In this document: positions 1 through 64,000 of the stretch, in pieces | Position numbering within the stretch: the stretch's first letter is position 1 | Layout: the number at the start of each line of letters is the position of its first letter | DNA from: Muribaculaceae bacterium | GTDB lineage: Bacteria; Bacteroidota; Bacteroidia; Bacteroidales; Muribaculaceae | Assembly (NCBI GenBank): GCA_017629835.1 | Contig: JAGBWK010000060.1 | Location: 1 to 64,000, forward strand | DNA: 64,000 nt | Direction: 5' to 3' | Position numbers and translations under genes: made by a program | Notes under the pieces: generated by a model | The model's database searches: none | What the model saw: only the letters and a program-made list of their open reading frames with translations | Told to the model about the DNA's origin: nothing

Positions 1-28
1 TACTAACATTCGAATTGACATAAAATAG

Positions 29-60
29 TAAGGGTGTCGACTCGTCAGCCGACACCCTTA
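29..60 (-). terminator. Hairpin downstream of rpmE
   Basis: An 11-bp perfect inverted repeat (arms 29-39 and 50-60, 10-nt loop) lies 50 bp beyond the 3' end of the leftward L31 gene. The T-rich tract after the stem is weak on both strands, so it may also serve a convergent gene outside the window. Confidence 0.6.
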
Positions 61-109
61 TTATAAGGTTTAATTCCTAAATCGAGGAATTTCTTAATAC
101 CGCTGCAAA

Positions 110-364
110 TTATTTTTTGCGACGATCGCCATAACGGCTCATGAACTTATCAACACGACCAGCAGTGTCAACGAGTTTCTGCTTGCCAGTAAAGAATGGG
201 TGGCTTGTGTTAGTGATTTCAAGCTTAACGAGTGGATAAGTCACACCGTCGATTTCGATAGTTTCGCGAGTTGCGATAGTTGAACGAGTGATGAATACTT
301 CCTCGTTTGACATATCTTTAAATACTACTTCGCGGTATTCTGCAGGATGAAGATCTTTTTTCAT
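110..364 (-). CDS. rpmE: 50S ribosomal protein L31, type B (zinc-free)
   Basis: This 84-residue protein matches type B bacterial L31, a component of the large ribosomal subunit near the central protuberance. It opens with the usual MKKDLHP and carries the family's [12 protein letters not shown] block near residue 51. The CxxC zinc motifs of type A L31 are absent, so this is the zinc-independent form. The gene is monocistronic and leftward, with a hairpin behind it and a good promoter (440-470) in front. L31 is usually single-copy in Bacteroidales, so this is probably the main L31. Confidence 0.95.
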
Positions 365-439
365 TATAATGAACGTTTATTCTTGTTAATCAAAGCTTTG
401 AGTAATGACGTTGGTAAGACGTCTGTCCGTAATGGCTTG

Positions 440-470
440 CAAATTTACGCATTTTCTTCGAGACGACAAA
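440..470 (-). promoter_or_regulatory. Bacteroidetes-type promoter of rpmE
   Basis: On the minus strand there is a TAAATTTG -7 element (440-447) and a TTTG -33 element (467-470), separated by 19 bp. This matches the Bacteroidetes consensus TTTG/TAnnTTTG. Transcription would begin about 70 bp before the L31 start codon. Confidence 0.7.
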
Positions 471-513
471 ACTTTGTCAACATTTTTTACAAACGAATCT
501 AAAACTGAAGCTA

Positions 514-2415
514 TTAGACGTACTCAATGAGCAGTGCGTTGCCTCCGACAACTTCGTCAGGTTTTACGAAAATACGTTTCACTGTCAAATCGCATGGAGC
601 CTCGATGTCGTTCTCCATTTTCATTGCTTCGTAAACCATGAGCAAGCTACCCTTCTTGACTACGTCGCCCTTAGCTACATTGATAGATATGATGCGTCCA
701 CCCATAGGAGCATTGAGCGTTTTGCCAGTGATAGGTTCATTTGCTTCAGCTTCAGCCGCTTCAGCTGCCGCAGCTGCTTCGGGATTGGCAGCAAGTTCGG
801 CTGCTTTCTTAGCCTCAAATTCCTCTTTGCGACGATTGCGGAGGAATGTGTTAGCAACGTTGGGAAGCAGAGCCAAGAGCAATTCTTCTTCGTTGTTGGA
901 AGCAAGTTTCACACCATACTCTTCAACTACGGGATTTTCGGGCTGACGATATTTGCTTACATCGTAAGGTACTTCCTCAGCCGAGCCTGTGATTTGAGCG
1001 CGGAACTGTGGGTCAACAGCTACTGGAGTATGACCATATTCACCCTTGACGAGCGAAATAAACTGATTGTTTTTGGTTGTATAGTCAGCGTTTCCATTCT
1101 TATGGTCAATAGCAAGCATTACAGCTTGAGCACCAACGATTTGACTGGTTGGTGTAACCAATGGCACAAGACCAGCATCGCGGCGCACCTTAGGAATCAA
1201 GCGCATTGCGTCGTCGAGCAAATCGAGAGCGTTACCAGCTTTTAGCTGAGCTACCATATTGGAGTACATACCTCCGGGCACTTCGGCATTCTTAACGAGT
1301 TCGTTAGGTTTGGGGAATCCGAAATAAGCCTCAATTGCGTGACATTTAGCCAACAGAGTTGCTTCGTCGGAAGCCTTAGCAGCAGCGATAGCTTCGTCGA
1401 AGAGTGCGTCGATTTCAGCGGGGAGCACATCGTTGAGCGGGTCGAATTCTTTGGGGAAATTATCCTTTTGGAGGTCGAATGCTGCGAGTGCTTTGCGAGT
1501 GTTGTAAAGTTCTTTACGAATCTTACCAACAGCTTCCATATCAGCACCTACTTCAACGCCAAGTTTCTTAGCAAAGACATAGATAAGTTCGATAGCTGGA
1601 GCAGCTGAACCACCGCCAAACCACCAAATATTGGTATCGAGAATATCAACACCGTTGATAATAGCCATTAACGATGATGCCAAACCATAGCCAGGAGTAC
1701 AATGGGTGTGGAAATCGACATCAACCTTAACGTTTGCTTTCAATTTAGAGATAATAGATGCGGCACGCAATGGGTTGACCAAACCTGCCATATCCTTGAG
1801 GGTGATAATCTTAGCACCAAGAGCCTCCATTTGACGAGCTTTCTCTACGAAATATTCGTCGGTAAAAATCTTTTCGGGAGCAGCTGGGGCTTCGATTTTC
1901 TTGCCAAAGAGTCGTGCGAAGAATCCGCGATTGTCGACAACTTCAGCTACCTCAACTTTGGGGTCAACGGTGTAACAAACAGCGCCATCGGGGATGCCAC
2001 CGAGTTCGTTAATCATCTTTATTGACTCCTTAACATTGTCAATATCATTGAGCGCATCAAAAATACGCATCACGTTTAGACCATTCTTGATAGCTTCTTC
2101 GTAGAAACCGCGGAGCACATAGTCGGGATAAGGCACATAACCAAAAAGGTTGCGACCACGAGAGAGCGCCGAGAGCAATGACTTGCCTTTCATCACTTGG
2201 CTCACTGAGCGAAGACGATTCCAAGGCGATTCGTCAAGATAGCGCATTACTGAGTCGGGCACAGCTCCACCCCACACTTCCATGATGTAAAATCCAGCAT
2301 TTTCATACAGTGGGAGCAAACGATCAATCTCCGACTGTGGCATACGAGTTGCAAATAGCGACTGTTGTCCGTCGCGAAGCGTCAAATCTCTGATTTTTAG
2401 CTTTTTGTTTTCCAT
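514..2415 (-). CDS. Biotin-dependent carboxyltransferase, OadA/PycB-like
   Basis: This 633-residue protein combines a pyruvate/oxaloacetate carboxyltransferase with its own biotin carrier. The order is an HMGL-like TIM barrel (about residues 5-290), the conserved carboxylase domain (about 300-480), an Ala/Glu-rich linker and a C-terminal biotinyl domain. Visible active-site residues are Asp15 in LRDGQQS, the carboxylatable Lys207 in LKDMAG, metal ligands His236 and His238 in FHTHC, and the biotin acceptor Lys599 in EAMKM. The layout matches oxaloacetate decarboxylase alpha, pyruvate carboxylase subunit B and the transcarboxylase 5S subunit. No OadB/OadG partner is adjacent; such genes lie at 46.6-49.3 kb with methylmalonyl-CoA decarboxylase. 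It may therefore decarboxylate oxaloacetate through that pump or act in transcarboxylation; the sequence does not decide. The gene stands alone with its own promoter. Confidence 0.85.
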   Translation of the reverse strand: MENKKLKIRDLTLRDGQQSLFATRMPQSEIDRLLPLYENAGFYIMEVWGGAVPDSVMRYLDESPWNRLRSVSQVMKGKSLLSALSRGRNLFGYVPYPDYVLRGFYEEAIKNGLNVMRIFDALNDIDNVKESIKMINELGGIPDGAVCYTVDPKVEVAEVVDNRGFFARLFGKKIEAPAAPEKIFTDEYFVEKARQMEALGAKIITLKDMAGLVNPLRAASIISKLKANVKVDVDFHTHCTPGYGLASSLMAIINGVDILDTNIWWFGGGSAAPAIELIYVFAKKLGVEVGADMEAVGKIRKELYNTRKALAAFDLQKDNFPKEFDPLNDVLPAEIDALFDEAIAAAKASDEATLLAKCHAIEAYFGFPKPNELVKNAEVPGGMYSNMVAQLKAGNALDLLDDAMRLIPKVRRDAGLVPLVTPTSQIVGAQAVMLAIDHKNGNADYTTKNNQFISLVKGEYGHTPVAVDPQFRAQITGSAEEVPYDVSKYRQPENPVVEEYGVKLASNNEEELLLALLPNVANTFLRNRRKEEFEAKKAAELAANPEAAAAAEAAEAEANEPITGKTLNAPMGGRIISINVAKGDVVKKGSLLMVYEAMKMENDIEAPCDLTVKRIFVKPDEVVGGNALLIEYV

Positions 2416-2485
2416 ATAACAAATTTAAAGTTGTTTCTGCTTTAATAAAACAATTATAACACGCGAAATTGCGCATTGGGAACGG

Positions 2486-2515
2486 CAAAATTAGCAAATT
2501 AATGTTAATTCCAAA
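2486..2515 (-). promoter_or_regulatory. Promoter of the OadA/PycB-like gene
   Basis: On the minus strand there is a TAATTTTG -7 element (2486-2493) with TTTG (2512-2515) 18 bp upstream, as in the Bacteroidetes consensus. Confidence 0.6.
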
Positions 2516-2566
2516 ACACTTTGCCATTTTTTTTACATTCAATTCAATTTTAACTATTAGATTTTG

Positions 2567-2574
2567 TAACTTTG
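2567..2574 (+). promoter_or_regulatory. -7 element upstream of the PHP phosphatase gene
   Basis: TAACTTTG fits TAnnTTTG and sits 42 bp before the start codon at 2617. A matching TTTG -33 box is not clear. Confidence 0.5.
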
Positions 2575-2616
2575 CAATAAAGTAAGACCTCGTTTGCGCA
2601 CACATATAACAGAAAT

Positions 2617-3369
2617 ATGTTCGACTTTCTTCGCAAAAAAAGCAAATCAGAATCAGAGAATAAATTATTCTTCTCAACCGACATCCACTGTCACATCATT
2701 CCGGGTGTGGACGACGGCTCTAAGAATTTAAGCACCTCGCTTGAATTAGTAGAACGTATGCACGGCTGGGGAATTCAACGAATCCTCGCCACGCCCCACG
2801 TGACACAGGACACATTCGAAAACAATCGGCAGACAATCACCCCGCCATTTGAGCAACTGCGCGAAGCGATTGTAGAGAAAGGACTTGACATCGAACTCGG
2901 TCACGCAGCCGAATACCGACTTGACGAATTTTCGGTAAGTCAATTCAATTCGGGCGACACAATGACCTACCCCAACAACTATCTGCTCATTGAAAACTCG
3001 TTTGTTCAAGAGCCGTTGAATTTCCGCCAACTGCTTTTCGAACTGATGCTCAAGGATTACCGATTGGTGTGGGCTCACCCCGAGCGATACAGCTATTATT
3101 ATGATAAAGCCAAACGCAAAGCGTATGCCGACATACACGGAATTGGGGTCAAATTTCAGGTTAATTTGCTCAGCCTTACTGGCTACTATGGCAAAGAGCA
3201 AAAGCGCATAGCTGAAGAGCTTATCGAAAAGGGATTAGTCGATTTTCTCGGCACCGACCTTCACAATCACCGCCATGCAGATGCTATTGAAGCATACTTA
3301 GCAAGCAAAGATTACCGCCGACACCGACAGGCACTCGAAGGTAAAATTCTCAACGACAAAGCTTTCTAA
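2617..3369 (+). CDS. PHP-family tyrosine phosphatase, CpsB/YwqE-like
   Basis: This 250-residue protein belongs to the PHP metallo-phosphatases related to CpsB and YwqE. Those manganese-dependent enzymes dephosphorylate the tyrosine kinases that control capsule chain length. The diagnostic HxHxxPGxDDG motif is at residues 24-34, followed by ATPHV, WAHPERY and GTDLHNH, which supply metal ligands. There is no signal peptide, so it should act in the cytoplasm. Its cognate kinase (Wzc/CpsD) is not in this window, and the polysaccharide operon starts 24 kb away. The gene is monocistronic, divergent from the carboxyltransferase gene. A related sugar-phosphate or histidinol-phosphate phosphatase is possible but less likely given the motif. 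Confidence 0.8.
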   Translation: MFDFLRKKSKSESENKLFFSTDIHCHIIPGVDDGSKNLSTSLELVERMHGWGIQRILATPHVTQDTFENNRQTITPPFEQLREAIVEKGLDIELGHAAEYRLDEFSVSQFNSGDTMTYPNNYLLIENSFVQEPLNFRQLLFELMLKDYRLVWAHPERYSYYYDKAKRKAYADIHGIGVKFQVNLLSLTGYYGKEQKRIAEELIEKGLVDFLGTDLHNHRHADAIEAYLASKDYRRHRQALEGKILNDKAF

Positions 3370-3430
3370 GATTTGCGGCAGAGCAACGTAAATTTTCGCG
3401 GCAAATACACTCTTTGCGGAAGATTTTTTG

Positions 3431-3438
3431 TAAATTTG
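3431..3438 (+). promoter_or_regulatory. -7 element upstream of tamB
   Basis: TAAATTTG matches the Bacteroidetes -7 consensus and lies 37 bp before the ATG at 3476. A TTTG at 3413-3416 is closer than the usual spacing. Confidence 0.5.
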
Positions 3439-3475
3439 TAATCATATTCGGCATTTGCGCCCTTACATTCGATAA

Positions 3476-6400
3476 ATGCAACGCTTCTATAAGATAATCA
3501 GATTGACTTTGATGATTCTGCTGACGCTGGCAGTGCTGCTGCCAACGCTTGCATTTATTGTATTTTCCTTACCACCAGTCCATAACAAGATTCGAACAAC
3601 GACCGAAGAAGCGCTCACCGAACTGCTCGGTGCAGAAGTTACGATACGCGACCTTAGCATCAAGCCATTCAGCCGCGCAACGCTTCTCGACGTAGCGATT
3701 GTAATGGAAGGTGACACTGTTGCCAAAATTGAACGTCTTGGTGCTGGAATCAGCCTCTACCCTCTTATCAAAAAAGGTAGCATCGTAGCCGACTACGCCG
3801 AAATCATCGGATTGGACGTAAAATTGACACGCAACTCAGCCAATGAGCCGCTGAACATACAGCCCATAATCGATCGTCTCAAGGGTGACGATGACAAAAA
3901 AGAGCCAATATCGTTCGACGCTCGAATCAACACAGTTGTCATCCGCAATTCATCGTTCAGCTACGACGTCATTGCGAACGACTCGACACCAAACATATTT
4001 AACCCTTCACACATCAAAGTAAACGGCTTTCGCGCCGACATCAACGTTCCGAAACTCACGAACGGCACTTATCATGTCAACCTACGACGCCTTGCCTTTC
4101 ATGAGCAATCGGGCTTTGATCTCAACAATCTTCAAGCCCATTTGCTATTTTCGCCCGACTCTATTGGTTGGAGCGACTTAGAGATTAAGCTACCGACATC
4201 GTCGTATCACGTTGCCGACGCTGGGCTACCACTCAAAGATAGCGACATCATTCAGGCTATCACCGACAACTCCGTATCGCTTAAGATTGACGGCGACACT
4301 TACCTGCCCGATTTCGCACCATTCCTGCCGGAGTTGGACGATTTGGATATGGAAATCATGACAAGATTGAAAGCGAGCGGCTCACTTAATAAAATAAATA
4401 TCAACGAAATCAATCTTGCCGACAAAGAAGGTGACTTCAGCATAAACATCGCCGACGCTGAAGTGCATGATTTCGACAACATTGAAGACTTTACTTACAA
4501 TATCAACCGTTTCAGCGTCCACGCTGGTGGTCCTCTTTCATCGCGACTACAACGAAACGGATTACTCAAATTCAAAAAGCCCGAAATTATTAAGGAGTTG
4601 GCCATTATTGGCTCAGCTAAAGGGGATGCCTACCATGGCGACATCAATGGAGCAGCCTCATTAAACGACGGTTCACTGAAAATCAAAGGCAACTATCGCC
4701 GACAATCACTCTGCTCGCCGACCACACTCAAAGCGTCGGCCACTGCCAAAGGATTCAATCTTGCAACCATACTCAACAATCCCGACCTCGGCATCCTCAC
4801 TGCCGATATTGAGGCTACAGCAACAATTGATAAGCAGCTAATCGATGCCAACGGCAAAGTGTCGGCCGCAGAATTTACTTACCTCGGATATAGCTATGAC
4901 CAACTGTCGGCCACTGCCTCATACAATGACGGCGACCTTGTTGGCGACATTACACTCACAGATGTTGCCGCGAATATCGCTTGCTTTGCGAAAGGCTCAC
5001 TCAAGCCCGGAGCGGAATTTCTTTTAGCTGAGGTTAAAGCCAACGACATCGATTTGCATACGCTTCAGTTGACCGACAAATTCGAAGGTCATAAGCTATC
5101 GGCCAATGCGACAATCGACCTCAAGGGTTTTAATAGCGACATTACAGGCCGAGCCGACTTATCTAATATAAAATTCAAAAATCCCAACAACGACGGCATA
5201 GCTATCGACAGCCTCATCATAACACGAGAACCCGAATGGCTCACTGTGTCATCCGACTACATTAATGGCGAAATTGTCGGACCTCACGATTTCACATCAA
5301 TCGGACCTATCGCCAGCGACATCTTCTTGCAAGCACTCTCAACACTCGACAAACGCAACGAGGAGACTAAGCGCAACCTCAAATATGCCAAGACTAACAA
5401 ATTCAGATATAATTTCACAGTCAATCAGATTGAAGACATAGCTCAATTCTTCAACTTGCCTATCAGTGTCATCTACCCAATGACAATCGAAGGCAGCTTC
5501 GACAGCGAGCGCTCGTATGCGCATTTCGATATTGATGCGCCCTACCTCCGCCAAGGGCGAAAAGTAATCGAAAATAGTTCCGTAACAGGCATACTCGACG
5601 GACAAAAACGGATTGACAACATATATCTAACCACCGATATGCCTACGAAAGACGGCTTGATGACCGTCACAATGGCTGCCAGCGGACACGACAACAAAAT
5701 CACAACCGACATTGGCTGGAAAATCGACCGCCAGAAAGCATATAATGGTAGCGTGTCGCTGTCGGGCACAATCGCTACCGACGACCTTCAACGACCAATA
5801 TTCGACGTCAACTTGCATCGTAGTTCGATTGTGTTCAACGACTCTGTATGGAATGTCAACCCTGCTCACATCGCAATCGACGGCGATATGACGATTAATA
5901 TCGACAACATTGAGGTGAGCCGTGCCAATCAGTTTGTAAAAATTGGTGGCAACGTGTCGACTGACCCTGCCGACACCCTCAAAGTTGACATTTTAAACTT
6001 TAATCTCGACTATCTGTTCGAAACCCTTGCAATCGACGCAGTAATGCTTGGTGGCGACGCTACAGGTCAAGTCTACGCTTCTTCGCTACTCTCGCCTGAG
6101 CCACACATCCAGACGGAGGGAATCCATGTGAGCAACATTTCGTATAACGACTGTGTGTTCGGCGATGCTATTGTGAAAAGCCATTGGGACATCGACGAGA
6201 AAGCCGTAATACTCAACGGATTGATATCACAGCCCGACAACCGTACCTCCAATATCCTCGGTAAAATATACCCTATCGACAGCAAGCTCGACTTGGACAT
6301 CACTGCAGACAATATCCCCACTGACTTCCTCGACAAATATATGAAAGCGTTCGCAACCGACATTTCGGGCCACGCAACCGGTCACGTCAGACTGTGGGGT

Positions 6401-8125
6401 ACATTCAAGGACATCGACTTAGTTGGCGAAGTTTTCGCCCGCGACTTCAAGTTGAAACTTATCCCAACCAACACATATTTTATTGCCACCGACTCTATCA
6501 AGTTCAATCCCGGAAGAATTGAACTCGACAATATAACCGTTTACGACATTCTCGGCAACACAGCCAACCTGAATGGCTTGGTAACTCACGAATATTTCCG
6601 AAATCCGACATTCAATCTCGACATCACTGACGCACAGAATATGCTTGTCTACGAAGAAACGTCGCGCGACAATCCCGACTGGTATGGCAAAGTGTTTGCC
6701 AACGGCGGTGCTCACGTCGACGGCAAGCCTGAGTTAATTAAAATTGAGGTTGATGCCACAACGGCACCGGGGTCAACATTCTCATTCGTATTATCACAGC
6801 TCGAAGTTGCTGACAACTATACATTCCTATCGTTCCGCGACCGTAATAAGCCGCAAGTCGTAGAGGAAAAGCCCATAGAGGACAGCAATATGAGACTGGT
6901 GAATCGCATCAAGGCGATGTCGAAACAAGACGGTAACACGTCAAAATCTGACTTTGAGATTGAATTCCGCGTTGACGTAACACCCCAAGCTGAAATCGAC
7001 TTGGTAATGGACCCGATTGCTGGCGACAAAATCCGTTCCAACGGCTCCGGCAATGTTCGTATGGTTTACAAGTCACACGACAACGACATTCAAATGTTTG
7101 GCAACTACACTCTTGAGCGTGGCACATACAACTTCACACTCCAAGACATCATCATAAAAGACTTTACAATCGACGAAGGTAGTACAATCGCGTTCACTGG
7201 AGATCCACTCGCTGCACGCCTCGACATTCAGGCATATTATGCGCTCAATGCTAACCTCAGCGACCTCGACGAATCATTCCTTCAAGATAAGGACTTAAAC
7301 CGCACAAACGTGCCTGTAAGAGCCATTCTAAAAGTTGCTGGCGACATCCGACAACCCGACATCAGTTTCGACCTTGCATTCCCGTCGCTGACGTCTGACA
7401 CCGACCGCAAAGTGCGCTCAATCATCAGCACCGATGAGATGATGAACCGACAGATTATCTACCTGCTTGCGCTCAATCGTTTCTATACACCTGACTATAT
7501 GGGCTCAACAACAAAGGGCAACGAGCTCTTCTCCGTAGCATCATCGACCATTACCTCTCAGCTATCAAACATACTTGGTCATCTAAGCGAGAACTGGGCT
7601 ATCTCCCCTAACCTACGCAGCGACCGAGGTGACTTCTCCGATGTGGAAGTCGATGTTGCACTCTCGAGCCGACTATTGAACAACCGCCTGCTGCTGAACG
7701 GCAATTTTGGCTATCGCGACAAATCATTGAACAACAACCAGTTTGTAGGTGATTTCGAAATAGAATACTTACTCAACCGCCCCGGCACAATACGTCTTAA
7801 GGCGTACAGCCACTCAAACGACGAAAACTATTACGTGCGCACTGCCGACACAACTCAGGGAGTTGGCATCATGTTTAAGCGCGATTTCGACGACATCTTC
7901 AGTTTCTTGCGCCGCAAGCCTGCGAAAAGCGCCGCTATGCATACCGTAGAGCCAACTGTCACAATCGCTGCGCCAGCCGACTCAGTCGCTGTGCCAACTA
8001 ATACCAATGCAGCGCCTGCTGATTCGATTGCATTGCCAGTCAGCCCAGTCGTCAGCGATAGCATAAGCGTCGACACAAGCTCGGTTGAAGCGTCGACAGC
8101 AGATACACTCATTCAATTTAGATAA
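3476..8125 (+). CDS. tamB: Translocation and assembly module TamB (DUF490)
   Basis: This very long protein (1549 residues) has an uncleaved N-terminal membrane helix (about residues 8-30) followed by about 1400 residues of short beta-rich repeats typical of AsmA/TamB proteins. The C-terminal DUF490/TamB domain covers about residues 1180-1480. TamB-like proteins bridge inner and outer membranes as a hydrophobic groove and are tied to outer-membrane protein assembly and phospholipid transport. The last 50 residues form an Ala/Ser/Thr/Pro-rich tail that is probably disordered. The length agrees with Bacteroidetes TamB (about 1450-1600). No tamA-like BamA paralogue is next to it; the gene is transcribed alone and closed by a terminator at 8130. 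Confidence 0.88.
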   Translation: MQRFYKIIRLTLMILLTLAVLLPTLAFIVFSLPPVHNKIRTTTEEALTELLGAEVTIRDLSIKPFSRATLLDVAIVMEGDTVAKIERLGAGISLYPLIKKGSIVADYAEIIGLDVKLTRNSANEPLNIQPIIDRLKGDDDKKEPISFDARINTVVIRNSSFSYDVIANDSTPNIFNPSHIKVNGFRADINVPKLTNGTYHVNLRRLAFHEQSGFDLNNLQAHLLFSPDSIGWSDLEIKLPTSSYHVADAGLPLKDSDIIQAITDNSVSLKIDGDTYLPDFAPFLPELDDLDMEIMTRLKASGSLNKININEINLADKEGDFSINIADAEVHDFDNIEDFTYNINRFSVHAGGPLSSRLQRNGLLKFKKPEIIKELAIIGSAKGDAYHGDINGAASLNDGSLKIKGNYRRQSLCSPTTLKASATAKGFNLATILNNPDLGILTADIEATATIDKQLIDANGKVSAAEFTYLGYSYDQLSATASYNDGDLVGDITLTDVAANIACFAKGSLKPGAEFLLAEVKANDIDLHTLQLTDKFEGHKLSANATIDLKGFNSDITGRADLSNIKFKNPNNDGIAIDSLIITREPEWLTVSSDYINGEIVGPHDFTSIGPIASDIFLQALSTLDKRNEETKRNLKYAKTNKFRYNFTVNQIEDIAQFFNLPISVIYPMTIEGSFDSERSYAHFDIDAPYLRQGRKVIENSSVTGILDGQKRIDNIYLTTDMPTKDGLMTVTMAASGHDNKITTDIGWKIDRQKAYNGSVSLSGTIATDDLQRPIFDVNLHRSSIVFNDSVWNVNPAHIAIDGDMTINIDNIEVSRANQFVKIGGNVSTDPADTLKVDILNFNLDYLFETLAIDAVMLGGDATGQVYASSLLSPEPHIQTEGIHVSNISYNDCVFGDAIVKSHWDIDEKAVILNGLISQPDNRTSNILGKIYPIDSKLDLDITADNIPTDFLDKYMKAFATDISGHATGHVRLWGTFKDIDLVGEVFARDFKLKLIPTNTYFIATDSIKFNPGRIELDNITVYDILGNTANLNGLVTHEYFRNPTFNLDITDAQNMLVYEETSRDNPDWYGKVFANGGAHVDGKPELIKIEVDATTAPGSTFSFVLSQLEVADNYTFLSFRDRNKPQVVEEKPIEDSNMRLVNRIKAMSKQDGNTSKSDFEIEFRVDVTPQAEIDLVMDPIAGDKIRSNGSGNVRMVYKSHDNDIQMFGNYTLERGTYNFTLQDIIIKDFTIDEGSTIAFTGDPLAARLDIQAYYALNANLSDLDESFLQDKDLNRTNVPVRAILKVAGDIRQPDISFDLAFPSLTSDTDRKVRSIISTDEMMNRQIIYLLALNRFYTPDYMGSTTKGNELFSVASSTITSQLSNILGHLSENWAISPNLRSDRGDFSDVEVDVALSSRLLNNRLLLNGNFGYRDKSLNNNQFVGDFEIEYLLNRPGTIRLKAYSHSNDENYYVRTADTTQGVGIMFKRDFDDIFSFLRRKPAKSAAMHTVEPTVTIAAPADSVAVPTNTNAAPADSIALPVSPVVSDSISVDTSSVEASTADTLIQFR

Positions 8126-8129
8126 ACAA

Positions 8130-8169
8130 AAATCCCACTCATCGCAATCGTTGAGCGGGATTTCTTTTT
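8130..8169 (+). terminator. Intrinsic terminator of tamB
   Basis: A 12-bp stem with one mismatch (arms 8130-8141 and 8152-8163) is followed by CTTTTT. It lies between two convergent genes and may also stop nadE transcription. Confidence 0.75.
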
Positions 8170-8210
8170 GTTATTGCTGTTCGCCACTTATTAGCGAATG
8201 TGATGATGTA

Positions 8211-10139
8211 TTAGAGCGAATCGATTTCGCGTAACCACAAGGCTGACGAGGCATCCGACGGCATTTTCCAGTCGCCACGTGGTGAAAGCCCTACCGTACC
8301 GACCTTGGGCCCATCGGGCAAGCAAGAGCGCTTGAATTGCTGATTGAAGAAGCGACGATAGAACACCTTCATCCAATGCTTAATCGTTGCGTCGTCGTAG
8401 TCGGTGAACGCATGCTTAGCCATAAACAGAATGCGACGTGGCGTAAATCCATAACGCATTGTATAATATATGAAGAAGTCGTGCAATTCGTAAGGTCCAA
8501 CTAAATCCTCTGTTTTTTGCGCAATATTGCCGTCGCTATCGGCTGGTATGAGTTCTGGGCTGATAGGAGTGTCAACAACATCGAGCAACGCTGCCTTCTC
8601 TTCATCACTCTTAGCGTAGGCAACAAAATGACGCACCATATGGCGCACCAAAGTCTTAGGCACACCAGCGTTGACTCCATACATCGACATGTGGTCGCCG
8701 TTGTATGTAGCCCAGCCGAGGGCAAGTTCCGAAAGGTCGCCAGTACCGAGCACCATACCGCCCACTTGATTGGCAATATCCATTAGGATTTGTGTGCGCT
8801 CTCGTGCTTGCGAATTTTCGTAGGTAACGTCAGTCACATTTGGGTCATGGCCGATGTCGCGGAAATGAACGCCAACCGCTTCGGCTATAGGTATTTCTCG
8901 GATAGTAATTCCGAGCGACTTCATCAAAGTGATTGCATTATTATATGTGCGGTCAGTAGTACCAAAGCCAGGCATCGTTACACCCACTATGCCTTCGCGC
9001 GAAATGCCTAATCGATCGAAAGTGCGAGCAGCCACCAAGAGCGCCAAAGTGGAGTCAAGACCGCCCGAAACACCAATCACCAACGTACGTGTATTGGTAA
9101 CGTCGAGTCGCTGAGCTAAGCCAGCTACTTGTATGTTGACAATCTCTTCGCATCGTTCTGCTATCTCGCTGTCGGTCGAAGGAACAAACGGTGTGGGGCT
9201 AATTTTACGAATGAGCGTAGAGCAAGAATCGTTTTTCTTTTGGGGTTCACAATCTATCGTTGGTCGCGGAACAAAATCTCTCTTAGCACACTCAATGTAT
9301 GTGTTATTTCGCAAACGGTCTTGTTTGATTGCTTCGATGTCGATATCAGAAAGCATAATAGAAGGCTTGCCTGTCCAACGCTCAGCTTCGGCTAAAATAT
9401 TCCCCTTTTCGGCTATAATTGCTTTGCCGTCGAAAACTAAGTCGGTAGAAGATTCACCATAGCCAGCACCAACAAAGACATAAGCTGAGATACATTTGGC
9501 CGACTGATTTACCACAAGCGATTTCAGATAGGAATAACTACCTACAACATCGTTTATGGCCGCAATATTAACTAAAATATTAGCGCCTGTCATCGCCCTT
9601 TCAGATGAAGAAGCAACCGGAACATACAAATCTTCAGAAATCTCTACAGAGATTGTTACGTCGCCGATACAGAATGCAAAATCGAAACCGAAGCGAGCGC
9701 TTTTATCCCCTATCTTAATCTCAGACGGCTCAAATCTACTTGGACGAATAAACCAACGACTTTCCGAAAACGCGTCATAATCTTTAAGATAAATCTTCGG
9801 GACTATCGCTAACAGCTCACCTTTCTGGATAACTACAGCGCAATTATACAGGTAATCTTCGCATTTGACTGGTGCGCCAACTACTATTATCGCATCGAGA
9901 TTAGAAGTCTGCTGGGCAATGCGCAGGAGCGCCGCATCGCTCTGCTCCAAAAGCAGGTTATTCTTAAACAGGTCGCCACAAGAATAGGATGTCACAGCCA
10001 ACTCGGGAAACGCAATCAATTGCGCACCTTGAGCTGCCGCCTCGTGAGCCTTCGTGATTATTTCGTTGGCATTAAATTCACAGTCAGCCACCTTAACAGC
10101 TGGCACTACTGCCGCTACTCTGAAGAAACCGTTGTTCAT
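8211..10139 (-). CDS. nadE: Glutamine-dependent NAD+ synthetase
   Basis: This 642-residue two-domain enzyme makes NAD+ from deamido-NAD+, ATP and glutamine, the last step of NAD synthesis. The N-terminal half is a nitrilase-type glutaminase (about residues 5-280) with a FPELAVTSY segment holding the catalytic Glu. The C-terminal half is an ATP-pyrophosphatase with the P-loop SGGLDSTLAL near residue 360 and downstream GTGDLSELALGW and NAGVPKTL motifs of NAD synthetases. The length matches the fused glutamine-dependent form. The start is followed closely by VAAVVPAVKVADC, the family's usual opening. The gene is monocistronic. Confidence 0.95.
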   Translation of the reverse strand: MNNGFFRVAAVVPAVKVADCEFNANEIITKAHEAAAQGAQLIAFPELAVTSYSCGDLFKNNLLLEQSDAALLRIAQQTSNLDAIIVVGAPVKCEDYLYNCAVVIQKGELLAIVPKIYLKDYDAFSESRWFIRPSRFEPSEIKIGDKSARFGFDFAFCIGDVTISVEISEDLYVPVASSSERAMTGANILVNIAAINDVVGSYSYLKSLVVNQSAKCISAYVFVGAGYGESSTDLVFDGKAIIAEKGNILAEAERWTGKPSIMLSDIDIEAIKQDRLRNNTYIECAKRDFVPRPTIDCEPQKKNDSCSTLIRKISPTPFVPSTDSEIAERCEEIVNIQVAGLAQRLDVTNTRTLVIGVSGGLDSTLALLVAARTFDRLGISREGIVGVTMPGFGTTDRTYNNAITLMKSLGITIREIPIAEAVGVHFRDIGHDPNVTDVTYENSQARERTQILMDIANQVGGMVLGTGDLSELALGWATYNGDHMSMYGVNAGVPKTLVRHMVRHFVAYAKSDEEKAALLDVVDTPISPELIPADSDGNIAQKTEDLVGPYELHDFFIYYTMRYGFTPRRILFMAKHAFTDYDDATIKHWMKVFYRRFFNQQFKRSCLPDGPKVGTVGLSPRGDWKMPSDASSALWLREIDSL

Positions 10140-10266
10140 AATCTTCGAATGGATAGTTAAAAAAGTTATTGTCGGCAGAAAAGAGCCGAAATTCGACTCC
10201 GAATTTACGAAATAAATCTAAAATACGAAAAATTGCAGCGCAAAATGAGAATTGATAGCCAAAAAA

Positions 10267-10298
10267 TTTGGTAAATTTCAGAAAAATAGCTTACTTTG
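10267..10298 (+). promoter_or_regulatory. Promoter of rpmB-rpmG-DUF4295
   Basis: TTTG at 10267-10270 and TTACTTTG (one mismatch to TAnnTTTG) at 10291-10298 are separated by 20 bp. This predicts a start near 10303 and a 5' leader of about 125 nt. Confidence 0.55.
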
Positions 10299-10306
10299 CA
10301 CTCTGA

Positions 10307-10380
10307 TTTGTGGCTCATCCTGAAAGCCTGCGGAAAAGATGCGTCCGTTGGCGATATGAGACTGAGATGGCGGCCACAAA
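10307..10380 (+). promoter_or_regulatory. Structured 5' leader of rpmB
   Basis: The leader can fold into a closed structure. An 8-bp closing stem joins 10307-10314 to 10373-10380, extended by TCAT (10315-10318) with ATGA (10356-10359). An inner stem-loop pairs GCC (10326-10328) and CGGA (10331-10334) with TCCG (10344-10347) and GGC (10350-10352). It ends 50 bp before the L28 start. Ribosomal-protein leaders often mediate autoregulation; whether this is one is inference. Confidence 0.4.
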
Positions 10381-10429
10381 CAGCCAGTAAAAAAAATAAA
10401 ACGAATTAGATAAAATCAATTAAACAGCC

Positions 10430-10687
10430 ATGTCAAAGATTTGTCAAATTACAGGCAAAAAGGCGATGACGGGTAACAACGTATCGCACTCTAAGCGCCG
10501 CACAAAACGCCGCTTCAATGTCAACCTGTTCAACAAAAAATTCTATTGGGTTGAACAAGACACTTGGATCTCGCTCACCATCTCAGCTGCAGGATTGCGC
10601 ACTATCAACAAGCTTGGCCTCGATGCAGCACTCAAGCAGGCCGCTCAAAAAGGTTATTTAACAGAAATCAAATCAGCAGAATTCTAA
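10430..10687 (+). CDS. rpmB: 50S ribosomal protein L28
   Basis: This 85-residue protein is bacterial L28, with the typical N-terminus [21 protein letters not shown] and the basic segment [13 protein letters not shown]. Only one Cys is present (residue 5), so the zinc-binding form is lost. It starts a three-gene ribosomal operon with rpmG 4 bp downstream and a DUF4295 gene after that. A folded leader precedes it. Confidence 0.97.
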
Positions 10688-10691
10688 GAAG

Positions 10692-10880
10692 ATGGCAAAG
10701 AAAGCAAAAGGTAATCGCGTGCAAGTAATCCTCGAATGCACCGAACATAAAGCAAGTGGTATGCCTGGCACTTCTCGCTACATCACCACTAAGAACCGCA
10801 AGAACACAACTGAGCGTCTCGAGCTCAAAAAATACAATCCGGTTCTCAAGAAAGTAACTGTTCACAAAGAAATTAAATAA
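10692..10880 (+). CDS. rpmG: 50S ribosomal protein L33
   Basis: This 62-residue protein is L33, recognised by [14 protein letters not shown] and the [19 protein letters not shown] block. Three of the four zinc-ligand cysteines of the C+ form are replaced, leaving only Cys16, so this is a zinc-free variant. It lies 4 bp after rpmB and 13 bp before the DUF4295 gene, the arrangement common in Bacteroidetes. Confidence 0.97.
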
Positions 10881-10893
10881 TACAATCTAAGAT

Positions 10894-11043
10894 ATGGCAA
10901 AGAAAACAGTGGCATCACTCCAAAAAGGTGAAGGCCGTACATATAGCAAGGTCATCAAGATGGTTAAGTCGCCCAAGACTGGTGCATATATGTTCAACGA
11001 ACAGATGGTACCTAACGAAGCCGTTAAAGACATCCTTAAATAA
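10894..11043 (+). CDS. DUF4295 small basic protein
   Basis: This 49-residue gene encodes a small basic protein beginning MAKKTVASLQKGEGRTYSK and ending NEAVKDILK. It matches the DUF4295 family, which in Bacteroidetes follows rpmB and rpmG almost without exception. The context suggests a ribosome-associated role, but no function is established from sequence. It is the last gene of the operon, with a hairpin at 11072. Confidence 0.88.
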   Translation: MAKKTVASLQKGEGRTYSKVIKMVKSPKTGAYMFNEQMVPNEAVKDILK

Positions 11044-11071
11044 TTTTTTCGCATATATTTTCCCCTATCAT

Positions 11072-11099
11072 AGCGGCTCGACTCCACGGTCGAGCCGCT
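11072..11099 (+). terminator. Hairpin after the rpmB operon
   Basis: An 11-bp perfect GC-rich stem (arms 11072-11082 and 11089-11099, 6-nt loop) lies 28 bp after the DUF4295 stop. The following tract is only moderately T-rich. Confidence 0.65.
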
Positions 11100-11153
11100 C
11101 TCATTATATATACGTACTCTTATCTCATATGAAAGTCAATCCGAAAAGTCGGT

Positions 11154-11246
11154 CAGTTTGGTAATCAAGCGCAGTTCGGTAACATGGAACAGTTGGGTAT
11201 TCAGGTGCAGTTTGAAAATCAAGAACAGTTCGGCAACATGGTTCAG
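11154..11246. repeat. 18-bp tandem repeat, five units
   Basis: Five consecutive 18-bp units begin with CAG at 11154, 11172, 11190, 11208 and 11226, plus a trailing CAG. Units 1 and 4 resemble each other, as do units 2 and 5, implying a 54-bp higher-order period. On the plus strand one frame reads repeated QFGN-like hexapeptides and ends in a stop soon after, but a stop lies just upstream and no start codon exists. The rest of the 370-bp gap (11044-11413) holds only hairpins. Confidence 0.85.
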
Positions 11247-11306
11247 AGGATGGCTAATTCTCATATAGTATGACATCCAAAGCAGTGGTGGGCCGCAGCA
11301 ACAGAA

Positions 11307-11346
11307 CAGGCGCTACCTCGCGAGAATTATTGCGAAGTAGCGCCTG
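11307..11346 (-). terminator. Hairpin 3' of the VCBS gene
   Basis: A 10-bp perfect stem (11307-11316 with 11337-11346) encloses a second short pairing. It lies 68 bp downstream of the leftward VCBS gene. There is no strong T-tract, so it may be a processing or decay barrier rather than a full terminator. Confidence 0.45.
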
Positions 11347-11413
11347 CTCTACAAGCTTAGATTAGGGATTCTGAATACTTAAATCGAGAGAGGATAAATG
11401 AGATGATTCGATA

Positions 11414-13126
11414 TTAGTTAGCCCAAGTGATTGGGGAAACGGTTTCGTTATAGATGCTGAGAGTTTGAACACCTACGCGCTTGATGTTTGATGGAGAGAT
11501 ACCTAAGAGTTTGTAGCCAATTGCGCCCACACCGGGACGAACTGCTACCTCGCGACCTTCGCCTACCATAATTTTGCTATTGGAGGTGTTGACCGGCAAG
11601 TTGGCAAACACTTTGCCATCCTTAGTTTCAACTACGACGTTGTAACCAACCTTGAGGTTATTTACATCTGACCAATGGACAACTATACCGTCGCTCTCAA
11701 TGCTATAGTAAACCCCTGATGGAGCTGCTTGTGCTGAAGCTTTATGCTCACCACCGCGAATATTTGTAAACACCATTGAGCAGCCTGAAACCCATCCACC
11801 TTGTTTACATACACTTCCATCACACCATTGTGACCCGGTAACGTACACATCGGTTACGCCATTGCCTGTTACGTCGCCATAACCATGAATTTCACGATAG
11901 ATATCGCCCCCGCGTCCCGGGAGCTGCTCTGAGCGTGTAAATGCACGATCACTTGTTCCATAGTAGAAGTATCGGTCATTTGTTCCGCCACCATCATCAG
12001 CACCCTCTTTATAGACATCAAGACGACCATCATTATTGAAATCGCGCACTACGAGTTTTAGATTTTCGCCTGCATCAATACTACTTCCTATATCGGTTCG
12101 ATTAGTGAAAATTATATCTTTGTTAGCATGGTTTTGAGCATGATTGAAAAATATGCTTGAGCCCCAATTACTAAGATAGTCGCCCCAGCCAACCATAATC
12201 ATATCCAAATAACCATCTCCATTGAAATCATTTAGAGCAAAACCTGAATTGCGTGAAGGCGCAAACATATCAAGACATTCTGCGACTTCGTAAAACGCTT
12301 TGCCTTCATCATTGAGATAGATATCGCAGTTACGACGGCCATTGCCATTAATTACTATATCAAGCCAACCGTCATTATTAAGGTCCGCAAATTTAACATC
12401 ATGGTCAATTGGTCTTAGTGAGCCATCCCATGTGTCAAATATCTTAACTTCACTGAAGTTATTACCTCCATTATTATGGTAAAGACGAGCAATATTATTA
12501 CCGGAAGCATCTTTGCCAACAAGTACTACATCGGGATAACCATCATGATCATAGTCGCCTATAGCTGCATTATCGAGATAACATTTGTATCCGCGGAATG
12601 TTTGTGTTCCATTATTATCGTAATAGTATTGTTCACGACCAATATTAGGAAGTCCTCTCCACTCAAAATCTTGACCATCAAACCAACCCCATTTGAGTGG
12701 ATTATCGTCATTTTGACCATTTATATAAATGCGAGCTCTGATACCAAGCGATTCAAGTGGATTACCATGAGCACGTCCAATCGACATTAAATCAACGTGA
12801 CCATCACAGTTAAAATCAAAGCCATAGTTGCATGCATAATCTGTGTAATCATACATCAACCACCCAATATTAGGCATTTTTGCAAATGTTCCGTTGCCGT
12901 TATTACGCTGAATTTCTGGGCCCCAACCACCATTGAAATAAAGGTCGAGCAAACCGTCTCCATCAAAATCAGCTACTAATGATTTCCCTGTTTGTTCGTC
13001 CCAACGCATACCGTCTCCGCTATATATTTTAGTATCGACAGCCAATTTCCAATCAGCAGCAGAAGCTGATAGGAAGACAGAAATAAGGAGTAAATTTGTT
13101 ATGATGCGTTTCATAATTGTATTCAT
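11414..13126 (-). CDS. Exported VCBS/FG-GAP repeat protein
   Basis: This 570-residue protein has a signal peptide (hydrophobic core TNLLLISVFLSASA) and then a long run of FG-GAP/VCBS beta-propeller blades. At least seven Ca2+-loop motifs of the DxDGDGxxD type are visible, for example DFDGDGLLD, DYDHDGYPD, DLNNDGWLD, DFNGDGYLD and DFNNDGRLD. Such propellers usually mediate binding to proteins or glycans outside the cell. The last 80 residues form a separate small beta domain without a clear sorting signal. Two starts are possible, Met1 and Met5; MKRIITN gives the more usual signal peptide. It follows a PI-PLC-like gene by 8 bp, so the two are probably cotranscribed. The ligand is unknown. Confidence 0.8.
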   Translation of the reverse strand: MNTIMKRIITNLLLISVFLSASAADWKLAVDTKIYSGDGMRWDEQTGKSLVADFDGDGLLDLYFNGGWGPEIQRNNGNGTFAKMPNIGWLMYDYTDYACNYGFDFNCDGHVDLMSIGRAHGNPLESLGIRARIYINGQNDDNPLKWGWFDGQDFEWRGLPNIGREQYYYDNNGTQTFRGYKCYLDNAAIGDYDHDGYPDVVLVGKDASGNNIARLYHNNGGNNFSEVKIFDTWDGSLRPIDHDVKFADLNNDGWLDIVINGNGRRNCDIYLNDEGKAFYEVAECLDMFAPSRNSGFALNDFNGDGYLDMIMVGWGDYLSNWGSSIFFNHAQNHANKDIIFTNRTDIGSSIDAGENLKLVVRDFNNDGRLDVYKEGADDGGGTNDRYFYYGTSDRAFTRSEQLPGRGGDIYREIHGYGDVTGNGVTDVYVTGSQWCDGSVCKQGGWVSGCSMVFTNIRGGEHKASAQAAPSGVYYSIESDGIVVHWSDVNNLKVGYNVVVETKDGKVFANLPVNTSNSKIMVGEGREVAVRPGVGAIGYKLLGISPSNIKRVGVQTLSIYNETVSPITWAN

Positions 13127-13134
13127 TATTTAGT

Positions 13135-14313
13135 TTAGAAAATAACCTTTTTTGCTGAGCCATCGCTATATTTTGCAATGACAAACTCTCCAACTTGAGG
13201 ATTTTCAATACGTTGACCGGAGATATTGTAATAGCCTACAACCTCAGCATTAGTTGCTTTATCAATTTCGATATTATCAGTGTCAGTAACATTTAGATTA
13301 TCAAAATTGCTTGAAATTATAGCTTGAATAGCTTTGTCGCCATTGACTGATGAGTCGCCAATATAGTCCATCATAACCATACCTGAGGGGTATGGACGAG
13401 TGCCGCTTGAAGTAATCTTACGCTTTGTGCTTTTACTTACGCTTGCCAATTGATCATAAACATACTGATTCAATTCGGTAGCCACACTCTTATAATTTGA
13501 ACTCATAGCAATACCATTATATGCTGAAGCGAAATTGAAAATCCAGTTAACTTGAGAACCTCTGTCATGCAAACGACTTTTAGTAAAGTCGAAAAGAGTT
13601 TTAAGTAGGTTCTTCTTTTCTCCCAACCTTGAATTTCCTGTTTCAACATTCGCAAGGTCCTGCATATAGAGGTTTGCCGAACGATAATTACCCGGTGAAT
13701 AGAGCTTATAGTTCTTCAAGTCTGTCTCATTCCAACCTCTAACATATGTGTTGTATTGAACCGGACCGCCATAATTTTCTCTGCAGATAACGAGAATTTT
13801 ACCTCTCATATCTCCTACTGTAAGGTCTCGGCGAAACTCGACAAGCATTCCTGCATTTGCCAAATTTTGCATTTGCTTAGCCCATAGCGAAGATATATCA
13901 TCATTGGTCCCCTTAAGAACATGAATTATAGCAAACTCTTGAGAACCCGCTGCCGAATTTAATTTATTAGTAATTTTATTGAAGAAACCCTCCACCGAAA
14001 GCGAGCTACGGAAAGTATGGTAATTATATAGTTGATTATTATACACACCCGGGCGAATATCAAAGACTCTGACTCCGAGATTCCATAGTTCATCAACCGT
14101 TCTATTCTGTGTAGAAGCTAAGGTTTCTCCAAGCGTAGCCCATGATTCCCCGGCGTAACCATGATGTGCCCCAGGCAATAGGAGGTTGGCAACATAGGTG
14201 TCGTCGTGAACATATTCGAGCCAATGTGAATTTTGTGAGCTGCCAGTGTAGCCTGCTTGGCCATAGGCGGCGACTGCCGTAAGCATAGCAGAAATTAGTA
14301 AAACTCTTTTCAT
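13135..14313 (-). CDS. Exported PI-PLC X-domain phosphodiesterase
   Basis: This 392-residue protein starts with a signal peptide ending near AAYGQA and continues with a phosphatidylinositol-specific phospholipase C X domain (about residues 25-340). Family landmarks are LLPGAHHG (His50/His51, at the first catalytic His), GVRVFDIRPG (residues 80-89) and NYHTF (His99, second catalytic His). Bacterial members cleave phosphatidylinositol or GPI anchors without needing Ca2+. The C-terminus, about 35 residues from YYNISGQRIENP to the final KKVIF, resembles Bacteroidetes C-terminal sorting domains (T9SS type A-like). The protein may thus be surface-bound or secreted. It heads an operon with the VCBS protein. 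The substrate is not certain; the family also includes proteins of unknown activity. Confidence 0.82.
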   Translation of the reverse strand: MKRVLLISAMLTAVAAYGQAGYTGSSQNSHWLEYVHDDTYVANLLLPGAHHGYAGESWATLGETLASTQNRTVDELWNLGVRVFDIRPGVYNNQLYNYHTFRSSLSVEGFFNKITNKLNSAAGSQEFAIIHVLKGTNDDISSLWAKQMQNLANAGMLVEFRRDLTVGDMRGKILVICRENYGGPVQYNTYVRGWNETDLKNYKLYSPGNYRSANLYMQDLANVETGNSRLGEKKNLLKTLFDFTKSRLHDRGSQVNWIFNFASAYNGIAMSSNYKSVATELNQYVYDQLASVSKSTKRKITSSGTRPYPSGMVMMDYIGDSSVNGDKAIQAIISSNFDNLNVTDTDNIEIDKATNAEVVGYYNISGQRIENPQVGEFVIAKYSDGSAKKVIF

Positions 14314-14351
14314 AGAAATTAAAAATTTTTTTAATTATTGGAAAATTTTGA

Positions 14352-14383
14352 CAAAGGTAGTGAAAAAAAATATATAGCACAAA
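14352..14383 (-). promoter_or_regulatory. Promoter of the PI-PLC/VCBS operon
   Basis: On the minus strand a TACCTTTG -7 element (14352-14359) and a TTTG -33 element (14380-14383) are 20 bp apart, a full match to the Bacteroidetes consensus. The remaining AT-rich 14384-14616 shows no gene. Confidence 0.7.
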
Positions 14384-14616
14384 TGCGGAAAATTTTATAA
14401 AAAAATAGACCATTTAAATCTAATTGTAAGTTGTAGGATAAAAATATGTTATTTATGATATAACTCACAAAATTTGAGGAATTAATAAGTTCAATTGTTT
14501 CTCTGTGTGTTACAAAGGTTTTATCCTACCGTTTTACAATTAAGCCACGTTTTACAATTAAGCCTATAATTATGCCGAGTTTCGTTGTTTGTGAAAGATA
14601 AGCTGGGATATAATGC

Positions 14617-14645
14617 AAAAGAGCGGCCACGAGGGTCGCTCTTTT
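14617..14645 (-). terminator. Terminator of the exbB-tonB operon
   Basis: A stem of AAAAGAGCG-type arms around a short loop is followed by CTTTTG on the minus strand, 26 bp beyond the tonB stop. Confidence 0.75.
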
Positions 14646-14670
14646 GATATTGGTGTATATGTTGAGAGAA

Positions 14671-15534
14671 TTATACGCCTTGGAGTTTGAAGTTAACAGG
14701 GAGTGTAAACCATACGTTCACAGCCTGACCATTCATCTTACCGGGGATAAAGTCGGGAAGTGATTTAACCACGCGAACAGCTTCGCGATCGAGGTCGGGG
14801 TCTTTTGAACGAACTACCTTAACTTCACCAATTTTACCAGTTTTCGTTACAACGAACTGAACAACTACACGACCTTGGATATTGTTTTCCATTGCCATTG
14901 TAGGATATTTGATGTGGCTTGAAATCCACTTCATAAGTTCAGCGTCACCACCAGGGAACTGAGGCATCTGTTCAACTGAAGTAAAGACAGTGTTGTCTTC
15001 AACTTTTTTCTCTTCAACGATAATTTCGTCCTTATGTTCACGAACTACGTTAAGGTCGTCGGTACCTTGGTCGAAGTCGGTGTGACCGATAGCAGTTTCG
15101 GTTTCACGGATTTCATCTTCAGATTTAACTGTTTCGGTAACCTCTTCATCCTTTACAACGAGGAATTCGGTGAATTTCTCAGTGTTGAGGATTTCTTCTT
15201 GCAACGCTTCGGGCTGTTCGGGCTCTTCCTGTTGCATGAGGTTTTCTTCGATGATTTCCTCTTCTTCAATGATTAGGTCTTCAAACTGCTCCTGCTCGAT
15301 TTGAGCGAGGATTTCAGCTTGACGAGCGGCTTCAGCAGCTCTATAGTCGGAGTACATTCCGTAGAAGTAACCACCGATAAGAACTACGATTACACCTATG
15401 ATAACGTAGAGCATAGCAAGGTTGTGACGACGGTCGCTCTTAGCGCGAAGCTCGTAAGCGCCGAAATCCTTGTTTTTACCTTGGAATACTATGTCCATCC
15501 ACTCTTTCGATGAAAGATCTACATCTTTTGCCAT
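14671..15534 (-). CDS. tonB: Energy transducer TonB
   Basis: This 287-residue protein has the TonB layout: a short cytoplasmic N-terminus, one membrane helix (about residues 39-60), a Glu-rich periplasmic linker (about 75-185) and a C-terminal TonB domain. That domain starts at PQFPGGDAELMKW and includes YPTMAMENNIQGRVVVQF and the closing LPVNFKL. It couples proton-motive force from ExbB/ExbD to outer-membrane TonB-dependent transporters. The linker is acidic rather than the Pro/Lys repeat of enterobacterial TonB. It is the last gene of the exbB-exbD-exbD-tonB operon. Confidence 0.92.
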   Translation of the reverse strand: MAKDVDLSSKEWMDIVFQGKNKDFGAYELRAKSDRRHNLAMLYVIIGVIVVLIGGYFYGMYSDYRAAEAARQAEILAQIEQEQFEDLIIEEEEIIEENLMQQEEPEQPEALQEEILNTEKFTEFLVVKDEEVTETVKSEDEIRETETAIGHTDFDQGTDDLNVVREHKDEIIVEEKKVEDNTVFTSVEQMPQFPGGDAELMKWISSHIKYPTMAMENNIQGRVVVQFVVTKTGKIGEVKVVRSKDPDLDREAVRVVKSLPDFIPGKMNGQAVNVWFTLPVNFKLQGV

Positions 15535-15575
15535 TTTCTTTCAGATTTTAAAAGTTAATAAATCGTTTCATCATA

Positions 15576-16316
15576 TTACTGGATACCATTCTGCTGTTTG
15601 TAGTCAGCGATGATAAGCGAGTCGTTAGAAGTGAACTTACTGATACGATACTGTGAGATTTGGTTGATCTGCATTTCGTCGAGTGCTGAAATCACACTTT
15701 CCCAAGATGCACGTTCGGTAGCTTTGATAGTTACCTGAGGACGATTCTTGTAGTCAGCATTGTTACGGATTTTGCGAGCGATAGTATCGAATGCGATGTC
15801 GTCGATTTTACCAGCACGCCAATCAGCTTTATACTTTTCAATTTCGTCGAGTACCTCACTGTTTCGATCGTGAAGGATTTTGCGGATACCATTCTGAACA
15901 GTGCGAGAGCCGTCCATTGTGTTGCCAACGAAGTGTTCGGCAGCGAGTTTATGTTCGGTTACTACGCCTTTTTCGATGGTAGGTTCAAAACCTGAGTAGT
16001 AGTAGATTACATCCTTAGTCTTGCCTGCTTCGTCGGTGAGGATGTTGCCAGCCTCGTCGCGTTCAGTGTCGATAATCAGAGTGAGCGCGGTAGATTCGCC
16101 AACTGACTCTGAGTTTTCCTGAGTTGCGTTTTCGTCGGGAGGAGCGGGAAGAGCGATGCTAAGTGTCTGCGACTTAATCATCGTGGTACAAAGCATAAAG
16201 AACGTAATCAGAAGCATGTTCATATCCACCATGGGCGTAAAGTCCACATGGATTGACATCTTTTTCTGGGCGCCTTTTTTCTTTTTGCCGCCGTCGGATT
16301 GTTCTATCTGTGCCAT
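15576..16316 (-). CDS. exbD: ExbD/TolR biopolymer transport protein (second copy)
   Basis: This 246-residue ExbD/TolR protein has a basic N-terminus, one membrane helix (about residues 25-48, VDFTPMVDMNMLLITFFML) with the proton-path Asp, and a periplasmic domain. At about twice the length of E. coli ExbD (141 residues) it contains an insertion of roughly 100 residues in the periplasmic part. It is 5 bp from the preceding exbD gene, indicating translational coupling and perhaps a mixed ExbD dimer. Confidence 0.9.
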   Translation of the reverse strand: MAQIEQSDGGKKKKGAQKKMSIHVDFTPMVDMNMLLITFFMLCTTMIKSQTLSIALPAPPDENATQENSESVGESTALTLIIDTERDEAGNILTDEAGKTKDVIYYYSGFEPTIEKGVVTEHKLAAEHFVGNTMDGSRTVQNGIRKILHDRNSEVLDEIEKYKADWRAGKIDDIAFDTIARKIRNNADYKNRPQVTIKATERASWESVISALDEMQINQISQYRISKFTSNDSLIIADYKQQNGIQ

Positions 16317-16321
16317 AATGA

Positions 16322-17089
16322 TTAATCGTTTTCAGTTTTAAGCGCCGTCATAACGGTGAACTTGTTCAACTTAATAGTACGAAGGTTCTCAAGGACTTCA
16401 TTGACCTTATTGAACTGAGCAGTGCGGTCAGCCTTAACTGCGATACCACTACCTGTTTTACGCATTGCTTCGGTCAAGCCGGGGTTGCCAGCATCGCGGA
16501 TAGCAATCATCCAGATTTGGAATTCGTTAGTGATAGTGCCATCAGCTTTCTTGATATCTCTCAAAGGAATACCTGACTGAGGGTTAGCAAGGTTGCTGAT
16601 AAACTCATCTTGAGCAGTTTGGTCCATATTGAGAAACTCATGCATCTGCATCATTGGAACGCCGAATGTACCAATCTTAGCAAACTTATCTACGTCGAAC
16701 TTTGTGATACCGGGATCACGACCGGTAAGTTCCTTGTAACGGAGAGAAGCTGTAGTAAGCACTGACTTGCGAAGCTCTTCGGTAGACCACATGCCTGGGT
16801 AGAGGCCGAGTTCTTCGTTAGCTTCGGGGAAATCAGGGTCAGCTTCACCGAGCAGAGAGATGTAGACTTTGGTGTTTTCGCCAGTTGGGTCAGTAGACAC
16901 AAGAATCTGTGCTACGTTAGAGGTTTCAACTTTGGTAGTCGAAACCGAAGGAGGCGTAATCACCTGAGTCGGCTCTTTCTGAAGGAAAGTCGAAGTCAAC
17001 ATGAAGAAAGTAAGCAAAAGAACAGTCACGTCCGACATAGCAGTCATGTCGATGAGAGTACTCTTTCTTTTAACTTTAATTTTTCCCAT
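16322..17089 (-). CDS. exbD: ExbD/TolR biopolymer transport protein (first copy)
   Basis: This 255-residue ExbD paralogue has a membrane helix at about residues 14-37 (IDMTAMSDVTVLLLTFFML) with the conserved Asp, then an enlarged periplasmic domain. It differs clearly from the second copy, so the pair may have distinct roles in one motor. It sits between exbB (50-bp gap) and the second exbD (5-bp gap). Confidence 0.9.
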   Translation of the reverse strand: MGKIKVKRKSTLIDMTAMSDVTVLLLTFFMLTSTFLQKEPTQVITPPSVSTTKVETSNVAQILVSTDPTGENTKVYISLLGEADPDFPEANEELGLYPGMWSTEELRKSVLTTASLRYKELTGRDPGITKFDVDKFAKIGTFGVPMMQMHEFLNMDQTAQDEFISNLANPQSGIPLRDIKKADGTITNEFQIWMIAIRDAGNPGLTEAMRKTGSGIAVKADRTAQFNKVNEVLENLRTIKLNKFTVMTALKTEND

Positions 17090-17139
17090 ATTTTACTATC
17101 GATTAAATTGCGTTATATAATTAATGAGTAAAACGGGGA

Positions 17140-18003
17140 TTAGTGAGTTGCTGCGAACGATTGTACAATTGTGAAGCCAATTTCGTCGATAGCGTAAGTG
17201 AGGTTATCGATTTTGTTGGAGTAGTAGTTGTATGAAATAACAGCGAAAGCACCAGTTGCGATACCGAATGCAGTATTTACAAGCGCTTCAGAGATACCAG
17301 TAGAAAGTTCGGTTGAGTCGGGAGCACCAGAAGCAGAAAGAGCCTGGAATGATTTGATCATACCCATAACGGTACCGAGAAGACCGACGAGAGTACCAAG
17401 AGTTGTAAGAGTTGCAACGATTGGAAGGTTCTGCTGGAGTGAAGGCATTTCCATTGCCATAGCTTCTTCAACTTCTTTTTGGATAGTTGCAATTTTTTGT
17501 TCTTTAGAAAGGACAGTGTTTTGGTCCATTTCTTCGTAACGGATAAGAGCTTGGTTAACAACTGCAGCAACTGAACCTCTTTGTTTAGCGCAGAGAGCTT
17601 TAGCACCAGCGATATCGTTAGCAGCAAGACATTTTCTTACGTCAGCAACGAATTTAGTGATAGAGCCATTACCTTTAGCGCTGCGGAGAGCAAAGTAACG
17701 TTCTACAGAGATAACGATAACTGTGAGGAACAATGTTTGAAGGATAGGCACGATGATACCACCTTTGAAGATTGTACCAATAAGATCAAGTGGGTGAGCT
17801 TTAGCGAATTCTTCACCAGCAAACCACATAGATACGCCGTCGAAACCTTCAGCATCGAAGTGAGAAGGATGACCGAATACGAAGAGGAAAAGAAGAACTG
17901 CTACAACAAAGCAAGCGAGGATGATAAAGAATGCATTCTTTACACCACGCACATTGTTACCAGGCTGAAGAGCCTTAGCGGAATTGGGCTTTTTAGCTTC
18001 CAT
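17140..18003 (-). CDS. exbB: MotA/TolQ/ExbB proton channel protein
   Basis: This 287-residue inner-membrane protein has three predicted helices: about residues 25-45, 80-100, and a pair in the MotA/TolQ/ExbB domain near 195-260. The conserved GLLGTVMGMIKSFQAL segment is near residue 207. ExbB forms the ring that, with ExbD, converts proton flow to motion for TonB. It is the first gene of the operon, with a -7 element about 230 bp upstream. Confidence 0.92.
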   Translation of the reverse strand: MEAKKPNSAKALQPGNNVRGVKNAFFIILACFVVAVLLFLFVFGHPSHFDAEGFDGVSMWFAGEEFAKAHPLDLIGTIFKGGIIVPILQTLFLTVIVISVERYFALRSAKGNGSITKFVADVRKCLAANDIAGAKALCAKQRGSVAAVVNQALIRYEEMDQNTVLSKEQKIATIQKEVEEAMAMEMPSLQQNLPIVATLTTLGTLVGLLGTVMGMIKSFQALSASGAPDSTELSTGISEALVNTAFGIATGAFAVISYNYYSNKIDNLTYAIDEIGFTIVQSFAATH

Positions 18004-18230
18004 AAAATTTTGAAATGATTAAAATGTTAGTTGATGAAAAAATTTATTTGATTTGTTTTGATTTTTATCGTAATTAAATTCAACTTATCGAAAAGTAGAA
18101 TTGTAAGTAGGATAACGTTAATATTACAATGTACTAATTGACAGCTTGTTAGATTTTAAGGTCACAAAAAAAAGCAACCTCAAAATGACTTGAAGCTACC
18201 GAAAAGGCACTTTTATACCAATTCTCTCTG

Positions 18231-18238
18231 CAAAATTA
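18231..18238 (-). promoter_or_regulatory. -7 element of the exbB operon
   Basis: TAATTTTG on the minus strand fits TAnnTTTG. It implies a long leader of about 220 nt before exbB. The leader contains an imperfect stem followed by eight T residues (18168-18200, minus strand), possibly an attenuator. No gene is seen in 18004-18576. Confidence 0.5.
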
Positions 18239-18443
18239 TCCATTTTATTTTAATCTTCAAAATTTTTGTTCTTTTATTTTTGCTTGATTAACCTATATTT
18301 GGCGGTTGTAAACATTTTTTAATTACGCAAAAGTGGGTTATTTTTATCGTGAACTGAAGAAACCAGCAGCGTAAATGAGTTGGTGGAAAATTCCTTTTTA
18401 AAAATCTTAACGTCAATATTGGGTGTTATTCTAAAAAAAGCCG

Positions 18444-18451
18444 TAAATTTG
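18444..18451 (+). promoter_or_regulatory. -7 element of the nqr operon
   Basis: TAAATTTG on the plus strand lies 125 bp before the chosen nqrA start at 18577, so the operon probably has a leader of about 120 nt. Confidence 0.5.
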
Positions 18452-18576
18452 TAAGTCATTTTGAGCATATCCAGCCCAGAAAAATTGCATAGTGAAGTAA
18501 TACTAAGCAGCAAATGCTTAATATTAAAATCATTACAACTACCGCAATAGAGAATTTTATAAAACATTACTATAAT

Positions 18577-19923
18577 ATGAGCCTAAATTTGAGAATCAAA
18601 AAAGGTCTCGACATCAAGATTGCCGGAGCAATAGCTTCGAGTGAGACTGTTGTGAAAGTCTCGCCCAAGACAGTCGCAGTCGTGCCCGACGATTTTCCGG
18701 GCTTTACGCCCAAGGTTGAAGTTAAAGATGGTGACAACGTCACTGTTGGGCAACCTTTGCTTCACGACAAGCACGACGAGCAAATAAAACTCGTTGCGCC
18801 AGTATCAGGCACCGTGAAAGGTGTTGTACGCGGCGAACGACGCAAAATCGAGCGCGTTGTTATCGAACCAGCAGCTGACACTGCTACACAATCTGATGTA
18901 GAAATCCCCCAACTATCAACCGCTGAAGAAGTAGCAAAATTCCTCAAAAACAAAGGTTTGTGGGCTATGATGCGCCAGCGTCCTTACGACATCGTACCGT
19001 CGGCCATGGCTAAACCTCGCGACATCTTCGTCACAGCTATTGACTCAGCTCCGTTGGCTATCAACCCAGCCGAATTCATCGCTGCCGACAAAGAAGCGCT
19101 TGCTAAAGGTGTCGAACTATTGCAAATGCTCACCAAAGGTAAAGTATATGTTAGCCGCCGCCACAATAGCGCATTAAGCGACATTGAGGGTGCTGAAATG
19201 GTTGACATCGAAGGGCCTCACCCAGCTGGCAACGTAGGCGTTCAAATAGCTAACATCTCCCCTATTAATAAAGGTGAAACAATCTGGACGCTCGATGCAA
19301 TGACCCTATGGCGCATCGGTCGTGCGGCATTGACAGGAGTAGTTCCAACCGAAGCGTATGTAGCAGTAGTAGGTAGCGAAATCGCTAAACCTCAAGTGGT
19401 TTGCACAACAATTGGCGCCGACGTTGAGAGCATCGTTTCAGGTAATCTCAAGGCAGACGAACGCAACAAACGCATTATCGCAGGCAACGTATTATCAGGC
19501 ACAAAAATCGCTGCCGACGGATATTTGCGTTTCCCATATCGTCAACTGACAGTGATTCCCGAAGGTAACGACGTCGACGAATTCATGGGCTGGGCCTCTA
19601 TCTCGCTATCAAAAAACAGCGAAAGCCGCTCATTCCCTGGACATTTCTTCAAAAAGATATTCAATCCCGACGCACGCCTTAAAGGTGGACGCCGCGCGTT
19701 CATTATGTCGGGCGAATACGACCGCTATTTACCGATGGATATTATGAGCGAGTTCTTAATCAAAGCCATCATTGGTCGCGACATAGAACAAATGGAAAAG
19801 CTTGGTATCTACGAAGTTGCACCCGAAGACTTTGCCTTAGGTGAATATGCCGACACTTCGAAAATCGAAGCTCAAAAGATAGTTCGCGAGGGGCTTGACT
19901 ACCTTCGTAAAGAGCTTGAATAG
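18577..19923 (+). CDS. nqrA: Na+-translocating NADH-quinone reductase subunit A
   Basis: This 448-residue soluble subunit begins the six-gene Nqr complex, which oxidises NADH, reduces quinone and exports Na+. The start at 18577 (MSLNLRIKKGLDIK) is preferred over the upstream in-frame Met at 18514, because nqrA proteins open with the IKKGLDI motif. A biotinyl-like fold near the N-terminus (about residues 30-80, VTVGQPLLHDK) and the C-terminal segment GGRRAFIMSGEYDRYLPMDI are typical. The gene order nqrABCDEF is complete and codirectional. Confidence 0.95.
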   Translation: MSLNLRIKKGLDIKIAGAIASSETVVKVSPKTVAVVPDDFPGFTPKVEVKDGDNVTVGQPLLHDKHDEQIKLVAPVSGTVKGVVRGERRKIERVVIEPAADTATQSDVEIPQLSTAEEVAKFLKNKGLWAMMRQRPYDIVPSAMAKPRDIFVTAIDSAPLAINPAEFIAADKEALAKGVELLQMLTKGKVYVSRRHNSALSDIEGAEMVDIEGPHPAGNVGVQIANISPINKGETIWTLDAMTLWRIGRAALTGVVPTEAYVAVVGSEIAKPQVVCTTIGADVESIVSGNLKADERNKRIIAGNVLSGTKIAADGYLRFPYRQLTVIPEGNDVDEFMGWASISLSKNSESRSFPGHFFKKIFNPDARLKGGRRAFIMSGEYDRYLPMDIMSEFLIKAIIGRDIEQMEKLGIYEVAPEDFALGEYADTSKIEAQKIVREGLDYLRKELE

Positions 19924-20002
19924 TCGACTTAGCACGAGTATCTTCCACACAGCTAAATCAGCACAAACAAACAGAGTATTAGAAATTTAACACAACAAAA
20001 TA

Positions 20003-21214
20003 GTGAAACAACTACGAAAACTGCTTGACCGCGTAAAGCCTCATTTCGAGTCCGAAGGAAAGTTGCACGCTTTCCACTCGGTGTTTGATGGTTTCGAAAC
20101 GTTTTTGTTCACGCCTAAATCGACTTCAACATCAGGTGTGCACATTCACGACAGCATCGACAGCAAGCGCACAATGATTATCGTTGTAGTGGCGCTCCTG
20201 CCCTGCTTACTTTTTGGCATGTACAACACAGGCTATCAGCATTGGCTTGCCACTGGGGCTACAGAGTTCCCATTCTGGTCGTTGATGCTTTACGGATTTC
20301 TCGCCGTACTGCCCAAACTGCTGACAACCTACATCGTTGGTCTTGGCATAGAATTTATTGTAGCACAATGGCGCAAGGAGGAAATCCAAGAAGGATTCCT
20401 CGTGACAGGTATTCTCATTCCGCTGATTTGTCCTGTCGACACCCCATTGTGGATGATTGCCATAGCAACTGCATTCTCTGTAATCTTCGTTAAAGAGATA
20501 TTCGGAGGCACTGGCTATAATATATTTAATGTGGCATTGGTCACTCGCGCATTCTTATTCTTCGCTTATCCAGCGTCAATGAGTGGCGACAAAGTGTTTG
20601 TCAACACTGCCCCAATCTTCGGCGTAGGCAATTCGCAAGTGGTCGACGGCTACACAGGAGCAACACCTCTCGGACAATTCGCTTCACAATCGAGCGACCA
20701 AGCTGTAGTGCTCACCAACACCGTTGGAGAACAGATTACAACATGGGATATGTTCTTCGGGCTAATCCCAGGCTCATTTGGCGAAACATCTACATTGTGC
20801 ATCCTCATTGGCGCAATGATATTGCTCTTCACTGGAATAGCTTCGTGGCGCATCATACTGTCGGTATTTGCTGGTGGCGCAGTGATGTCGCTTATTGCCA
20901 ATGTGTTTAACACGCCACTATATCCAGCATCAATGCTTTCAGTAGCCGACCAACTTTGCCTCGGAGGCTTCGCATTTGCTGCAGTGTTTATGGCAACTGA
21001 CCCCGTCACAGCTTGCCGCACCAACGTAGGTAAATATATCTACGGATTCCTCATCGGTGTGTTTGCAATCCTCATCCGCGTTTACAACACTGGTTATCCT
21101 GAGGGTGCAATGCTCGCCGTGCTCCTTATGAATGCTTTCGCACCGCTTATTGACTGGTGCGTAGTTCAGTCAAACATACGCCGCCGTGAGCGCCGTCTAA
21201 AAGTCGTTAAATAA
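20003..21214 (+). CDS. nqrB: Na+-translocating NADH-quinone reductase subunit B
   Basis: This 403-residue membrane subunit has about ten helices and carries a covalent FMN. The flavin-attachment Thr is Thr221 within YTGATPL, corresponding to the SGAT motif. The start codon is GTG. The protein belongs to the NqrB/RnfD family; its length and the full nqr neighbourhood distinguish it from RnfD. NqrB forms the main Na+ path in the complex. Confidence 0.95.
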   Translation: MKQLRKLLDRVKPHFESEGKLHAFHSVFDGFETFLFTPKSTSTSGVHIHDSIDSKRTMIIVVVALLPCLLFGMYNTGYQHWLATGATEFPFWSLMLYGFLAVLPKLLTTYIVGLGIEFIVAQWRKEEIQEGFLVTGILIPLICPVDTPLWMIAIATAFSVIFVKEIFGGTGYNIFNVALVTRAFLFFAYPASMSGDKVFVNTAPIFGVGNSQVVDGYTGATPLGQFASQSSDQAVVLTNTVGEQITTWDMFFGLIPGSFGETSTLCILIGAMILLFTGIASWRIILSVFAGGAVMSLIANVFNTPLYPASMLSVADQLCLGGFAFAAVFMATDPVTACRTNVGKYIYGFLIGVFAILIRVYNTGYPEGAMLAVLLMNAFAPLIDWCVVQSNIRRRERRLKVVK

Positions 21215-21216
21215 TT

Positions 21217-21948
21217 ATGAATAAGCAAAGTAACGTCTACACTATAGTTTACATCACGATAGTGGTGCTTGTGGTCGGCACACTGCTGGCATTCACATCT
21301 ATGTCGCTACGCAGCCGTCAACAGGCTAACGCCGACGCCGACAAGATGCGCCAAATACTCAATTCAGTACACGTCACAGCCCAGAAGGGCGAAAAAATAG
21401 CCGACATTTTCGACCAGCACATCAAAGGTATGATGCTTGTCAATGCCAATGGTGAAGTAGTTCGTCAATCCGACGGCCTTGATGCTGAAATCTTTGCAAC
21501 AGACATTGCCGCAGAGAGCAAAAATGCAGATGCTTCGCAACGAAAACTGCCTGTGTATGTATGTTCGGTCGACAATGGCGATTTGAAATACATCATTCCA
21601 GTGTCGGGCGCAGGCTTGTGGGGACCGGTTTGGGGCTACATAGCAGTTGATGCAAATGGCTCTACTATCTATGGTGCATATTTCTCACATCAGGGTGAAA
21701 CTCCCGGACTTGGTGCCGAAATCGAAAAGCCTGCTTTCCAACAGGAATTTGTTGGTAAACAATTGATTAAAGATAGCGAATTCAATCCTATCGCCGTCGT
21801 TAAAGCTGGACAGAAGCCCAATTCCAACGCCGATTATGTCGACGGCATTTCTGGTGGCACAATCACGAGCAAAGGTGTTGGCGATATGCTTCAGAATTGC
21901 TTGCAACCTTATGCTGCATTTCTCAAAGGTTTAAGCGAGAAAGAGTAA
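21217..21948 (+). CDS. nqrC: Na+-translocating NADH-quinone reductase subunit C
   Basis: This 243-residue protein has one N-terminal helix (about residues 8-28) and a periplasmic FMN-binding domain. Covalent FMN would attach at Thr215 in ISGGTIT, the SGxT motif. It starts 2 bp after the nqrB stop, so the two are likely translationally coupled. Confidence 0.95.
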   Translation: MNKQSNVYTIVYITIVVLVVGTLLAFTSMSLRSRQQANADADKMRQILNSVHVTAQKGEKIADIFDQHIKGMMLVNANGEVVRQSDGLDAEIFATDIAAESKNADASQRKLPVYVCSVDNGDLKYIIPVSGAGLWGPVWGYIAVDANGSTIYGAYFSHQGETPGLGAEIEKPAFQQEFVGKQLIKDSEFNPIAVVKAGQKPNSNADYVDGISGGTITSKGVGDMLQNCLQPYAAFLKGLSEKE

Positions 21949-22034
21949 ACAAATCAATCCATACGCCTTGAGCAGTAGCGACAGGCATAATGAAGTAACA
22001 AACAAGTACCAACAGTCAGTAATTAATAACAGTA

Positions 22035-22658
22035 ATGGCTGAAAAAATAAAACTCAAAGAGGTGTTCTTCAATCCGTTCTCGAAGAACAATCCTGTAATA
22101 GTGCAGATACTCGGTATCTGTTCGGTATTGGCAGTCACCGCCAAACTCGAGCCCTCAATCGTAATGGGATTCTCGGTGATAGCCGTACTCGCATTCTCAA
22201 ACGTAATCATCTCGTTGATTCGCAACACTATCCCAACCAACATCCGCATCATCGTGCAATTGGTAGTTGTCGCTGGATTGGTGGTTGTAGTCAACCAATT
22301 GTTGTTGGCATTTGCCTACGATGTAGCGATGCAATTGTCGGTGTTCATTAGTTTGATTATAACCAACTGTATTCTAATGGGTCGCCTTGAAGCATTTGCA
22401 ATGGCCAACCGCCCTTGGCCGTCGTTTCTTGACGGCGTAGGCAATGGCATCGGTTATGCACTGATACTCATCATCGTTGGTTTCTTCCGCGAACTGTTGG
22501 GTAGCGGCACTCTGCTTGGCTATCAAGTAGTGCCCGACGCATTCTACGAAGCTGGCTACGTCAACAATGGCCTAATGATTCTCCCCCCCATGGCGCTAAT
22601 CCTTGTAGGCTGCATCATCTGGGTACACCGTTCGTTTAACAAAGATATTGAAGGCTGA
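22035..22658 (+). CDS. nqrD: Na+-translocating NADH-quinone reductase subunit D
   Basis: This 207-residue integral membrane protein with about six helices belongs to the NqrD/RnfE family. The motif GRLEAFAMANRPWPSFLDG and the FFRELLGSGTLLG segment are characteristic. With NqrE it forms the membrane core holding an iron centre. Confidence 0.95.
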   Translation: MAEKIKLKEVFFNPFSKNNPVIVQILGICSVLAVTAKLEPSIVMGFSVIAVLAFSNVIISLIRNTIPTNIRIIVQLVVVAGLVVVVNQLLLAFAYDVAMQLSVFISLIITNCILMGRLEAFAMANRPWPSFLDGVGNGIGYALILIIVGFFRELLGSGTLLGYQVVPDAFYEAGYVNNGLMILPPMALILVGCIIWVHRSFNKDIEG

Positions 22659-22686
22659 TAAAACGCAATATATCAAGCATTAAAAT

Positions 22687-23304
22687 ATGGAAAATTTCAA
22701 TATATTCATACGGTCGATATTCGTCGACAACATGATATTCGCTTACTTCCTCGGCATGTGTTCGTTCCTTGCCGTGTCGAAGAACGTAAAGACAGCTTTT
22801 GGCTTAGGTCTTGCAGTTACATTTATGCTCGCCATTACACTGCCAATCAACTACTTATTGAATACTTACGTGCTCAAAGAGGGTGCTTTGGCCTGGCTTG
22901 GACCTGAGTATGCTCACGTTGACCTCAGCTTCCTTTCGCTGATAATGTTCATTGCTGTAATTGCATCAATGACGCAGTTGGTGGAAATGACGGTTGAAAA
23001 ATTTGCACCGTCGCTCTATGCTTCGCTCGGCATCTTCTTGCCGTTGATTGCAGTAAACTGCGCTATCCTCGGTGGCTCACTGTTTATGCAACAACGCGAT
23101 TTTCCAAGCGTAGGCACATCTATTTGCGCTGGTATCGGTTGGGGTATTGGCTGGGTGCTTGCAATCACAGCCATTGCAGCTATTCGCGAACGTCTTGCCA
23201 ACTATTCAAAGATACCAAAACCACTTCAAGGTGTGGGTATAACATTCATTCTAACAGGACTTATGGGCATTGCTTTCATGAGCTTCCTTGGCATAAAGAT
23301 CTGA
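22687..23304 (+). CDS. nqrE: Na+-translocating NADH-quinone reductase subunit E
   Basis: This 205-residue membrane subunit has about six helices and is related to NqrD by inverted topology. The segments GMCSFLAVSKN and VNCAILGGSLFMQQR contain the conserved Cys residues that coordinate the intramembrane iron centre with NqrD. Confidence 0.95.
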   Translation: MENFNIFIRSIFVDNMIFAYFLGMCSFLAVSKNVKTAFGLGLAVTFMLAITLPINYLLNTYVLKEGALAWLGPEYAHVDLSFLSLIMFIAVIASMTQLVEMTVEKFAPSLYASLGIFLPLIAVNCAILGGSLFMQQRDFPSVGTSICAGIGWGIGWVLAITAIAAIRERLANYSKIPKPLQGVGITFILTGLMGIAFMSFLGIKI

Positions 23305-23332
23305 TAAAATCAACGCTTAGTCACTGAAAACA

Positions 23333-24625
23333 ATGATATTTCTTCAACAAACACAGATAATGCCCACGCTGATTGCTGGCGTGTCGATATTCTTGATTAT
23401 CACGCTTTTACTTGTAGCAATACTGCTTATTGCAAAAAAGTATCTCGTAAAGAGTGGTGATGTCAAAATCACTATCAACGGCTCGAAAGAGGTGATTGCC
23501 CCTGCTGGCAAGTCGCTGCTGTCAACAATGGCCGACCAAAACATATTCCTCCCATCAGCTTGCGGTGGCAAAGGCAGCTGCGGCCAATGCAAAGTGCAAG
23601 TAATGGAAGGTGGCGGCGAAATCCTCCCGACCGAAACGGTGCATTTCTCTCGCAAAGAGATTAAGAACGACTGGCGCCTCGGATGCCAAGTGAAAGTGAA
23701 AGAGGATATGCAGATAGGCGTTGACGAATCGGTGCTCGACATCAAAGAATGGGAATGCGAAGTGATTTCTAATAAGAATGTGGCAACATTCATCAAGGAA
23801 TTTATCGTAGCACTGCCTCCCGGTGAGCATATGAATTTCGTTCCCGGCTCATACGCTCAGATTAAGATTCCAACCTACACAATGGACTACGATAAGGACA
23901 TCGACAAAAGCCTTATCGGCGATGAATACCTTCCTGCATGGGAAAAATTCGGTTTATTCGGGCTCAAATGTACTAACACTGAAACTACAGTGCGCGCCTA
24001 CTCTATGGCGAACTATCCTGCTGAGGGCGACCGCATTATGCTGACAGTGCGTATCGCTACTCCCCCATTCAAACCGAAACCCGAAGTTGGATTTATGGAC
24101 GTAATGCCCGGTATCGCTTCAAGCTACATTTTTACGCTTAAGCCTGGCGATAAGGTTGTTATGAGTGGCCCTTATGGCGATTTCCACCCAATTTTCGATT
24201 CAAAAGCAGAAATGATGTGGATAGGTGGTGGCGCTGGTATGGCTCCTCTGCGTGCTCAAATCATGCACATGACCAAGACGCTCCACACTACCGACCGCGT
24301 GATGAACTATTTCTATGGCGCTCGTGCGCTCAACGAGGTGTTCTATCTCGAAGACTTCTTGCAGCTTGAGAAGAATTTCCCCAACTTCAAGTTCCACCTT
24401 GCGCTCGACCGTCCCGACCCCGCAGCCGACGCTGCTGGCGTGAAATACACTCCTGGATTTGTGCATCAAGTAATCTACGAAACATACCTCAAAGATCACC
24501 CAAATCCTGAGGATATCGAATACTACATGTGCGGTCCTGGTCCAATGAGTGCGGCTGTCAACAAGATGCTCGACAGCCTCGGCGTAGAGCCCGAAAGTAT
24601 TCACTACGACAACTTCGGAGGTTAA
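23333..24625 (+). CDS. nqrF: Na+-translocating NADH-quinone reductase subunit F
   Basis: This 430-residue subunit takes electrons from NADH into the complex. It has an N-terminal membrane helix (about residues 13-35), a [2Fe-2S] ferredoxin domain with ligands Cys77, Cys83, Cys86 and Cys118, an FAD-binding domain with RAYSMANYP, and a C-terminal NADH-binding domain with MWIGGGAGMAPLR and MCGPGPM. It is the last nqr gene, and murB follows 6 bp later, so murB may share the transcript. Confidence 0.96.
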   Translation: MIFLQQTQIMPTLIAGVSIFLIITLLLVAILLIAKKYLVKSGDVKITINGSKEVIAPAGKSLLSTMADQNIFLPSACGGKGSCGQCKVQVMEGGGEILPTETVHFSRKEIKNDWRLGCQVKVKEDMQIGVDESVLDIKEWECEVISNKNVATFIKEFIVALPPGEHMNFVPGSYAQIKIPTYTMDYDKDIDKSLIGDEYLPAWEKFGLFGLKCTNTETTVRAYSMANYPAEGDRIMLTVRIATPPFKPKPEVGFMDVMPGIASSYIFTLKPGDKVVMSGPYGDFHPIFDSKAEMMWIGGGAGMAPLRAQIMHMTKTLHTTDRVMNYFYGARALNEVFYLEDFLQLEKNFPNFKFHLALDRPDPAADAAGVKYTPGFVHQVIYETYLKDHPNPEDIEYYMCGPGPMSAAVNKMLDSLGVEPESIHYDNFGG

Positions 24626-24631
24626 CAAACT

Positions 24632-25642
24632 ATGACCATAAAGCGAAATATCGACATAGCACGGCTGACGACTTTCGGCATTCACGCCAAAGCCGCAGCC
24701 GTTGTCACATATTCTTCGCTCGAAGAATTGGAGCAAATTATTGCCGATAAATCGCTGCCCACACCCATTGTGCACATTGGCGAAGGGAGCAATCTACTGT
24801 TTACCGATGATTTTCCCGGGACACTGCTAATTAATGAAGGTGACTCGGTTGAGTTTATAGGGCTCGACGATAATGAGATATTAGTGACTGCCGATGCCGG
24901 CATACCGATGGATTTACTTTGTGGTTTCGCTGCAGAATTCGATTTTTGGGGCATAGAAAACCTCTCAGGAATTCCCGGCTCCGTTGGCGCTGCAGTGGTG
25001 CAAAATGTAGGCGCCTATGGTGTGGAGTTCAAAGATGTTTTCGTTGAAGCAGATGCCATTGAAGTCGCCACGGGTAAACACCGTAAGTTCACACTCGATG
25101 AGATGAACTATGGCTACAGATATTCGCTGCTCAAATCGCAAGAGTGGAAAGGGCGTTACTTCATCTACCGAGTTAAATTCCGTCTATCAGAAGTACCTAA
25201 TCCGAAACTCGACTACGGTAATCTACGCTCGTCGGTAGGCGAGTCCCCTACCCTTGCAGAGATACGAAAAGCAATAATCGCAATGCGCGACAGCAAGCTG
25301 CCCAATCCGTCGGAATATGGCAGCGCAGGAAGCTTCTTCAAAAATCCTGTCGTCAGCCACTCGGAATTCGAACGCATAGTAGCCGAAAATCCAGAATTAG
25401 AGATACCCTCGTATCCGGCACCCGACGGCATAAAAATCCCGGCGGCATTCCTCATCGACAAATGCGGTCTGAAAGGACATCAACTCGGCAACGCATCGGT
25501 ATGGCATAAGCAACCGCTTGTCATTGTCAATCACACTGGCAACGCAACTGGAAGCGAGATACTCGCCTTGGAACGGTTGATTGTCGCGACTGTCGAAAAG
25601 CGTTTCGGTATCACACTCCACCCCGAAGTGGAGCATATCTGA
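24632..25642 (+). CDS. murB: UDP-N-acetylenolpyruvoylglucosamine reductase
   Basis: This 336-residue flavoenzyme reduces UDP-GlcNAc-enolpyruvate to UDP-MurNAc, the second committed step of peptidoglycan synthesis. The FAD-binding motifs GEGSNLLFTDDFPG and LSGIPGSVGAAVVQNVGAYG are present. The catalytic Ser lies in the YGSAGSFFKNP segment, and the C-terminal PEVEHI carries the catalytic Glu. It is the long (type I-like) form. The gene begins right after nqrF and is followed by murA after 120 bp. Confidence 0.95.
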   Translation: MTIKRNIDIARLTTFGIHAKAAAVVTYSSLEELEQIIADKSLPTPIVHIGEGSNLLFTDDFPGTLLINEGDSVEFIGLDDNEILVTADAGIPMDLLCGFAAEFDFWGIENLSGIPGSVGAAVVQNVGAYGVEFKDVFVEADAIEVATGKHRKFTLDEMNYGYRYSLLKSQEWKGRYFIYRVKFRLSEVPNPKLDYGNLRSSVGESPTLAEIRKAIIAMRDSKLPNPSEYGSAGSFFKNPVVSHSEFERIVAENPELEIPSYPAPDGIKIPAAFLIDKCGLKGHQLGNASVWHKQPLVIVNHTGNATGSEILALERLIVATVEKRFGITLHPEVEHI

Positions 25643-25762
25643 CAAACTCGAAGCCACGAAACTACGAATCTAAAGCCGCAAAATCCTTAATTCTAAAACC
25701 ATTAGCCCAGAAGGGCTTTAACAATAAAACAAATACAGCAACACCTAAACATACCAACAATT

Positions 25763-27073
25763 ATGAGTTCATTTATCATTGAAGGAGGTCACAAACTCTC
25801 AGGCTCGATAACCCCTCAAGGAGCTAAAAACGAAGCCTTACAGGTGATTAGCGCATGCTTACTCACAAGCGAGCCAGTATGCATCGACAATGTGCCCGAC
25901 ATTCTCGACGTGCGCAATCTCATCGGACTACTTGAAGGTATGGGTGTGACTGTAGAACGGAATAGCAAACACTGCTATACGTTTACCGCCAACGATATTG
26001 ATCATCAATACATCAATAGCCACGAATTCATCAACCGCTGCGCTACGCTTCGTGGCTCAGTATTGCTCATGGGACCACTGCTTTCCCGATTTGGAAGCAC
26101 TTTCTTCCCCAAACCGGGTGGCGACCAGATAGGCCGTCGCAAAGTTGACACCCACATTCAAGGCTTTATGGCTTTGGGCGCAACTGCCGAATATGAGCAC
26201 GACTTAGCGTCGTACAAACTCAGCGCTGAGCACGGATTGAAAGGCACTTACATGTTGCTCGACGAAGCCTCAGTTACTGGTACAGCCAACATCATCATGG
26301 CTGCTGTACTTGCAGAAGGCAAGACCATAATCTACAATGCTGCTTGTGAGCCTTACGTGCAACAACTTTGTCGTATGCTCGTAGCTATGGGTGCTCGCAT
26401 CGAAGGCATCGGCTCAAACCTTTTGAGCGTGTATGGCTGCGGCGAATTGCACGGCACAACTCATCGCATTCTCCCCGACATGATTGAGGTCGGCAGCTTC
26501 ATCGGTATGACAGCAATGACACAAAGCTCGCTGACAATCAAGGATGTATCAGTCGAAAATCTCGGCATCATACCACAAAGTTTCCGCCGTCTCGGCATCA
26601 AAATCGAACAACAAGGCGACGACCTCTACATCCCCGAACAAGAATCATACGAAATCGAAACTGGGCTCGACGGCTCAATCCCCACCATTGCCGACGCGCC
26701 ATGGCCAGGACTTACCCCCGACCTAATCAGTGTAATCCTCGTGGCAGCTACTCAATGCAAAGGGAGCGTGTTGATACACCAAAAGATGTTCGAAAGCCGC
26801 CTGTTCTTCGTTGACCGCGTAATCGACATGGGTGCAAACATCATACTTTGCGACCCCCACCGCGCTGTAGTTGTAGGACTTGACCACCGCTATCAACTCC
26901 GCGCACGACGCATGTCATCGCCCGACATCCGCGCCGGTATCGCAATGCTCATTGCAGCAATGTCGGCCAAAGGAACATCCGTCATCGGCAACATCGAACA
27001 AATACAGCGCGGCTACGAAGAAATCGACCTCCGCCTAAACGCCCTCGGCGCCAACATCGAGCGCCAAGGCTAA
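25763..27073 (+). CDS. murA: UDP-GlcNAc 1-carboxyvinyltransferase (Cys-to-Asp form)
   Basis: This 436-residue enzyme transfers enolpyruvate from PEP to UDP-GlcNAc, the first step of peptidoglycan synthesis. It has the EPSP-synthase-type fold, catalytic Lys22 in AKNEA and the loop PKPGGDQIGRR. The residue that is Cys115 in E. coli MurA is Asp121 here. Asp at this site, as in mycobacterial and chlamydial MurA, blocks covalent inactivation by fosfomycin while keeping activity. It follows murB, and a hairpin at 27129 ends the unit. Confidence 0.95.
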   Translation: MSSFIIEGGHKLSGSITPQGAKNEALQVISACLLTSEPVCIDNVPDILDVRNLIGLLEGMGVTVERNSKHCYTFTANDIDHQYINSHEFINRCATLRGSVLLMGPLLSRFGSTFFPKPGGDQIGRRKVDTHIQGFMALGATAEYEHDLASYKLSAEHGLKGTYMLLDEASVTGTANIIMAAVLAEGKTIIYNAACEPYVQQLCRMLVAMGARIEGIGSNLLSVYGCGELHGTTHRILPDMIEVGSFIGMTAMTQSSLTIKDVSVENLGIIPQSFRRLGIKIEQQGDDLYIPEQESYEIETGLDGSIPTIADAPWPGLTPDLISVILVAATQCKGSVLIHQKMFESRLFFVDRVIDMGANIILCDPHRAVVVGLDHRYQLRARRMSSPDIRAGIAMLIAAMSAKGTSVIGNIEQIQRGYEEIDLRLNALGANIERQG

Positions 27074-27128
27074 TCCCACCACAGAAAAACCGCCAAACCA
27101 CCGATTGGCATAAACTCATTATCGTATG

Positions 27129-27155
27129 AGGCTGCTTAAGAATCTTAGGCAGCCT
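27129..27155 (+). terminator. Terminator after murA
   Basis: A 12-bp stem with one wobble (arms 27129-27140 and 27144-27155) and a 3-nt loop is followed by a T-rich tract, 55 bp after the murA stop. Confidence 0.65.
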
Positions 27156-27262
27156 ATGTTTCTTTGTGGAAATAGGAAGCTTATGGTTTCGGGGGCGGAA
27201 AGGGACGAAATGGGATAGGCGGACGAATCGGCGGGAATGTTTGTGTGGGAGATATTTAATAT

Positions 27263-27297
27263 TTATAATATTAACTGTTAAATTTTATAATATTAAG
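27263..27297. repeat. 13-bp direct repeat in the upxY upstream region
   Basis: TTTATAATATTAA occurs at 27263-27275 and again at 27285-27297, a 22-bp period that places both on one DNA face. It lies in a very AT-rich stretch 190 bp before upxY and may be an operator or promoter UP-type region. Confidence 0.55.
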
Positions 27298-27326
27298 GAA
27301 GAAAATGCGTTTACAATATAGCAGAA

Positions 27327-27467
27327 CATCCACTGTAGGATGCCTTGAACGATGCTTCGTGCATCTTCAACCAATCAATACCAAACGAATGAATCGGCCC
27401 AAAATCGAGCCTACTTTCGCAAAATTACGCCTTAAACCACTAACAATCTGCACCTTATAATTGTTAG
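27327..27467 (+). promoter_or_regulatory. Probable leader of the polysaccharide operon
   Basis: Three hairpins lie before upxY: 27327-27342 (5-bp stem), 27351-27365 (5-bp stem) and 27440-27467 (8-bp perfect stem, 12-nt loop). UpxY proteins act on transcription in their own leader, so these could take part in pausing or antitermination; this is inference. No clear TAnnTTTG element was found, and no gene is seen in 27074-27488. Confidence 0.35.
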
Positions 27468-27488
27468 AGGGAAATAAGAGTATATGCC

Positions 27489-28052
27489 ATGAAAATCGAC
27501 CAACATAAAAAAGCGTGGTACGTAGTCAGAGTGCACAATATGTCGTTCGACCGCACTCGCCGACGCCTCGAAGAATTAGGATTCGAAATATTCATCCCCG
27601 AATATTTCGACATAATCATTTTGAACGGAAAGAAGGTGAAGAGCCTTATTCCTGCGCTCAAGGATATCTTCTTCATTTACGCCACCTACGACCAAATTGA
27701 GCGACTTATTACGCAACAAAAGCTTCCGCTGAAGTTTTATTACTCGCATTGCAGCCACATTCAGAATGATGCGCTGTGGGTACGCGAAGAGGATATGAAG
27801 ATGTTTATGCTGGCGCTTAAAGAGCTTGACCGCAAGCCAATGATCCATGCCTACAACGACCTCAACCTTTCAGCTGGGCAGTATGTACGCATATTGAGCG
27901 GCCAGTTTGAAGGAGTCGAGGGCTACTGTTTGCAGCTCGTACGAGGCCAACGCAAGCGTTTGGTGCTCACACTTGGCAACCTCATTTCGGTCAGCCTAAT
28001 TCTTAACCCCGATGACCTCATCGAGCAGCTCCCCTCTCCCACCCAACCGTAG
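27489..28052 (+). CDS. UpxY-family transcription antiterminator (NusG-like)
   Basis: This 187-residue protein has the NusG-like arrangement: an N-terminal NGN domain starting KAWYVVRVHNMSFDRTRRRLEELGF and a C-terminal KOW-like segment around AGQYVRILSGQFEGVEGYC. In Bacteroides, UpxY proteins are encoded first in capsular operons and prevent premature termination in their own 5' leader. Its place at the head of a twelve-kilobase polysaccharide operon fits this. The usual partner upxZ, an inhibitor of other UpxY proteins, is not downstream. Confidence 0.85.
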   Translation: MKIDQHKKAWYVVRVHNMSFDRTRRRLEELGFEIFIPEYFDIIILNGKKVKSLIPALKDIFFIYATYDQIERLITQQKLPLKFYYSHCSHIQNDALWVREEDMKMFMLALKELDRKPMIHAYNDLNLSAGQYVRILSGQFEGVEGYCLQLVRGQRKRLVLTLGNLISVSLILNPDDLIEQLPSPTQP

Positions 28053-28131
28053 CATCACAAGCCGGCACACCACCGCCGCGATGCACCAACCAATCACTCC
28101 ACATTAGGTCAACCGCGACCACCCAACGGCA

Positions 28132-29670
28132 ATGACTCAGGAACAAAACTCCAATATGACTCGGATAGCGAAAAATACGCTATTTCTCTACATCCGTATG
28201 TTCATATTGCTTGCAGTGGGATTGTACACAGCCCGTGTCGTACTACAAGCACTTGGAGAAACCGACTACGGCATCTATACTGTAGTTGGTGGAGTCGTTG
28301 TATTGTTTAGCTTCCTGAATCATGCGCTGACTACAGCCACTCAGCGCTTCCTAAGTTTCCACATTGGCAAAGAGGACTACGAGAAGGTGTCGGGCGTGTT
28401 CTGCATGAGCATAAATGCTTACATCCTTCTTTCTGTCATAATTCTGATTCTTGCTGAAACGGTAGGCTTATGGTTTGTCGACACGCAATTGAACATACCC
28501 GAAGAGAGAATGGACGCTGCATTGTGGGTGTATCACCTCTCAGTGGCTACGTTCATAATAAATCTACTACGAATACCCTACAACGCTTCTATCATAGCAT
28601 ACGAGCGGATGCATTTCTTTGCATACCTCAGCCTTATCGAGGCTGTGCTGAAATTGGGCGTAATCTATCTGCTGTTTATCACTAATTACGACCGCCTCGT
28701 ATTTTACGCCGCTCTCTACACGATTATCCCACTGATTATCAACATAATATATCGCGAATATTGTCGTCGCAATTTTGCCACCACAAGATACCGCACAATA
28801 TGGGACGCCAAGATATTTCGCGACCTGTTTAGCTTCTCTGGCTGGACGCTCTTCGGCTCAATAGCCAACATTGCCGCGATACAAGGCCTTAATATCCTGA
28901 TTAACATATTCTTTGGCGTAGTGTTGAACGCAGCTGTTGGCATAGCGACGAATGTCACAAGCCACGTCACTCAGTTTGTGTCGAATTTCCAAACAGCCTT
29001 CCAACCGCAAATCATCAAAACTTATGCCGCTGGGAAGGTTGATGAATTCAATAATTTGCTATTCCGCACCTCGAAATTCAGCTTCTATCTGATATTCTTC
29101 ATCGCACTCCCATTGCTGCTGACCACGCAATCGTTTCTCAATATATGGCTTACTGATGTACCCCCACTTGCGGCTATTTTCTGCCAACTAATATTGATAT
29201 TTATGATTATCGAAGCTATCTCAGCGCCGCTATGGATGGCAATTCAAGCCACAGGCGAGATACGCAACTATCAGATAATCATGGCGTGCTGCATATTACT
29301 AAATCTCCCTCTTACCTACCTTGCATTCATCACTGGGATGTCGGCATATAGCTGTTGGGTAATTCGCATAGTTGTCAACGTATTCACAGTTGTTGTAAGA
29401 ATTTGGTATCTCAATCGTCATCTCAACTTTCCTGTTGGTCGATTCTGCAAGAATACATTATGGCCAATATTGAAAGTCGCAATCATAGCTGTTCCAGTGC
29501 CATTGGTTTTAGCTATGATAATACCCTCCGACCTTAGCCGACTAATCGCAGTAATCGTTGTGTCAGTCGTCATCAACGTGCCTGCGATGTACTATGTGGG
29601 TATGACCAAGAACGAGCGACAATTGGCAGTGAATCTCATTCGCACAAAAATACTCCGAAAATCTGAATAA
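28132..29670 (+). CDS. Wzx-type polysaccharide flippase
   Basis: This 512-residue membrane protein of the MATE/oligosaccharide-flippase superfamily has about 12-14 helices. The N-terminal NTLFLYIRMFILLAVGLYTARVVL and GETDYGIYTVVGGVV segments are typical of Bacteroidetes O-antigen/capsule flippases. It should move undecaprenyl-linked repeat units across the inner membrane. It follows upxY by 79 bp and precedes the pyruvyltransferase fusion by 4 bp. Confidence 0.88.
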   Translation: MTQEQNSNMTRIAKNTLFLYIRMFILLAVGLYTARVVLQALGETDYGIYTVVGGVVVLFSFLNHALTTATQRFLSFHIGKEDYEKVSGVFCMSINAYILLSVIILILAETVGLWFVDTQLNIPEERMDAALWVYHLSVATFIINLLRIPYNASIIAYERMHFFAYLSLIEAVLKLGVIYLLFITNYDRLVFYAALYTIIPLIINIIYREYCRRNFATTRYRTIWDAKIFRDLFSFSGWTLFGSIANIAAIQGLNILINIFFGVVLNAAVGIATNVTSHVTQFVSNFQTAFQPQIIKTYAAGKVDEFNNLLFRTSKFSFYLIFFIALPLLLTTQSFLNIWLTDVPPLAAIFCQLILIFMIIEAISAPLWMAIQATGEIRNYQIIMACCILLNLPLTYLAFITGMSAYSCWVIRIVVNVFTVVVRIWYLNRHLNFPVGRFCKNTLWPILKVAIIAVPVPLVLAMIIPSDLSRLIAVIVVSVVINVPAMYYVGMTKNERQLAVNLIRTKILRKSE

Positions 29671-29674
29671 CACA

Positions 29675-31990
29675 ATGGAGAACATTTGCCCCAAGAATCT
29701 ATGCACTGGTTGCTTTGCGTGCAGCAATATATGCCCAAAAGACGCTATCACGCCGAAAGCCGACAATGAGGGATTTGCTCACCCGGCTATTGACGCAGAA
29801 AAGTGCATCGATTGCGGACTATGCGAAAAGGTATGCCCTATCAACCACCCCGCTGAGAGGAATTTACCAATCGCAGTATTCAGCGGATGGGCTAATGATG
29901 AACGTATTCGTCGCGAAAGCTCATCAGGTGGAGCATTCTCTGTATTGGCACAACAAACATTGTCGGAAGGCGGCATAGTTGTAGGCGCTGCACTCGACGA
30001 AAACCTTAAAGCGGTACATATCGCCATCTCCGACGCATCTGAAATGAGCAAATTGCGTGGAAGCAAATACGTTCAAAGCGCTATTGGACTAACGTATCGG
30101 CTCATTAAAGAGAAGTTATCGGAAGGTAAGAAAGTGCTATTCAGCGGCACTCCCTGCTATGTTGCGGGGCTTCGCAATTACCTTCAGAAGGAATACGATA
30201 ACCTTGTAACGGTCGACATTATATGCCATGGCGTGCCATCGCCATTGGTTTTTGAGCAATGGAAGTCTTGGTTTAAGAAGTCTAATTCGGTTGAGACCAT
30301 TAAAACTATAAAATTCCGCGACAAAAAATTGTCATGGCTATTTTTCAACATGGATGTTGAAGGTACAACCAAATCAGGCGATAAATTTAGCTATGCTGGT
30401 GGCTTTTTCAAAGATGCTTGGATTCGCGGATTTCTCTCCGACAGGTTCTTGCGCCCTGCCTGCCACCGATGCCAATTTGCTGACCACCATCGCTGCTCTG
30501 ATATCACAATAGCCGACTGGTGGGGTTATAAAAACGAGCCTAACGAGCCTAACGATTTCGAGAAAAAAGGCGTATCGCTCATATTATGCAACACAACGAA
30601 AGGAGAATCGTTCTTTAATCAAGCTTCAGTTGGGCAAATGTCGATAAAAAGTCGTAAATTTGAGGATGCAATCAAAACCAACCCGACGCTCTCACATCCC
30701 ACTCGCGAGCCAGCCGACAGAGCTAAGTTTTGGGAATGTTTTCACAATGAAACATTCGACAATGTAGCAAAACGATATATGCGTCCTGTAGGCAAAACCC
30801 CGCAAGAATGGATTATGAGCATCACTACGCCGGGCAAACAGCGACAACTAATGCTAAATATATTCTATAAATTCCGACGATTATACCACCTACTATTCCC
30901 GTCGAAGAATCCCGACCCGACAGACAGATTGACTATATATCAAAGAGTTTGTCGCCGCCTCAAGTGGTATCGCAATCGGTTTTTCCGCTACCATTACGCC
31001 AAATCGATAAAACGGAGCATCTCCAACAAGAAAGGCAAAACAATCTACTTGTTCTGCCCACCAATACACAACAATCTCGGCGACCAAGCTCAAACGATGT
31101 GTATTTACCGTTGGTTTAATAGCTATTATCCCGACTACAACGTAGAGTGGATTCCAATGCAAGTGTCGGACGACAAGACATTGGCTCTCGTAAAAGAAAA
31201 AATAGCTGACGGCGACTTGATATTCGTTCATAGCGGCTATTTGACCACTGAATTATATGGTTACTTGCCATTTATAGCGCGCATCGTCGATACCTTCACA
31301 AGCAATAAAATCACAATATTGCCACAAACAGTGAATATCGCTACCGACGAAATGCGCGATATGTTCACTCGCTCAATCAACGCAAATCCGAATGTAACAT
31401 TCATTTGTCGCGACGAAACATCCTATGCTAAAGCCCAAGAGCTATTTACCTGTCGAGTACTTCTGTATCCCGATATTGTGACCTCACTTATTGGGCTTGA
31501 AGAATTCAATTTCGCAACAAATCGCAATGGCATACTAATGGTGTTGCGCGACGACAAGGAAAAGTTTTATTCCGACGAGCAATTAGCCGCTCTCGCGTCA
31601 AATCTCCAAAACAAAGGAGTCAAAATCGAAAGATTCGATACCACAATAAACTGTTCTCCATTCACGTGGACTCTGAATCGAGAACGAACAATCAAACGCT
31701 ATCTGCGAAAATTCGCCGATTACAAACTGATTATTACCGACCGCTATCACGGCACCATATTTGGACAGATTGTTTCAACTCCAACGATTGTAATAGCGTC
31801 ATCCGACCATAAGCTCGCAAGCGGGGTTAGGTGGTTCCCTGAAGAATTCAGCAATCAACTATTCTTTGCAGAAAGCCTTGAACAGGCTGAACGTATTGCT
31901 GAACGTATTCTTCAACAGGACTCACACCCAACTCAATCCGCGCCATATTTCAACGAAAACTATTGGTCGAAACTTCACAACGAACTATAA
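29675..31990 (+). CDS. Ferredoxin/FrhB-like domain fused to polysaccharide pyruvyltransferase
   Basis: This 771-residue protein joins two functions. The N-terminal part has two [4Fe-4S] motifs (Cys10, 13, 16, 20 and Cys44, 47, 50, 54) followed by a coenzyme F420 hydrogenase/dehydrogenase beta-subunit-like domain (about residues 70-370). From about residue 452 it is a polysaccharide pyruvyl transferase of the CsaB/WcaK type, with NNLGDQAQ near the start and TDRYHGTIFG near residue 688. The pyruvyltransferase would add a PEP-derived ketal to a sugar. The redox partner's role in polysaccharide loci is unresolved. The two parts are often separate neighbouring genes in gut Bacteroidetes. Reading is continuous, with no sign of frameshift. 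Confidence 0.85.
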   Translation: MENICPKNLCTGCFACSNICPKDAITPKADNEGFAHPAIDAEKCIDCGLCEKVCPINHPAERNLPIAVFSGWANDERIRRESSSGGAFSVLAQQTLSEGGIVVGAALDENLKAVHIAISDASEMSKLRGSKYVQSAIGLTYRLIKEKLSEGKKVLFSGTPCYVAGLRNYLQKEYDNLVTVDIICHGVPSPLVFEQWKSWFKKSNSVETIKTIKFRDKKLSWLFFNMDVEGTTKSGDKFSYAGGFFKDAWIRGFLSDRFLRPACHRCQFADHHRCSDITIADWWGYKNEPNEPNDFEKKGVSLILCNTTKGESFFNQASVGQMSIKSRKFEDAIKTNPTLSHPTREPADRAKFWECFHNETFDNVAKRYMRPVGKTPQEWIMSITTPGKQRQLMLNIFYKFRRLYHLLFPSKNPDPTDRLTIYQRVCRRLKWYRNRFFRYHYAKSIKRSISNKKGKTIYLFCPPIHNNLGDQAQTMCIYRWFNSYYPDYNVEWIPMQVSDDKTLALVKEKIADGDLIFVHSGYLTTELYGYLPFIARIVDTFTSNKITILPQTVNIATDEMRDMFTRSINANPNVTFICRDETSYAKAQELFTCRVLLYPDIVTSLIGLEEFNFATNRNGILMVLRDDKEKFYSDEQLAALASNLQNKGVKIERFDTTINCSPFTWTLNRERTIKRYLRKFADYKLIITDRYHGTIFGQIVSTPTIVIASSDHKLASGVRWFPEEFSNQLFFAESLEQAERIAERILQQDSHPTQSAPYFNENYWSKLHNEL

Positions 31991-32005
31991 AAATACGATT
32001 CATAT

Positions 32006-33229
32006 ATGTTGTATGAGGGCACTGGGGTAGGCTCCCCATTCATATTCTTTGCAGCTCGCTTTCTCGTTCTGTTAGTGCTATGCATTGCAGGATATGGGAT
32101 ATCGTATGGTAAACCAGAAAACTTTAAGAAATATGCTTGGTTTGCCGGCATAGTATATTCATTAGTTGAAGGACTTCGATGGCTTCGCGGTGCCGACTAC
32201 TGCCATTACTACAACGACATTGTTACAAATCTTGGAGAAAATCCGATGAACCTATATGGCGAACGAATCATAACTCCTGAGCCTGAATTGATTTATCAAC
32301 TATGGATAAACTTTTTTAATTTTACAACACTGCCTTTCTGGGTGGCGTTCATATTCTATAGTGCGCTGCTTATAGGTGGGCTACTTTTAGTCGTAAAACA
32401 GTTTCCTAAATCAGCTGTTATTGCACTCCCCCTCTTCTTCGTCTTGACGGTTGACTCATCGGAGAATCTCATCCGACAATACTTTGCAGAGGCTTTAATG
32501 TTCTATGCCTACTATTTCCATTTGAAAGAAAAGAGGGCATGGATGGTTGCAATGCTTATTATCGCACCACTAATCCACTATTCGGCCATAGCTGTCGACA
32601 TTATATTTTTGGCCATAGTCTTGACATGGAAGCCGCTCGAAAAGTTCTACCGCAGCTATGCGACATTAGGCGTACTGTTTGCGATATTCCTTTATGGATA
32701 TTTCGTGTTCGACATCTCTAACTTCCAATTCATCGCTGACTTTGCATACGAAAACGTAGACCTTGGCGACGATAAAGCAGCACTCTACGTCGACGGCGCA
32801 GACCAATGGTTGTCGGAAGAGGGAAGTCTTGCAGAGACACAACTCGGAGTAAGCGTTGGCGCAATAAGTATCTACAACAACATCGTAAAATTCATTGCAT
32901 ACAGCGTAATTATCATCATTGGATTCTTGCTTGTACGCGCTGACAAACGATTGGCCGTTGCTTACGCATTTTCGTACATTGCCATACTCCTAAAAACCAC
33001 ATGTAGCGACATTGAGCTATATCTACGCCTATATTATTGGTTTGTAATCCTCCTGCCTATCATTGCTGGATGTGTGTTCAACAAAGATAATCTCAAACCA
33101 ATTTGGCGTGCGCTCATCCTTGGAGTGTTCATCCTCTGCTTCCTATGGTACGGATTCCTCCGCTCAGGATTCTCTGCAACACTCTTTGGATATGGATTTA
33201 TATGGGATGCCAACGTCAATATTTGGTAA
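32006..33229 (+). CDS. EpsG-family polysaccharide polymerase (Wzy-like)
   Basis: This 407-residue membrane protein with about ten helices matches the EpsG family of repeat-unit polymerases. The hallmark near residue 65 is GLRWLRGADYCHYYND, the R-G-x-D-Y-x-x-Y signature. It should polymerise repeat units in the periplasm, paired with the Wzx flippase upstream. It lies 15 bp after the pyruvyltransferase fusion. Confidence 0.8.
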   Translation: MLYEGTGVGSPFIFFAARFLVLLVLCIAGYGISYGKPENFKKYAWFAGIVYSLVEGLRWLRGADYCHYYNDIVTNLGENPMNLYGERIITPEPELIYQLWINFFNFTTLPFWVAFIFYSALLIGGLLLVVKQFPKSAVIALPLFFVLTVDSSENLIRQYFAEALMFYAYYFHLKEKRAWMVAMLIIAPLIHYSAIAVDIIFLAIVLTWKPLEKFYRSYATLGVLFAIFLYGYFVFDISNFQFIADFAYENVDLGDDKAALYVDGADQWLSEEGSLAETQLGVSVGAISIYNNIVKFIAYSVIIIIGFLLVRADKRLAVAYAFSYIAILLKTTCSDIELYLRLYYWFVILLPIIAGCVFNKDNLKPIWRALILGVFILCFLWYGFLRSGFSATLFGYGFIWDANVNIW

Positions 33230-33262
33230 AATCAACTGTAATATAGCTCTGAAACAACCATT

Positions 33263-34249
33263 ATGCTGCTGAGCATTATCATACCGGTCTACAAAGTAGA
33301 AAAATATATAGGCAAATGCCTCGCAAGCCTGTACGACTGCAACGCTTCTACAGCCGACTACGAGATAATTGTAGTCAATGACGGCACACCCGACCGAAGC
33401 ATGGATGTAGTCTACGAATATGCAAAAAGCCGCTCCAACATCACCATTATTAATCAGGAGAATGCTGGGTTAAGTATGGCACGCAATGCTGGGTTGAAGA
33501 TAGCGCAAGGAGAATACATCTGGTTTGTTGATAGCGACGATTGGCTTTGCCATAATGCCATTGACAACGTACTCGCAGCGATACAATCCACGAGATTCGA
33601 AATTTACGTAATCCCCTTTATAAATTGGCTGGAATCAAAAGGAGACAGCATTATAGAGGAGTCTCAACTCGGCAAGTATTTCGTAATCAAAGGTTCGAAG
33701 TATCTATTTGAAGGTTATTACAACTCCCCTGCTCAGAGATTCATAATAAGCCACGAGCTAATTAAGAGACACAAACTCAGCTTCTACCCTGACATTCTTC
33801 ACGAAGATCTTGAATTCTGTCCAAGAGCATTGTATTTAGCTGAGCGAGTTGGATTTATAGATGAGCCGGCATACGTTTATCGCTTGCGCGCAGAAGGTAG
33901 CATTACTTCCAATTTCAATAGGCGCAATTTCGACTCACTCAAAATCGCTTATGACCAACTTGGCAAGTTTGGGGAAACTCACATCAAACATAACGACAGA
34001 AACTATTGGACAGCATACCGTTCGAAGCATCTTTTTTACTTCTATTACAAGCTAATTACATCAATTCGACAGAATCCCGATTCTGCTGAATTAATGGAAT
34101 CATACTTTGAGTATCTGCCTCTAATTCGACGTAATATCCGAGGGATGCTAAAATCTAAGCACTTGAAAAAAAGTCAAATTAAAGATGCTTTATTGATTTC
34201 GCTTTTTCCAAACAAAGCATTTTCTTACTATCTGAAACATTGGCAATGA
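33263..34249 (+). CDS. Family 2 glycosyltransferase
   Basis: This 328-residue cytoplasmic enzyme has a GT-A fold of GT2 type: SIIIPVYKVEKYIGKCL at the N-terminus, IIVVNDGTPD near residue 36 and the metal-binding WFVDSDDW near residue 92. It would add one sugar to the lipid-linked repeat unit. Sugar specificity cannot be read from sequence. Its stop overlaps the next start (ATGA), showing coupling. Confidence 0.85.
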   Translation: MLLSIIIPVYKVEKYIGKCLASLYDCNASTADYEIIVVNDGTPDRSMDVVYEYAKSRSNITIINQENAGLSMARNAGLKIAQGEYIWFVDSDDWLCHNAIDNVLAAIQSTRFEIYVIPFINWLESKGDSIIEESQLGKYFVIKGSKYLFEGYYNSPAQRFIISHELIKRHKLSFYPDILHEDLEFCPRALYLAERVGFIDEPAYVYRLRAEGSITSNFNRRNFDSLKIAYDQLGKFGETHIKHNDRNYWTAYRSKHLFYFYYKLITSIRQNPDSAELMESYFEYLPLIRRNIRGMLKSKHLKKSQIKDALLISLFPNKAFSYYLKHWQ

Positions 34250-35403
34250 ATATCGTCTACTATACATCGACCGACTTTCTTGACTCAGATATGCCCCTAA
34301 TCAGGGAATATCAACAAATGGGGCACAGAGTGAAAGTGTTTATACCATTGGCGCCATTCAACATCAAGGGCTCGGTGGTTAACATCAAGGAACTCAAACC
34401 AGTGGACGACATTGTCAAAGCTACAGAATACTCTGAGATTTTAGTCTACAAAGATTTCATTGACCTTAACGACATTTACTTCGTCAATCGTTCTACGTCG
34501 AGCGTGCGAACAATGGCGTATTTCAGAACGATGAAGAAAATGTGCAAGATGATAGCTGATTTCAATCCCGACGCTATTCATTGCACATTCCCACTCGACA
34601 CTCTCGACTGGCTACTGATTCGGTTCAGAAAGAAATTGGTGCTTACGATGCACGATCCATTCCAGCACTCATCGAAGGGTGGTTTGCGAACCAACCTGTT
34701 CCGCTGGTTGTCAGTGAAATTAGTGCCAAAGATTGTACTATTGAATTCTGTACAGAAGCAAGATTTCCAACGAGTTAATCACGTAAGCTGCAAACGCATA
34801 CTCATCAACCGCCTTGGCGTTTACACCGCATCTCGAACATTCGTCAAGGATGACGCCGAAAATGACTGCAATACATTGCTATTCTTCGGCAAGATTTCGC
34901 CCTATAAAGGAATTGAATATCTGTGTGAAGCAATGGTTGATGTGCATCGCGAATACCCTCAAGCTAAACTCATCATTGCAGGAGGGGGCAAAATACCGTT
35001 TGACTACACTCCTTACGAAGGGCTCGACTACATCGAACTGCGCAATCGATTTATCCCAACGCCCGAAATTGCAGAGCTGCTTGGCAAAGTGGGATTTACA
35101 GTGTGTCCCTATCGCGACGCGACTCAGAGCGGCGTGATTATGACCGCATTTGCTCTCGACTGCCCAATTGTTGCATCAAACGTGGGTGCACTTTCTGAGC
35201 AGATTGAAGATGAAAAAACTGGTTTGCTCGTGCCTCCATGCGACTCTAAAGCACTCGCTTCAGCTATAAAACGTATGCTCGGCAATCCTGGGCTACAACA
35301 TCAAATGCGCGAAAACATTCGCTTGCGCAACACCAACTCCGAGAATAGTTGGAGCAACATTGCTGCAAAATATATCGAATTCTACAACAAGAAACTCCAT
35401 TAA
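34246..35403 (+). CDS. Family 4 glycosyltransferase
   Basis: This 385-residue GT-B enzyme has a Rossmann-type N-domain and a C-domain with LLFFGKISPYKGIEYLCEA and DCPIVASNVGALSEQIEDEKTG, the GT4 donor-binding region with its conserved Glu. The start at 34246 overlaps the preceding stop by four bases (ATGA); an alternative Met is six bases upstream. The donor and acceptor sugars are unknown. Confidence 0.85.
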   Translation: MNIVYYTSTDFLDSDMPLIREYQQMGHRVKVFIPLAPFNIKGSVVNIKELKPVDDIVKATEYSEILVYKDFIDLNDIYFVNRSTSSVRTMAYFRTMKKMCKMIADFNPDAIHCTFPLDTLDWLLIRFRKKLVLTMHDPFQHSSKGGLRTNLFRWLSVKLVPKIVLLNSVQKQDFQRVNHVSCKRILINRLGVYTASRTFVKDDAENDCNTLLFFGKISPYKGIEYLCEAMVDVHREYPQAKLIIAGGGKIPFDYTPYEGLDYIELRNRFIPTPEIAELLGKVGFTVCPYRDATQSGVIMTAFALDCPIVASNVGALSEQIEDEKTGLLVPPCDSKALASAIKRMLGNPGLQHQMRENIRLRNTNSENSWSNIAAKYIEFYNKKLH

Positions 35404-36290
35404 TGATGAGCACTCGCTACTCTTTCGTCATACTCCATTACAACGCAACCGACGACACCATTGAGTGCGTCGATTCAGTGCGCAAGTATATGGCTGGCAA
35501 AGATTACCATATTGTGTTGGTCGACAATGCTTCGCCAAATGGGAGCGGGCCATTGCTTCGAGAGAAATACGGGAGCGACAATGATATCACATTAATATTA
35601 TCTGACAAAAATCTTGGATTCTCAGGCGGCAATAACATCGGATTTGCCTATGCAAAGCAACATTTGAGCCCCGATTTCATCGTTATGCTCAACAACGACA
35701 CCCTATTGTTGCAAGCTGATTTTGCAGAACTCATAGAAAGTGAATATGCCGAAAGCCATTTCGCTGTGCTTGGACCAAAGGTTGAATCCCCAGGCAACTA
35801 CTGCCGCTCCAATCCCGTATCTCTAACCGAACGTAGCCTTTTTTACTACATACGAAAAACCGTACAAATATTATTCAATTACGTAATTAGCTTCATCGGC
35901 ATAGAACCTTACTATCAACGACTTAAAGGGCGCAGGAATGGACACAGCATTGCAAAATGCGACGGCAGCTACGAAACTCGACGTTTGGAAGGTGTGCAAC
36001 TTCATGGTTGCTTCTGGATATTCTCAAAGGAATATATCGAGCTATTCGATGGGCTGAACGCCAAAACTTTTCTATACGGAGAGGAGCCTTTGCTGCATCG
36101 CCGTCTGATTGTCAACAATCTAAAATCGGTCTACAATCCCGCCATTCGGATATACCACAAAGAAGATGCGTCGACAAAAACAATCCACCGCAATGCTCGA
36201 AAAAAGCAATTATTCGTCGACAAATTAGCCCTCAAAGCCAACTGGGCGATAATCTGCAACCGCTTCACCGAACACCGTCTGAAGCCGTAA
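35403..36290 (+). CDS. Family 2 glycosyltransferase (rhamnosyltransferase-like)
   Basis: This 295-residue protein begins MMSTRYSFVILHYNATDD and carries IVLVDNASPNGSG, NLGFSGGNNIGF and MLNNDT, the pattern of GT2 enzymes related to WcaA/rhamnosyltransferases. The start at 35403 overlaps the previous stop by one base (TAATG). The in-frame extension upstream to 35349 lies inside the preceding gene and is rejected. Confidence 0.83.
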   Translation: MMSTRYSFVILHYNATDDTIECVDSVRKYMAGKDYHIVLVDNASPNGSGPLLREKYGSDNDITLILSDKNLGFSGGNNIGFAYAKQHLSPDFIVMLNNDTLLLQADFAELIESEYAESHFAVLGPKVESPGNYCRSNPVSLTERSLFYYIRKTVQILFNYVISFIGIEPYYQRLKGRRNGHSIAKCDGSYETRRLEGVQLHGCFWIFSKEYIELFDGLNAKTFLYGEEPLLHRRLIVNNLKSVYNPAIRIYHKEDASTKTIHRNARKKQLFVDKLALKANWAIICNRFTEHRLKP

Positions 36291-36310
36291 ACAACTTTAA
36301 CTCTACTACA

Positions 36311-37222
36311 ATGTCACCAGTCATTACGATAATAATTCCTCATAAGAATTCATCTAAATTACTCAATCGCCTGCTTGTGTCGATTCCGAAGCACGAGGAT
36401 TGGCAAGTTATTGTAGTTGACGACCATAGCTCTGAAGAAGAATGCAATGCCGTAAAACAGCTATGCAAATCTTTTGATTTCGAGTGCTACGACAATCCTT
36501 ATACCACTGCTGGTGGCGCAAGAAACAAAGCCCTCGAACACGCCAAAGGTAAGTGGATTTTGTTTGCAGATGCTGATGATTATTTCACAACAGAACTTTA
36601 CGAGGCAATAAGCAGAAACGTCAATTCAGAAGCCGACATTGTATTTTTCTCTGCAATAAGCAAGGATAGCGACACTGGCGAAGAAGCATTTCGCAATGAG
36701 CATATTGTCGAAATGATTAACAAATATCATACAACCGCTGACGATGGTTATTTGCGGTACAAGTTGCTTGCCCCGATCAGCAAACTCATTCGCCACGAAC
36801 TAATCACCGACAATAATATCAAATTTGAAGAGCGCCCAGCTGGCAACGATATGTGGTTTTCTATAAACACTGGTATCGCCGCACGGAAGGTTGAATGTGA
36901 TAATACTGCAATATATTGTATCACAATTCGCAAAGGGAGTATAACTACAACAATATCCCCAAATCTATTTGAGCACAGATTGCAAGCAAGCATTCGAACC
37001 AACAAGCTACTCCGAAAACACAAACTCAATAAATACCAAATCTCGCTCCTATATTTCCTCGGGATGTCGTATCAATTCGGGTTAAAGTATATGCTTCATG
37101 TTGCAAAATGCGTATTATTCAGCGGAACATCCTTACTGATAGGATTAAACAAGATTCTAAAAATAAACAAGGTTCTCAACGACCGACAAAACAGAGCAAA
37201 ACTCACAAGAGTAAAAAATTAA
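36311..37222 (+). CDS. Family 2 glycosyltransferase
   Basis: This 303-residue GT2 enzyme starts MSPVITIIIPHKNSSKLLNR and has VIVVDDHSSEEE and the DxD-like FADADDYF. A C-terminal hydrophobic segment (about residues 245-275) may attach it to the membrane. The start at 36311 is chosen because the longer frame from 35957 overlaps the upstream gene. It is 20 bp after the preceding gene. Confidence 0.82.
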   Translation: MSPVITIIIPHKNSSKLLNRLLVSIPKHEDWQVIVVDDHSSEEECNAVKQLCKSFDFECYDNPYTTAGGARNKALEHAKGKWILFADADDYFTTELYEAISRNVNSEADIVFFSAISKDSDTGEEAFRNEHIVEMINKYHTTADDGYLRYKLLAPISKLIRHELITDNNIKFEERPAGNDMWFSINTGIAARKVECDNTAIYCITIRKGSITTTISPNLFEHRLQASIRTNKLLRKHKLNKYQISLLYFLGMSYQFGLKYMLHVAKCVLFSGTSLLIGLNKILKINKVLNDRQNRAKLTRVKN

Positions 37223-37253
37223 AAGTCAATAACATTATGGCATATCATACATT

Positions 37254-38534
37254 ATGAAACTTAATAATCACAAAATCTGCGTAATTGGACTTGGATATGT
37301 AGGCTTGCCACTTGCTCGCCTATTCTCCACTAAATATACAACTATTGGCTTCGATATGAAGTCCGAACGTGTCAATGCCATTATGCAAGGGCACGACGCT
37401 ACTTTAGAAGTCAGCGACGAATTGCTACAGAATGCTATCAACAATGGATTTGTTTGCACATCAAACATAGAGGATATACGCGATTGCAACATATATATTG
37501 TAGCAGTACCAACTCCTACCGACAATTATAATCATCCCGACCTCAAACCATTGTGGGGCGCAAGTGAAACTGTAGGAAAAGTAATTTCAAAAGGTGACAT
37601 TGTAATATACGAATCAACTGTTTACCCCGGAGTTACCGAAGAAGAATGCATACCTGTAATCGAACGTGTGTCAGGGTTAAAATTCAACGTCGATTTCTAT
37701 GCTGGCTATTCGCCTGAGAGAATCAACCCTGGAGATAAGGAGCATACGGTTGAAAAAATCAAGAAAGTTACATCTGGGTCAACCCCTGAAATCGCGGACA
37801 TCGTTGACGACCTCTACAATAGCGTACTCCTAAATGGAACTCACAAAGCTCCCTCGATAAAGGTGGCTGAAGCTTCTAAAATCATTGAAAACTCGCAGCG
37901 CGATGTGAATATTGCATTTATGAACGAGTTAGCCAAGATATTCAATGCAATGGGCATTGACACTCACGACGTTATCGAAGCTGCTGCATCAAAGTGGAAT
38001 TTCATAAAACTCAATCCGGGTTTGGTGGGTGGTCACTGCATCAGCGTTGACCCATATTATCTCATACAGCAAGCTCAAGTTTATGGTGTGCTGCCACGCA
38101 TAATGTTTGCTGCCCGTAGATTAAACGATGGTATGGGAGAATATGTTGCAGAGCAAACCATAAAGTGTATGAACAAAAAGGGAAGCATCGTAAAAGATTC
38201 CAATATACTAATTCTCGGCATCACATTTAAGGAGAACTGTCCCGACATTCGCAATTCAAAAGTTGTTGACATATATAACACGCTTTCCGACTATACATCA
38301 AACATTACAGTATTCGACCCTTGGGCCGACAAAGCAATTGTAAACCACGAATACGGCATTGATTGCACCAACGATTGGGATGCAATTAAAGACAAAAAGT
38401 TCAATGCAATAATCCTTGCTGTTGCTCACAAAGAGTTTGCAGGCATCGATTTCAGGGAGATGCTTGCCGAATGTGGTGTAATTTACGATGTCAAAGGTGC
38501 ATTGCCGAAAGAACAAATCGATGCTCGACTATAA
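37254..38534 (+). CDS. UDP-N-acetylhexosamine 6-dehydrogenase (TviB/WbpO-like)
   Basis: This 426-residue enzyme oxidises a UDP-sugar C6 hydroxyl to a carboxylate using two NAD+. It opens with the Rossmann motif VIGLGYVGLPLARLF, contains the substrate block AGYSPERINPGD and has the catalytic Cys in GGHCISVDPYYL near residue 260. The sequence is closest in motif to TviB/WbpO, which make UDP-GalNAcA or UDP-GlcNAcA. It would supply an acidic amino sugar to this polysaccharide. WecC-type activity on UDP-ManNAc is the main alternative, and no wecB epimerase is nearby. Confidence 0.85.
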   Translation: MKLNNHKICVIGLGYVGLPLARLFSTKYTTIGFDMKSERVNAIMQGHDATLEVSDELLQNAINNGFVCTSNIEDIRDCNIYIVAVPTPTDNYNHPDLKPLWGASETVGKVISKGDIVIYESTVYPGVTEEECIPVIERVSGLKFNVDFYAGYSPERINPGDKEHTVEKIKKVTSGSTPEIADIVDDLYNSVLLNGTHKAPSIKVAEASKIIENSQRDVNIAFMNELAKIFNAMGIDTHDVIEAAASKWNFIKLNPGLVGGHCISVDPYYLIQQAQVYGVLPRIMFAARRLNDGMGEYVAEQTIKCMNKKGSIVKDSNILILGITFKENCPDIRNSKVVDIYNTLSDYTSNITVFDPWADKAIVNHEYGIDCTNDWDAIKDKKFNAIILAVAHKEFAGIDFREMLAECGVIYDVKGALPKEQIDARL

Positions 38535-38574
38535 TAAGCCTATTCTATTGTAGTAACGCTAAATTCTCTTTCCA

Positions 38575-39324
38575 ATGAAGCATAAATTATTAAACATATC
38601 CATTGATAGGATTACTACGGAGCAACTCCTGAACGACCTTACTGAGGGAGTGCTTCTGACTCCAAATTTGGATCATATGGTCAACTTACAGCACAACAGA
38701 GAGCTTTACGATGCATATTGTACGGCTGATTGGGTTGTATGCGATAGCCGTATTCTATACTTCCTTTCAAAAACCACGAAAAAGCCTCTTCCCGAAACAA
38801 TTCCCGGTAGCTCATTCTTTAGAGAATTTTATCTCTATCACAAAGATGACCCCGATTGTAAAATATTATTATTAGGGGCAAAACCAGGTGTTGCAGACCA
38901 AGCAATGGAGAACATAAATAAAACGTGTGGACGAAAAATTGTTGTTGGAGCACACTCTCCGTCATTCGGCTTTGAGAAAAATGAGGAAGAAAACAACGCT
39001 ATAATCGAAATCATTAAGCAAAGCAATGCAAATGTAGTGCTTGTAGGCGTAGGCTCTCCAAAACAAGAACTATGGATAATGCGACATAAAAATCGATTAC
39101 CTCAAGTGAAAATATGGCTTCCACTCGGAGCTACAATCGATTTTGAAAGCGGGCAATTAAAGCGTGCTCCGCGTATTGTACAGCGTATTGGAATGGAATG
39201 GTTGTATCGCGTAATAAAAGAGCCAAAGCGACTATTTAAGCGTTATTTTGTCGACGATATGAAATTCTTCATCTACTATCTAAAATTTCGTCTAAACCTC
39301 TACAAAAATCCTTTTCAATCGTAA
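38575..39324 (+). CDS. WecG/TagA/CpsF family glycosyltransferase (GT26)
   Basis: This 249-residue protein matches GT26: TPNLDHMVNLQHNREL near residue 30, the CDSRILYFLSK region, ILLLGAKPGVADQA and VGVGSPKQELWIM. Family members transfer ManNAc or ManNAcA to undecaprenyl-PP-GlcNAc, the second step in several polymers. The C-terminal basic tail, with KEPKRLFKRY and WLYRVIK, suits peripheral membrane binding. It would act early in repeat-unit assembly, yet no WecA-type initiating enzyme is in the window. It ends the operon. Confidence 0.85.
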   Translation: MKHKLLNISIDRITTEQLLNDLTEGVLLTPNLDHMVNLQHNRELYDAYCTADWVVCDSRILYFLSKTTKKPLPETIPGSSFFREFYLYHKDDPDCKILLLGAKPGVADQAMENINKTCGRKIVVGAHSPSFGFEKNEEENNAIIEIIKQSNANVVLVGVGSPKQELWIMRHKNRLPQVKIWLPLGATIDFESGQLKRAPRIVQRIGMEWLYRVIKEPKRLFKRYFVDDMKFFIYYLKFRLNLYKNPFQS

Positions 39325-39371
39325 TTGATCTACAACGCAAATTCGCAAACCAATCAAACAAACTCCATAAG

Positions 39372-39411
39372 AAAGGCGTACAAAACTAACAATTTTGATA
39401 CGCCTTTTTAT
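39372..39411 (+). terminator. Terminator of the polysaccharide operon
   Basis: A 9-bp stem (39372-39380 with 39399-39407) extended by a 5-bp inner stem is followed by TTTTTA. It lies 47 bp after the last glycosyltransferase. Confidence 0.8.
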
Positions 39412-39460
39412 GCACAACAAAAGTTTTAACTAAGCATTAATCTAATTTACGTTATAAAAC

Positions 39461-39506
39461 AAGGGGTGTGACTTAATCGGAATTGATTAGCCACACCCTT
39501 TTTTAT
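39461..39506. terminator. Bidirectional hairpin between convergent genes
   Basis: A long imperfect stem (39461-39478 with 39483-39500) is followed by a T6 run on the plus strand. On the minus strand TTGTTTT follows the stem, so it can end the leftward MFS gene as well. Confidence 0.75.
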
Positions 39507-39602
39507 GTATAAAGGCTTATCCCTTATTGCTTTGTGTCTGGGATTGTCACTTATGATATTTGTGTCGGGAAGTATCCTTTAATCTGTGTATGTAGTTGGA
39601 GA

Positions 39603-41129
39603 TTAGTCTTCGACGGGGATGTCTTTGTTGACGTTCTTGCAACCAATGAGGCTGTAGTAGAGGATGTATGCTAACATTGCTACTACCAACCAGTAACTCT
39701 GCATGTAGCCTACGGCCGGTGCGAGCACGAGGTCTTGGATGAGTGGCATTACACCACCACCAACTACGAGCGCCATGAAGATACCTGAAGCTTGTTCGGT
39801 GTATTTGCCAAGCCCTTCAACACAGAGGTTGAAGATACCACCCCACATGAGTGATGTGCAAAGACCGCAGAGCACGAGGAAGAGTGCAGAGAGGGGCACT
39901 TGAGGTGTTTCAAGCATCTTAGGTGCCATTTCTACTTTGATGTTGCTACCATTTTCAAGTTTATCGGCTGCTTCAGGATACTGAGTCCAATCGAAAGCTG
40001 CAGCATCAGCCTTGAATGCTTCGATAGCTTCAGCTGAAAGACCTGCATCGGTAAGGATTGCTTCAGTTTTTTCAGTTGGGTTGTAGATGAATTCAGGCAC
40101 TGAGAAGCTTACAGTTTTGGGAGTGAAGATTGCAATCAACACGAGCACACAGCCTAAACTTGACACAGAAATCATCTGAGCGCGAGTTGAAATCTTTGCG
40201 CTGATTGAGCTTGAGAGTGCACGACCTACGAGCATAAGCAACCAGTATACCATCACGATTGCGCCACCGATAGCAGCACCATTCACGAGAATGCCTGCAC
40301 CCTTTTCAGTAGCATTTGAGAGGTAGAAGTTAAGTTCGCCGGGGATTGAAATTTCAACACCTACATAGAAGAAAATAGCGATTGCACCGAGCACAAAGTG
40401 ACGGAACGACCATGCTGAGTGTTTTGATTTTGCTTTAACAACACCAGCAGCTTTTTCAGCTTTTGCGCGTTCGAGAGCTGGCTCGGGGATGCTAACAAAA
40501 GTAATAATAATGTAAGAGAGTGCGAAGATTGCCATACCCGCGAAAAGAAGCGGAGCAACTGAGCTCATTGATGTTTGAGGAGTAAGTGTACCGATAAGAG
40601 CACCAACAAGCATTGGAGTCAATGAACCAGTCAAAGAGTTGAGAGTAGCACCTGATTGGATGAGCTGGTTACCTTTGTTACCGCCACCACCGAGTATGTT
40701 GAGCATGGGGTTAACAACTGTGTTGAGCATACATACGCAGAAACCGCAGATGAATGCACCAAGGAGGTAGATGAAGAGGTTGAGTGTAACAGCCTGTCCG
40801 CCGTAATTGAGCACTGTAATATCAGCGCCGAAAATACTTGAAACATACTGAACAGCTAAGCCGATGAAACCGACTGCGAGAGCGATAAGAGCAGTTTTCT
40901 TATAACCTACGGTCATAAGCATTTTACCTGCTGGGATACCCATGAAAAGGTATGCAGCGAAGTTCATCATGTTGCCGAGCATGCCCGACCATTCATACTT
41001 GAAGCCCCAGATATTACCAAATGGAGCAGCCATGTTTGTTACAAACGAAATCATCGCAAACATAAAGAACATCGTGATGATTGCCACGACGTTGCTTTTC
41101 TGTTGCGGAGCAGAAGATTTTTGTGTCAT
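39603..41129 (-). CDS. MFS transporter, probably for a sugar
   Basis: This 508-residue membrane protein has twelve predicted helices in the MFS pattern. The N-terminal half has GIPAGKMLMTVGYKKT, which fits the loop 2-3 motif of FHS/sugar permeases. A hydrophilic insert of about 70 residues (about 345-415, rich in Ala, Glu and Lys) sits between helices in the C-terminal half. This is more than usual for the family. Substrate is unknown; a sugar:H+ symporter is the best guess. It is monocistronic and divergent from the cytidylyltransferase gene. Confidence 0.75.
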   Translation of the reverse strand: MTQKSSAPQQKSNVVAIITMFFMFAMISFVTNMAAPFGNIWGFKYEWSGMLGNMMNFAAYLFMGIPAGKMLMTVGYKKTALIALAVGFIGLAVQYVSSIFGADITVLNYGGQAVTLNLFIYLLGAFICGFCVCMLNTVVNPMLNILGGGGNKGNQLIQSGATLNSLTGSLTPMLVGALIGTLTPQTSMSSVAPLLFAGMAIFALSYIIITFVSIPEPALERAKAEKAAGVVKAKSKHSAWSFRHFVLGAIAIFFYVGVEISIPGELNFYLSNATEKGAGILVNGAAIGGAIVMVYWLLMLVGRALSSSISAKISTRAQMISVSSLGCVLVLIAIFTPKTVSFSVPEFIYNPTEKTEAILTDAGLSAEAIEAFKADAAAFDWTQYPEAADKLENGSNIKVEMAPKMLETPQVPLSALFLVLCGLCTSLMWGGIFNLCVEGLGKYTEQASGIFMALVVGGGVMPLIQDLVLAPAVGYMQSYWLVVAMLAYILYYSLIGCKNVNKDIPVED

Positions 41130-41175
41130 GATAAATGATATGGTAAGAATTAATTAATTTGTTAATTTTACAACG

Positions 41176-41183
41176 CAAAGATA
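41176..41183 (-). promoter_or_regulatory. -7 element of the MFS gene
   Basis: TATCTTTG on the minus strand fits TAnnTTTG and lies 47 bp before the start codon. Confidence 0.5.
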
Positions 41184-41290
41184 ATAGTTTTTATGGTGAA
41201 AAAACAATAATGATGTAGAAAATTCGTGTCATTTTTGGTCAATTCAGCAAAATGAGACACTTGATTGGGTAAAAAAATGGCATTTTTTAC

Positions 41291-41298
41291 TAAATTTG
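41291..41298 (+). promoter_or_regulatory. -7 element of the cytidylyltransferase gene
   Basis: TAAATTTG followed by CA lies 30 bp before the start at 41328, a common spacing for Bacteroidales promoters. Confidence 0.55.
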
Positions 41299-41327
41299 CA
41301 TTGTGATTGCATACACATATATATAAT

Positions 41328-42026
41328 ATGACTCTAAAACCTCTGATAGTGATTCCCGCCCGAGGGGGCAGCAAGGGGATTCCGCACAAAAACATTGCGC
41401 TTTTGGCTGGACAGCCTTTGCTGGCCTACACTATCGATGTGGCTCGAGCAATCGCACCAACCGAACGCATCATTCTATCGACCGACGACGCGGCGATTGC
41501 TGAAACCGCTCGCCAGTGTGGTTTGCCTGTTGAGTATGTGCGCCCGGCTGAGTTGGCAACCGATACGGCAGGGTCGCGTGAGGTAATACTCGATGCAATG
41601 CTGTGGGCCGACAACAAAGGCATCGACTACAACTGCGTAGTGCTTCTTCAACCCACATCGCCGCTTCGCAATTGCGACGACGTGCGTGCCGTGATGAACG
41701 CTTACTCAACCGATATCGATATGGCTGTCAGCGTGAAGGAAGCGGCTTCCAATCCCTACTACAATTGCTACGAAACCGACTCCGACGGCTTCCTAAAAAT
41801 CTCGAAAGGTGACGGACAGCTCACTCGCCGACAAGACGCCCCAAAGGCTTACGAAATCAATGGTGCTGTCTATGCCATAAACCCTGCATCAATACGCTCA
41901 ATGCCTATAGGTGCATTTCCGCGACGCATTGCAGTTGAAATGCCTGCTGAACGCTCTATCGACATCGACACCCCATTAGACCTCATCATTGCCGAAGCAT
42001 TATTAAAGAATGTAAGCAAGAAATAA
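41328..42026 (+). CDS. CMP-nonulosonate cytidylyltransferase (NeuA/PtmB-like)
   Basis: This 232-residue enzyme matches acylneuraminate cytidylyltransferases: LIVIPARGGSKGIPHKNIALL at the N-terminus binds CTP, and VVLLQPTSPLRNCDDV is also typical. It would activate a sialic-acid-like sugar as the CMP form. The start at 41328 is chosen over an upstream TTG because the nucleotide-binding loop begins soon after. The next gene is a PtmE-like nucleotidyltransferase, so legionaminate is the likely sugar, but no synthase, epimerase or aminotransferase for the pathway is in the window. Confidence 0.82.
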   Translation: MTLKPLIVIPARGGSKGIPHKNIALLAGQPLLAYTIDVARAIAPTERIILSTDDAAIAETARQCGLPVEYVRPAELATDTAGSREVILDAMLWADNKGIDYNCVVLLQPTSPLRNCDDVRAVMNAYSTDIDMAVSVKEAASNPYYNCYETDSDGFLKISKGDGQLTRRQDAPKAYEINGAVYAINPASIRSMPIGAFPRRIAVEMPAERSIDIDTPLDLIIAEALLKNVSKK

Positions 42027-42061
42027 ACATCGACCAAACAAAAAAACATTCACCTATACCA

Positions 42062-43102
42062 ATGGATAGGCACATCATAAAGCAGAACGAAACAATACGC
42101 AAAGCCCTTGAGCAGCTCAACAACCTTTCGGGCGAAGCTATGACGTTGATAGTCACCGATGCCGACAATCACGCTATCGGCACACTTACCGACGGCGACA
42201 TCCGACGCAGCATCATTGCCGGACATCAGCTCGACGATATGGTCTATAGCATTGCCTACCGTCAATTTGAATACGTTCGCAAAGGGAGCGCCGAGGTCGC
42301 ACGACTCAAAGAGTTGCGCCAACGCGGTATTCGTCTGATACCTGTGCTCGACAACGAGAATCATCTGTGCGAGCTCATTGACCTCAATACCACTGCCAAC
42401 CGATTGCCTGTCAGCGCATTGATAATGGCTGGGGGGAAAGGAGAACGCCTACGTCCGCTGACCCTCTCGAAGCCGAAACCGCTTCTCGAAATCGAAGGAA
42501 AAGCTATCATTGACTACAATGTCGAAGCCCTTGCCAAAGCTGGCATCGACAACATCACTGTAAGCACAAAATATCTTGCCGAACAGATTGAAAATCACTT
42601 CAGTAAGTCAGTTGCAGGAGTCGACGTACGCTGTATGCGCGAAGATGAGCCAATGGGCACAATCGGCGCAATAGCAATGGTCGACGATTTCACTCACTCA
42701 ACAGTTCTCGTTATGAACTCCGACCTGCTGACCGACATTTCATTCGAAGATATGTACATAAAGCATGTCGAAGAGGAAGCCGACATCACTGTTGCGGCAA
42801 TACCATACACTCTGTCGGTGCCTTTTGCTATCCTATCGACCGAAGGCTCTCGCATCACGGCACTCGAAGAGAAACCAGTCTACTCTTACTATGCCAACGC
42901 TGGCATCTACCTCATATCTGAAAAAGCAGCCGCAATGGTCAAGCGCGGTGAACGCACCGATGCAACCGACTTGATTGAACGCGCCATTGCATCAGGGCTT
43001 AAAGTGGTGTATTTCCCAATCAACGGCACATGGATTGATGTTGGAACCCCAGCCGACTTCCGCCATGCCGCCGACATTATGAAATACCACCTCAATCGAT
43101 AA
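42062..43102 (+). CDS. CBS-domain nucleotidyltransferase (PtmE-like)
   Basis: This 346-residue protein has two N-terminal CBS motifs (about residues 1-115, including GTLTDGDIRRSI) and a nucleotidyltransferase domain with ALIMAGGKGERLRPLTLSKPKP at about 120-141, then MNSDLLTD and GTWIDVGTP. The fusion is that of PtmE, the glucosamine-1-phosphate guanylyltransferase of GDP-linked legionaminate synthesis in Campylobacter. It lies 35 bp after the CMP-sugar synthetase gene. A general mannose- or glucose-1-phosphate enzyme is possible, but the CBS fusion and neighbour favour PtmE. Confidence 0.78.
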   Translation: MDRHIIKQNETIRKALEQLNNLSGEAMTLIVTDADNHAIGTLTDGDIRRSIIAGHQLDDMVYSIAYRQFEYVRKGSAEVARLKELRQRGIRLIPVLDNENHLCELIDLNTTANRLPVSALIMAGGKGERLRPLTLSKPKPLLEIEGKAIIDYNVEALAKAGIDNITVSTKYLAEQIENHFSKSVAGVDVRCMREDEPMGTIGAIAMVDDFTHSTVLVMNSDLLTDISFEDMYIKHVEEEADITVAAIPYTLSVPFAILSTEGSRITALEEKPVYSYYANAGIYLISEKAAAMVKRGERTDATDLIERAIASGLKVVYFPINGTWIDVGTPADFRHAADIMKYHLNR

Positions 43103-43228
43103 ACAGTTTTTCACATCAAAAACCGTATCGCCAAATCTTACTATCAACTACCTTCAGTTCCCTCTCAATCCATTAAAACTGTAGCTCTCTCCTATTCAAA
43201 ACCACACAAAAAAACATTACTTTGAATT

Positions 43229-44398
43229 ATGGCTGAATCCAACTTTATAGATTATGTAAAAATACTTTGCCGTAGTGGCAAAGGTGGAGCAGGCTCTGCT
43301 CACTTCCACCGCGCTAAATATGTGCCCAAAGGTGGCCCCGACGGAGGGGATGGCGGACGCGGTGGGCATATCATACTCCGTGGCAACCGAAATATGTGGA
43401 CACTGCTACCGCTACGCTACCGCCGACATATCTTTGCTGGCAATGGACAGCCTGGCACTGCAGGACGTAGCTTCGGTAAGGACGGCGAAGACGTAATAGT
43501 CGACGTGCCCTGCGGCACCGTAGTGTTCGACTCCGAGTCGGGCGAATTCCTTTGCGAGGTGACCGACGACGGCGAAGAAGTAAAGCTCCTCAAAGGTGGA
43601 CGCGGAGGTCTTGGCAACTGGCATTTCAAGTCAGCCACCAACCGCACACCCCGATATGCACAGCCTGGTGAGCCTGCAATAGAGAAAAGCGTCGTGCTTG
43701 AGTTGAAACTACTTGCCGACGTTGGTCTAGTAGGATTTCCCAATGCAGGCAAATCAACGCTGCTATCAGCCGTATCGGAAGCACGCCCCAAAATTGCCGA
43801 CTATCCATTCACCACAATGGAGCCGCAATTAGGCATCGTCAGCTACCGCGGCGGACGCTCATTCGTAATGGCCGACATCCCGGGCATCATCGAAGGCGCC
43901 AGCGAAGGGCGCGGAGTTGGGCTACGCTTTCTGCGTCACATCGAGCGCAATGCAGTGCTGCTATTTATGGTACCAGCCGATGCCGACGACATTAAAGCCC
44001 AATACGAAATCCTGCTCAACGAGTTGGAGCAATTCAACCCACAACTTGTCGATAAGCCACGCGTGCTCGCAATCACCAAGAGCGATATGCTCGACGACGA
44101 GCTGATTGCCTAAATCGAAAAGACGCTCCCCGAAGGTGTTGCACACGTATTCATCTCAGCCGTAACAGGCTGGGGATTGGACAACCTCAAGGACTTGCTC
44201 TGGGGCGAAATCACCGACGAGCGCAACCGCATTGAGCCTCAACCTATCACCCACCGACCACTCGACCGCCAGCATCGTGTGCGCGAAGAGGATGAGTTCA
44301 TATTCGAACAAACTCCTATCGACGACGAAGATGACTTCATCGAAGAGGATTGGGATGAAATCGGCTGGGATTACGACGAAGAAAATCTCACAGAATAA
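43229..44398 (+). pseudogene. obgE: obgE interrupted by an in-frame TAA codon
   Basis: This reading frame encodes the Obg GTPase, which works in late 50S ribosome assembly. It has a Gly-rich Obg domain (about residues 3-160), then G1 GFPNAGKST (169-177), DYPFTT (191-196), G3 DIPG (216-219) and G4 TKSD (283-286). A TAA at 44111-44113 ends the protein at 294 residues. The same frame then continues without gap as IEKTLPEGVAHVFISAVTG to 44398, giving 389 residues overall and restoring the G5 SA motif and an acidic C-terminus. One base change (for example CAA to TAA) would explain it. The truncated protein lacks G5. Obg is essential in most bacteria, so a sequencing error, recent mutation or read-through should be considered. 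Confidence 0.85.
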
Positions 44399-44425
44399 TC
44401 GTCGCTGACGATTCGACTCACGATT

Positions 44426-44467
44426 GGATGCTAAATTTTGATTTTTTCATTTTTTAGCATCCTTTTT
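44426..44467 (+). terminator. Terminator after obgE
   Basis: A stem GGATGCTAAA with TTTAGCATCC (44426-44435 and 44453-44462) is followed by CTTTTTCC, about 30 bp after the obgE frame ends. Confidence 0.8.
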
Positions 44468-44488
44468 CCGTCTATTTCAGTGGATGAT

Positions 44489-44522
44489 TTTGAGGATATT
44501 TGGATTTTTTTTGGTAAATTTG
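44489..44522 (+). promoter_or_regulatory. Promoter of the mce-mmd operon
   Basis: TAAATTTG at 44515-44522 matches the -7 consensus; TTTG at 44489-44492 is 22 bp upstream. The leader to the mce start is about 90 nt. Confidence 0.6.
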
Positions 44523-44616
44523 CAAAGTTATATTGCCGACCGTTGATTTCAATCCATTGACGGCCATTATTTCATTTAAAAACAAACAAAAAACCATTTT
44601 ATAAAATTTTAAAATC

Positions 44617-45036
44617 ATGGAAATCTCCCACATCGAACATGTCGGTATCGCGGTGCCTTCTCTTGAAGAGGCTATCCCATTCTACGAAAAAATGCTTGGT
44701 CTGAAATGCTTCGCTATCGAAGAAGTAGTTGACCAAAAAGTACGTACAGCATTCTTCAAAGTTGGCCAAACCAAAATTGAGCTTCTCGAAGGCACATCTG
44801 AAGATAGCGCCATCTCGAAATTCATTGCCAACAACGGTGGCCGCGGTGGCATCCAGCACATCGCATTCGCTATCGAAGACGGCGTAGCTAACGCATTGGC
44901 TGAAGCAGAAGAAAAAGGTTGCCGCCTAATCGACAAAGCTCCCCGTAAAGGTGCTGAAGGCCTCAACATCGCATTCCTTCACCCAAAATCAACTTGCGGC
45001 ACTCTCATCGAGCTCTGCGAAGACCCCAACAAATAA
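44617..45036 (+). CDS. mce: Methylmalonyl-CoA epimerase
   Basis: This 139-residue protein is a VOC-fold (glyoxalase-like) epimerase that interconverts R- and S-methylmalonyl-CoA. The metal ligands are visible as His in IEHVGIAV near residue 8, His in IQHIAFAI near residue 88, and Glu in TLIELCE near the C-terminus. It opens the operon that continues with mmdA 30 bp later, so epimerisation and decarboxylation to propionyl-CoA are coordinated. Confidence 0.95.
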   Translation: MEISHIEHVGIAVPSLEEAIPFYEKMLGLKCFAIEEVVDQKVRTAFFKVGQTKIELLEGTSEDSAISKFIANNGGRGGIQHIAFAIEDGVANALAEAEEKGCRLIDKAPRKGAEGLNIAFLHPKSTCGTLIELCEDPNK

Positions 45037-45066
45037 ATCAATCAACAACACATTTATACAAAACAA

Positions 45067-46620
45067 ATGAGCAACCAGCTTGAAAAAGTAAAAGAGCTTA
45101 TCGAACTACGCGCCGAAGCACGTCTCGGTGGCGGCGAAAAAGCTATCCAAAAACAGCACGAACGCGGCAAATACACCGCTCGTGAACGTATCGCCCAACT
45201 TCTCGACGAAGGTTCGTTTGAAGAAATCGACATGTTTGTGCGTCATCGTTGCACCAACTTCGGAATGGACAAGAAAAGCTTCCTTGGCGACGGTGTAGTA
45301 ACTGGCTACGGCACAATCGAAGGCCGCTTGGTTTACGTATTCGGACAAGACTTCACCGTGTTTGGTGGCGCATTGTCAGAAACCATGGGCTTGAAGATTT
45401 GCAAAATCATGGACATGGCTATGAAGATGGGCGCACCCGTAATCGGTCTTAACGACTCAGGCGGCGCACGTATTCAAGAAGGCATCAACGCATTGGCTGG
45501 CTACGCTGAAATCTTCCAGCGCAACATCCTCGCTTCAGGTGTAATTCCTCAGATTTCATGTATCCTCGGTCCATGCGCCGGTGGTGCTGTTTATTCTCCT
45601 GCACTCACCGACTTCACTATCATGGCTAAGGGTATCTCATACATGTTCCTCACTGGTCCTAAAGTTGTAAAAACTGTAACTGGTGAAGACGTAAGCCAAG
45701 ATCAGCTCGGTGGCGCAGAAGTTCACTCTCAGAAGAGTGGTGTAGCTCACTTTGCTGCAGAAGATGGCGAAGAAGCACTCAAAATCACTCGCAAGCTCTT
45801 CAGCTACATTCCTCAGAACAACCTCGAAGAGCCCCCATTGGTAGAATGTACCGACCCAATCGACCGTCTCGAAGATTCACTCAACGAGATTATCCCCGAC
45901 TCAGCTAACCGTCCTTACGACATGCTCGAAGTAATCGGTGCTATTGTCGACAACGGCGAATTCCTCCAAATCCAGAGCGACTATGCTAAGAACATCATCA
46001 TCGGCTTCGCTCGCTTCAATGGTCAGTCAGTTGGTATCGTAGCCAACCAGCCTAAATTCCTCGCTGGCGTGCTCGACAGCAACGCTTCACGCAAAGCTGC
46101 TCGCTTCGTTCGTTTCTGCGATGCATTCAACATTCCATTGGTTACGCTTGTCGACGTTCCCGGATTCCTTCCCGGCACTGGTCAAGAATACAACGGCGTT
46201 ATTCTCCATGGCGCAAAACTGCTCTACGCATTCGGCGAAGCTACTGTGCCCAAAGTTACAGTTACATTGCGTAAGAGCTACGGCGGTAGCCATATCGTGA
46301 TGAGCTGCAAACAGCTCCGTGGCGACATGAACTACGCATGGCCAACAGCAGAAATCGCTGTTATGGGTGGCGCTGGCGCAGTTGAAGTGCTTTATGCTAA
46401 GGAAGCTAAGACAGCTGAAAATCCTGCTGAATTCCTCGCTGAAAAAGAAGCAGAATACAACAAGCTCTTCTGCAATCCTTACAACGCTGCTAAATATGGC
46501 TACATCGACGATGTTATCGAGCCTCGCAACACTCGTTTCCGCATCATCCGTGCCCTCCAGCAGCTTGCTACTAAGAAGGTTACCAACCCCGCCAAAAAAC
46601 ACGGCAACATTCCTCTATAA
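45067..46620 (+). CDS. mmdA: Methylmalonyl-CoA decarboxylase carboxyltransferase subunit
   Basis: This 517-residue protein is the acyl-CoA carboxyltransferase (12S/PccB-like) that moves the carboxyl group of methylmalonyl-CoA to biotin. Both crotonase-like halves are present, with SGGARIQEG and [16 protein letters not shown] in the first and [13 protein letters not shown]-type sequence ([17 protein letters not shown]) and [13 protein letters not shown] in the second. Together with the OadG-like, biotin carrier and OadB-like proteins downstream it forms the Na+-pumping decarboxylase. Use as propionyl-CoA carboxylase is less likely because no biotin carboxylase gene is present. Confidence 0.93.
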
Positions 46621-46646
46621 TCCCCTATCGACCATAAATCACAGTT

Positions 46647-47576
46647 ATGAAAAAATTATTTATAACGTTACTCGTCGTCATAGCGGGATGCTCAGTGGCA
46701 ATGGCACAAAGTCGCGGTGGCTTGCGCATCAACGAGGTAATGGTGGTCAACGACTCAAGCGTTGTAGACGATTACGGCGAACGTCACGCCTGGATTGAGC
46801 TCTACAACTCTACGTTTGGACCACTTGAAATCTCAAGTGTATACCTCACCACCGACTCATTGCAGCCCAAAATGTATCCCGTGCCCCTCGGCGATGTAAA
46901 CACAAAAATACCCAAACGTCAGCACGTTATCTTTTGGGCCGACGGACAGCCCGACAAAGGCACATTCCACACTAATCTTCATCTCGTCCCCGGACAAGAC
47001 AACTGGATTGGTATCTACGATGCTAATGGCAAGACACTCATCGACGAAGTGCTTGTGCCTGCCAGCCTTCTGCCCAACACATCCTACGCTCGATGCGATG
47101 ATGGTATTCAAAATGAAGAAAACCCTGCCGCTGCATGGGAAGTTCGCGATGGCTCGCCAGAGAAATACATCACTCCAAGTAGCAACAATGTGATTCGCGA
47201 CACCAACTCTCGAGTTGACCTTTTCCACGACTTAGACAAATCAGGTGTTGCTCTGACCATTATGGCTATGAGTATCGTATTCTCAGCTCTGCTCACACTC
47301 TGCATCTGCTTCTGGATTATCAGCCGCATCGGCAATATGGTGCTCCGTCGCAACAAGATGAAATCACAGAACATCAGCCCTGCTGAAGTAGCTATCAAGG
47401 ACCAACCAGAGCACGATTCTGGCGAAGTAATCGCTGCAATCGCTATGGCTCTTCGCGACCACCTCGAAGCTCACGACACAGAGCAAACCGTTCTCACAAT
47501 CAATAAGATTAAGAAAGCGTACTCTCCGTGGAGTTCTAAAATCTACAATATGCGCGAAATCCCTGGACGCAAGTAA
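46647..47576 (+). CDS. Lamin-tail domain fused to OadG-like subunit
   Basis: This 309-residue protein begins with a signal peptide (LFITLLVVIAGCSVAMA) followed by a lamin-tail domain, marked by LRINEVMVVNDSS, HAWIELYNS and YLTTDS (about residues 25-175). A membrane helix at about 205-230 (ALTIMAMSIVFSALLTLC) and a cytoplasmic C-terminus follow, matching the OadG gamma subunit of Na+-pump decarboxylases. OadG helps assemble the alpha-beta complex. Lamin-tail domains are beta-sandwiches found in secreted bacterial proteins; here it would be periplasmic. The fusion is unusual relative to the short proteobacterial OadG (about 80 residues). It lies between mmdA (26 bp) and the biotin carrier (33 bp). 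Confidence 0.82.
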   Translation: MKKLFITLLVVIAGCSVAMAQSRGGLRINEVMVVNDSSVVDDYGERHAWIELYNSTFGPLEISSVYLTTDSLQPKMYPVPLGDVNTKIPKRQHVIFWADGQPDKGTFHTNLHLVPGQDNWIGIYDANGKTLIDEVLVPASLLPNTSYARCDDGIQNEENPAAAWEVRDGSPEKYITPSSNNVIRDTNSRVDLFHDLDKSGVALTIMAMSIVFSALLTLCICFWIISRIGNMVLRRNKMKSQNISPAEVAIKDQPEHDSGEVIAAIAMALRDHLEAHDTEQTVLTINKIKKAYSPWSSKIYNMREIPGRK

Positions 47577-47609
47577 TTTCATCATCAAACCATCACTATT
47601 AATATAGCA

Positions 47610-48041
47610 ATGAAAGAATATAAATATAAAATCAACGGTAACAACTACACAGTAGCTGTAGGCGATATCGAAAACGGATTTGCTCAAGTTGAAGTAAACG
47701 GTATGCCCTATCGCGTAGAGCTCGAGCAGAAAGTTTCAGCTACAGTAGTTTCAACTCCTCGCCCATCAGCAGCTCCTCGCACTGCTACTGGCGAAAAAGT
47801 AATCACCAAACCTGCAAGCAGCGGTGCTGGCCACAAAGTGACAGCTCCACTCCCCGGTGTAGTGCTTTCAATCAATGTAAAAGTTGGCGACACTGTGAAA
47901 GCATCCGACACAGTAGTAATGCTTGAAGCAATGAAGATGGAAAATGCTATTCACGCTGGTCGCGATGGCAAAGTTGCATCAATCAACGTTAACATCAACG
48001 AATCTGTGCTCGAAGGTACAACTATCCTCACTATCGAATGA
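47610..48041 (+). CDS. mmdC: Biotin carboxyl carrier protein of the decarboxylase
   Basis: This 143-residue protein has a short N-terminal domain, an Ala/Pro/Thr-rich hinge (about residues 45-70) and a C-terminal biotinyl domain. The biotin acceptor is Lys109 in LEAMKMENA. It carries CO2 from MmdA to the membrane subunit. It is the fourth gene of the operon. Confidence 0.93.
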   Translation: MKEYKYKINGNNYTVAVGDIENGFAQVEVNGMPYRVELEQKVSATVVSTPRPSAAPRTATGEKVITKPASSGAGHKVTAPLPGVVLSINVKVGDTVKASDTVVMLEAMKMENAIHAGRDGKVASINVNINESVLEGTTILTIE

Positions 48042-48099
48042 TGAGAGTGTAGCTCACATCACATTTTAATTAGCCTCACTCTGAAAAATCCTATAAATA

Positions 48100-49263
48100 A
48101 TGGAAATGTCATTTAGTGAATTCATCATTGGAAACCTTACCAGAATCTGGGAACTAACCGGTTTCTATAATGCAACATGGCAGCACTTAGTTATGCTGCT
48201 CGTGGGCTTATTCTTCATTTTCCTCGCGATTAAGAAGAATTTCGAGCCTATGCTGTTGGTGCCAATCGGTTTCGGTATGCTCATAGGTAACGTCCCATTC
48301 AACACAGGTGCTGGACTTGAAATCGGTATCTACGAACAGGGCTCTGTGCTCAACATCCTTTACAATGGTGTGAGCGCAGGTTGGTATCCCCCACTCATCT
48401 TCTTGGGCATCGGTGCTATGACCGACTTCTCGGCACTTATTGCTAATCCCAAGTTGATGCTTATTGGTGCTGCCGCTCAGTTTGGTGTGTTCGGTGCTTA
48501 TATGATTGCTACCGCTATCGGCTTTATGCCCGACCAGGCTGCCGCTATCGCTATCATCGGTGGTGCCGACGGTCCAACTGCAATCTTCTTGTCGTCGAAA
48601 CTCGCACCCAACTTAATGGGCGCAATCGCCGTGTCGGCTTACTTATATATGGCGCTCGTGCCACTGATTCAGCCACCAATCATGCGACTGCTCACCACTA
48701 AGAAGGAGCGCGTAATCAGAATGAAACCCGCACGTGCCGTTTCTCAAAACGAGAAAATCATCTTCCCTATCGTGGGTATGCTTTTGACTTGCTTCGTAGT
48801 ACCTTCAGCTCTTCCACTGCTCGGTATGCTCTTCTTCGGCAACCTTCTGCGCGAATGTGGCGTAACTACTCGCTTGGCTAAAACTGCTTCAAATGCATTG
48901 ACCGACATCGTGACTATCCTCTTGGGTATGACTGTAGGTGCCTCTACTCAGGCTACTACTTTCTTGACCAAAGAAACGATTTTCATCTTCTTCCTCGGTT
49001 TCATGGCATTTATCATCGCATCTACTTCAGGCGTGTTGTTCGTGAAATTGTTCAACCTCCTGTTGCCTAAGAGCAAGAAAATCAATCCGCTCATCGGTAA
49101 CGCAGGCGTATCAGCAGTTCCAATGTCGGCTCGTATCTCCAACAACCTCGGTTTGGAATACGACCCCAGCAACTACTTGCTGATGCACGCTATGGGTCCC
49201 AACGTGTCAGGCGTTATCGGCTCTGCCGTTGCTGCTGGTGTACTCCTCGGCTTCCTCGCCTAA
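48100..49263 (+). CDS. mmdB: Na+-pumping decarboxylase beta subunit (OadB/MmdB-like)
   Basis: This 387-residue membrane protein of about eleven helices is the beta subunit that decarboxylates biotin-CO2 and exports Na+. The conserved IIGGADGPTAIFLSSKLAP motif, which holds the key Asp, is near residue 155, and the C-terminal NYLLMHAMGPNVSGVIGSA segment is typical. Two starts, Met1 and Met3, are possible. The gene ends the operon. Confidence 0.94.
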   Translation: MEMSFSEFIIGNLTRIWELTGFYNATWQHLVMLLVGLFFIFLAIKKNFEPMLLVPIGFGMLIGNVPFNTGAGLEIGIYEQGSVLNILYNGVSAGWYPPLIFLGIGAMTDFSALIANPKLMLIGAAAQFGVFGAYMIATAIGFMPDQAAAIAIIGGADGPTAIFLSSKLAPNLMGAIAVSAYLYMALVPLIQPPIMRLLTTKKERVIRMKPARAVSQNEKIIFPIVGMLLTCFVVPSALPLLGMLFFGNLLRECGVTTRLAKTASNALTDIVTILLGMTVGASTQATTFLTKETIFIFFLGFMAFIIASTSGVLFVKLFNLLLPKSKKINPLIGNAGVSAVPMSARISNNLGLEYDPSNYLLMHAMGPNVSGVIGSAVAAGVLLGFLA

Positions 49264-49280
49264 ACCACGATTTTCGACAG

Positions 49281-49310
49281 GTAAACATCAATTCCTTTAG
49301 GAATGTTTAC
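49281..49310 (+). terminator. First hairpin after mmdB
   Basis: GTAAAC (49281-49286) pairs with GTTTAC (49305-49310), enclosing ATTCC and GGAAT around TTTA. It starts 18 bp after the mmdB stop. No T-tract follows, so it may act with the next hairpin. Confidence 0.5.
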
Positions 49311-49330
49311 CCGACAGCAATAATCACAAG

Positions 49331-49360
49331 GAGCTGTGTCCTCGCGGGCGCAGCTCTTTG
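49331..49360 (+). terminator. Second hairpin after mmdB
   Basis: GAGCTG (49331-49336) pairs with CAGCTC (49351-49356) across a GC-rich loop that can pair further, followed by TTTG and a T-rich tract. It is the better terminator candidate for the mmd operon. Confidence 0.65.
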
Positions 49361-49373
49361 CTTTATATATCAC

Positions 49374-49451
49374 CACCAATGCTGAGAGAACACCAATGCT
49401 GAGAAGACAACAATGCTGAGAAGACAACAATGCTGAGAATACAACAATAAC
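49374..49451. repeat. 17-bp tandem repeat, four full units
   Basis: Units of CAACAATGCTGAGAAGA type begin at 49374, 49391, 49408 and 49425, with a partial fifth at 49442. The units differ at a few bases. Each contains CTGAGAA, close to the TTGAGAA motif of the following block. No open frame of note crosses it. Confidence 0.88.
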
Positions 49452-49468
49452 TATGGATAATCCCACCA

Positions 49469-49565
49469 ATGCGTGAGAAATTGAGAAAATCAAGCTAACA
49501 CACTATTACTCTGCATTTTATCGCTTGATAACGGATTGAGAATACTTGAGAATGATTGATAATCC
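49469..49565 (+). repeat. TTGAGAA repeat block A
   Basis: This 97-bp block starts ATGCGTGAGAAATTGAG and has three exact TTGAGAA motifs (49481, 49536, 49546). Its first third closely matches the reverse complement of block B near 52650 and the start of block C at 52820, and its last third matches the last third of C. It follows the 17-bp repeat and precedes the 23-bp repeat, downstream of valS. Confidence 0.75.
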
Positions 49566-49652
49566 AAAAATTATGGCGATAAAAATCCAAAGATTGTGGC
49601 AATAAAATTCCAAAGATTGTGGCGACAAAAATCCAAAGATTGTGGAAATACT
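49561..49652. repeat. 23-bp tandem repeat, four units
   Basis: Four units of the type ATCCAAAGATTGTGGCGA are spaced exactly 23 bp (the CC pairs fall at 49564, 49587, 49610 and 49633). It ends at the valS terminator. Confidence 0.88.
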
Positions 49653-49684
49653 AAAAAAGTAGGCGCATCCTCACGGACACGCCC
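49652..49684 (-). terminator. Intrinsic terminator of valS
   Basis: On the minus strand a 9-bp stem GGCGTGTCC/GGATGCGCC (two wobble pairs, GTGA loop) is followed by TACTTTTTT, 26 bp beyond the valS stop. Confidence 0.8.
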
Positions 49685-49710
49685 AAATTATTATGATTTA
49701 CGGAAATTGA

Positions 49711-52335
49711 TTATTTGCGAAGGGCAGCGAGCGATGCTCGGATGTTGGCGAGCTTGCTCTCTGCATCGGCTTGCTTCTTACGTTCACCTTCAACTACGGC
49801 TGCAGGTGCACTGTTGACGAAACGCTCGTTTGAGAGCTTCTTCATTACCGACGTAAGGAAGCCTTCGTAGTATTTCTCATCTTTTTCAAGACGTTCGATT
49901 TCAGCCGAAAGGTCGATTTTGCTTGAAAGTGGAACATTGAATTCGGTTGTTCCGACCATAAAGCCTGCTGCTGTAGCATCTTTTTCAGCCTGTTCGTTGA
50001 TAGCATCAAGGTTGGCGAGCTTGCTGATAACCGACCTCGGTGCAGCGACTGATGCGCCTACCACGTTGAGCGTCAACGCTTCTTTGGGCGAAAGATTCTT
50101 AGCTGCACGCACGCCACGCACTGCTGTTACAATCTCTTTAGCCAATTCCATTTCGTCGACTACCGTAGCAGCAAATTCTTTAACCGAAGGAGTCATTGCA
50201 TACATAATCGACTCGCCGTCGCGACGCTCTGCGAGGTGTTGCCAAAGCTCTTCGGTGATGAATGGCATAAATGGATGAAGTAAACGGAGCAGCGCATCCA
50301 TAAATCCGAGCGTTGCTTCATAAGTAGCCTTGTCGATTGGCTGACCGTAGGCAGGCTTAATCATTTCGAGATACCATGATGAGAATTCATCCCAGAATAG
50401 GCGGTAAACCACCATAAGCGCTTCCGACAAACGGAACTTGCTGTAGAGGTCCTCTATTTCAGTGATTGTCTGCGACAATTTGGCTTCGAACCATTCGATT
50501 GCCTTCTTTGCTACCTCGGGCTGCTCAGCGTCGGCTACTTCCCAACCTTTGATAAGGCGGAACGCATTCCAGATTTTGTTGCAGAAGTTACGTCCGTTTT
50601 CGCAAAGTTTGTCGTCGAACATAATGTCGTTGCCTGCAGGAGCTGAGAGCATCATACCCATACGCACGCCGTCGGCACCATAAGTGGCAATCAAGTCGAG
50701 CGGATCGGGCGAGTTGCCAAGCTGCTTCGACATCTTACGACCAATCTTATCGCGCACGATACCAGTGAAGTACACTGCGCCGAACGGCTTGTCGCCAAGA
50801 TATTCATAGCCAGCCATAATCATACGAGCAACCCAGAAGAAAATAATGTCGGGACCAGTTACGAGATCCGACGTTGGATAGTAATACTTAATTTCTTCGT
50901 TGCCTGGGTCGAGAATACCATTGAACAATGATATTGGCCACAACCATGAACTGAACCAAGTGTCGAGGCAGTCGCTTTCGCGGCGCAAATCTTCCATTTG
51001 AAGATTAGCATTGCCAGTCTTTTCGCGAGCAAGCTGCAGCGCTTCGTCCTCAGTTTCAGCTACAACGTAGCCACCTTCGGGAAGATACCACGCAGGGATA
51101 TTATGACCCCACCAAAGCTGACGGCTGATGCACCAGTCCTTAGTGTCAGTCATCCAGTGGCGGTAAGTATTCTTGAATTTTGGAGGATAGAAACGGATAT
51201 CGTCAACCTCGACAGCGTTGAGTGCTGGCTTAGTAAGTTCATCCATTTTGAGGAACCACTGCATTGAGAGTTTAGGCTCGATTACAACCTTTGTACGCTC
51301 AGAGTAGCCCACCTTATTGTCGTAGTCTTCAATCTTTTCAACGAGCTCTGCATCCTTGAGACATTCAAAAATCTCCTTGCGCACATCGAAGCGGTCTTTG
51401 CCGATAAACATGCCGCCAGCTTCGCTGATTGTGCCGTCGTCGTTGAAAATATCGATAGAAGGAAGATTGTATTTCTCGCCGAGCATATAGTCGTTGACAT
51501 CGTGAGCCGGAGTCACCTTCAAGCAGCCAGTACCAAACTCCATTTCAACGTAGTCGTCCATAATGATAGGCACTTCGCGACCAACCAACGGCACGATTAC
51601 CTTCTTGCCCTTGAGCCAAGAATAGCGTTCATCGTTGGGGTTGACGCAAACAGCTGTATCGCCGAGGATTGTTTCGGGGCGAGTAGTTGCTACGATGATG
51701 TATTTATCCTCTTCGCCTACCACCTTGTAGCGGAGGTAGTAGAGTTTTGAATGTTCATCTTGATAGATAACCTCTTCGTCGGAAAGCGCAGTCTGAGCCG
51801 CAGGGTCCCAGTTGACCATACGCACACCGCGATAGATAAGACCCTTGTTGTAAAGGTCGACAAACACGCGGATAACGCTCTGTGAGCGAACTTCGTCCAT
51901 AGTGAACGCTGTGCGACTCCAATCGCACGACGCGCCAAGCTTGCGAAGCTGCTGAAGAATGATGCCGCCATGCTTTTCGGTCCACGCCCAAGCATGCTTC
52001 AAGAACTCCTCGCGAGTAAGGTCGCTCTTTTGGATACCTTCAGAAGCGAGCTTTGCAACCACCTTTGCTTCAGTAGCGATTGAAGCATGGTCGGTGCCAG
52101 GCACCCATAAAGCATTCTTACCCTGCATACGCGCATGGCGCATAAGAATATCCTGAATAGTATTGTTGAGCATATGCCCCATGTGGAGCACACCAGTCAC
52201 ATTTGGTGGAGGTATTACAATAGTATATGGTTCACGTTCATCTGGTACCGACTTAAAAAGGTCGTGACGGAGCCAATATTCGTACCATTTATCTTCAACC
52301 TCAGAGGGGTTGTACTTGGTAGCTAATTCGTTCAT
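49711..52335 (-). CDS. valS: Valyl-tRNA synthetase
   Basis: This 874-residue class I synthetase charges tRNA-Val. The HIGH signature reads HMGHM within [12 protein letters not shown], and the KMSKS loop reads KMSKQLGNS. An editing (CP1) domain covers about residues 190-330, and the C-terminus forms a coiled coil ending [12 protein letters not shown]. The start [10 protein letters not shown] at 52335 is chosen; the frame runs open to 52506 but the extra residues are not family-like and would overlap the promoter. It is monocistronic, with repeat blocks on both sides. Confidence 0.96.
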
Positions 52336-52382
52336 TGAGATATTATTAAGTGAATTACTATGCGATTCTATAAAATTCGGTG

Positions 52383-52390
52383 CAAAGTTA
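52383..52390 (-). promoter_or_regulatory. -7 element of valS
   Basis: TAACTTTG on the minus strand fits TAnnTTTG, 48 bp before the chosen valS start, which supports that start. Confidence 0.6.
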
Positions 52391-52551
52391 CAAAATTTCG
52401 ATGAATTAGCCGCCAACTGACACCCCAAATTCAACCTAACAGATCCAAATTCTATGCTAAATTCTATCAACACTTTTACAAGGTGGTTCATTTCTGAATT
52501 TAGCAACAGTAGAGCGGAAGATTGCGCTGAAAGCTACAGAACTGTAGTTGG

Positions 52552-52652
52552 CTCGAGTTTTCTCACGCTTTCTCAAGCATTATCAGAGCTTTCTCAAGCA
52601 TTACTACTCTGATTAATAGTGCATTAGGTTCATTTTCTCAAATTCTCAAAGG
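52552..52652 (-). repeat. TTGAGAA repeat block B (inverted)
   Basis: Read on the minus strand this block begins CCTTTGAGAATTTGAGAAAA and carries four exact TTGAGAA motifs (plus-strand TTCTCAA at 52570, 52591, 52635 and 52643). It includes a 16-bp direct repeat GCTTTCTCAAGCATTA at 52567 and 52588. About 29 of 35 bases align by eye with block A at the GAGAAATTGAGAAAATC end. It is inverted relative to block C. Confidence 0.75.
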
Positions 52653-52819
52653 TATTGGAATAGTACACGACAATTAATGGTAGAATAATATACTTAATGT
52701 ATTATATATCAATAATATATATATCTTATATAATAATATTATTATATCTACTATATATATTACTATTAGAATATCTCAATAAATGAAATTTTATCTTTAG
52801 TTTACTAATTTACTTAAGG
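52653..52819. other. Very AT-rich spacer between inverted blocks B and C
   Basis: This 167-bp stretch is nearly all A and T, with runs of alternating TA (52702-52760). It holds no gene. Flanked by inverted TTGAGAA blocks and upstream of a replication-type ATPase, it resembles an easily melted region, but no origin is proven. Confidence 0.6.
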
Positions 52820-52913
52820 ATGCGTGAGAAAATGAGAAAAACAGCTTAAACCACAGTTTTTCAAACATTTACACATTGAGAAAACCTTGAGAAAGATTGA
52901 GAATTCTCAACTG
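52820..52913 (+). repeat. TTGAGAA repeat block C
   Basis: This block starts ATGCGTGAGAAAATGAGA, almost the same as block A, and ends with TTGAGAA at 52876, 52887 and 52897, the last forming a perfect 14-bp palindrome TTGAGAATTCTCAA (52897-52910). It ends about 130 bp before the DUF3987 gene. Confidence 0.75.
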
Positions 52914-52984
52914 AATATTTAATATCTTAATAGAAATTGATGATACGAGTTACGATTTGACAATTCAGTGCATAATGGTGCTAC

Positions 52985-52992
52985 TAACTTTG
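52985..52992 (+). promoter_or_regulatory. -7 element of the DUF3987 gene
   Basis: TAACTTTG fits TAnnTTTG, 50 bp before the start at 53043, and lies beyond block C, so proteins bound to the block could affect it. Confidence 0.55.
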
Positions 52993-53042
52993 TCGTAAAA
53001 ATTAGTTTAACATTAATTCCTAATTCCTAAATCTTAATACGT

Positions 53043-54425
53043 ATGACACTCATTTCAACATCTAAGAATCGTCAACCTAAGTTAGCATTCCCTATTACAG
53101 CGTTGCCAAAAAAAATCCAACAGATTATTATTGAGCTAAATCTCACCGACAACTATCGCGAAGAATACCTCGCTACAAGTATGCTTGGGGCAGCAGCTAC
53201 GGCAATCGGCAATGGATGCCGCCTACGCATTAAAAGTTCATGGATTACACCCCCTGCACTCTATATGGCGATAGTAGGTCACGCAGGCAATGGCAAAACC
53301 CACCCATTGAAAGCCGCTCTCGAACCATTGTATGAGATTCAGGCTAAGCGCTTTGAGGATTATGAACGCCAGATGAAAATGCGTCGAAAAGGGGAACCTA
53401 TGCCAGTATTGCGCCAAATTATTCTCAACGACTACACCTCAGAAGCGATGAAACAAGCATTGAATGCCAACCCTCAAGGTATTGCTATCGTTTACGACGA
53501 ATTGTTGGGAATGTTTAAGAACACTACTCGTTACAACTCTGGCTCAGCAATAGAGGATTTCCTTTCGGCATTCAATTCGCAGCCTATCGTAGTGAATCGC
53601 GTAAGCGAAATGCAACCAATGTGCATCAAAAATCCATGTTTGACAATCATTGGTACAATCCAAACCGATCGTATCCCCGAACTCATCACTAAGGACAACC
53701 TCGACTGCGGACTCATCGACAGATTCCTGTTTGTAATACCACAGGAAGACCGATTGCAAAGCGTCGGAAGTGGCGCCGACAACCTCCAACTGTCGCAACA
53801 AGCAAAAACTGAATGGTCGAAGATTATCAACAAAATCATCAACTACCCTACTACAGTCAACTCTGCAAACACAGCAAACCCAGCATACTCAATCAACCCA
53901 GCAAAATCAGCAAACTCCAACGCTTATCAGCGCGTAATCTCGTTTGATACCGATGCTCGCAAACGCTTCTACGAGTGGGACAAGGCGTTAAAGCAAAAAG
54001 CTGAAGAATTGCGTCAAAGAGGCAACAACGTCAATCGATATGCCAAAGCTGATATGATAGTAGCTCGTTTAGCTTTAATTATTCAGAAACTTGCATGGGC
54101 CTGTGGTGAAAGTTACTTCGACTCGATTGATATTAACCACGTTGAATCGGCAATCAAAATCTACGAATATTTCGAAACTTGCTACAACAAATTGACCTAC
54201 CAATCATCGCGCGCTCAGATAGAGGAATCCGACAACGATTTTCTCGAAATTATGCCCGACTCATTCACTTCTCGCGAAGCTGTAGAGATAGCACACAACT
54301 CCGAATTGCGTCTCAGCCAAGCTACAGTGTATCGACGCATCGAAAAGCTCTACAAATCTGGGTTGCTCCTTAAAGCAGGCAACTTCTACGTCAAATCCCT
54401 CTCAACCGAAGCCCTCCACGTCTAA
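53043..54425 (+). CDS. DUF3987 ATPase (primase/helicase-associated type)
   Basis: This 460-residue protein matches DUF3987, P-loop proteins common on Bacteroidales mobile elements and often fused to VirE-N or primase-like domains. Walker A is GHAGNGKTH near residue 81 and Walker B IAIVYDELLGM near 145. A low-complexity Asn/Ala/Pro/Ser segment (about 275-298) separates it from a helical part, and the last 60 residues resemble a winged helix (LSQATVYRRIEKLYKSGLL). Here it has no N-terminal partner domain and no integrase, mobilisation or phage gene nearby. It may be a relic or a domesticated gene; DNA replication or repair is possible but not shown. Confidence 0.75.
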   Translation: MTLISTSKNRQPKLAFPITALPKKIQQIIIELNLTDNYREEYLATSMLGAAATAIGNGCRLRIKSSWITPPALYMAIVGHAGNGKTHPLKAALEPLYEIQAKRFEDYERQMKMRRKGEPMPVLRQIILNDYTSEAMKQALNANPQGIAIVYDELLGMFKNTTRYNSGSAIEDFLSAFNSQPIVVNRVSEMQPMCIKNPCLTIIGTIQTDRIPELITKDNLDCGLIDRFLFVIPQEDRLQSVGSGADNLQLSQQAKTEWSKIINKIINYPTTVNSANTANPAYSINPAKSANSNAYQRVISFDTDARKRFYEWDKALKQKAEELRQRGNNVNRYAKADMIVARLALIIQKLAWACGESYFDSIDINHVESAIKIYEYFETCYNKLTYQSSRAQIEESDNDFLEIMPDSFTSREAVEIAHNSELRLSQATVYRRIEKLYKSGLLLKAGNFYVKSLSTEALHV

Positions 54426-54598
54426 GATTCCTACGCAGCATATGCGACGCAACGGAATAGCCGCAACTCCACCGCTCAGCACAACCCCCAGCTCCATTGC
54501 GCAGCCCGCAACGCTACCGCTCACAGCCCTCTGCTCCACCGCTACGCCTAATTTTGGGCGCGGGTGGGGACTGTGGTGCAATAAATTTCGTTAAATTG

Positions 54599-54629
54599 TT
54601 TGAGTTGCACAGCATTTATCGTAAATTTG
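54599..54629 (+). promoter_or_regulatory. Promoter of the nrnA-DUF4827-glmM genes
   Basis: TTTG (54599-54602) and TAAATTTG (54622-54629) are 19 bp apart, a full consensus match. The start codon is 21 bp further on. The preceding 54426-54598 is GC-rich and gene-free. Confidence 0.75.
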
Positions 54630-54650
54630 CATAACAATTAGCTAATTTCT

Positions 54651-55676
54651 ATGATACAGCCTATTCTTGACAGCTCTAAAATCAAGAATCTTCGCAAGTT
54701 ACTTGAGTCAAACGACAATATAGCAATCACTTGCCACATTTCGCCCGACGGTGATGCCATTGGCTCGTCGTTAGGGTTGGCACACGTGCTCAGCGCTATC
54801 GGCAAGGAGGTGAAGGTAGTTACACCCGACACTGCTCCCAAAAATCTTATGTTTTTGCCCGGTGCTGACGACATTGTTGTGTGCTCAAAATATGAGGAGT
54901 TTGCCAACGAATTGCTGACTAATGCGCAAATTATCTTTGCCGTTGATTTCAACGACACTAAGCGCATCGACCGCCTTGCTACTGCGTTCAACGAGTCGAA
55001 GGCTCACAAGGTGATGATTGATCATCATCTTTTCCCACAAGACTTTGCCGAAATCAGTTTTTCGCATCCCGATGAGTCGTCGTCGGCTATGCTCGTGTTC
55101 CGCACGCTCTGCCAGTTGGGGCTATTCTCGATGATTGACAAGAATGCAGCAATGTGTCTGTACACTGGTATGATGACCGACACGGGCAATTTCTCCTACA
55201 ATTCCAACGAGCCTGACCTCTATATCGTAATCAGCGAATTGCTCAAAAAGGGTATCAACAAGGATGAAATCTATTCGCAAGTGTACAACAGCAACACTGC
55301 CAACCGATTGCGCATCAATGGGTTTGCCCTCAACGAGAAGATGCAGATTTTCGACGAGCATCGCGCTGCACTCATCACCCTCACTCGCGACGAGCTCAAT
55401 CGTTTCGAATACCAAAAAGGCTACGTCGAAGGGCTTGTCAACCAGCCACTTTCAATCCCTGAGATAGTGTATTCATTCTTCTTACGCGAAGAGGAGGACC
55501 ACATTCACGTGTCGGCTCGCAGCAAGGGCGAATTCCCCGTCAACACCATTTGCGAAACCCATTACAATGGTGGCGGCCACAAAAATGCTTCGGGCGGAAA
55601 ACTCTTCTGCACAATGGATGAAGCTATCAAGAAATTCAAGTCGTTGCTCAAAGAAAATGACAAATACTTGTCGTAA
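54651..55676 (+). CDS. DHH-family phosphoesterase, NrnA-like
   Basis: This 341-residue DHH/DHHA1 protein matches bifunctional oligoribonuclease/pAp phosphatase NrnA. It has CHISPDGDAIGSSLGLAHVL (about residues 25-44), FAVDFNDTKR, the DHH motif IDHHLFP (about 124-130) and GMMTDTGNF, which give the metal site. The C-terminal DHHA1 domain ends in HYNGGGHKNASGG. It would degrade short RNAs or 3'-phosphoadenosine 5'-phosphate. It is followed by a lipoprotein gene and glmM. Confidence 0.88.
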   Translation: MIQPILDSSKIKNLRKLLESNDNIAITCHISPDGDAIGSSLGLAHVLSAIGKEVKVVTPDTAPKNLMFLPGADDIVVCSKYEEFANELLTNAQIIFAVDFNDTKRIDRLATAFNESKAHKVMIDHHLFPQDFAEISFSHPDESSSAMLVFRTLCQLGLFSMIDKNAAMCLYTGMMTDTGNFSYNSNEPDLYIVISELLKKGINKDEIYSQVYNSNTANRLRINGFALNEKMQIFDEHRAALITLTRDELNRFEYQKGYVEGLVNQPLSIPEIVYSFFLREEEDHIHVSARSKGEFPVNTICETHYNGGGHKNASGGKLFCTMDEAIKKFKSLLKENDKYLS

Positions 55677-55736
55677 GGCTCAGCCAATACGACCCCAAAC
55701 ATACTAATATCAAGCCAAATAGAACAAGTCATCAAT

Positions 55737-56309
55737 ATGAACTTCAAAACATTTAGCACAGGAATAGTCATCGCAGCTGCTGCAGCTCTTGCCACAAGTT
55801 GCGAAGAGGGCAAAAGTTACGCCGAATTGCTCGTCGACGAAACCTATTCCACAAACTATTATTTGTCGGATTACCACGTAGTTAACGAAATACCGGAGGA
55901 CTCTGTATTCGAATACGGCCCCGATGCGCCTTACTATCGCCTCGATGAGGACGGCAATCTCTATATGCAGGTGCTCAATCCCGGCAACACTGAAGTCAAA
56001 GTGGAGTACGACGAGCTAATCTATTTCCGCTTTACACGCTACAATCTTAACGAATTCAGAAAAACCGGGCTTATGCTTGGCGATGGCAACGAAAACAACC
56101 TCAACTATGGCTCAACTTCGTTCCGTTTCCAAAATATGCAGCTGACATCAACTTCAACATTCGGCCTCGGCATACAGGAGCCGCTGAAATATCTCGGCGT
56201 TGACTCTGAAGTCAACTTGGTTGTGAAATCGCAGCTCGGTCCAACAAGCGAAATCGCTAACGTAATCCCCTATCTCTACCATATCCGCTACATGGAGAGC
56301 CCACTGTAA
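55737..56309 (+). CDS. DUF4827 lipoprotein
   Basis: This 190-residue protein has a lipoprotein signal peptide (LATSC, with Cys22 as the lipidation site) and a mature domain of the Bacteroidetes family DUF4827. The domain includes YYLSDYHVVNEIPEDS and a central QVLNPGNTEVKVEYDELIYFRF. Parts recall FKBP-like folds, but the catalytic features are not recognisable, so function is unknown. Its steady place near glmM in Bacteroidales hints at an envelope role. Confidence 0.78.
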   Translation: MNFKTFSTGIVIAAAAALATSCEEGKSYAELLVDETYSTNYYLSDYHVVNEIPEDSVFEYGPDAPYYRLDEDGNLYMQVLNPGNTEVKVEYDELIYFRFTRYNLNEFRKTGLMLGDGNENNLNYGSTSFRFQNMQLTSTSTFGLGIQEPLKYLGVDSEVNLVVKSQLGPTSEIANVIPYLYHIRYMESPL

Positions 56310-56335
56310 TTTGATCTTAAATTAGACTTTCAGAT

Positions 56336-57724
56336 ATGTCATTAATCAAATCTATCTCAGGAATCAGAGGCACAATTGGAGGCCCTCAGGGCGATAGCCT
56401 TACACCTATAGATATAGTAAAATTTACGGCAGCTTATGCCACTATCATACGTCGCACATGCACTGAAGGCAACAAAATCGTTGTCGGTCGCGACGCTCGC
56501 ATTTCTGGCCCAATGGTGCGCGACCTCGTTTGCGGCACGCTCACTGGTATGGGTTTCGATGTGGTCGATATAGGCTTGGCTTCAACTCCTACAACTGAGA
56601 TTGCAGTTGTCGAAGAGCACGCTTGTGGTGGCATCATCCTGACTGCTTCACACAATCCCAAACAGTGGAATGCCCTGAAGCTGCTCAACTCTAAAGGAGA
56701 ATTCCTCAACGATGCCGAAGGCAAAGAGGTGCTCGCAATCGCAGAGTCGGGCGAAATCGACTTTGCTGAAGTCGACAACTTAGGCAACGTGTACATCAAC
56801 AATACTTACGACGAAAAGCATATCGAAAAGGTGCTGACGCTGAAAGGTGTCGATCTCGAAGCTATTCGCAACGCCAACTTCACTGTGGCTGTCGATGCAG
56901 TCAATTCTGTTGGCGGCATCGTCATTCCCAAACTGCTTAAAGCACTTGGCGTTAAGAACATTATCGAGCTCAACTGCGAAGCAAATGGCAAATTTGCCCA
57001 CACTCCCGAGCCTATACCCGAAAATCTCACCGGCATTGCTCAATTGATGCGCGAGTCGGCTGCTGATGTTGGTTTCGTTGTCGACCCCGACGTCGACCGC
57101 TTGGCTATCGTTATGGAGAATGGCGAAATGTTTGTCGAAGAATACACACTCGTTGCCGTAGCCGACTACCTGCTCTCAATCACTCCCGGCCCGACAGTAT
57201 CAAACCTCAGTTCATCGAGAGCTTTGCGCGACGTGACCAAACGCCATGGCTGCACATATTCAGCCGCAGCAGTGGGTGAGGTAAACGTGGTGGCTAAGAT
57301 GAAAGAAACTGGCGCCGTAATCGGTGGCGAAGGCAACGGTGGCGTTATTTACCCCGAAGCCCACTATGGTCGCGATGCACTCGTAGGCGTAGCCCTGTTC
57401 CTTTCGTTGCTCGCTAAGAGCGGCAAAACCGTGTCGGAACTCAAAAAGAGATACCCCCCCTACGAAATCGTCAAAAACAAGATAGAACTTACGCCCGAAA
57501 TTGATGTGGACGCAATTCTTGCATCAGTCAAAGAGGAATATGCTACCGAGCAGATTACCGACATCGACGGCGTGAAAATCGACTTTGCCGATTCGTGGGT
57601 GCATTTGCGCAAATCCAACACTGAGCCAATCATCCGCATCTACGCCGAAGCGAAAGATGCAGCCGAAGCTGAGCAGCTCGTTGAGCGCATCAAGCTGACT
57701 ATCGACGCCATAGCTTCGCGCTAA
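56336..57724 (+). CDS. glmM: Phosphoglucosamine mutase
   Basis: This 462-residue phosphohexomutase converts glucosamine-6-P to glucosamine-1-P for UDP-GlcNAc synthesis. The active-site Ser is in ILTASHNPKQWN near residue 103, the Mg2+ loop is DPDVDRLA near 243, GGEGNGG is the sugar-binding loop near 332, and the phosphate-binding site is KSNTEPIIRIYAEA near the C-terminus. The glmM assignment follows the envelope context; phosphomannomutase is the main alternative. It starts 26 bp after the lipoprotein gene. Confidence 0.88.
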   Translation: MSLIKSISGIRGTIGGPQGDSLTPIDIVKFTAAYATIIRRTCTEGNKIVVGRDARISGPMVRDLVCGTLTGMGFDVVDIGLASTPTTEIAVVEEHACGGIILTASHNPKQWNALKLLNSKGEFLNDAEGKEVLAIAESGEIDFAEVDNLGNVYINNTYDEKHIEKVLTLKGVDLEAIRNANFTVAVDAVNSVGGIVIPKLLKALGVKNIIELNCEANGKFAHTPEPIPENLTGIAQLMRESAADVGFVVDPDVDRLAIVMENGEMFVEEYTLVAVADYLLSITPGPTVSNLSSSRALRDVTKRHGCTYSAAAVGEVNVVAKMKETGAVIGGEGNGGVIYPEAHYGRDALVGVALFLSLLAKSGKTVSELKKRYPPYEIVKNKIELTPEIDVDAILASVKEEYATEQITDIDGVKIDFADSWVHLRKSNTEPIIRIYAEAKDAAEAEQLVERIKLTIDAIASR

Positions 57725-57778
57725 GAGGCCTTAATAAATAGGCATTGACAGAAACTCGACAAGGTCGTCGAAGAATTG

Positions 57779-57810
57779 TTTGCAAATCTCAAAAAAAAAT
57801 CTTAAATTTG
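57779..57810 (+). promoter_or_regulatory. Promoter of rpmH
   Basis: TTTG (57779-57782) and TAAATTTG (57803-57810) are 20 bp apart, a full match to the Bacteroidetes consensus. Confidence 0.75.
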
Positions 57811-57852
57811 CAGTCCGAATTGTGTAGAATAAACAAATAAAACAATATAACG

Positions 57853-58008
57853 ATGAAAAGAACTTTCCAACCTTCTAACCGCAAGAGAGTTAATAAGCAT
57901 GGCTTCCGTGAAAGAATGTCAACTAAAGATGGCCGCAAAGTAATCGCACGTCGTCGTGCTAAAGGTCGTCTTCGCTTGACTGTTTCGGATAGCATTGCAA
58001 GCAAGTAA
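57853..58008 (+). CDS. rpmH: 50S ribosomal protein L34
   Basis: This 51-residue basic protein is L34, with [19 protein letters not shown] and the [15 protein letters not shown]-terminal region. It lies alone after its own promoter. In many bacteria rpmH is followed by rnpA near the origin; here no rnpA follows. Confidence 0.97.
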
Positions 58009-58091
58009 TCTTGCGAAGCCAATCGGTAAATAACTAATCCGACAATCAAACGGTTGTGCCGCCGACCTCCGCGTCGCTGCACAGCAATTGT

Positions 58092-58124
58092 GAGCCGGGC
58101 TACTCGTAAAAGGTAGTCCGGCTC
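58092..58124 (+). terminator. Hairpin after rpmH
   Basis: A 12-bp stem with one wobble (58092-58103 and 58113-58124, 9-nt loop) lies 83 bp after rpmH. A further GC-rich region with weaker inverted repeats follows to 58240. Confidence 0.6.
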
Positions 58125-58243
58125 GCATTGTGCTTATTCCACAGCCACTACAACCGCCCCACAGCTCGGTAGCATCCATAGCTGCTGACGTGCTCTGCGG
58201 CAGCCCATCGCAGCGTTGCAATGCGGAGCAGCTACTTGGCAAA

Positions 58244-58280
58244 CAAAAAAGGATATGCCCCGCATGAGGACATATCCCTT
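58244..58280 (-). terminator. Terminator of the etf operon
   Basis: On the minus strand GGATATG/CATATCC arms (58251-58257 and 58271-58277) are followed by TTTTTTG, 30 bp after the acyl-CoA dehydrogenase stop. Confidence 0.75.
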
Positions 58281-58307
58281 AATGTATTGAATCTTCCCGT
58301 ATGGGGA

Positions 58308-60017
58308 TTATTCTGCTTTGTAGATAGCGATTTGCTCGGGCGACATCATTTCGATGAATGATGCATTCTTAGCAACTTCAGCCTTAATCATGTTGGCGTA
58401 AACAACAGCACTGGTTGCCATTGAGTCGCTCGCATAGCGTGAAGCGTCGGTCACGAGCAAGTAAGCCATAATGATGTAGCCAGCCATTTCAACAAGGCGA
58501 CGAGCCATAAAGTCGGTATAGACTGGGTCGTTGATTTCAGTCACTTTGTCGACTGCTGCTTGATACACTGGCACAAGCTCGTCGAGCATCGCTTTGACTG
58601 GAGCGAGGGCTTCGCTCACCTCCATTGCGGCATACATATCCATAAGCGCGCGATAAGTGCCAGTGGTCACATGGCGAATCGCTGCAACCACTTGAAGTTG
58701 GGTTGTGCCTTCGTAGATTGATGTGATGCGGGCATCGCGATACACGCGTTCGCAAGCATAGTCTTTCATGAAGCCTGAGCCGCCATGAATCTGGATGCAG
58801 TCGTAAGCGTTCTGGTTGCAGTATTCGCTGCTAAGGCCTTTGGCTACGGGTGTGCATGCGTCGGCATACTTGCGATATAGCTTCAACTCAGCTTTCTCTT
58901 CGGGAGTGAGCTTGCGTTCTTTTCCGATATCTTCGTAAGCTTTGTAGAGGTCGACGTAGCGCGATGTTTCGTAGAGCAAGCAGCGTGAAGCGTCGAGTTT
59001 CGCTTTCATCACAGCGAGAATCTCATAGACGGCAGGGAAGTTGATAATCGACTTACCAAACTGCTGACGGTCGCGAGCATAGCTAAGAGCTTCGCGGTAA
59101 GCGATTTCGCTGACGCCAACCGACTGAGCAGCGATGCCAAGGCGAGCGCCATTCATCAGCGCCATTACATATTTAATAAGACCCATGCGGCGTGAGCCTA
59201 CGAGCTCGGCAGGAGCATTTTTGTAGACGAGTTCGCATGTGGGCGAGCCTTTGATACCCATTTTGTTTTCGATACGACGAACGGTTACACCACCGTTGCG
59301 CTTGTCGTAGATGAACATCGAGAGTCCGCGGCCATCCTTTGTGCCCTCTTCTGAGCGGGCAAGCACTAAGTGGATGTCGGAGTCGCCATTGGTGATGAAG
59401 CGCTTCACGCCGTTGAGCACCCAAGTGCCGTCGGGCTGCTCAGTAGCTTTGAGCATAACTGATTGAAGGTCGGAACCAGCGTCAGGCTCAGTGAGGTCCA
59501 TCGACATAGTTTCGCCTTCGCATACGCGAGGTATGTAGCGAGCCTTCTGGTCGTCGTTTGCGAACTCATAGATTGTTTCGGCGCAGTCCTGCAAGCCCCA
59601 GAGGTTTTCGAATCCTGCGTCGGCACGGCTTACGATGTCGGCAGCCATGATGTAGGGCGTGATTGGGAAGTTGAGCCCACCGAGGTGGCGTGGCATAGCC
59701 ATACCCATAAGCCCTGCTTTGCGGCATGCTTCGAGGTTGGCTTTTGTGCCGTCGGCATAGACGACGCGACCATTTTCAACGTGAGGACCTTGGTGATCGA
59801 CGTGTTCAGCGTTGGGCGCGATGATTTCGCCGCAAAGGTCGCCAACGATTTCGAGCACCTTGTCGTAGTTGTCCATTGCATCCTCAAAGTTGAGAGGAGC
59901 ATAGTCGTATTTATCTGCATCAGCATAGTCACGCTCCTTGAGCGCTACGATTTTTTGCATCAAGGGGTGTGAAAGATGCAGCTTAAGATCGGGATTGTCA
60001 GTATAAAAATTTGCCAT
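58308..60017 (-). CDS. Acyl-CoA dehydrogenase family protein
   Basis: This 569-residue flavoenzyme has the full acyl-CoA dehydrogenase fold: N-terminal helices, the FAD-binding middle domain with MSMDLTEPDAGSDLQSV and WVLNGVKRFITNGD, and the C-terminal domain with DRQQFGKSIINFPA and IHGGSGFMKDYACERVYRDARI. About 100 extra C-terminal residues suit the long FadE/AidB-related branch. It oxidises an acyl-CoA and passes electrons to EtfAB encoded just upstream. The substrate is unknown. Confidence 0.88.
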   Translation of the reverse strand: MANFYTDNPDLKLHLSHPLMQKIVALKERDYADADKYDYAPLNFEDAMDNYDKVLEIVGDLCGEIIAPNAEHVDHQGPHVENGRVVYADGTKANLEACRKAGLMGMAMPRHLGGLNFPITPYIMAADIVSRADAGFENLWGLQDCAETIYEFANDDQKARYIPRVCEGETMSMDLTEPDAGSDLQSVMLKATEQPDGTWVLNGVKRFITNGDSDIHLVLARSEEGTKDGRGLSMFIYDKRNGGVTVRRIENKMGIKGSPTCELVYKNAPAELVGSRRMGLIKYVMALMNGARLGIAAQSVGVSEIAYREALSYARDRQQFGKSIINFPAVYEILAVMKAKLDASRCLLYETSRYVDLYKAYEDIGKERKLTPEEKAELKLYRKYADACTPVAKGLSSEYCNQNAYDCIQIHGGSGFMKDYACERVYRDARITSIYEGTTQLQVVAAIRHVTTGTYRALMDMYAAMEVSEALAPVKAMLDELVPVYQAAVDKVTEINDPVYTDFMARRLVEMAGYIIMAYLLVTDASRYASDSMATSAVVYANMIKAEVAKNASFIEMMSPEQIAIYKAE

Positions 60018-60028
60018 GACGAGCGAGA

Positions 60029-61057
60029 TTACTTGGAATTTTTCTTGTAATACTTGATGAATTTGGGCAACACATCTTCAACATTGCCTGTGATTACGTA
60101 GTCGGCAATAGTGTTGATTGGAGCATTGGGGTCGTTGTTGATTGAGATGATAATCGACGACTCTTGCATACCGGCGATGTGCTGAATTTGACCTGAGATA
60201 CCGCAAGCGATGTAGAGCTTCGGGCGCACAGTGACGCCAGTCTGACCGATTTGGCGCTCATGTTCGCAGAATCCAGCATCGACTGCAGCGCGTGAAGCAC
60301 CAACTTCAGCGCCAAGCGTATTGGCCAATTCAAACAACAAGTCGAAGTTTTCCTTGCTGCCAACGCCGTAGCCACCAGCCACGATGATTGGCGAATTCTT
60401 GATATTGATTTTTGATTTTTCGATATGGCGGTCGATGATTTCAACCACGAAATCTTCGTCGCTTACATATTTCGCAGCATCGAGATTGATTACCTCGCCG
60501 CGGTGGTTAGCGTCGAACTCTTCTTTCTTCATCACGCCTTCGCGCACTGTTGCCATTTGTGGGCGACATTCGGGGTTGACGATTGTTGCAACGATGTTGC
60601 CGCCAAATGCTGGGCGAATCTGATAGAGCAGATTGCTGTATTCTTTGCCAGTTTTGGGGTCGGTGTGGTCGCCAATTTCGAGCGAGGTGCAGTCGGCAGT
60701 CAAGCCGCTGTGCAAGCACGACGAAACACGAGGGCCGAGGTCGCGACCGATGCAGGTTGCGCCCATAAGGCAAATTTGAGGGTTGATTTCGCGGAAAAGG
60801 TTGATTAGTACAGCAGCGTGAGGATTCGAGGTGTAGGGATAGAGACGCTTGTCCTCTACTTTATACACTACGTCGGCACCAAAGGGGAAGATTTGGTCTT
60901 CAACGCCATTGAGGTTGTCGCCAACTACGATTGCTTCCAACTTTACGCCGAGCTCTTGTGCGAGCTGACGGCCCTTGGTGAGGAGTTCGAGGCTGACATC
61001 GGCCACTTTGCCGTCTTCGAATTCGCAATATACGATAAGGTTGTTATTGTCTTGCAT
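60029..61057 (-). CDS. etfA: Electron transfer flavoprotein alpha subunit
   Basis: This 342-residue FAD-binding subunit ends in the typical domain with ASRAAVDAGF, CGISGQIQHIAGM and INNDPNAPI. It takes electrons from acyl-CoA dehydrogenase. It lies 11 bp before the dehydrogenase and 27 bp after etfB. Confidence 0.93.
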   Translation of the reverse strand: MQDNNNLIVYCEFEDGKVADVSLELLTKGRQLAQELGVKLEAIVVGDNLNGVEDQIFPFGADVVYKVEDKRLYPYTSNPHAAVLINLFREINPQICLMGATCIGRDLGPRVSSCLHSGLTADCTSLEIGDHTDPKTGKEYSNLLYQIRPAFGGNIVATIVNPECRPQMATVREGVMKKEEFDANHRGEVINLDAAKYVSDEDFVVEIIDRHIEKSKINIKNSPIIVAGGYGVGSKENFDLLFELANTLGAEVGASRAAVDAGFCEHERQIGQTGVTVRPKLYIACGISGQIQHIAGMQESSIIISINNDPNAPINTIADYVITGNVEDVLPKFIKYYKKNSK

Positions 61058-61084
61058 GTTGAGAACTTATTTAGAAGGTGGCAA

Positions 61085-61957
61085 TTAGCCAATTGTATGG
61101 TTTTGGATTAACTCTTTGATTAGCTCTTCGATTTGCTCATCGTTGTCGTCGAGGCGACGGCTATCTTTGGCAGTGAATACCACGTTTTCGATAGCTTTAA
61201 CCTTTGTGGGTGAGCCAGCGAGGCCAATCTGTTCGGGGTCTGCTTCAACGTAGGCAGCGCTCCATTCCTGTAGGTTGAGGTCGGCATGAGCATCGACGTA
61301 TGCCTGCTGCTCTTCGCTGAGTTTTGCTTTTTCGCTTGGCGATACGGCACGCTTGTATTTCATCACGCGTTTAGCGTTGCGTGGGCGGCAAGCGTCGGCC
61401 GAGCCAGTCACAGTGACTACGCATGGCAGAGGGGCTTTCACTGTTTCGACGCCATTTTCCAAACGACGTTTCACCACTACGTAGCCATCCTTCAGCTCGA
61501 GGATTTCTTCGGCGTAAGTCACTTGAGGCAAGCCGAGCTTTTCAGCAATCTGAGGACCCACTTGTGCGGTGTCGCCGTCGATAGCTTGGCGACCGCCGAG
61601 AATGATGTCGTAGTTGCCAAACTTTTTCACAGCCTGAGCAAGCGAGTATGATGTAGCCAATGTGTCGGCGCCACCAAGAGCGCGGTCGGTGAGGACGATG
61701 CCATGGTCGGCACCACGATAGATAGCTTCGCGAATGATTTCTGATGCACGTGGAAGACCCATAGTCAGCAGCGTTACTGTTGAGCCGGGATTAGCGTCCT
61801 TCAGGCGAAGGGCTTGCTCCAAAGCATTGAGGTCTTCGGGGTTGAAGATTGCGGGCAAGGCAGCACGATTGATTGTGCCATCCTCTTTCATCGCATCTTT
61901 GCCTACATTGCGGGTGTCGGGCACCTGCTTTGCCAGCACAATGATGTTTAAACTCAT
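61085..61957 (-). CDS. etfB: Electron transfer flavoprotein beta subunit
   Basis: This 290-residue subunit has the ETF-beta signature LAKQVPDTRNVG at the start, NPEDLNALEQALRLKD, and GGRQAIDGDTAQVGPQIAEKLGLPQVTYAE. It is the first gene of etfB-etfA-acd. An FAD-containing bifurcating type cannot be excluded from sequence. Confidence 0.93.
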   Translation of the reverse strand: MSLNIIVLAKQVPDTRNVGKDAMKEDGTINRAALPAIFNPEDLNALEQALRLKDANPGSTVTLLTMGLPRASEIIREAIYRGADHGIVLTDRALGGADTLATSYSLAQAVKKFGNYDIILGGRQAIDGDTAQVGPQIAEKLGLPQVTYAEEILELKDGYVVVKRRLENGVETVKAPLPCVVTVTGSADACRPRNAKRVMKYKRAVSPSEKAKLSEEQQAYVDAHADLNLQEWSAAYVEADPEQIGLAGSPTKVKAIENVVFTAKDSRRLDDNDEQIEELIKELIQNHTIG

Positions 61958-62018
61958 AGTTTCTTTGTATTAAAAGATTATGTTGTTTGTTCGTTTTTAC
62001 ATACTTCCGATTATTACG

Positions 62019-62049
62019 CAAAGTTAATCAAAATACAAAAGAATTCAAA
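62019..62049 (-). promoter_or_regulatory. Promoter of etfB-etfA-acd
   Basis: On the minus strand TAACTTTG (62019-62026) and TTTG (62046-62049) are 19 bp apart, a full consensus match, 62 bp before the etfB start. Confidence 0.7.
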
Positions 62050-62166
62050 CGAAAAACACTCAAAGTTGGCAGAATTGGTCAAAATAGCGCATATTTCCAC
62101 CTATTTCACTTATTTTTACCCCGACCTGCTGGCCACAATCTTTGCTGCGACTCCCCTTTCGACGGC

Positions 62167-63657
62167 TTATTTATGCCAGAAACTTCTTGAGAATAGTATT
62201 AGAATGGTGAAGATTTCCAAACGACCAACCAACATCAATAACGAGAGCGTCAGTTTGGCGGCTGTGGGTATTGTAGCATACGTGTTGAGCGTGCTTCCGA
62301 TGCCAACACCGATATTGCCCATACATGAGAATGAGCTAAAGAATGCATCGCCTACGGTCATACCGAATATCGAAAGCAACACTCCTCCCAGCACCACCAT
62401 ACCGATGTAGAACCACAAGAATGAGGTAACTCTGTCAATAACCTCAGGCGACTTCACGTTGCCGTTGATAGTCAGCGGATAGTAGCGATTGGGATGCACA
62501 ATTCTGTGCAGCTCGTTGCGTGAGTTCTTCCAGAGGAATATGAAACGGTCGATTTTTGCGCCACCACTCGTCGACCCTGCACACGCGCCACTAAACATCA
62601 GTATCATCAGCAATGGGAATATATCCTCATTCCAGCTGTAAAGGTTGCTGACGGTGTAACCAGTCGATGTTATCAACGACACCACTTGGAATAGCGGGTC
62701 GATAACAATCTGGCGGAAGCCTATGAATCCGTGGCTGAATATCAGAACTAAGGTTATCAGCAAAGTAATCACTACGATAACGCCTATGTAGGTGCGAAAG
62801 TTCTCGTCGCGCAAGGCTTGACGCGTCTTGCCAAGCGATACGCGATACATCACCACGAAGCTCACACCGCCCAAGAACATAAACAGGATTACGATTAATC
62901 TGACGTAGTCGGAATTCCAAGCCCCAATTGAAGCATTGCGGGTAGAGCTGCCACCAGTCGATACAGTAGAGAATGCGTGGCAAATGCTATCAAACAGGTT
63001 CATAGGTCCAATCCACAACAATAGGCACAACGCTAATGTCAGAACTATGTAGATTAAGCACAAGCGCAAAGCCGTTTGATTGATACGAGGCTGCAGTTTG
63101 TCGATTGTTATGCCACTAAGCTCGGCACTATACATCTGCATACCCCCCGATGAATTAAACATCGGAAGCAGCGCAACAGTGAAAATGACGATACCAATAC
63201 CTCCAATCCATTGCATCATGCAGCGCCATATTTTTATGGAATTTGAGAGCGATTCAATGTCGGGAATGACCGACGCACCAGTGGTTGTGAAGCCCGACAT
63301 CGACTCAAAGAAAGCATCAACGAAATTGAGGTTTGCCGACGAAATCATAAACGGAATGATGCTGAATGCCGAAAACACAATCCACACCAAAGCCGTCAGC
63401 AATATACCGTCGCGCTTACCCAAATAGCGATTTCGTGGCTTGACAAACGTCAAGATACCCAATCCGATTACGAGCGCTAAAACAATAGTAATGCCGAAAG
63501 CCATTGCATCCGATTCGCCATAGATAATGCCAGTGAGTAGCGGCACAAGCATAAAGCCGCCTTCCATCAATATCAAGAAAGCAATCATGCGGAGCAATTC
63601 CAGCACATTAAAGTTTCTACTTGAGCGTCGTAGCAGTCTCATCGTTTGGTTATTCAA
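62167..63657 (-). CDS. trkH: TrkH/KtrB-type potassium uptake protein
   Basis: This 496-residue membrane protein is the ion-conducting subunit of a Trk K+ (or Na+) system. Four pore-loop repeats are visible: SGFTTTGAS near residue 120, STGGSSTRNAS near 235, GACAGSTSGGAKI near 365 and CMGNIGVGIG near 462. The regulatory subunit TrkA is not in the window. Met1 (63657) and Met6 (MRLLRRSS) are alternative starts. Confidence 0.92.
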   Translation of the reverse strand: MNNQTMRLLRRSSRNFNVLELLRMIAFLILMEGGFMLVPLLTGIIYGESDAMAFGITIVLALVIGLGILTFVKPRNRYLGKRDGILLTALVWIVFSAFSIIPFMISSANLNFVDAFFESMSGFTTTGASVIPDIESLSNSIKIWRCMMQWIGGIGIVIFTVALLPMFNSSGGMQMYSAELSGITIDKLQPRINQTALRLCLIYIVLTLALCLLLWIGPMNLFDSICHAFSTVSTGGSSTRNASIGAWNSDYVRLIVILFMFLGGVSFVVMYRVSLGKTRQALRDENFRTYIGVIVVITLLITLVLIFSHGFIGFRQIVIDPLFQVVSLITSTGYTVSNLYSWNEDIFPLLMILMFSGACAGSTSGGAKIDRFIFLWKNSRNELHRIVHPNRYYPLTINGNVKSPEVIDRVTSFLWFYIGMVVLGGVLLSIFGMTVGDAFFSSFSCMGNIGVGIGSTLNTYATIPTAAKLTLSLLMLVGRLEIFTILILFSRSFWHK

Positions 63658-63669
63658 TCATATTCGCCG

Positions 63670-63715
63670 TTAGTACAGACAGTCGAATTGTCATTAGTAC
63701 AGTCAATCGAATTTG
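63670..63715. repeat. Direct repeat in the trkH leader
   Basis: Two near-identical copies of a 21-22-bp sequence of the type TTAGTACAG..TCGAATT start at 63670 and 63694 (24-bp period). They lie between the trkH -7 element and its start codon, so they would be in the 5' untranslated region. Confidence 0.7.
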
Positions 63716-63728
63716 TTGTTTTCGCCGA

Positions 63729-63736
63729 CAAATTTA
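63729..63736 (-). promoter_or_regulatory. -7 element of trkH
   Basis: TAAATTTG on the minus strand matches TAnnTTTG, about 72 bp before the trkH start. Confidence 0.5.
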
Positions 63737-63810
63737 CAAAATTCACAATCCTAATCAAAATTTAATCCACCAATTCCACATCCCCAGCGGAAATCATTGG
63801 ATGATTAAAC

Positions 63811-63872
63811 AAAAACCGCTGATTGCAGGAAGATAAAAACCGCGGATTGTAAGAAATAAACCGCGGATTTAC
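63811..63872. repeat. Short tandem repeat around CCGCGGATT
   Basis: Three copies of AAACCGC(T/G)GATT occur with CCGC at 63816, 63840 and 63861 (periods 24 and 21 bp). No convincing gene covers this edge region. Confidence 0.65.
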
Positions 63873-63909
63873 GCAAATTGGCGCTGATAAAATTAGTGAG
63901 ATAAAAGTG

Positions 63910-63956
63910 CGTGTCGAAGACACGTCTTAATGTTAACCGAGGGCTTGAGCCCTCGG
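63910..63956. repeat. Two adjacent hairpins at the window edge
   Basis: CGTGTC-GAA-GACACG (63910-63924) and CCGAGGGC-TTGA-GCCCTCGG (63937-63956) are perfect stem-loops 12 bp apart. They may belong to a repeat or element that continues past the window. Confidence 0.7.
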
Positions 63957-64000
63957 AGTGGCTGTGCGTCAGAGCTGGCACACGAAAGCTCACCCACTAT

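Follow-up and report, generated by a model that had tools for sequence, protein, structure and literature searches.

In a 64,000-nucleotide stretch of a Muribaculaceae genome (hereafter, the whole of the stretch analysed is called the window), we identified a 771-residue protein in which ferredoxin-type clusters and an FrhB-type domain are fused to a transferase of the PS_pyruv_trans family, and we consider it likely that this fusion decorates a capsule sugar with a lactyl (1-carboxyethyl) ether through two linked reactions. No biochemistry is available and the polymer of the organism is unknown. The preliminary description of the gene, made from the sequence alone, had proposed that both domains act on the same step, perhaps in a reductive change of the pyruvyl or sugar group, and had named no product. 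Its proposal is supported, on computational evidence only, and reduction of the pyruvyl group is favored by the recurrence of the fusion in two domain orders, the adjacency of the unfused genes, the use of a second flavoreductase family, and the polymers bearing lactyl ethers.

The gene is a single open frame with no break (frame translation; Table 1), and around the junction both alternative frames are interrupted by stops, so that none but the coding frame is open. Both [4Fe-4S] motifs are complete in the translation (C10, C13, C16, C20 and C44, C47, C50, C54), the Fer4 models matching them overlapping each other and some scoring below their own cut-offs. Both FrhB_FdhB domains (PF04422/PF04432) are present above their cut-offs, and PF04230 scored 78.9 bits against a cut-off of 25.3, so that the claimed in-frame fusion of two [4Fe-4S] motifs, an FrhB-like domain, and a pyruvyltransferase held. 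The label "CsaB-type" was loose: the family level was right, but the CsaB equivalog model (TIGR03609) reached 23.6 bits, far below its cut-off of 213.1. No EPSP_synthase or MurB_C match was found in the fusion protein (Pfam). In the genome (1.79 Mb in 83 contigs, 74%-complete), PF04432 and PF04230 matched the fusion only. The gene sits in a capsule operon headed by an UpxY-like antiterminator. Just upstream of this operon, MurB (24632-25642) and MurA (25763-27073) adjoin each other, placing the classical pair for enolpyruvyl transfer and reduction near its proposed analogue; whether this is due to chance is undecided.

Table 1. Features of the fusion gene and its capsule operon, in window coordinates
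Feature	Residues	Position	Strand	Basis or remark
UpxY-like antiterminator, operon head		27489..28052	+	90.2 bits, cut-off 100; Pfam NusG
MatE-family protein, probable Wzx flippase		28132..29670	+	Pfam; end 4 nt upstream of fusion
Fusion gene	771 aa	29675..31990	+	ferredoxin-type clusters, FrhB and PS_pyruv_trans
Two [4Fe-4S] motifs	10-57	29702..29845	+	Pfam Fer4 models
FrhB_FdhB_N	68-135	29876..30079	+	Pfam, 9.2e-11
FrhB_FdhB_C	152-318	30128..30628	+	Pfam, 6.5e-22
Linker	372-466	30788..31072	+	basic, helical; model confidence partly low
PS_pyruv_trans domain	467-710	31073..31804	+	Pfam PF04230, 7.7e-22
DRYHG motif	689-693	31739..31753	+	aligned with PEP-binding R-x-H of Pvg1p
EpsG-family protein, probable polymerase		32006..33229	+	Pfam
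Glycosyltransferases GT2, GT4-like, GT2, GT2		33263..37222	+	frames partly overlapping
Nucleotide-sugar 6-dehydrogenase, TviB nearest		37254..38534	+	Pfam and profile match
WecG/TagA/CpsF-family glycosyltransferase		38575..39324	+	Pfam and profile match

The C-terminal half is assigned at the level of the PS_pyruv_trans family, and transfer of pyruvyl from PEP to a sugar is inferred from sequence alone. The domain aligns with Pvg1p across the R-x-H motif and keeps this PEP-binding motif; variants of CsaB implicate His308 and Arg148 in PEP binding, and the characterized family members, CsaB among them, form ketals (PMC10435577). The full-length structure model, which rests on alignment A4 because the joint alignment A3 misplaced lone transferases, was poor in the transferase half. 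A separate model of the transferase domain was better and matched 5ax7 with a TM score of 0.66-0.68. Among motifs found by pattern, Ser replaced Arg in 69 of the 75 sequences fused or adjacent to FrhB, compared with 14 of 24 lone ones, the pattern missing 20 adjacent, 5 fused, 13 near, and 17 lone sequences. While most paired transferases have Ser, that of the window is of the rarer Arg type, as are its nearest kin (L095 and L068), both paired with FrhB. The idea that the FrhB-paired transferases form one clade marked by a Ser signature was thus rejected.

The FrhB half was modeled with high confidence and matched F420-reducing FrhB-type subunits and the chlorophyll reductase HCAR, so that its kin include reductases. 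Its N and C parts hold four core cysteines (C161, C184, C263, C266), invariant in 14/14 aligned FrhB sequences, which suggest, as an inference from sequence, a third, core cluster; FrhB is known to have a core cluster, and four invariant cysteines fit it. The domain, the core cysteines, and the fold are shared with FrhB-type subunits and HCAR (PF04432/PF04422); in contrast to these, the FrhB of the window is joined to a sugar-modifying transferase and an F420 partner is unlikely. No F420 ligase was found in the 74%-complete window genome, and only one of 198 genomes of the order had a match. We therefore rejected F420 as an unlikely carrier and infer that the reductant is probably ferredoxin-like; the electron donor may be ferredoxin-like or reached by a flavin/NAD(P)H route, the cofactors being inferred. 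The sole ligase match (G073:C118:870-2012) is either an unusual gene or part of a contig that is contamination. Elsewhere in the window (18514-23304), the genes for NqrA, NQR2/RnfD, and two Rnf-Nqr membrane subunits belong to a Na+-translocating NADH:quinone reductase or an Rnf-type complex. The FrhB family can do without the ferredoxin clusters, as the FrhB of Escherichia coli O124 (21% identity to that of the window) has no Fer4 match and some other FrhB genes also lack the Fer4 part.

The association of the two families is shown by their distribution in the order, where FrhB was found in 86/393 genomes (93 genes) and PS_pyruv_trans in at least 134/393. For 53 of the 93 FrhB genes, a PS_pyruv_trans match was present on the same strand no farther than 5 kb away, downstream in 36 cases and upstream in 17, and three were fused: that of the window and, by Pfam, those of G139 and G383. 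The remaining 40/93 had no matched transferase close by, indicating that FrhB is not dedicated to PS_pyruv_trans. We then scanned contigs of one genome per species across 84,980 species and retained the 80 top-ranking ones among 490 confirmed relatives. Nineteen of these were fused, the transferase leading in 14 and FrhB in 5, and 53 had two separate genes no more than 5 kb apart, the distance being at most 200 nt in 39; among the 8 without a transferase, one had it on the opposite strand and the others had none in the stretch examined. This is the comparison of fused and split forms that the preliminary description had called for, and it shows the fusion to be recurrent, to occur in both domain orders, and to be commoner than the title of that description implied, although split neighbors are far commoner still. 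Fusion in both orders is what would be expected of two activities serving one step. On a FastTree phylogeny of 160 transferase domains, the "fused" label changed 8 times, 7 of the changes being forced by well-supported branches; several independent fusions are thus likely, with some doubt from long branches on the tree. FrhB-paired transferases did not form one clade, and paired and lone ones were intermixed (22 changes). The mirror-tree correlation between the two families was weak (r = 0.32, 97 pairs, 1/2000 permutations as high) and cannot tell coevolution from common descent. The known FrhB and PS_pyruv_trans pairs of Bacteroidales, Clostridia, and others have the same two families, split or fused, but differ in order and linker.

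Nitroreductase-family proteins appeared as an alternative partner. We examined the surroundings of transferases in 40 stretches, all from genomes lacking an FrhB match; 36 of the 40 gave the transferase, and 11 of these 36 hold a nitroreductase-family gene (by Pfam for 6/11). Such a gene lay within 200 nt on the same strand for 8/40 lone transferases compared with 0/87 fused or adjacent to FrhB (P = 6e-5, Fisher test, uncorrected for relatedness); against 0/20 from the order and two Bacteroides plasmids, the P value was 0.04. The sole such case in FrhB loci, L051 from the genus of the window, has the nitroreductase beside a second transferase and FrhB beside its own. On plasmids, where 8 of 42 matched records were examined, nitroreductase adjoins the transferase in E. 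coli p30COLEC-2 and in Acuticoccus, and lies one gene apart from it in Lactiplantibacillus; transferase-nitroreductase fusions were seen in Paracoccus and Gemmobacter. The nitroreductase matches in Ruegeria, Rhizobium, and Parabacteroides had no transferase in the stretch. The colanic acid cluster of E. coli K-12, with its annotated pyruvyl transferase WcaK, has neither FrhB nor nitroreductase. Nitroreductase pairs thus place a flavoreductase beside the same transferase family, the reductase being of another family and without Fer4 matches. The replacement of one partner by the other is shown at the sequence level, and the alternation of two unrelated flavoprotein families beside one transferase family argues that the product of the transferase gets reduced. 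A small E. coli plasmid, pBDSF8-3_3 (L295), carries both a nitroreductase-pyruvyltransferase and an FrhB-pyruvyltransferase pair, in polysaccharide-locus fragments among insertion sequences.

Lactyl ethers have long been described in O antigens, in capsules, and in exopolysaccharides of the rumen, and E. coli O58, O124, and O164 and Butyrivibrio fibrisolvens were named beforehand as test cases. When 5426 E. coli genomes were searched by blastn using DNA of a plasmid-borne pair, eight records matched, of which five were chromosomes. The two regions inspected proved to be O-antigen clusters, with wzx and wzy annotated as "O124/O164 family" and the gene order wzx, FrhB, PS_pyruv_trans, GT2, GT32, wzy, GT2, glf, GT2; presence of the pair in an O-antigen cluster of this type is shown. 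With the pair itself as the query, it was found in 5/5 chromosomes with the same wzx name, the transferase being annotated as one intact gene in two of them and as two fragments in the other three. As wzx, wzy, glf, and four glycosyltransferases are accounted for, FrhB and the transferase alone remain for a non-sugar group. 4-O-[(R)-1-carboxyethyl]-D-glucose is reported in Shigella dysenteriae (PMC10609480), which we take to be type 3, identical with O124 and having five sugars and no pyruvate. O58 was not found and is unconfirmed as a case.

Two further groups of polymers are consistent with a lactyl product. The genome of "Pseudobutyrivibrio sp. 49" (L135) gave two FrhB and three PS_pyruv_trans matches, comprising a 747-aa fusion at L180:9378-11621 with the domain order of the window protein, an adjacent pair, and an extra transferase in the same cluster. 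A 1988 paper, listed in the references of PMC6723465, names 4-O-(1-carboxyethyl)-d-galactose from the strain 49 polymer in its title; we equated the two strains on the number "49" alone. A blastn search of the strain 49 pair against E. coli gave no match. In Klebsiella K8, K22, K37, and K66, the pyruvyltransferase gene is present and pyruvate absent (PMC4616057). The K22 polymer contains 4-O-[(S)-1-carboxyethyl]-D-glucuronic acid, according to the title of a structure paper in the reference list of PMC3857182, and K37 differs from K22 solely in acetylation (PMC3857182). K22, K37, and K66 are known to bear 1-carboxyethyl groups, which is unconfirmed for K66, and K8 remains unexplained. The lactyl-ether reading is weakened by the remoteness of the window transferase domain from those of O124 and strain 49, by its Arg type, by the low identity of the O124 FrhB, by the lack of a single clade of paired transferases, and by the other partners of FrhB.

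In the proposed mechanism, the C-terminal domain would transfer the three-carbon unit of PEP to a sugar hydroxyl, and the N-terminal domain would pass electrons through the two ferredoxin-type clusters and the core cluster to a flavin, which would reduce the attached group to give a stable lactyl ether instead of a pyruvate ketal. A single sugar hydroxyl can react with PEP to form an enol ether, while participation of a second hydroxyl can lead to a ketal; in both cases, reduction would yield the lactyl ether. Which of the two is the intermediate is undecided; by analogy with MurA/MurB, we prefer an enolpyruvyl ether reduced in the manner of MurB over a ketal opened reductively. Both substrate and product are inferred and were not measured. 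The proposed logic, PEP three-carbon transfer to a sugar hydroxyl followed by flavin reduction to a lactyl ether, is that of UDP-N-acetylmuramate synthesis by MurA and MurB, from which the fusion differs in its unrelated folds, iron-sulfur electron input, capsule role, and single chain. The ketal pyruvyltransferases CsaB, Pvg1p, and WcaK (PF04230) share the fold and the PEP-binding R-x-H with the window domain, but have no accompanying reductase (WcaK cluster) and stop at the ketal (CsaB).

The same product could be reached in the other order, with the transferase forming an ordinary pyruvate ketal that FrhB then opens reductively. This is possible: ketals are what characterized family members make (PMC10435577), and the mixing of paired and lone transferases on the tree would fit a model in which recruitment is open to any ketal former. 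On the other hand, flavin reduction of a ketal is, to our knowledge, without precedent, whereas enol ether reduction has one of the MurB type. It is very unlikely that the ketal is the final product and that FrhB is only a redox gate or sensor or a scaffold of the complex. While FrhB domains do act as electron-transfer modules in other complexes, a nitroreductase-family protein fills the same place, colanic acid pyruvylation needs neither reductase (K-12 cluster), and K22/K37 and, if identical with S. dysenteriae type 3, O124 bear lactyl, not pyruvyl, groups.

Alternatively, FrhB could reduce the sugar or some other group within the repeat unit that is modified, separately from pyruvylation. 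The 40/93 FrhB genes without a transferase and one FrhB fused to a hexapeptide acyltransferase speak for this, but the many independent fusions to the transferase and the O124 cluster, which leaves no other step unassigned, make it improbable. The remaining concern is a chance fusion through an assembly indel, which the preliminary description had named as grounds for refutation. The genome is a draft of 83 contigs and the nearest kin of the window transferase domain come from split pairs; the single open frame across the linker and the separate fusions in other genomes nevertheless all but exclude an artifact.

The preferred reading, a lactyl ether made by coupled transfer and reduction, can be put more boldly: PS_pyruv_trans together with an FrhB-type or nitroreductase-type flavoreductase, interchangeable and often fused, would build the lactyl ethers of capsules and O antigens as a second invention of the MurA/MurB logic, and whether the configuration is (R) or (S) may depend on which reductase is used. 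Taken jointly, these claims go further than we would at present wager on. O124 has FrhB and, given that identity with type 3, (R), and K22 and K37 have (S); two nitroreductase genes were counted in Klebsiella loci (PMC4616057 gene counts) and would fit K22 and K37, their placement being unverified. The fusion itself is not rare, but the proposed function would be new. In the open-licence literature searched, we found no paper naming the enzymes of lactyl ethers or tying the pair to them, though reviews on the O antigens of Shigella and E. coli that lie outside it may assign the genes. If the proposal is true, lactyl-ether decoration becomes predictable from sequence, many annotated pyruvyltransferase genes yield a different product, serotype chemistry (O124, K22) gains a genetic basis, and the iron-sulfur "F420 hydrogenase" genes in capsule loci of F420-less bacteria are explained.

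Both families were also seen in other combinations. In L184 (8456-10264), FrhB is fused to a hexapeptide-repeat acyltransferase domain and a pyruvyltransferase lies downstream, and L187 and L195 have FrhB genes with no pyruvyltransferase in the stretch, one of them adjoining a cysteinyl-tRNA synthetase gene. In L226 (1164-3206) and L227 (1121-3154), an N-terminal methyltransferase domain is fused to PS_pyruv_trans, representing another recurrent fusion.
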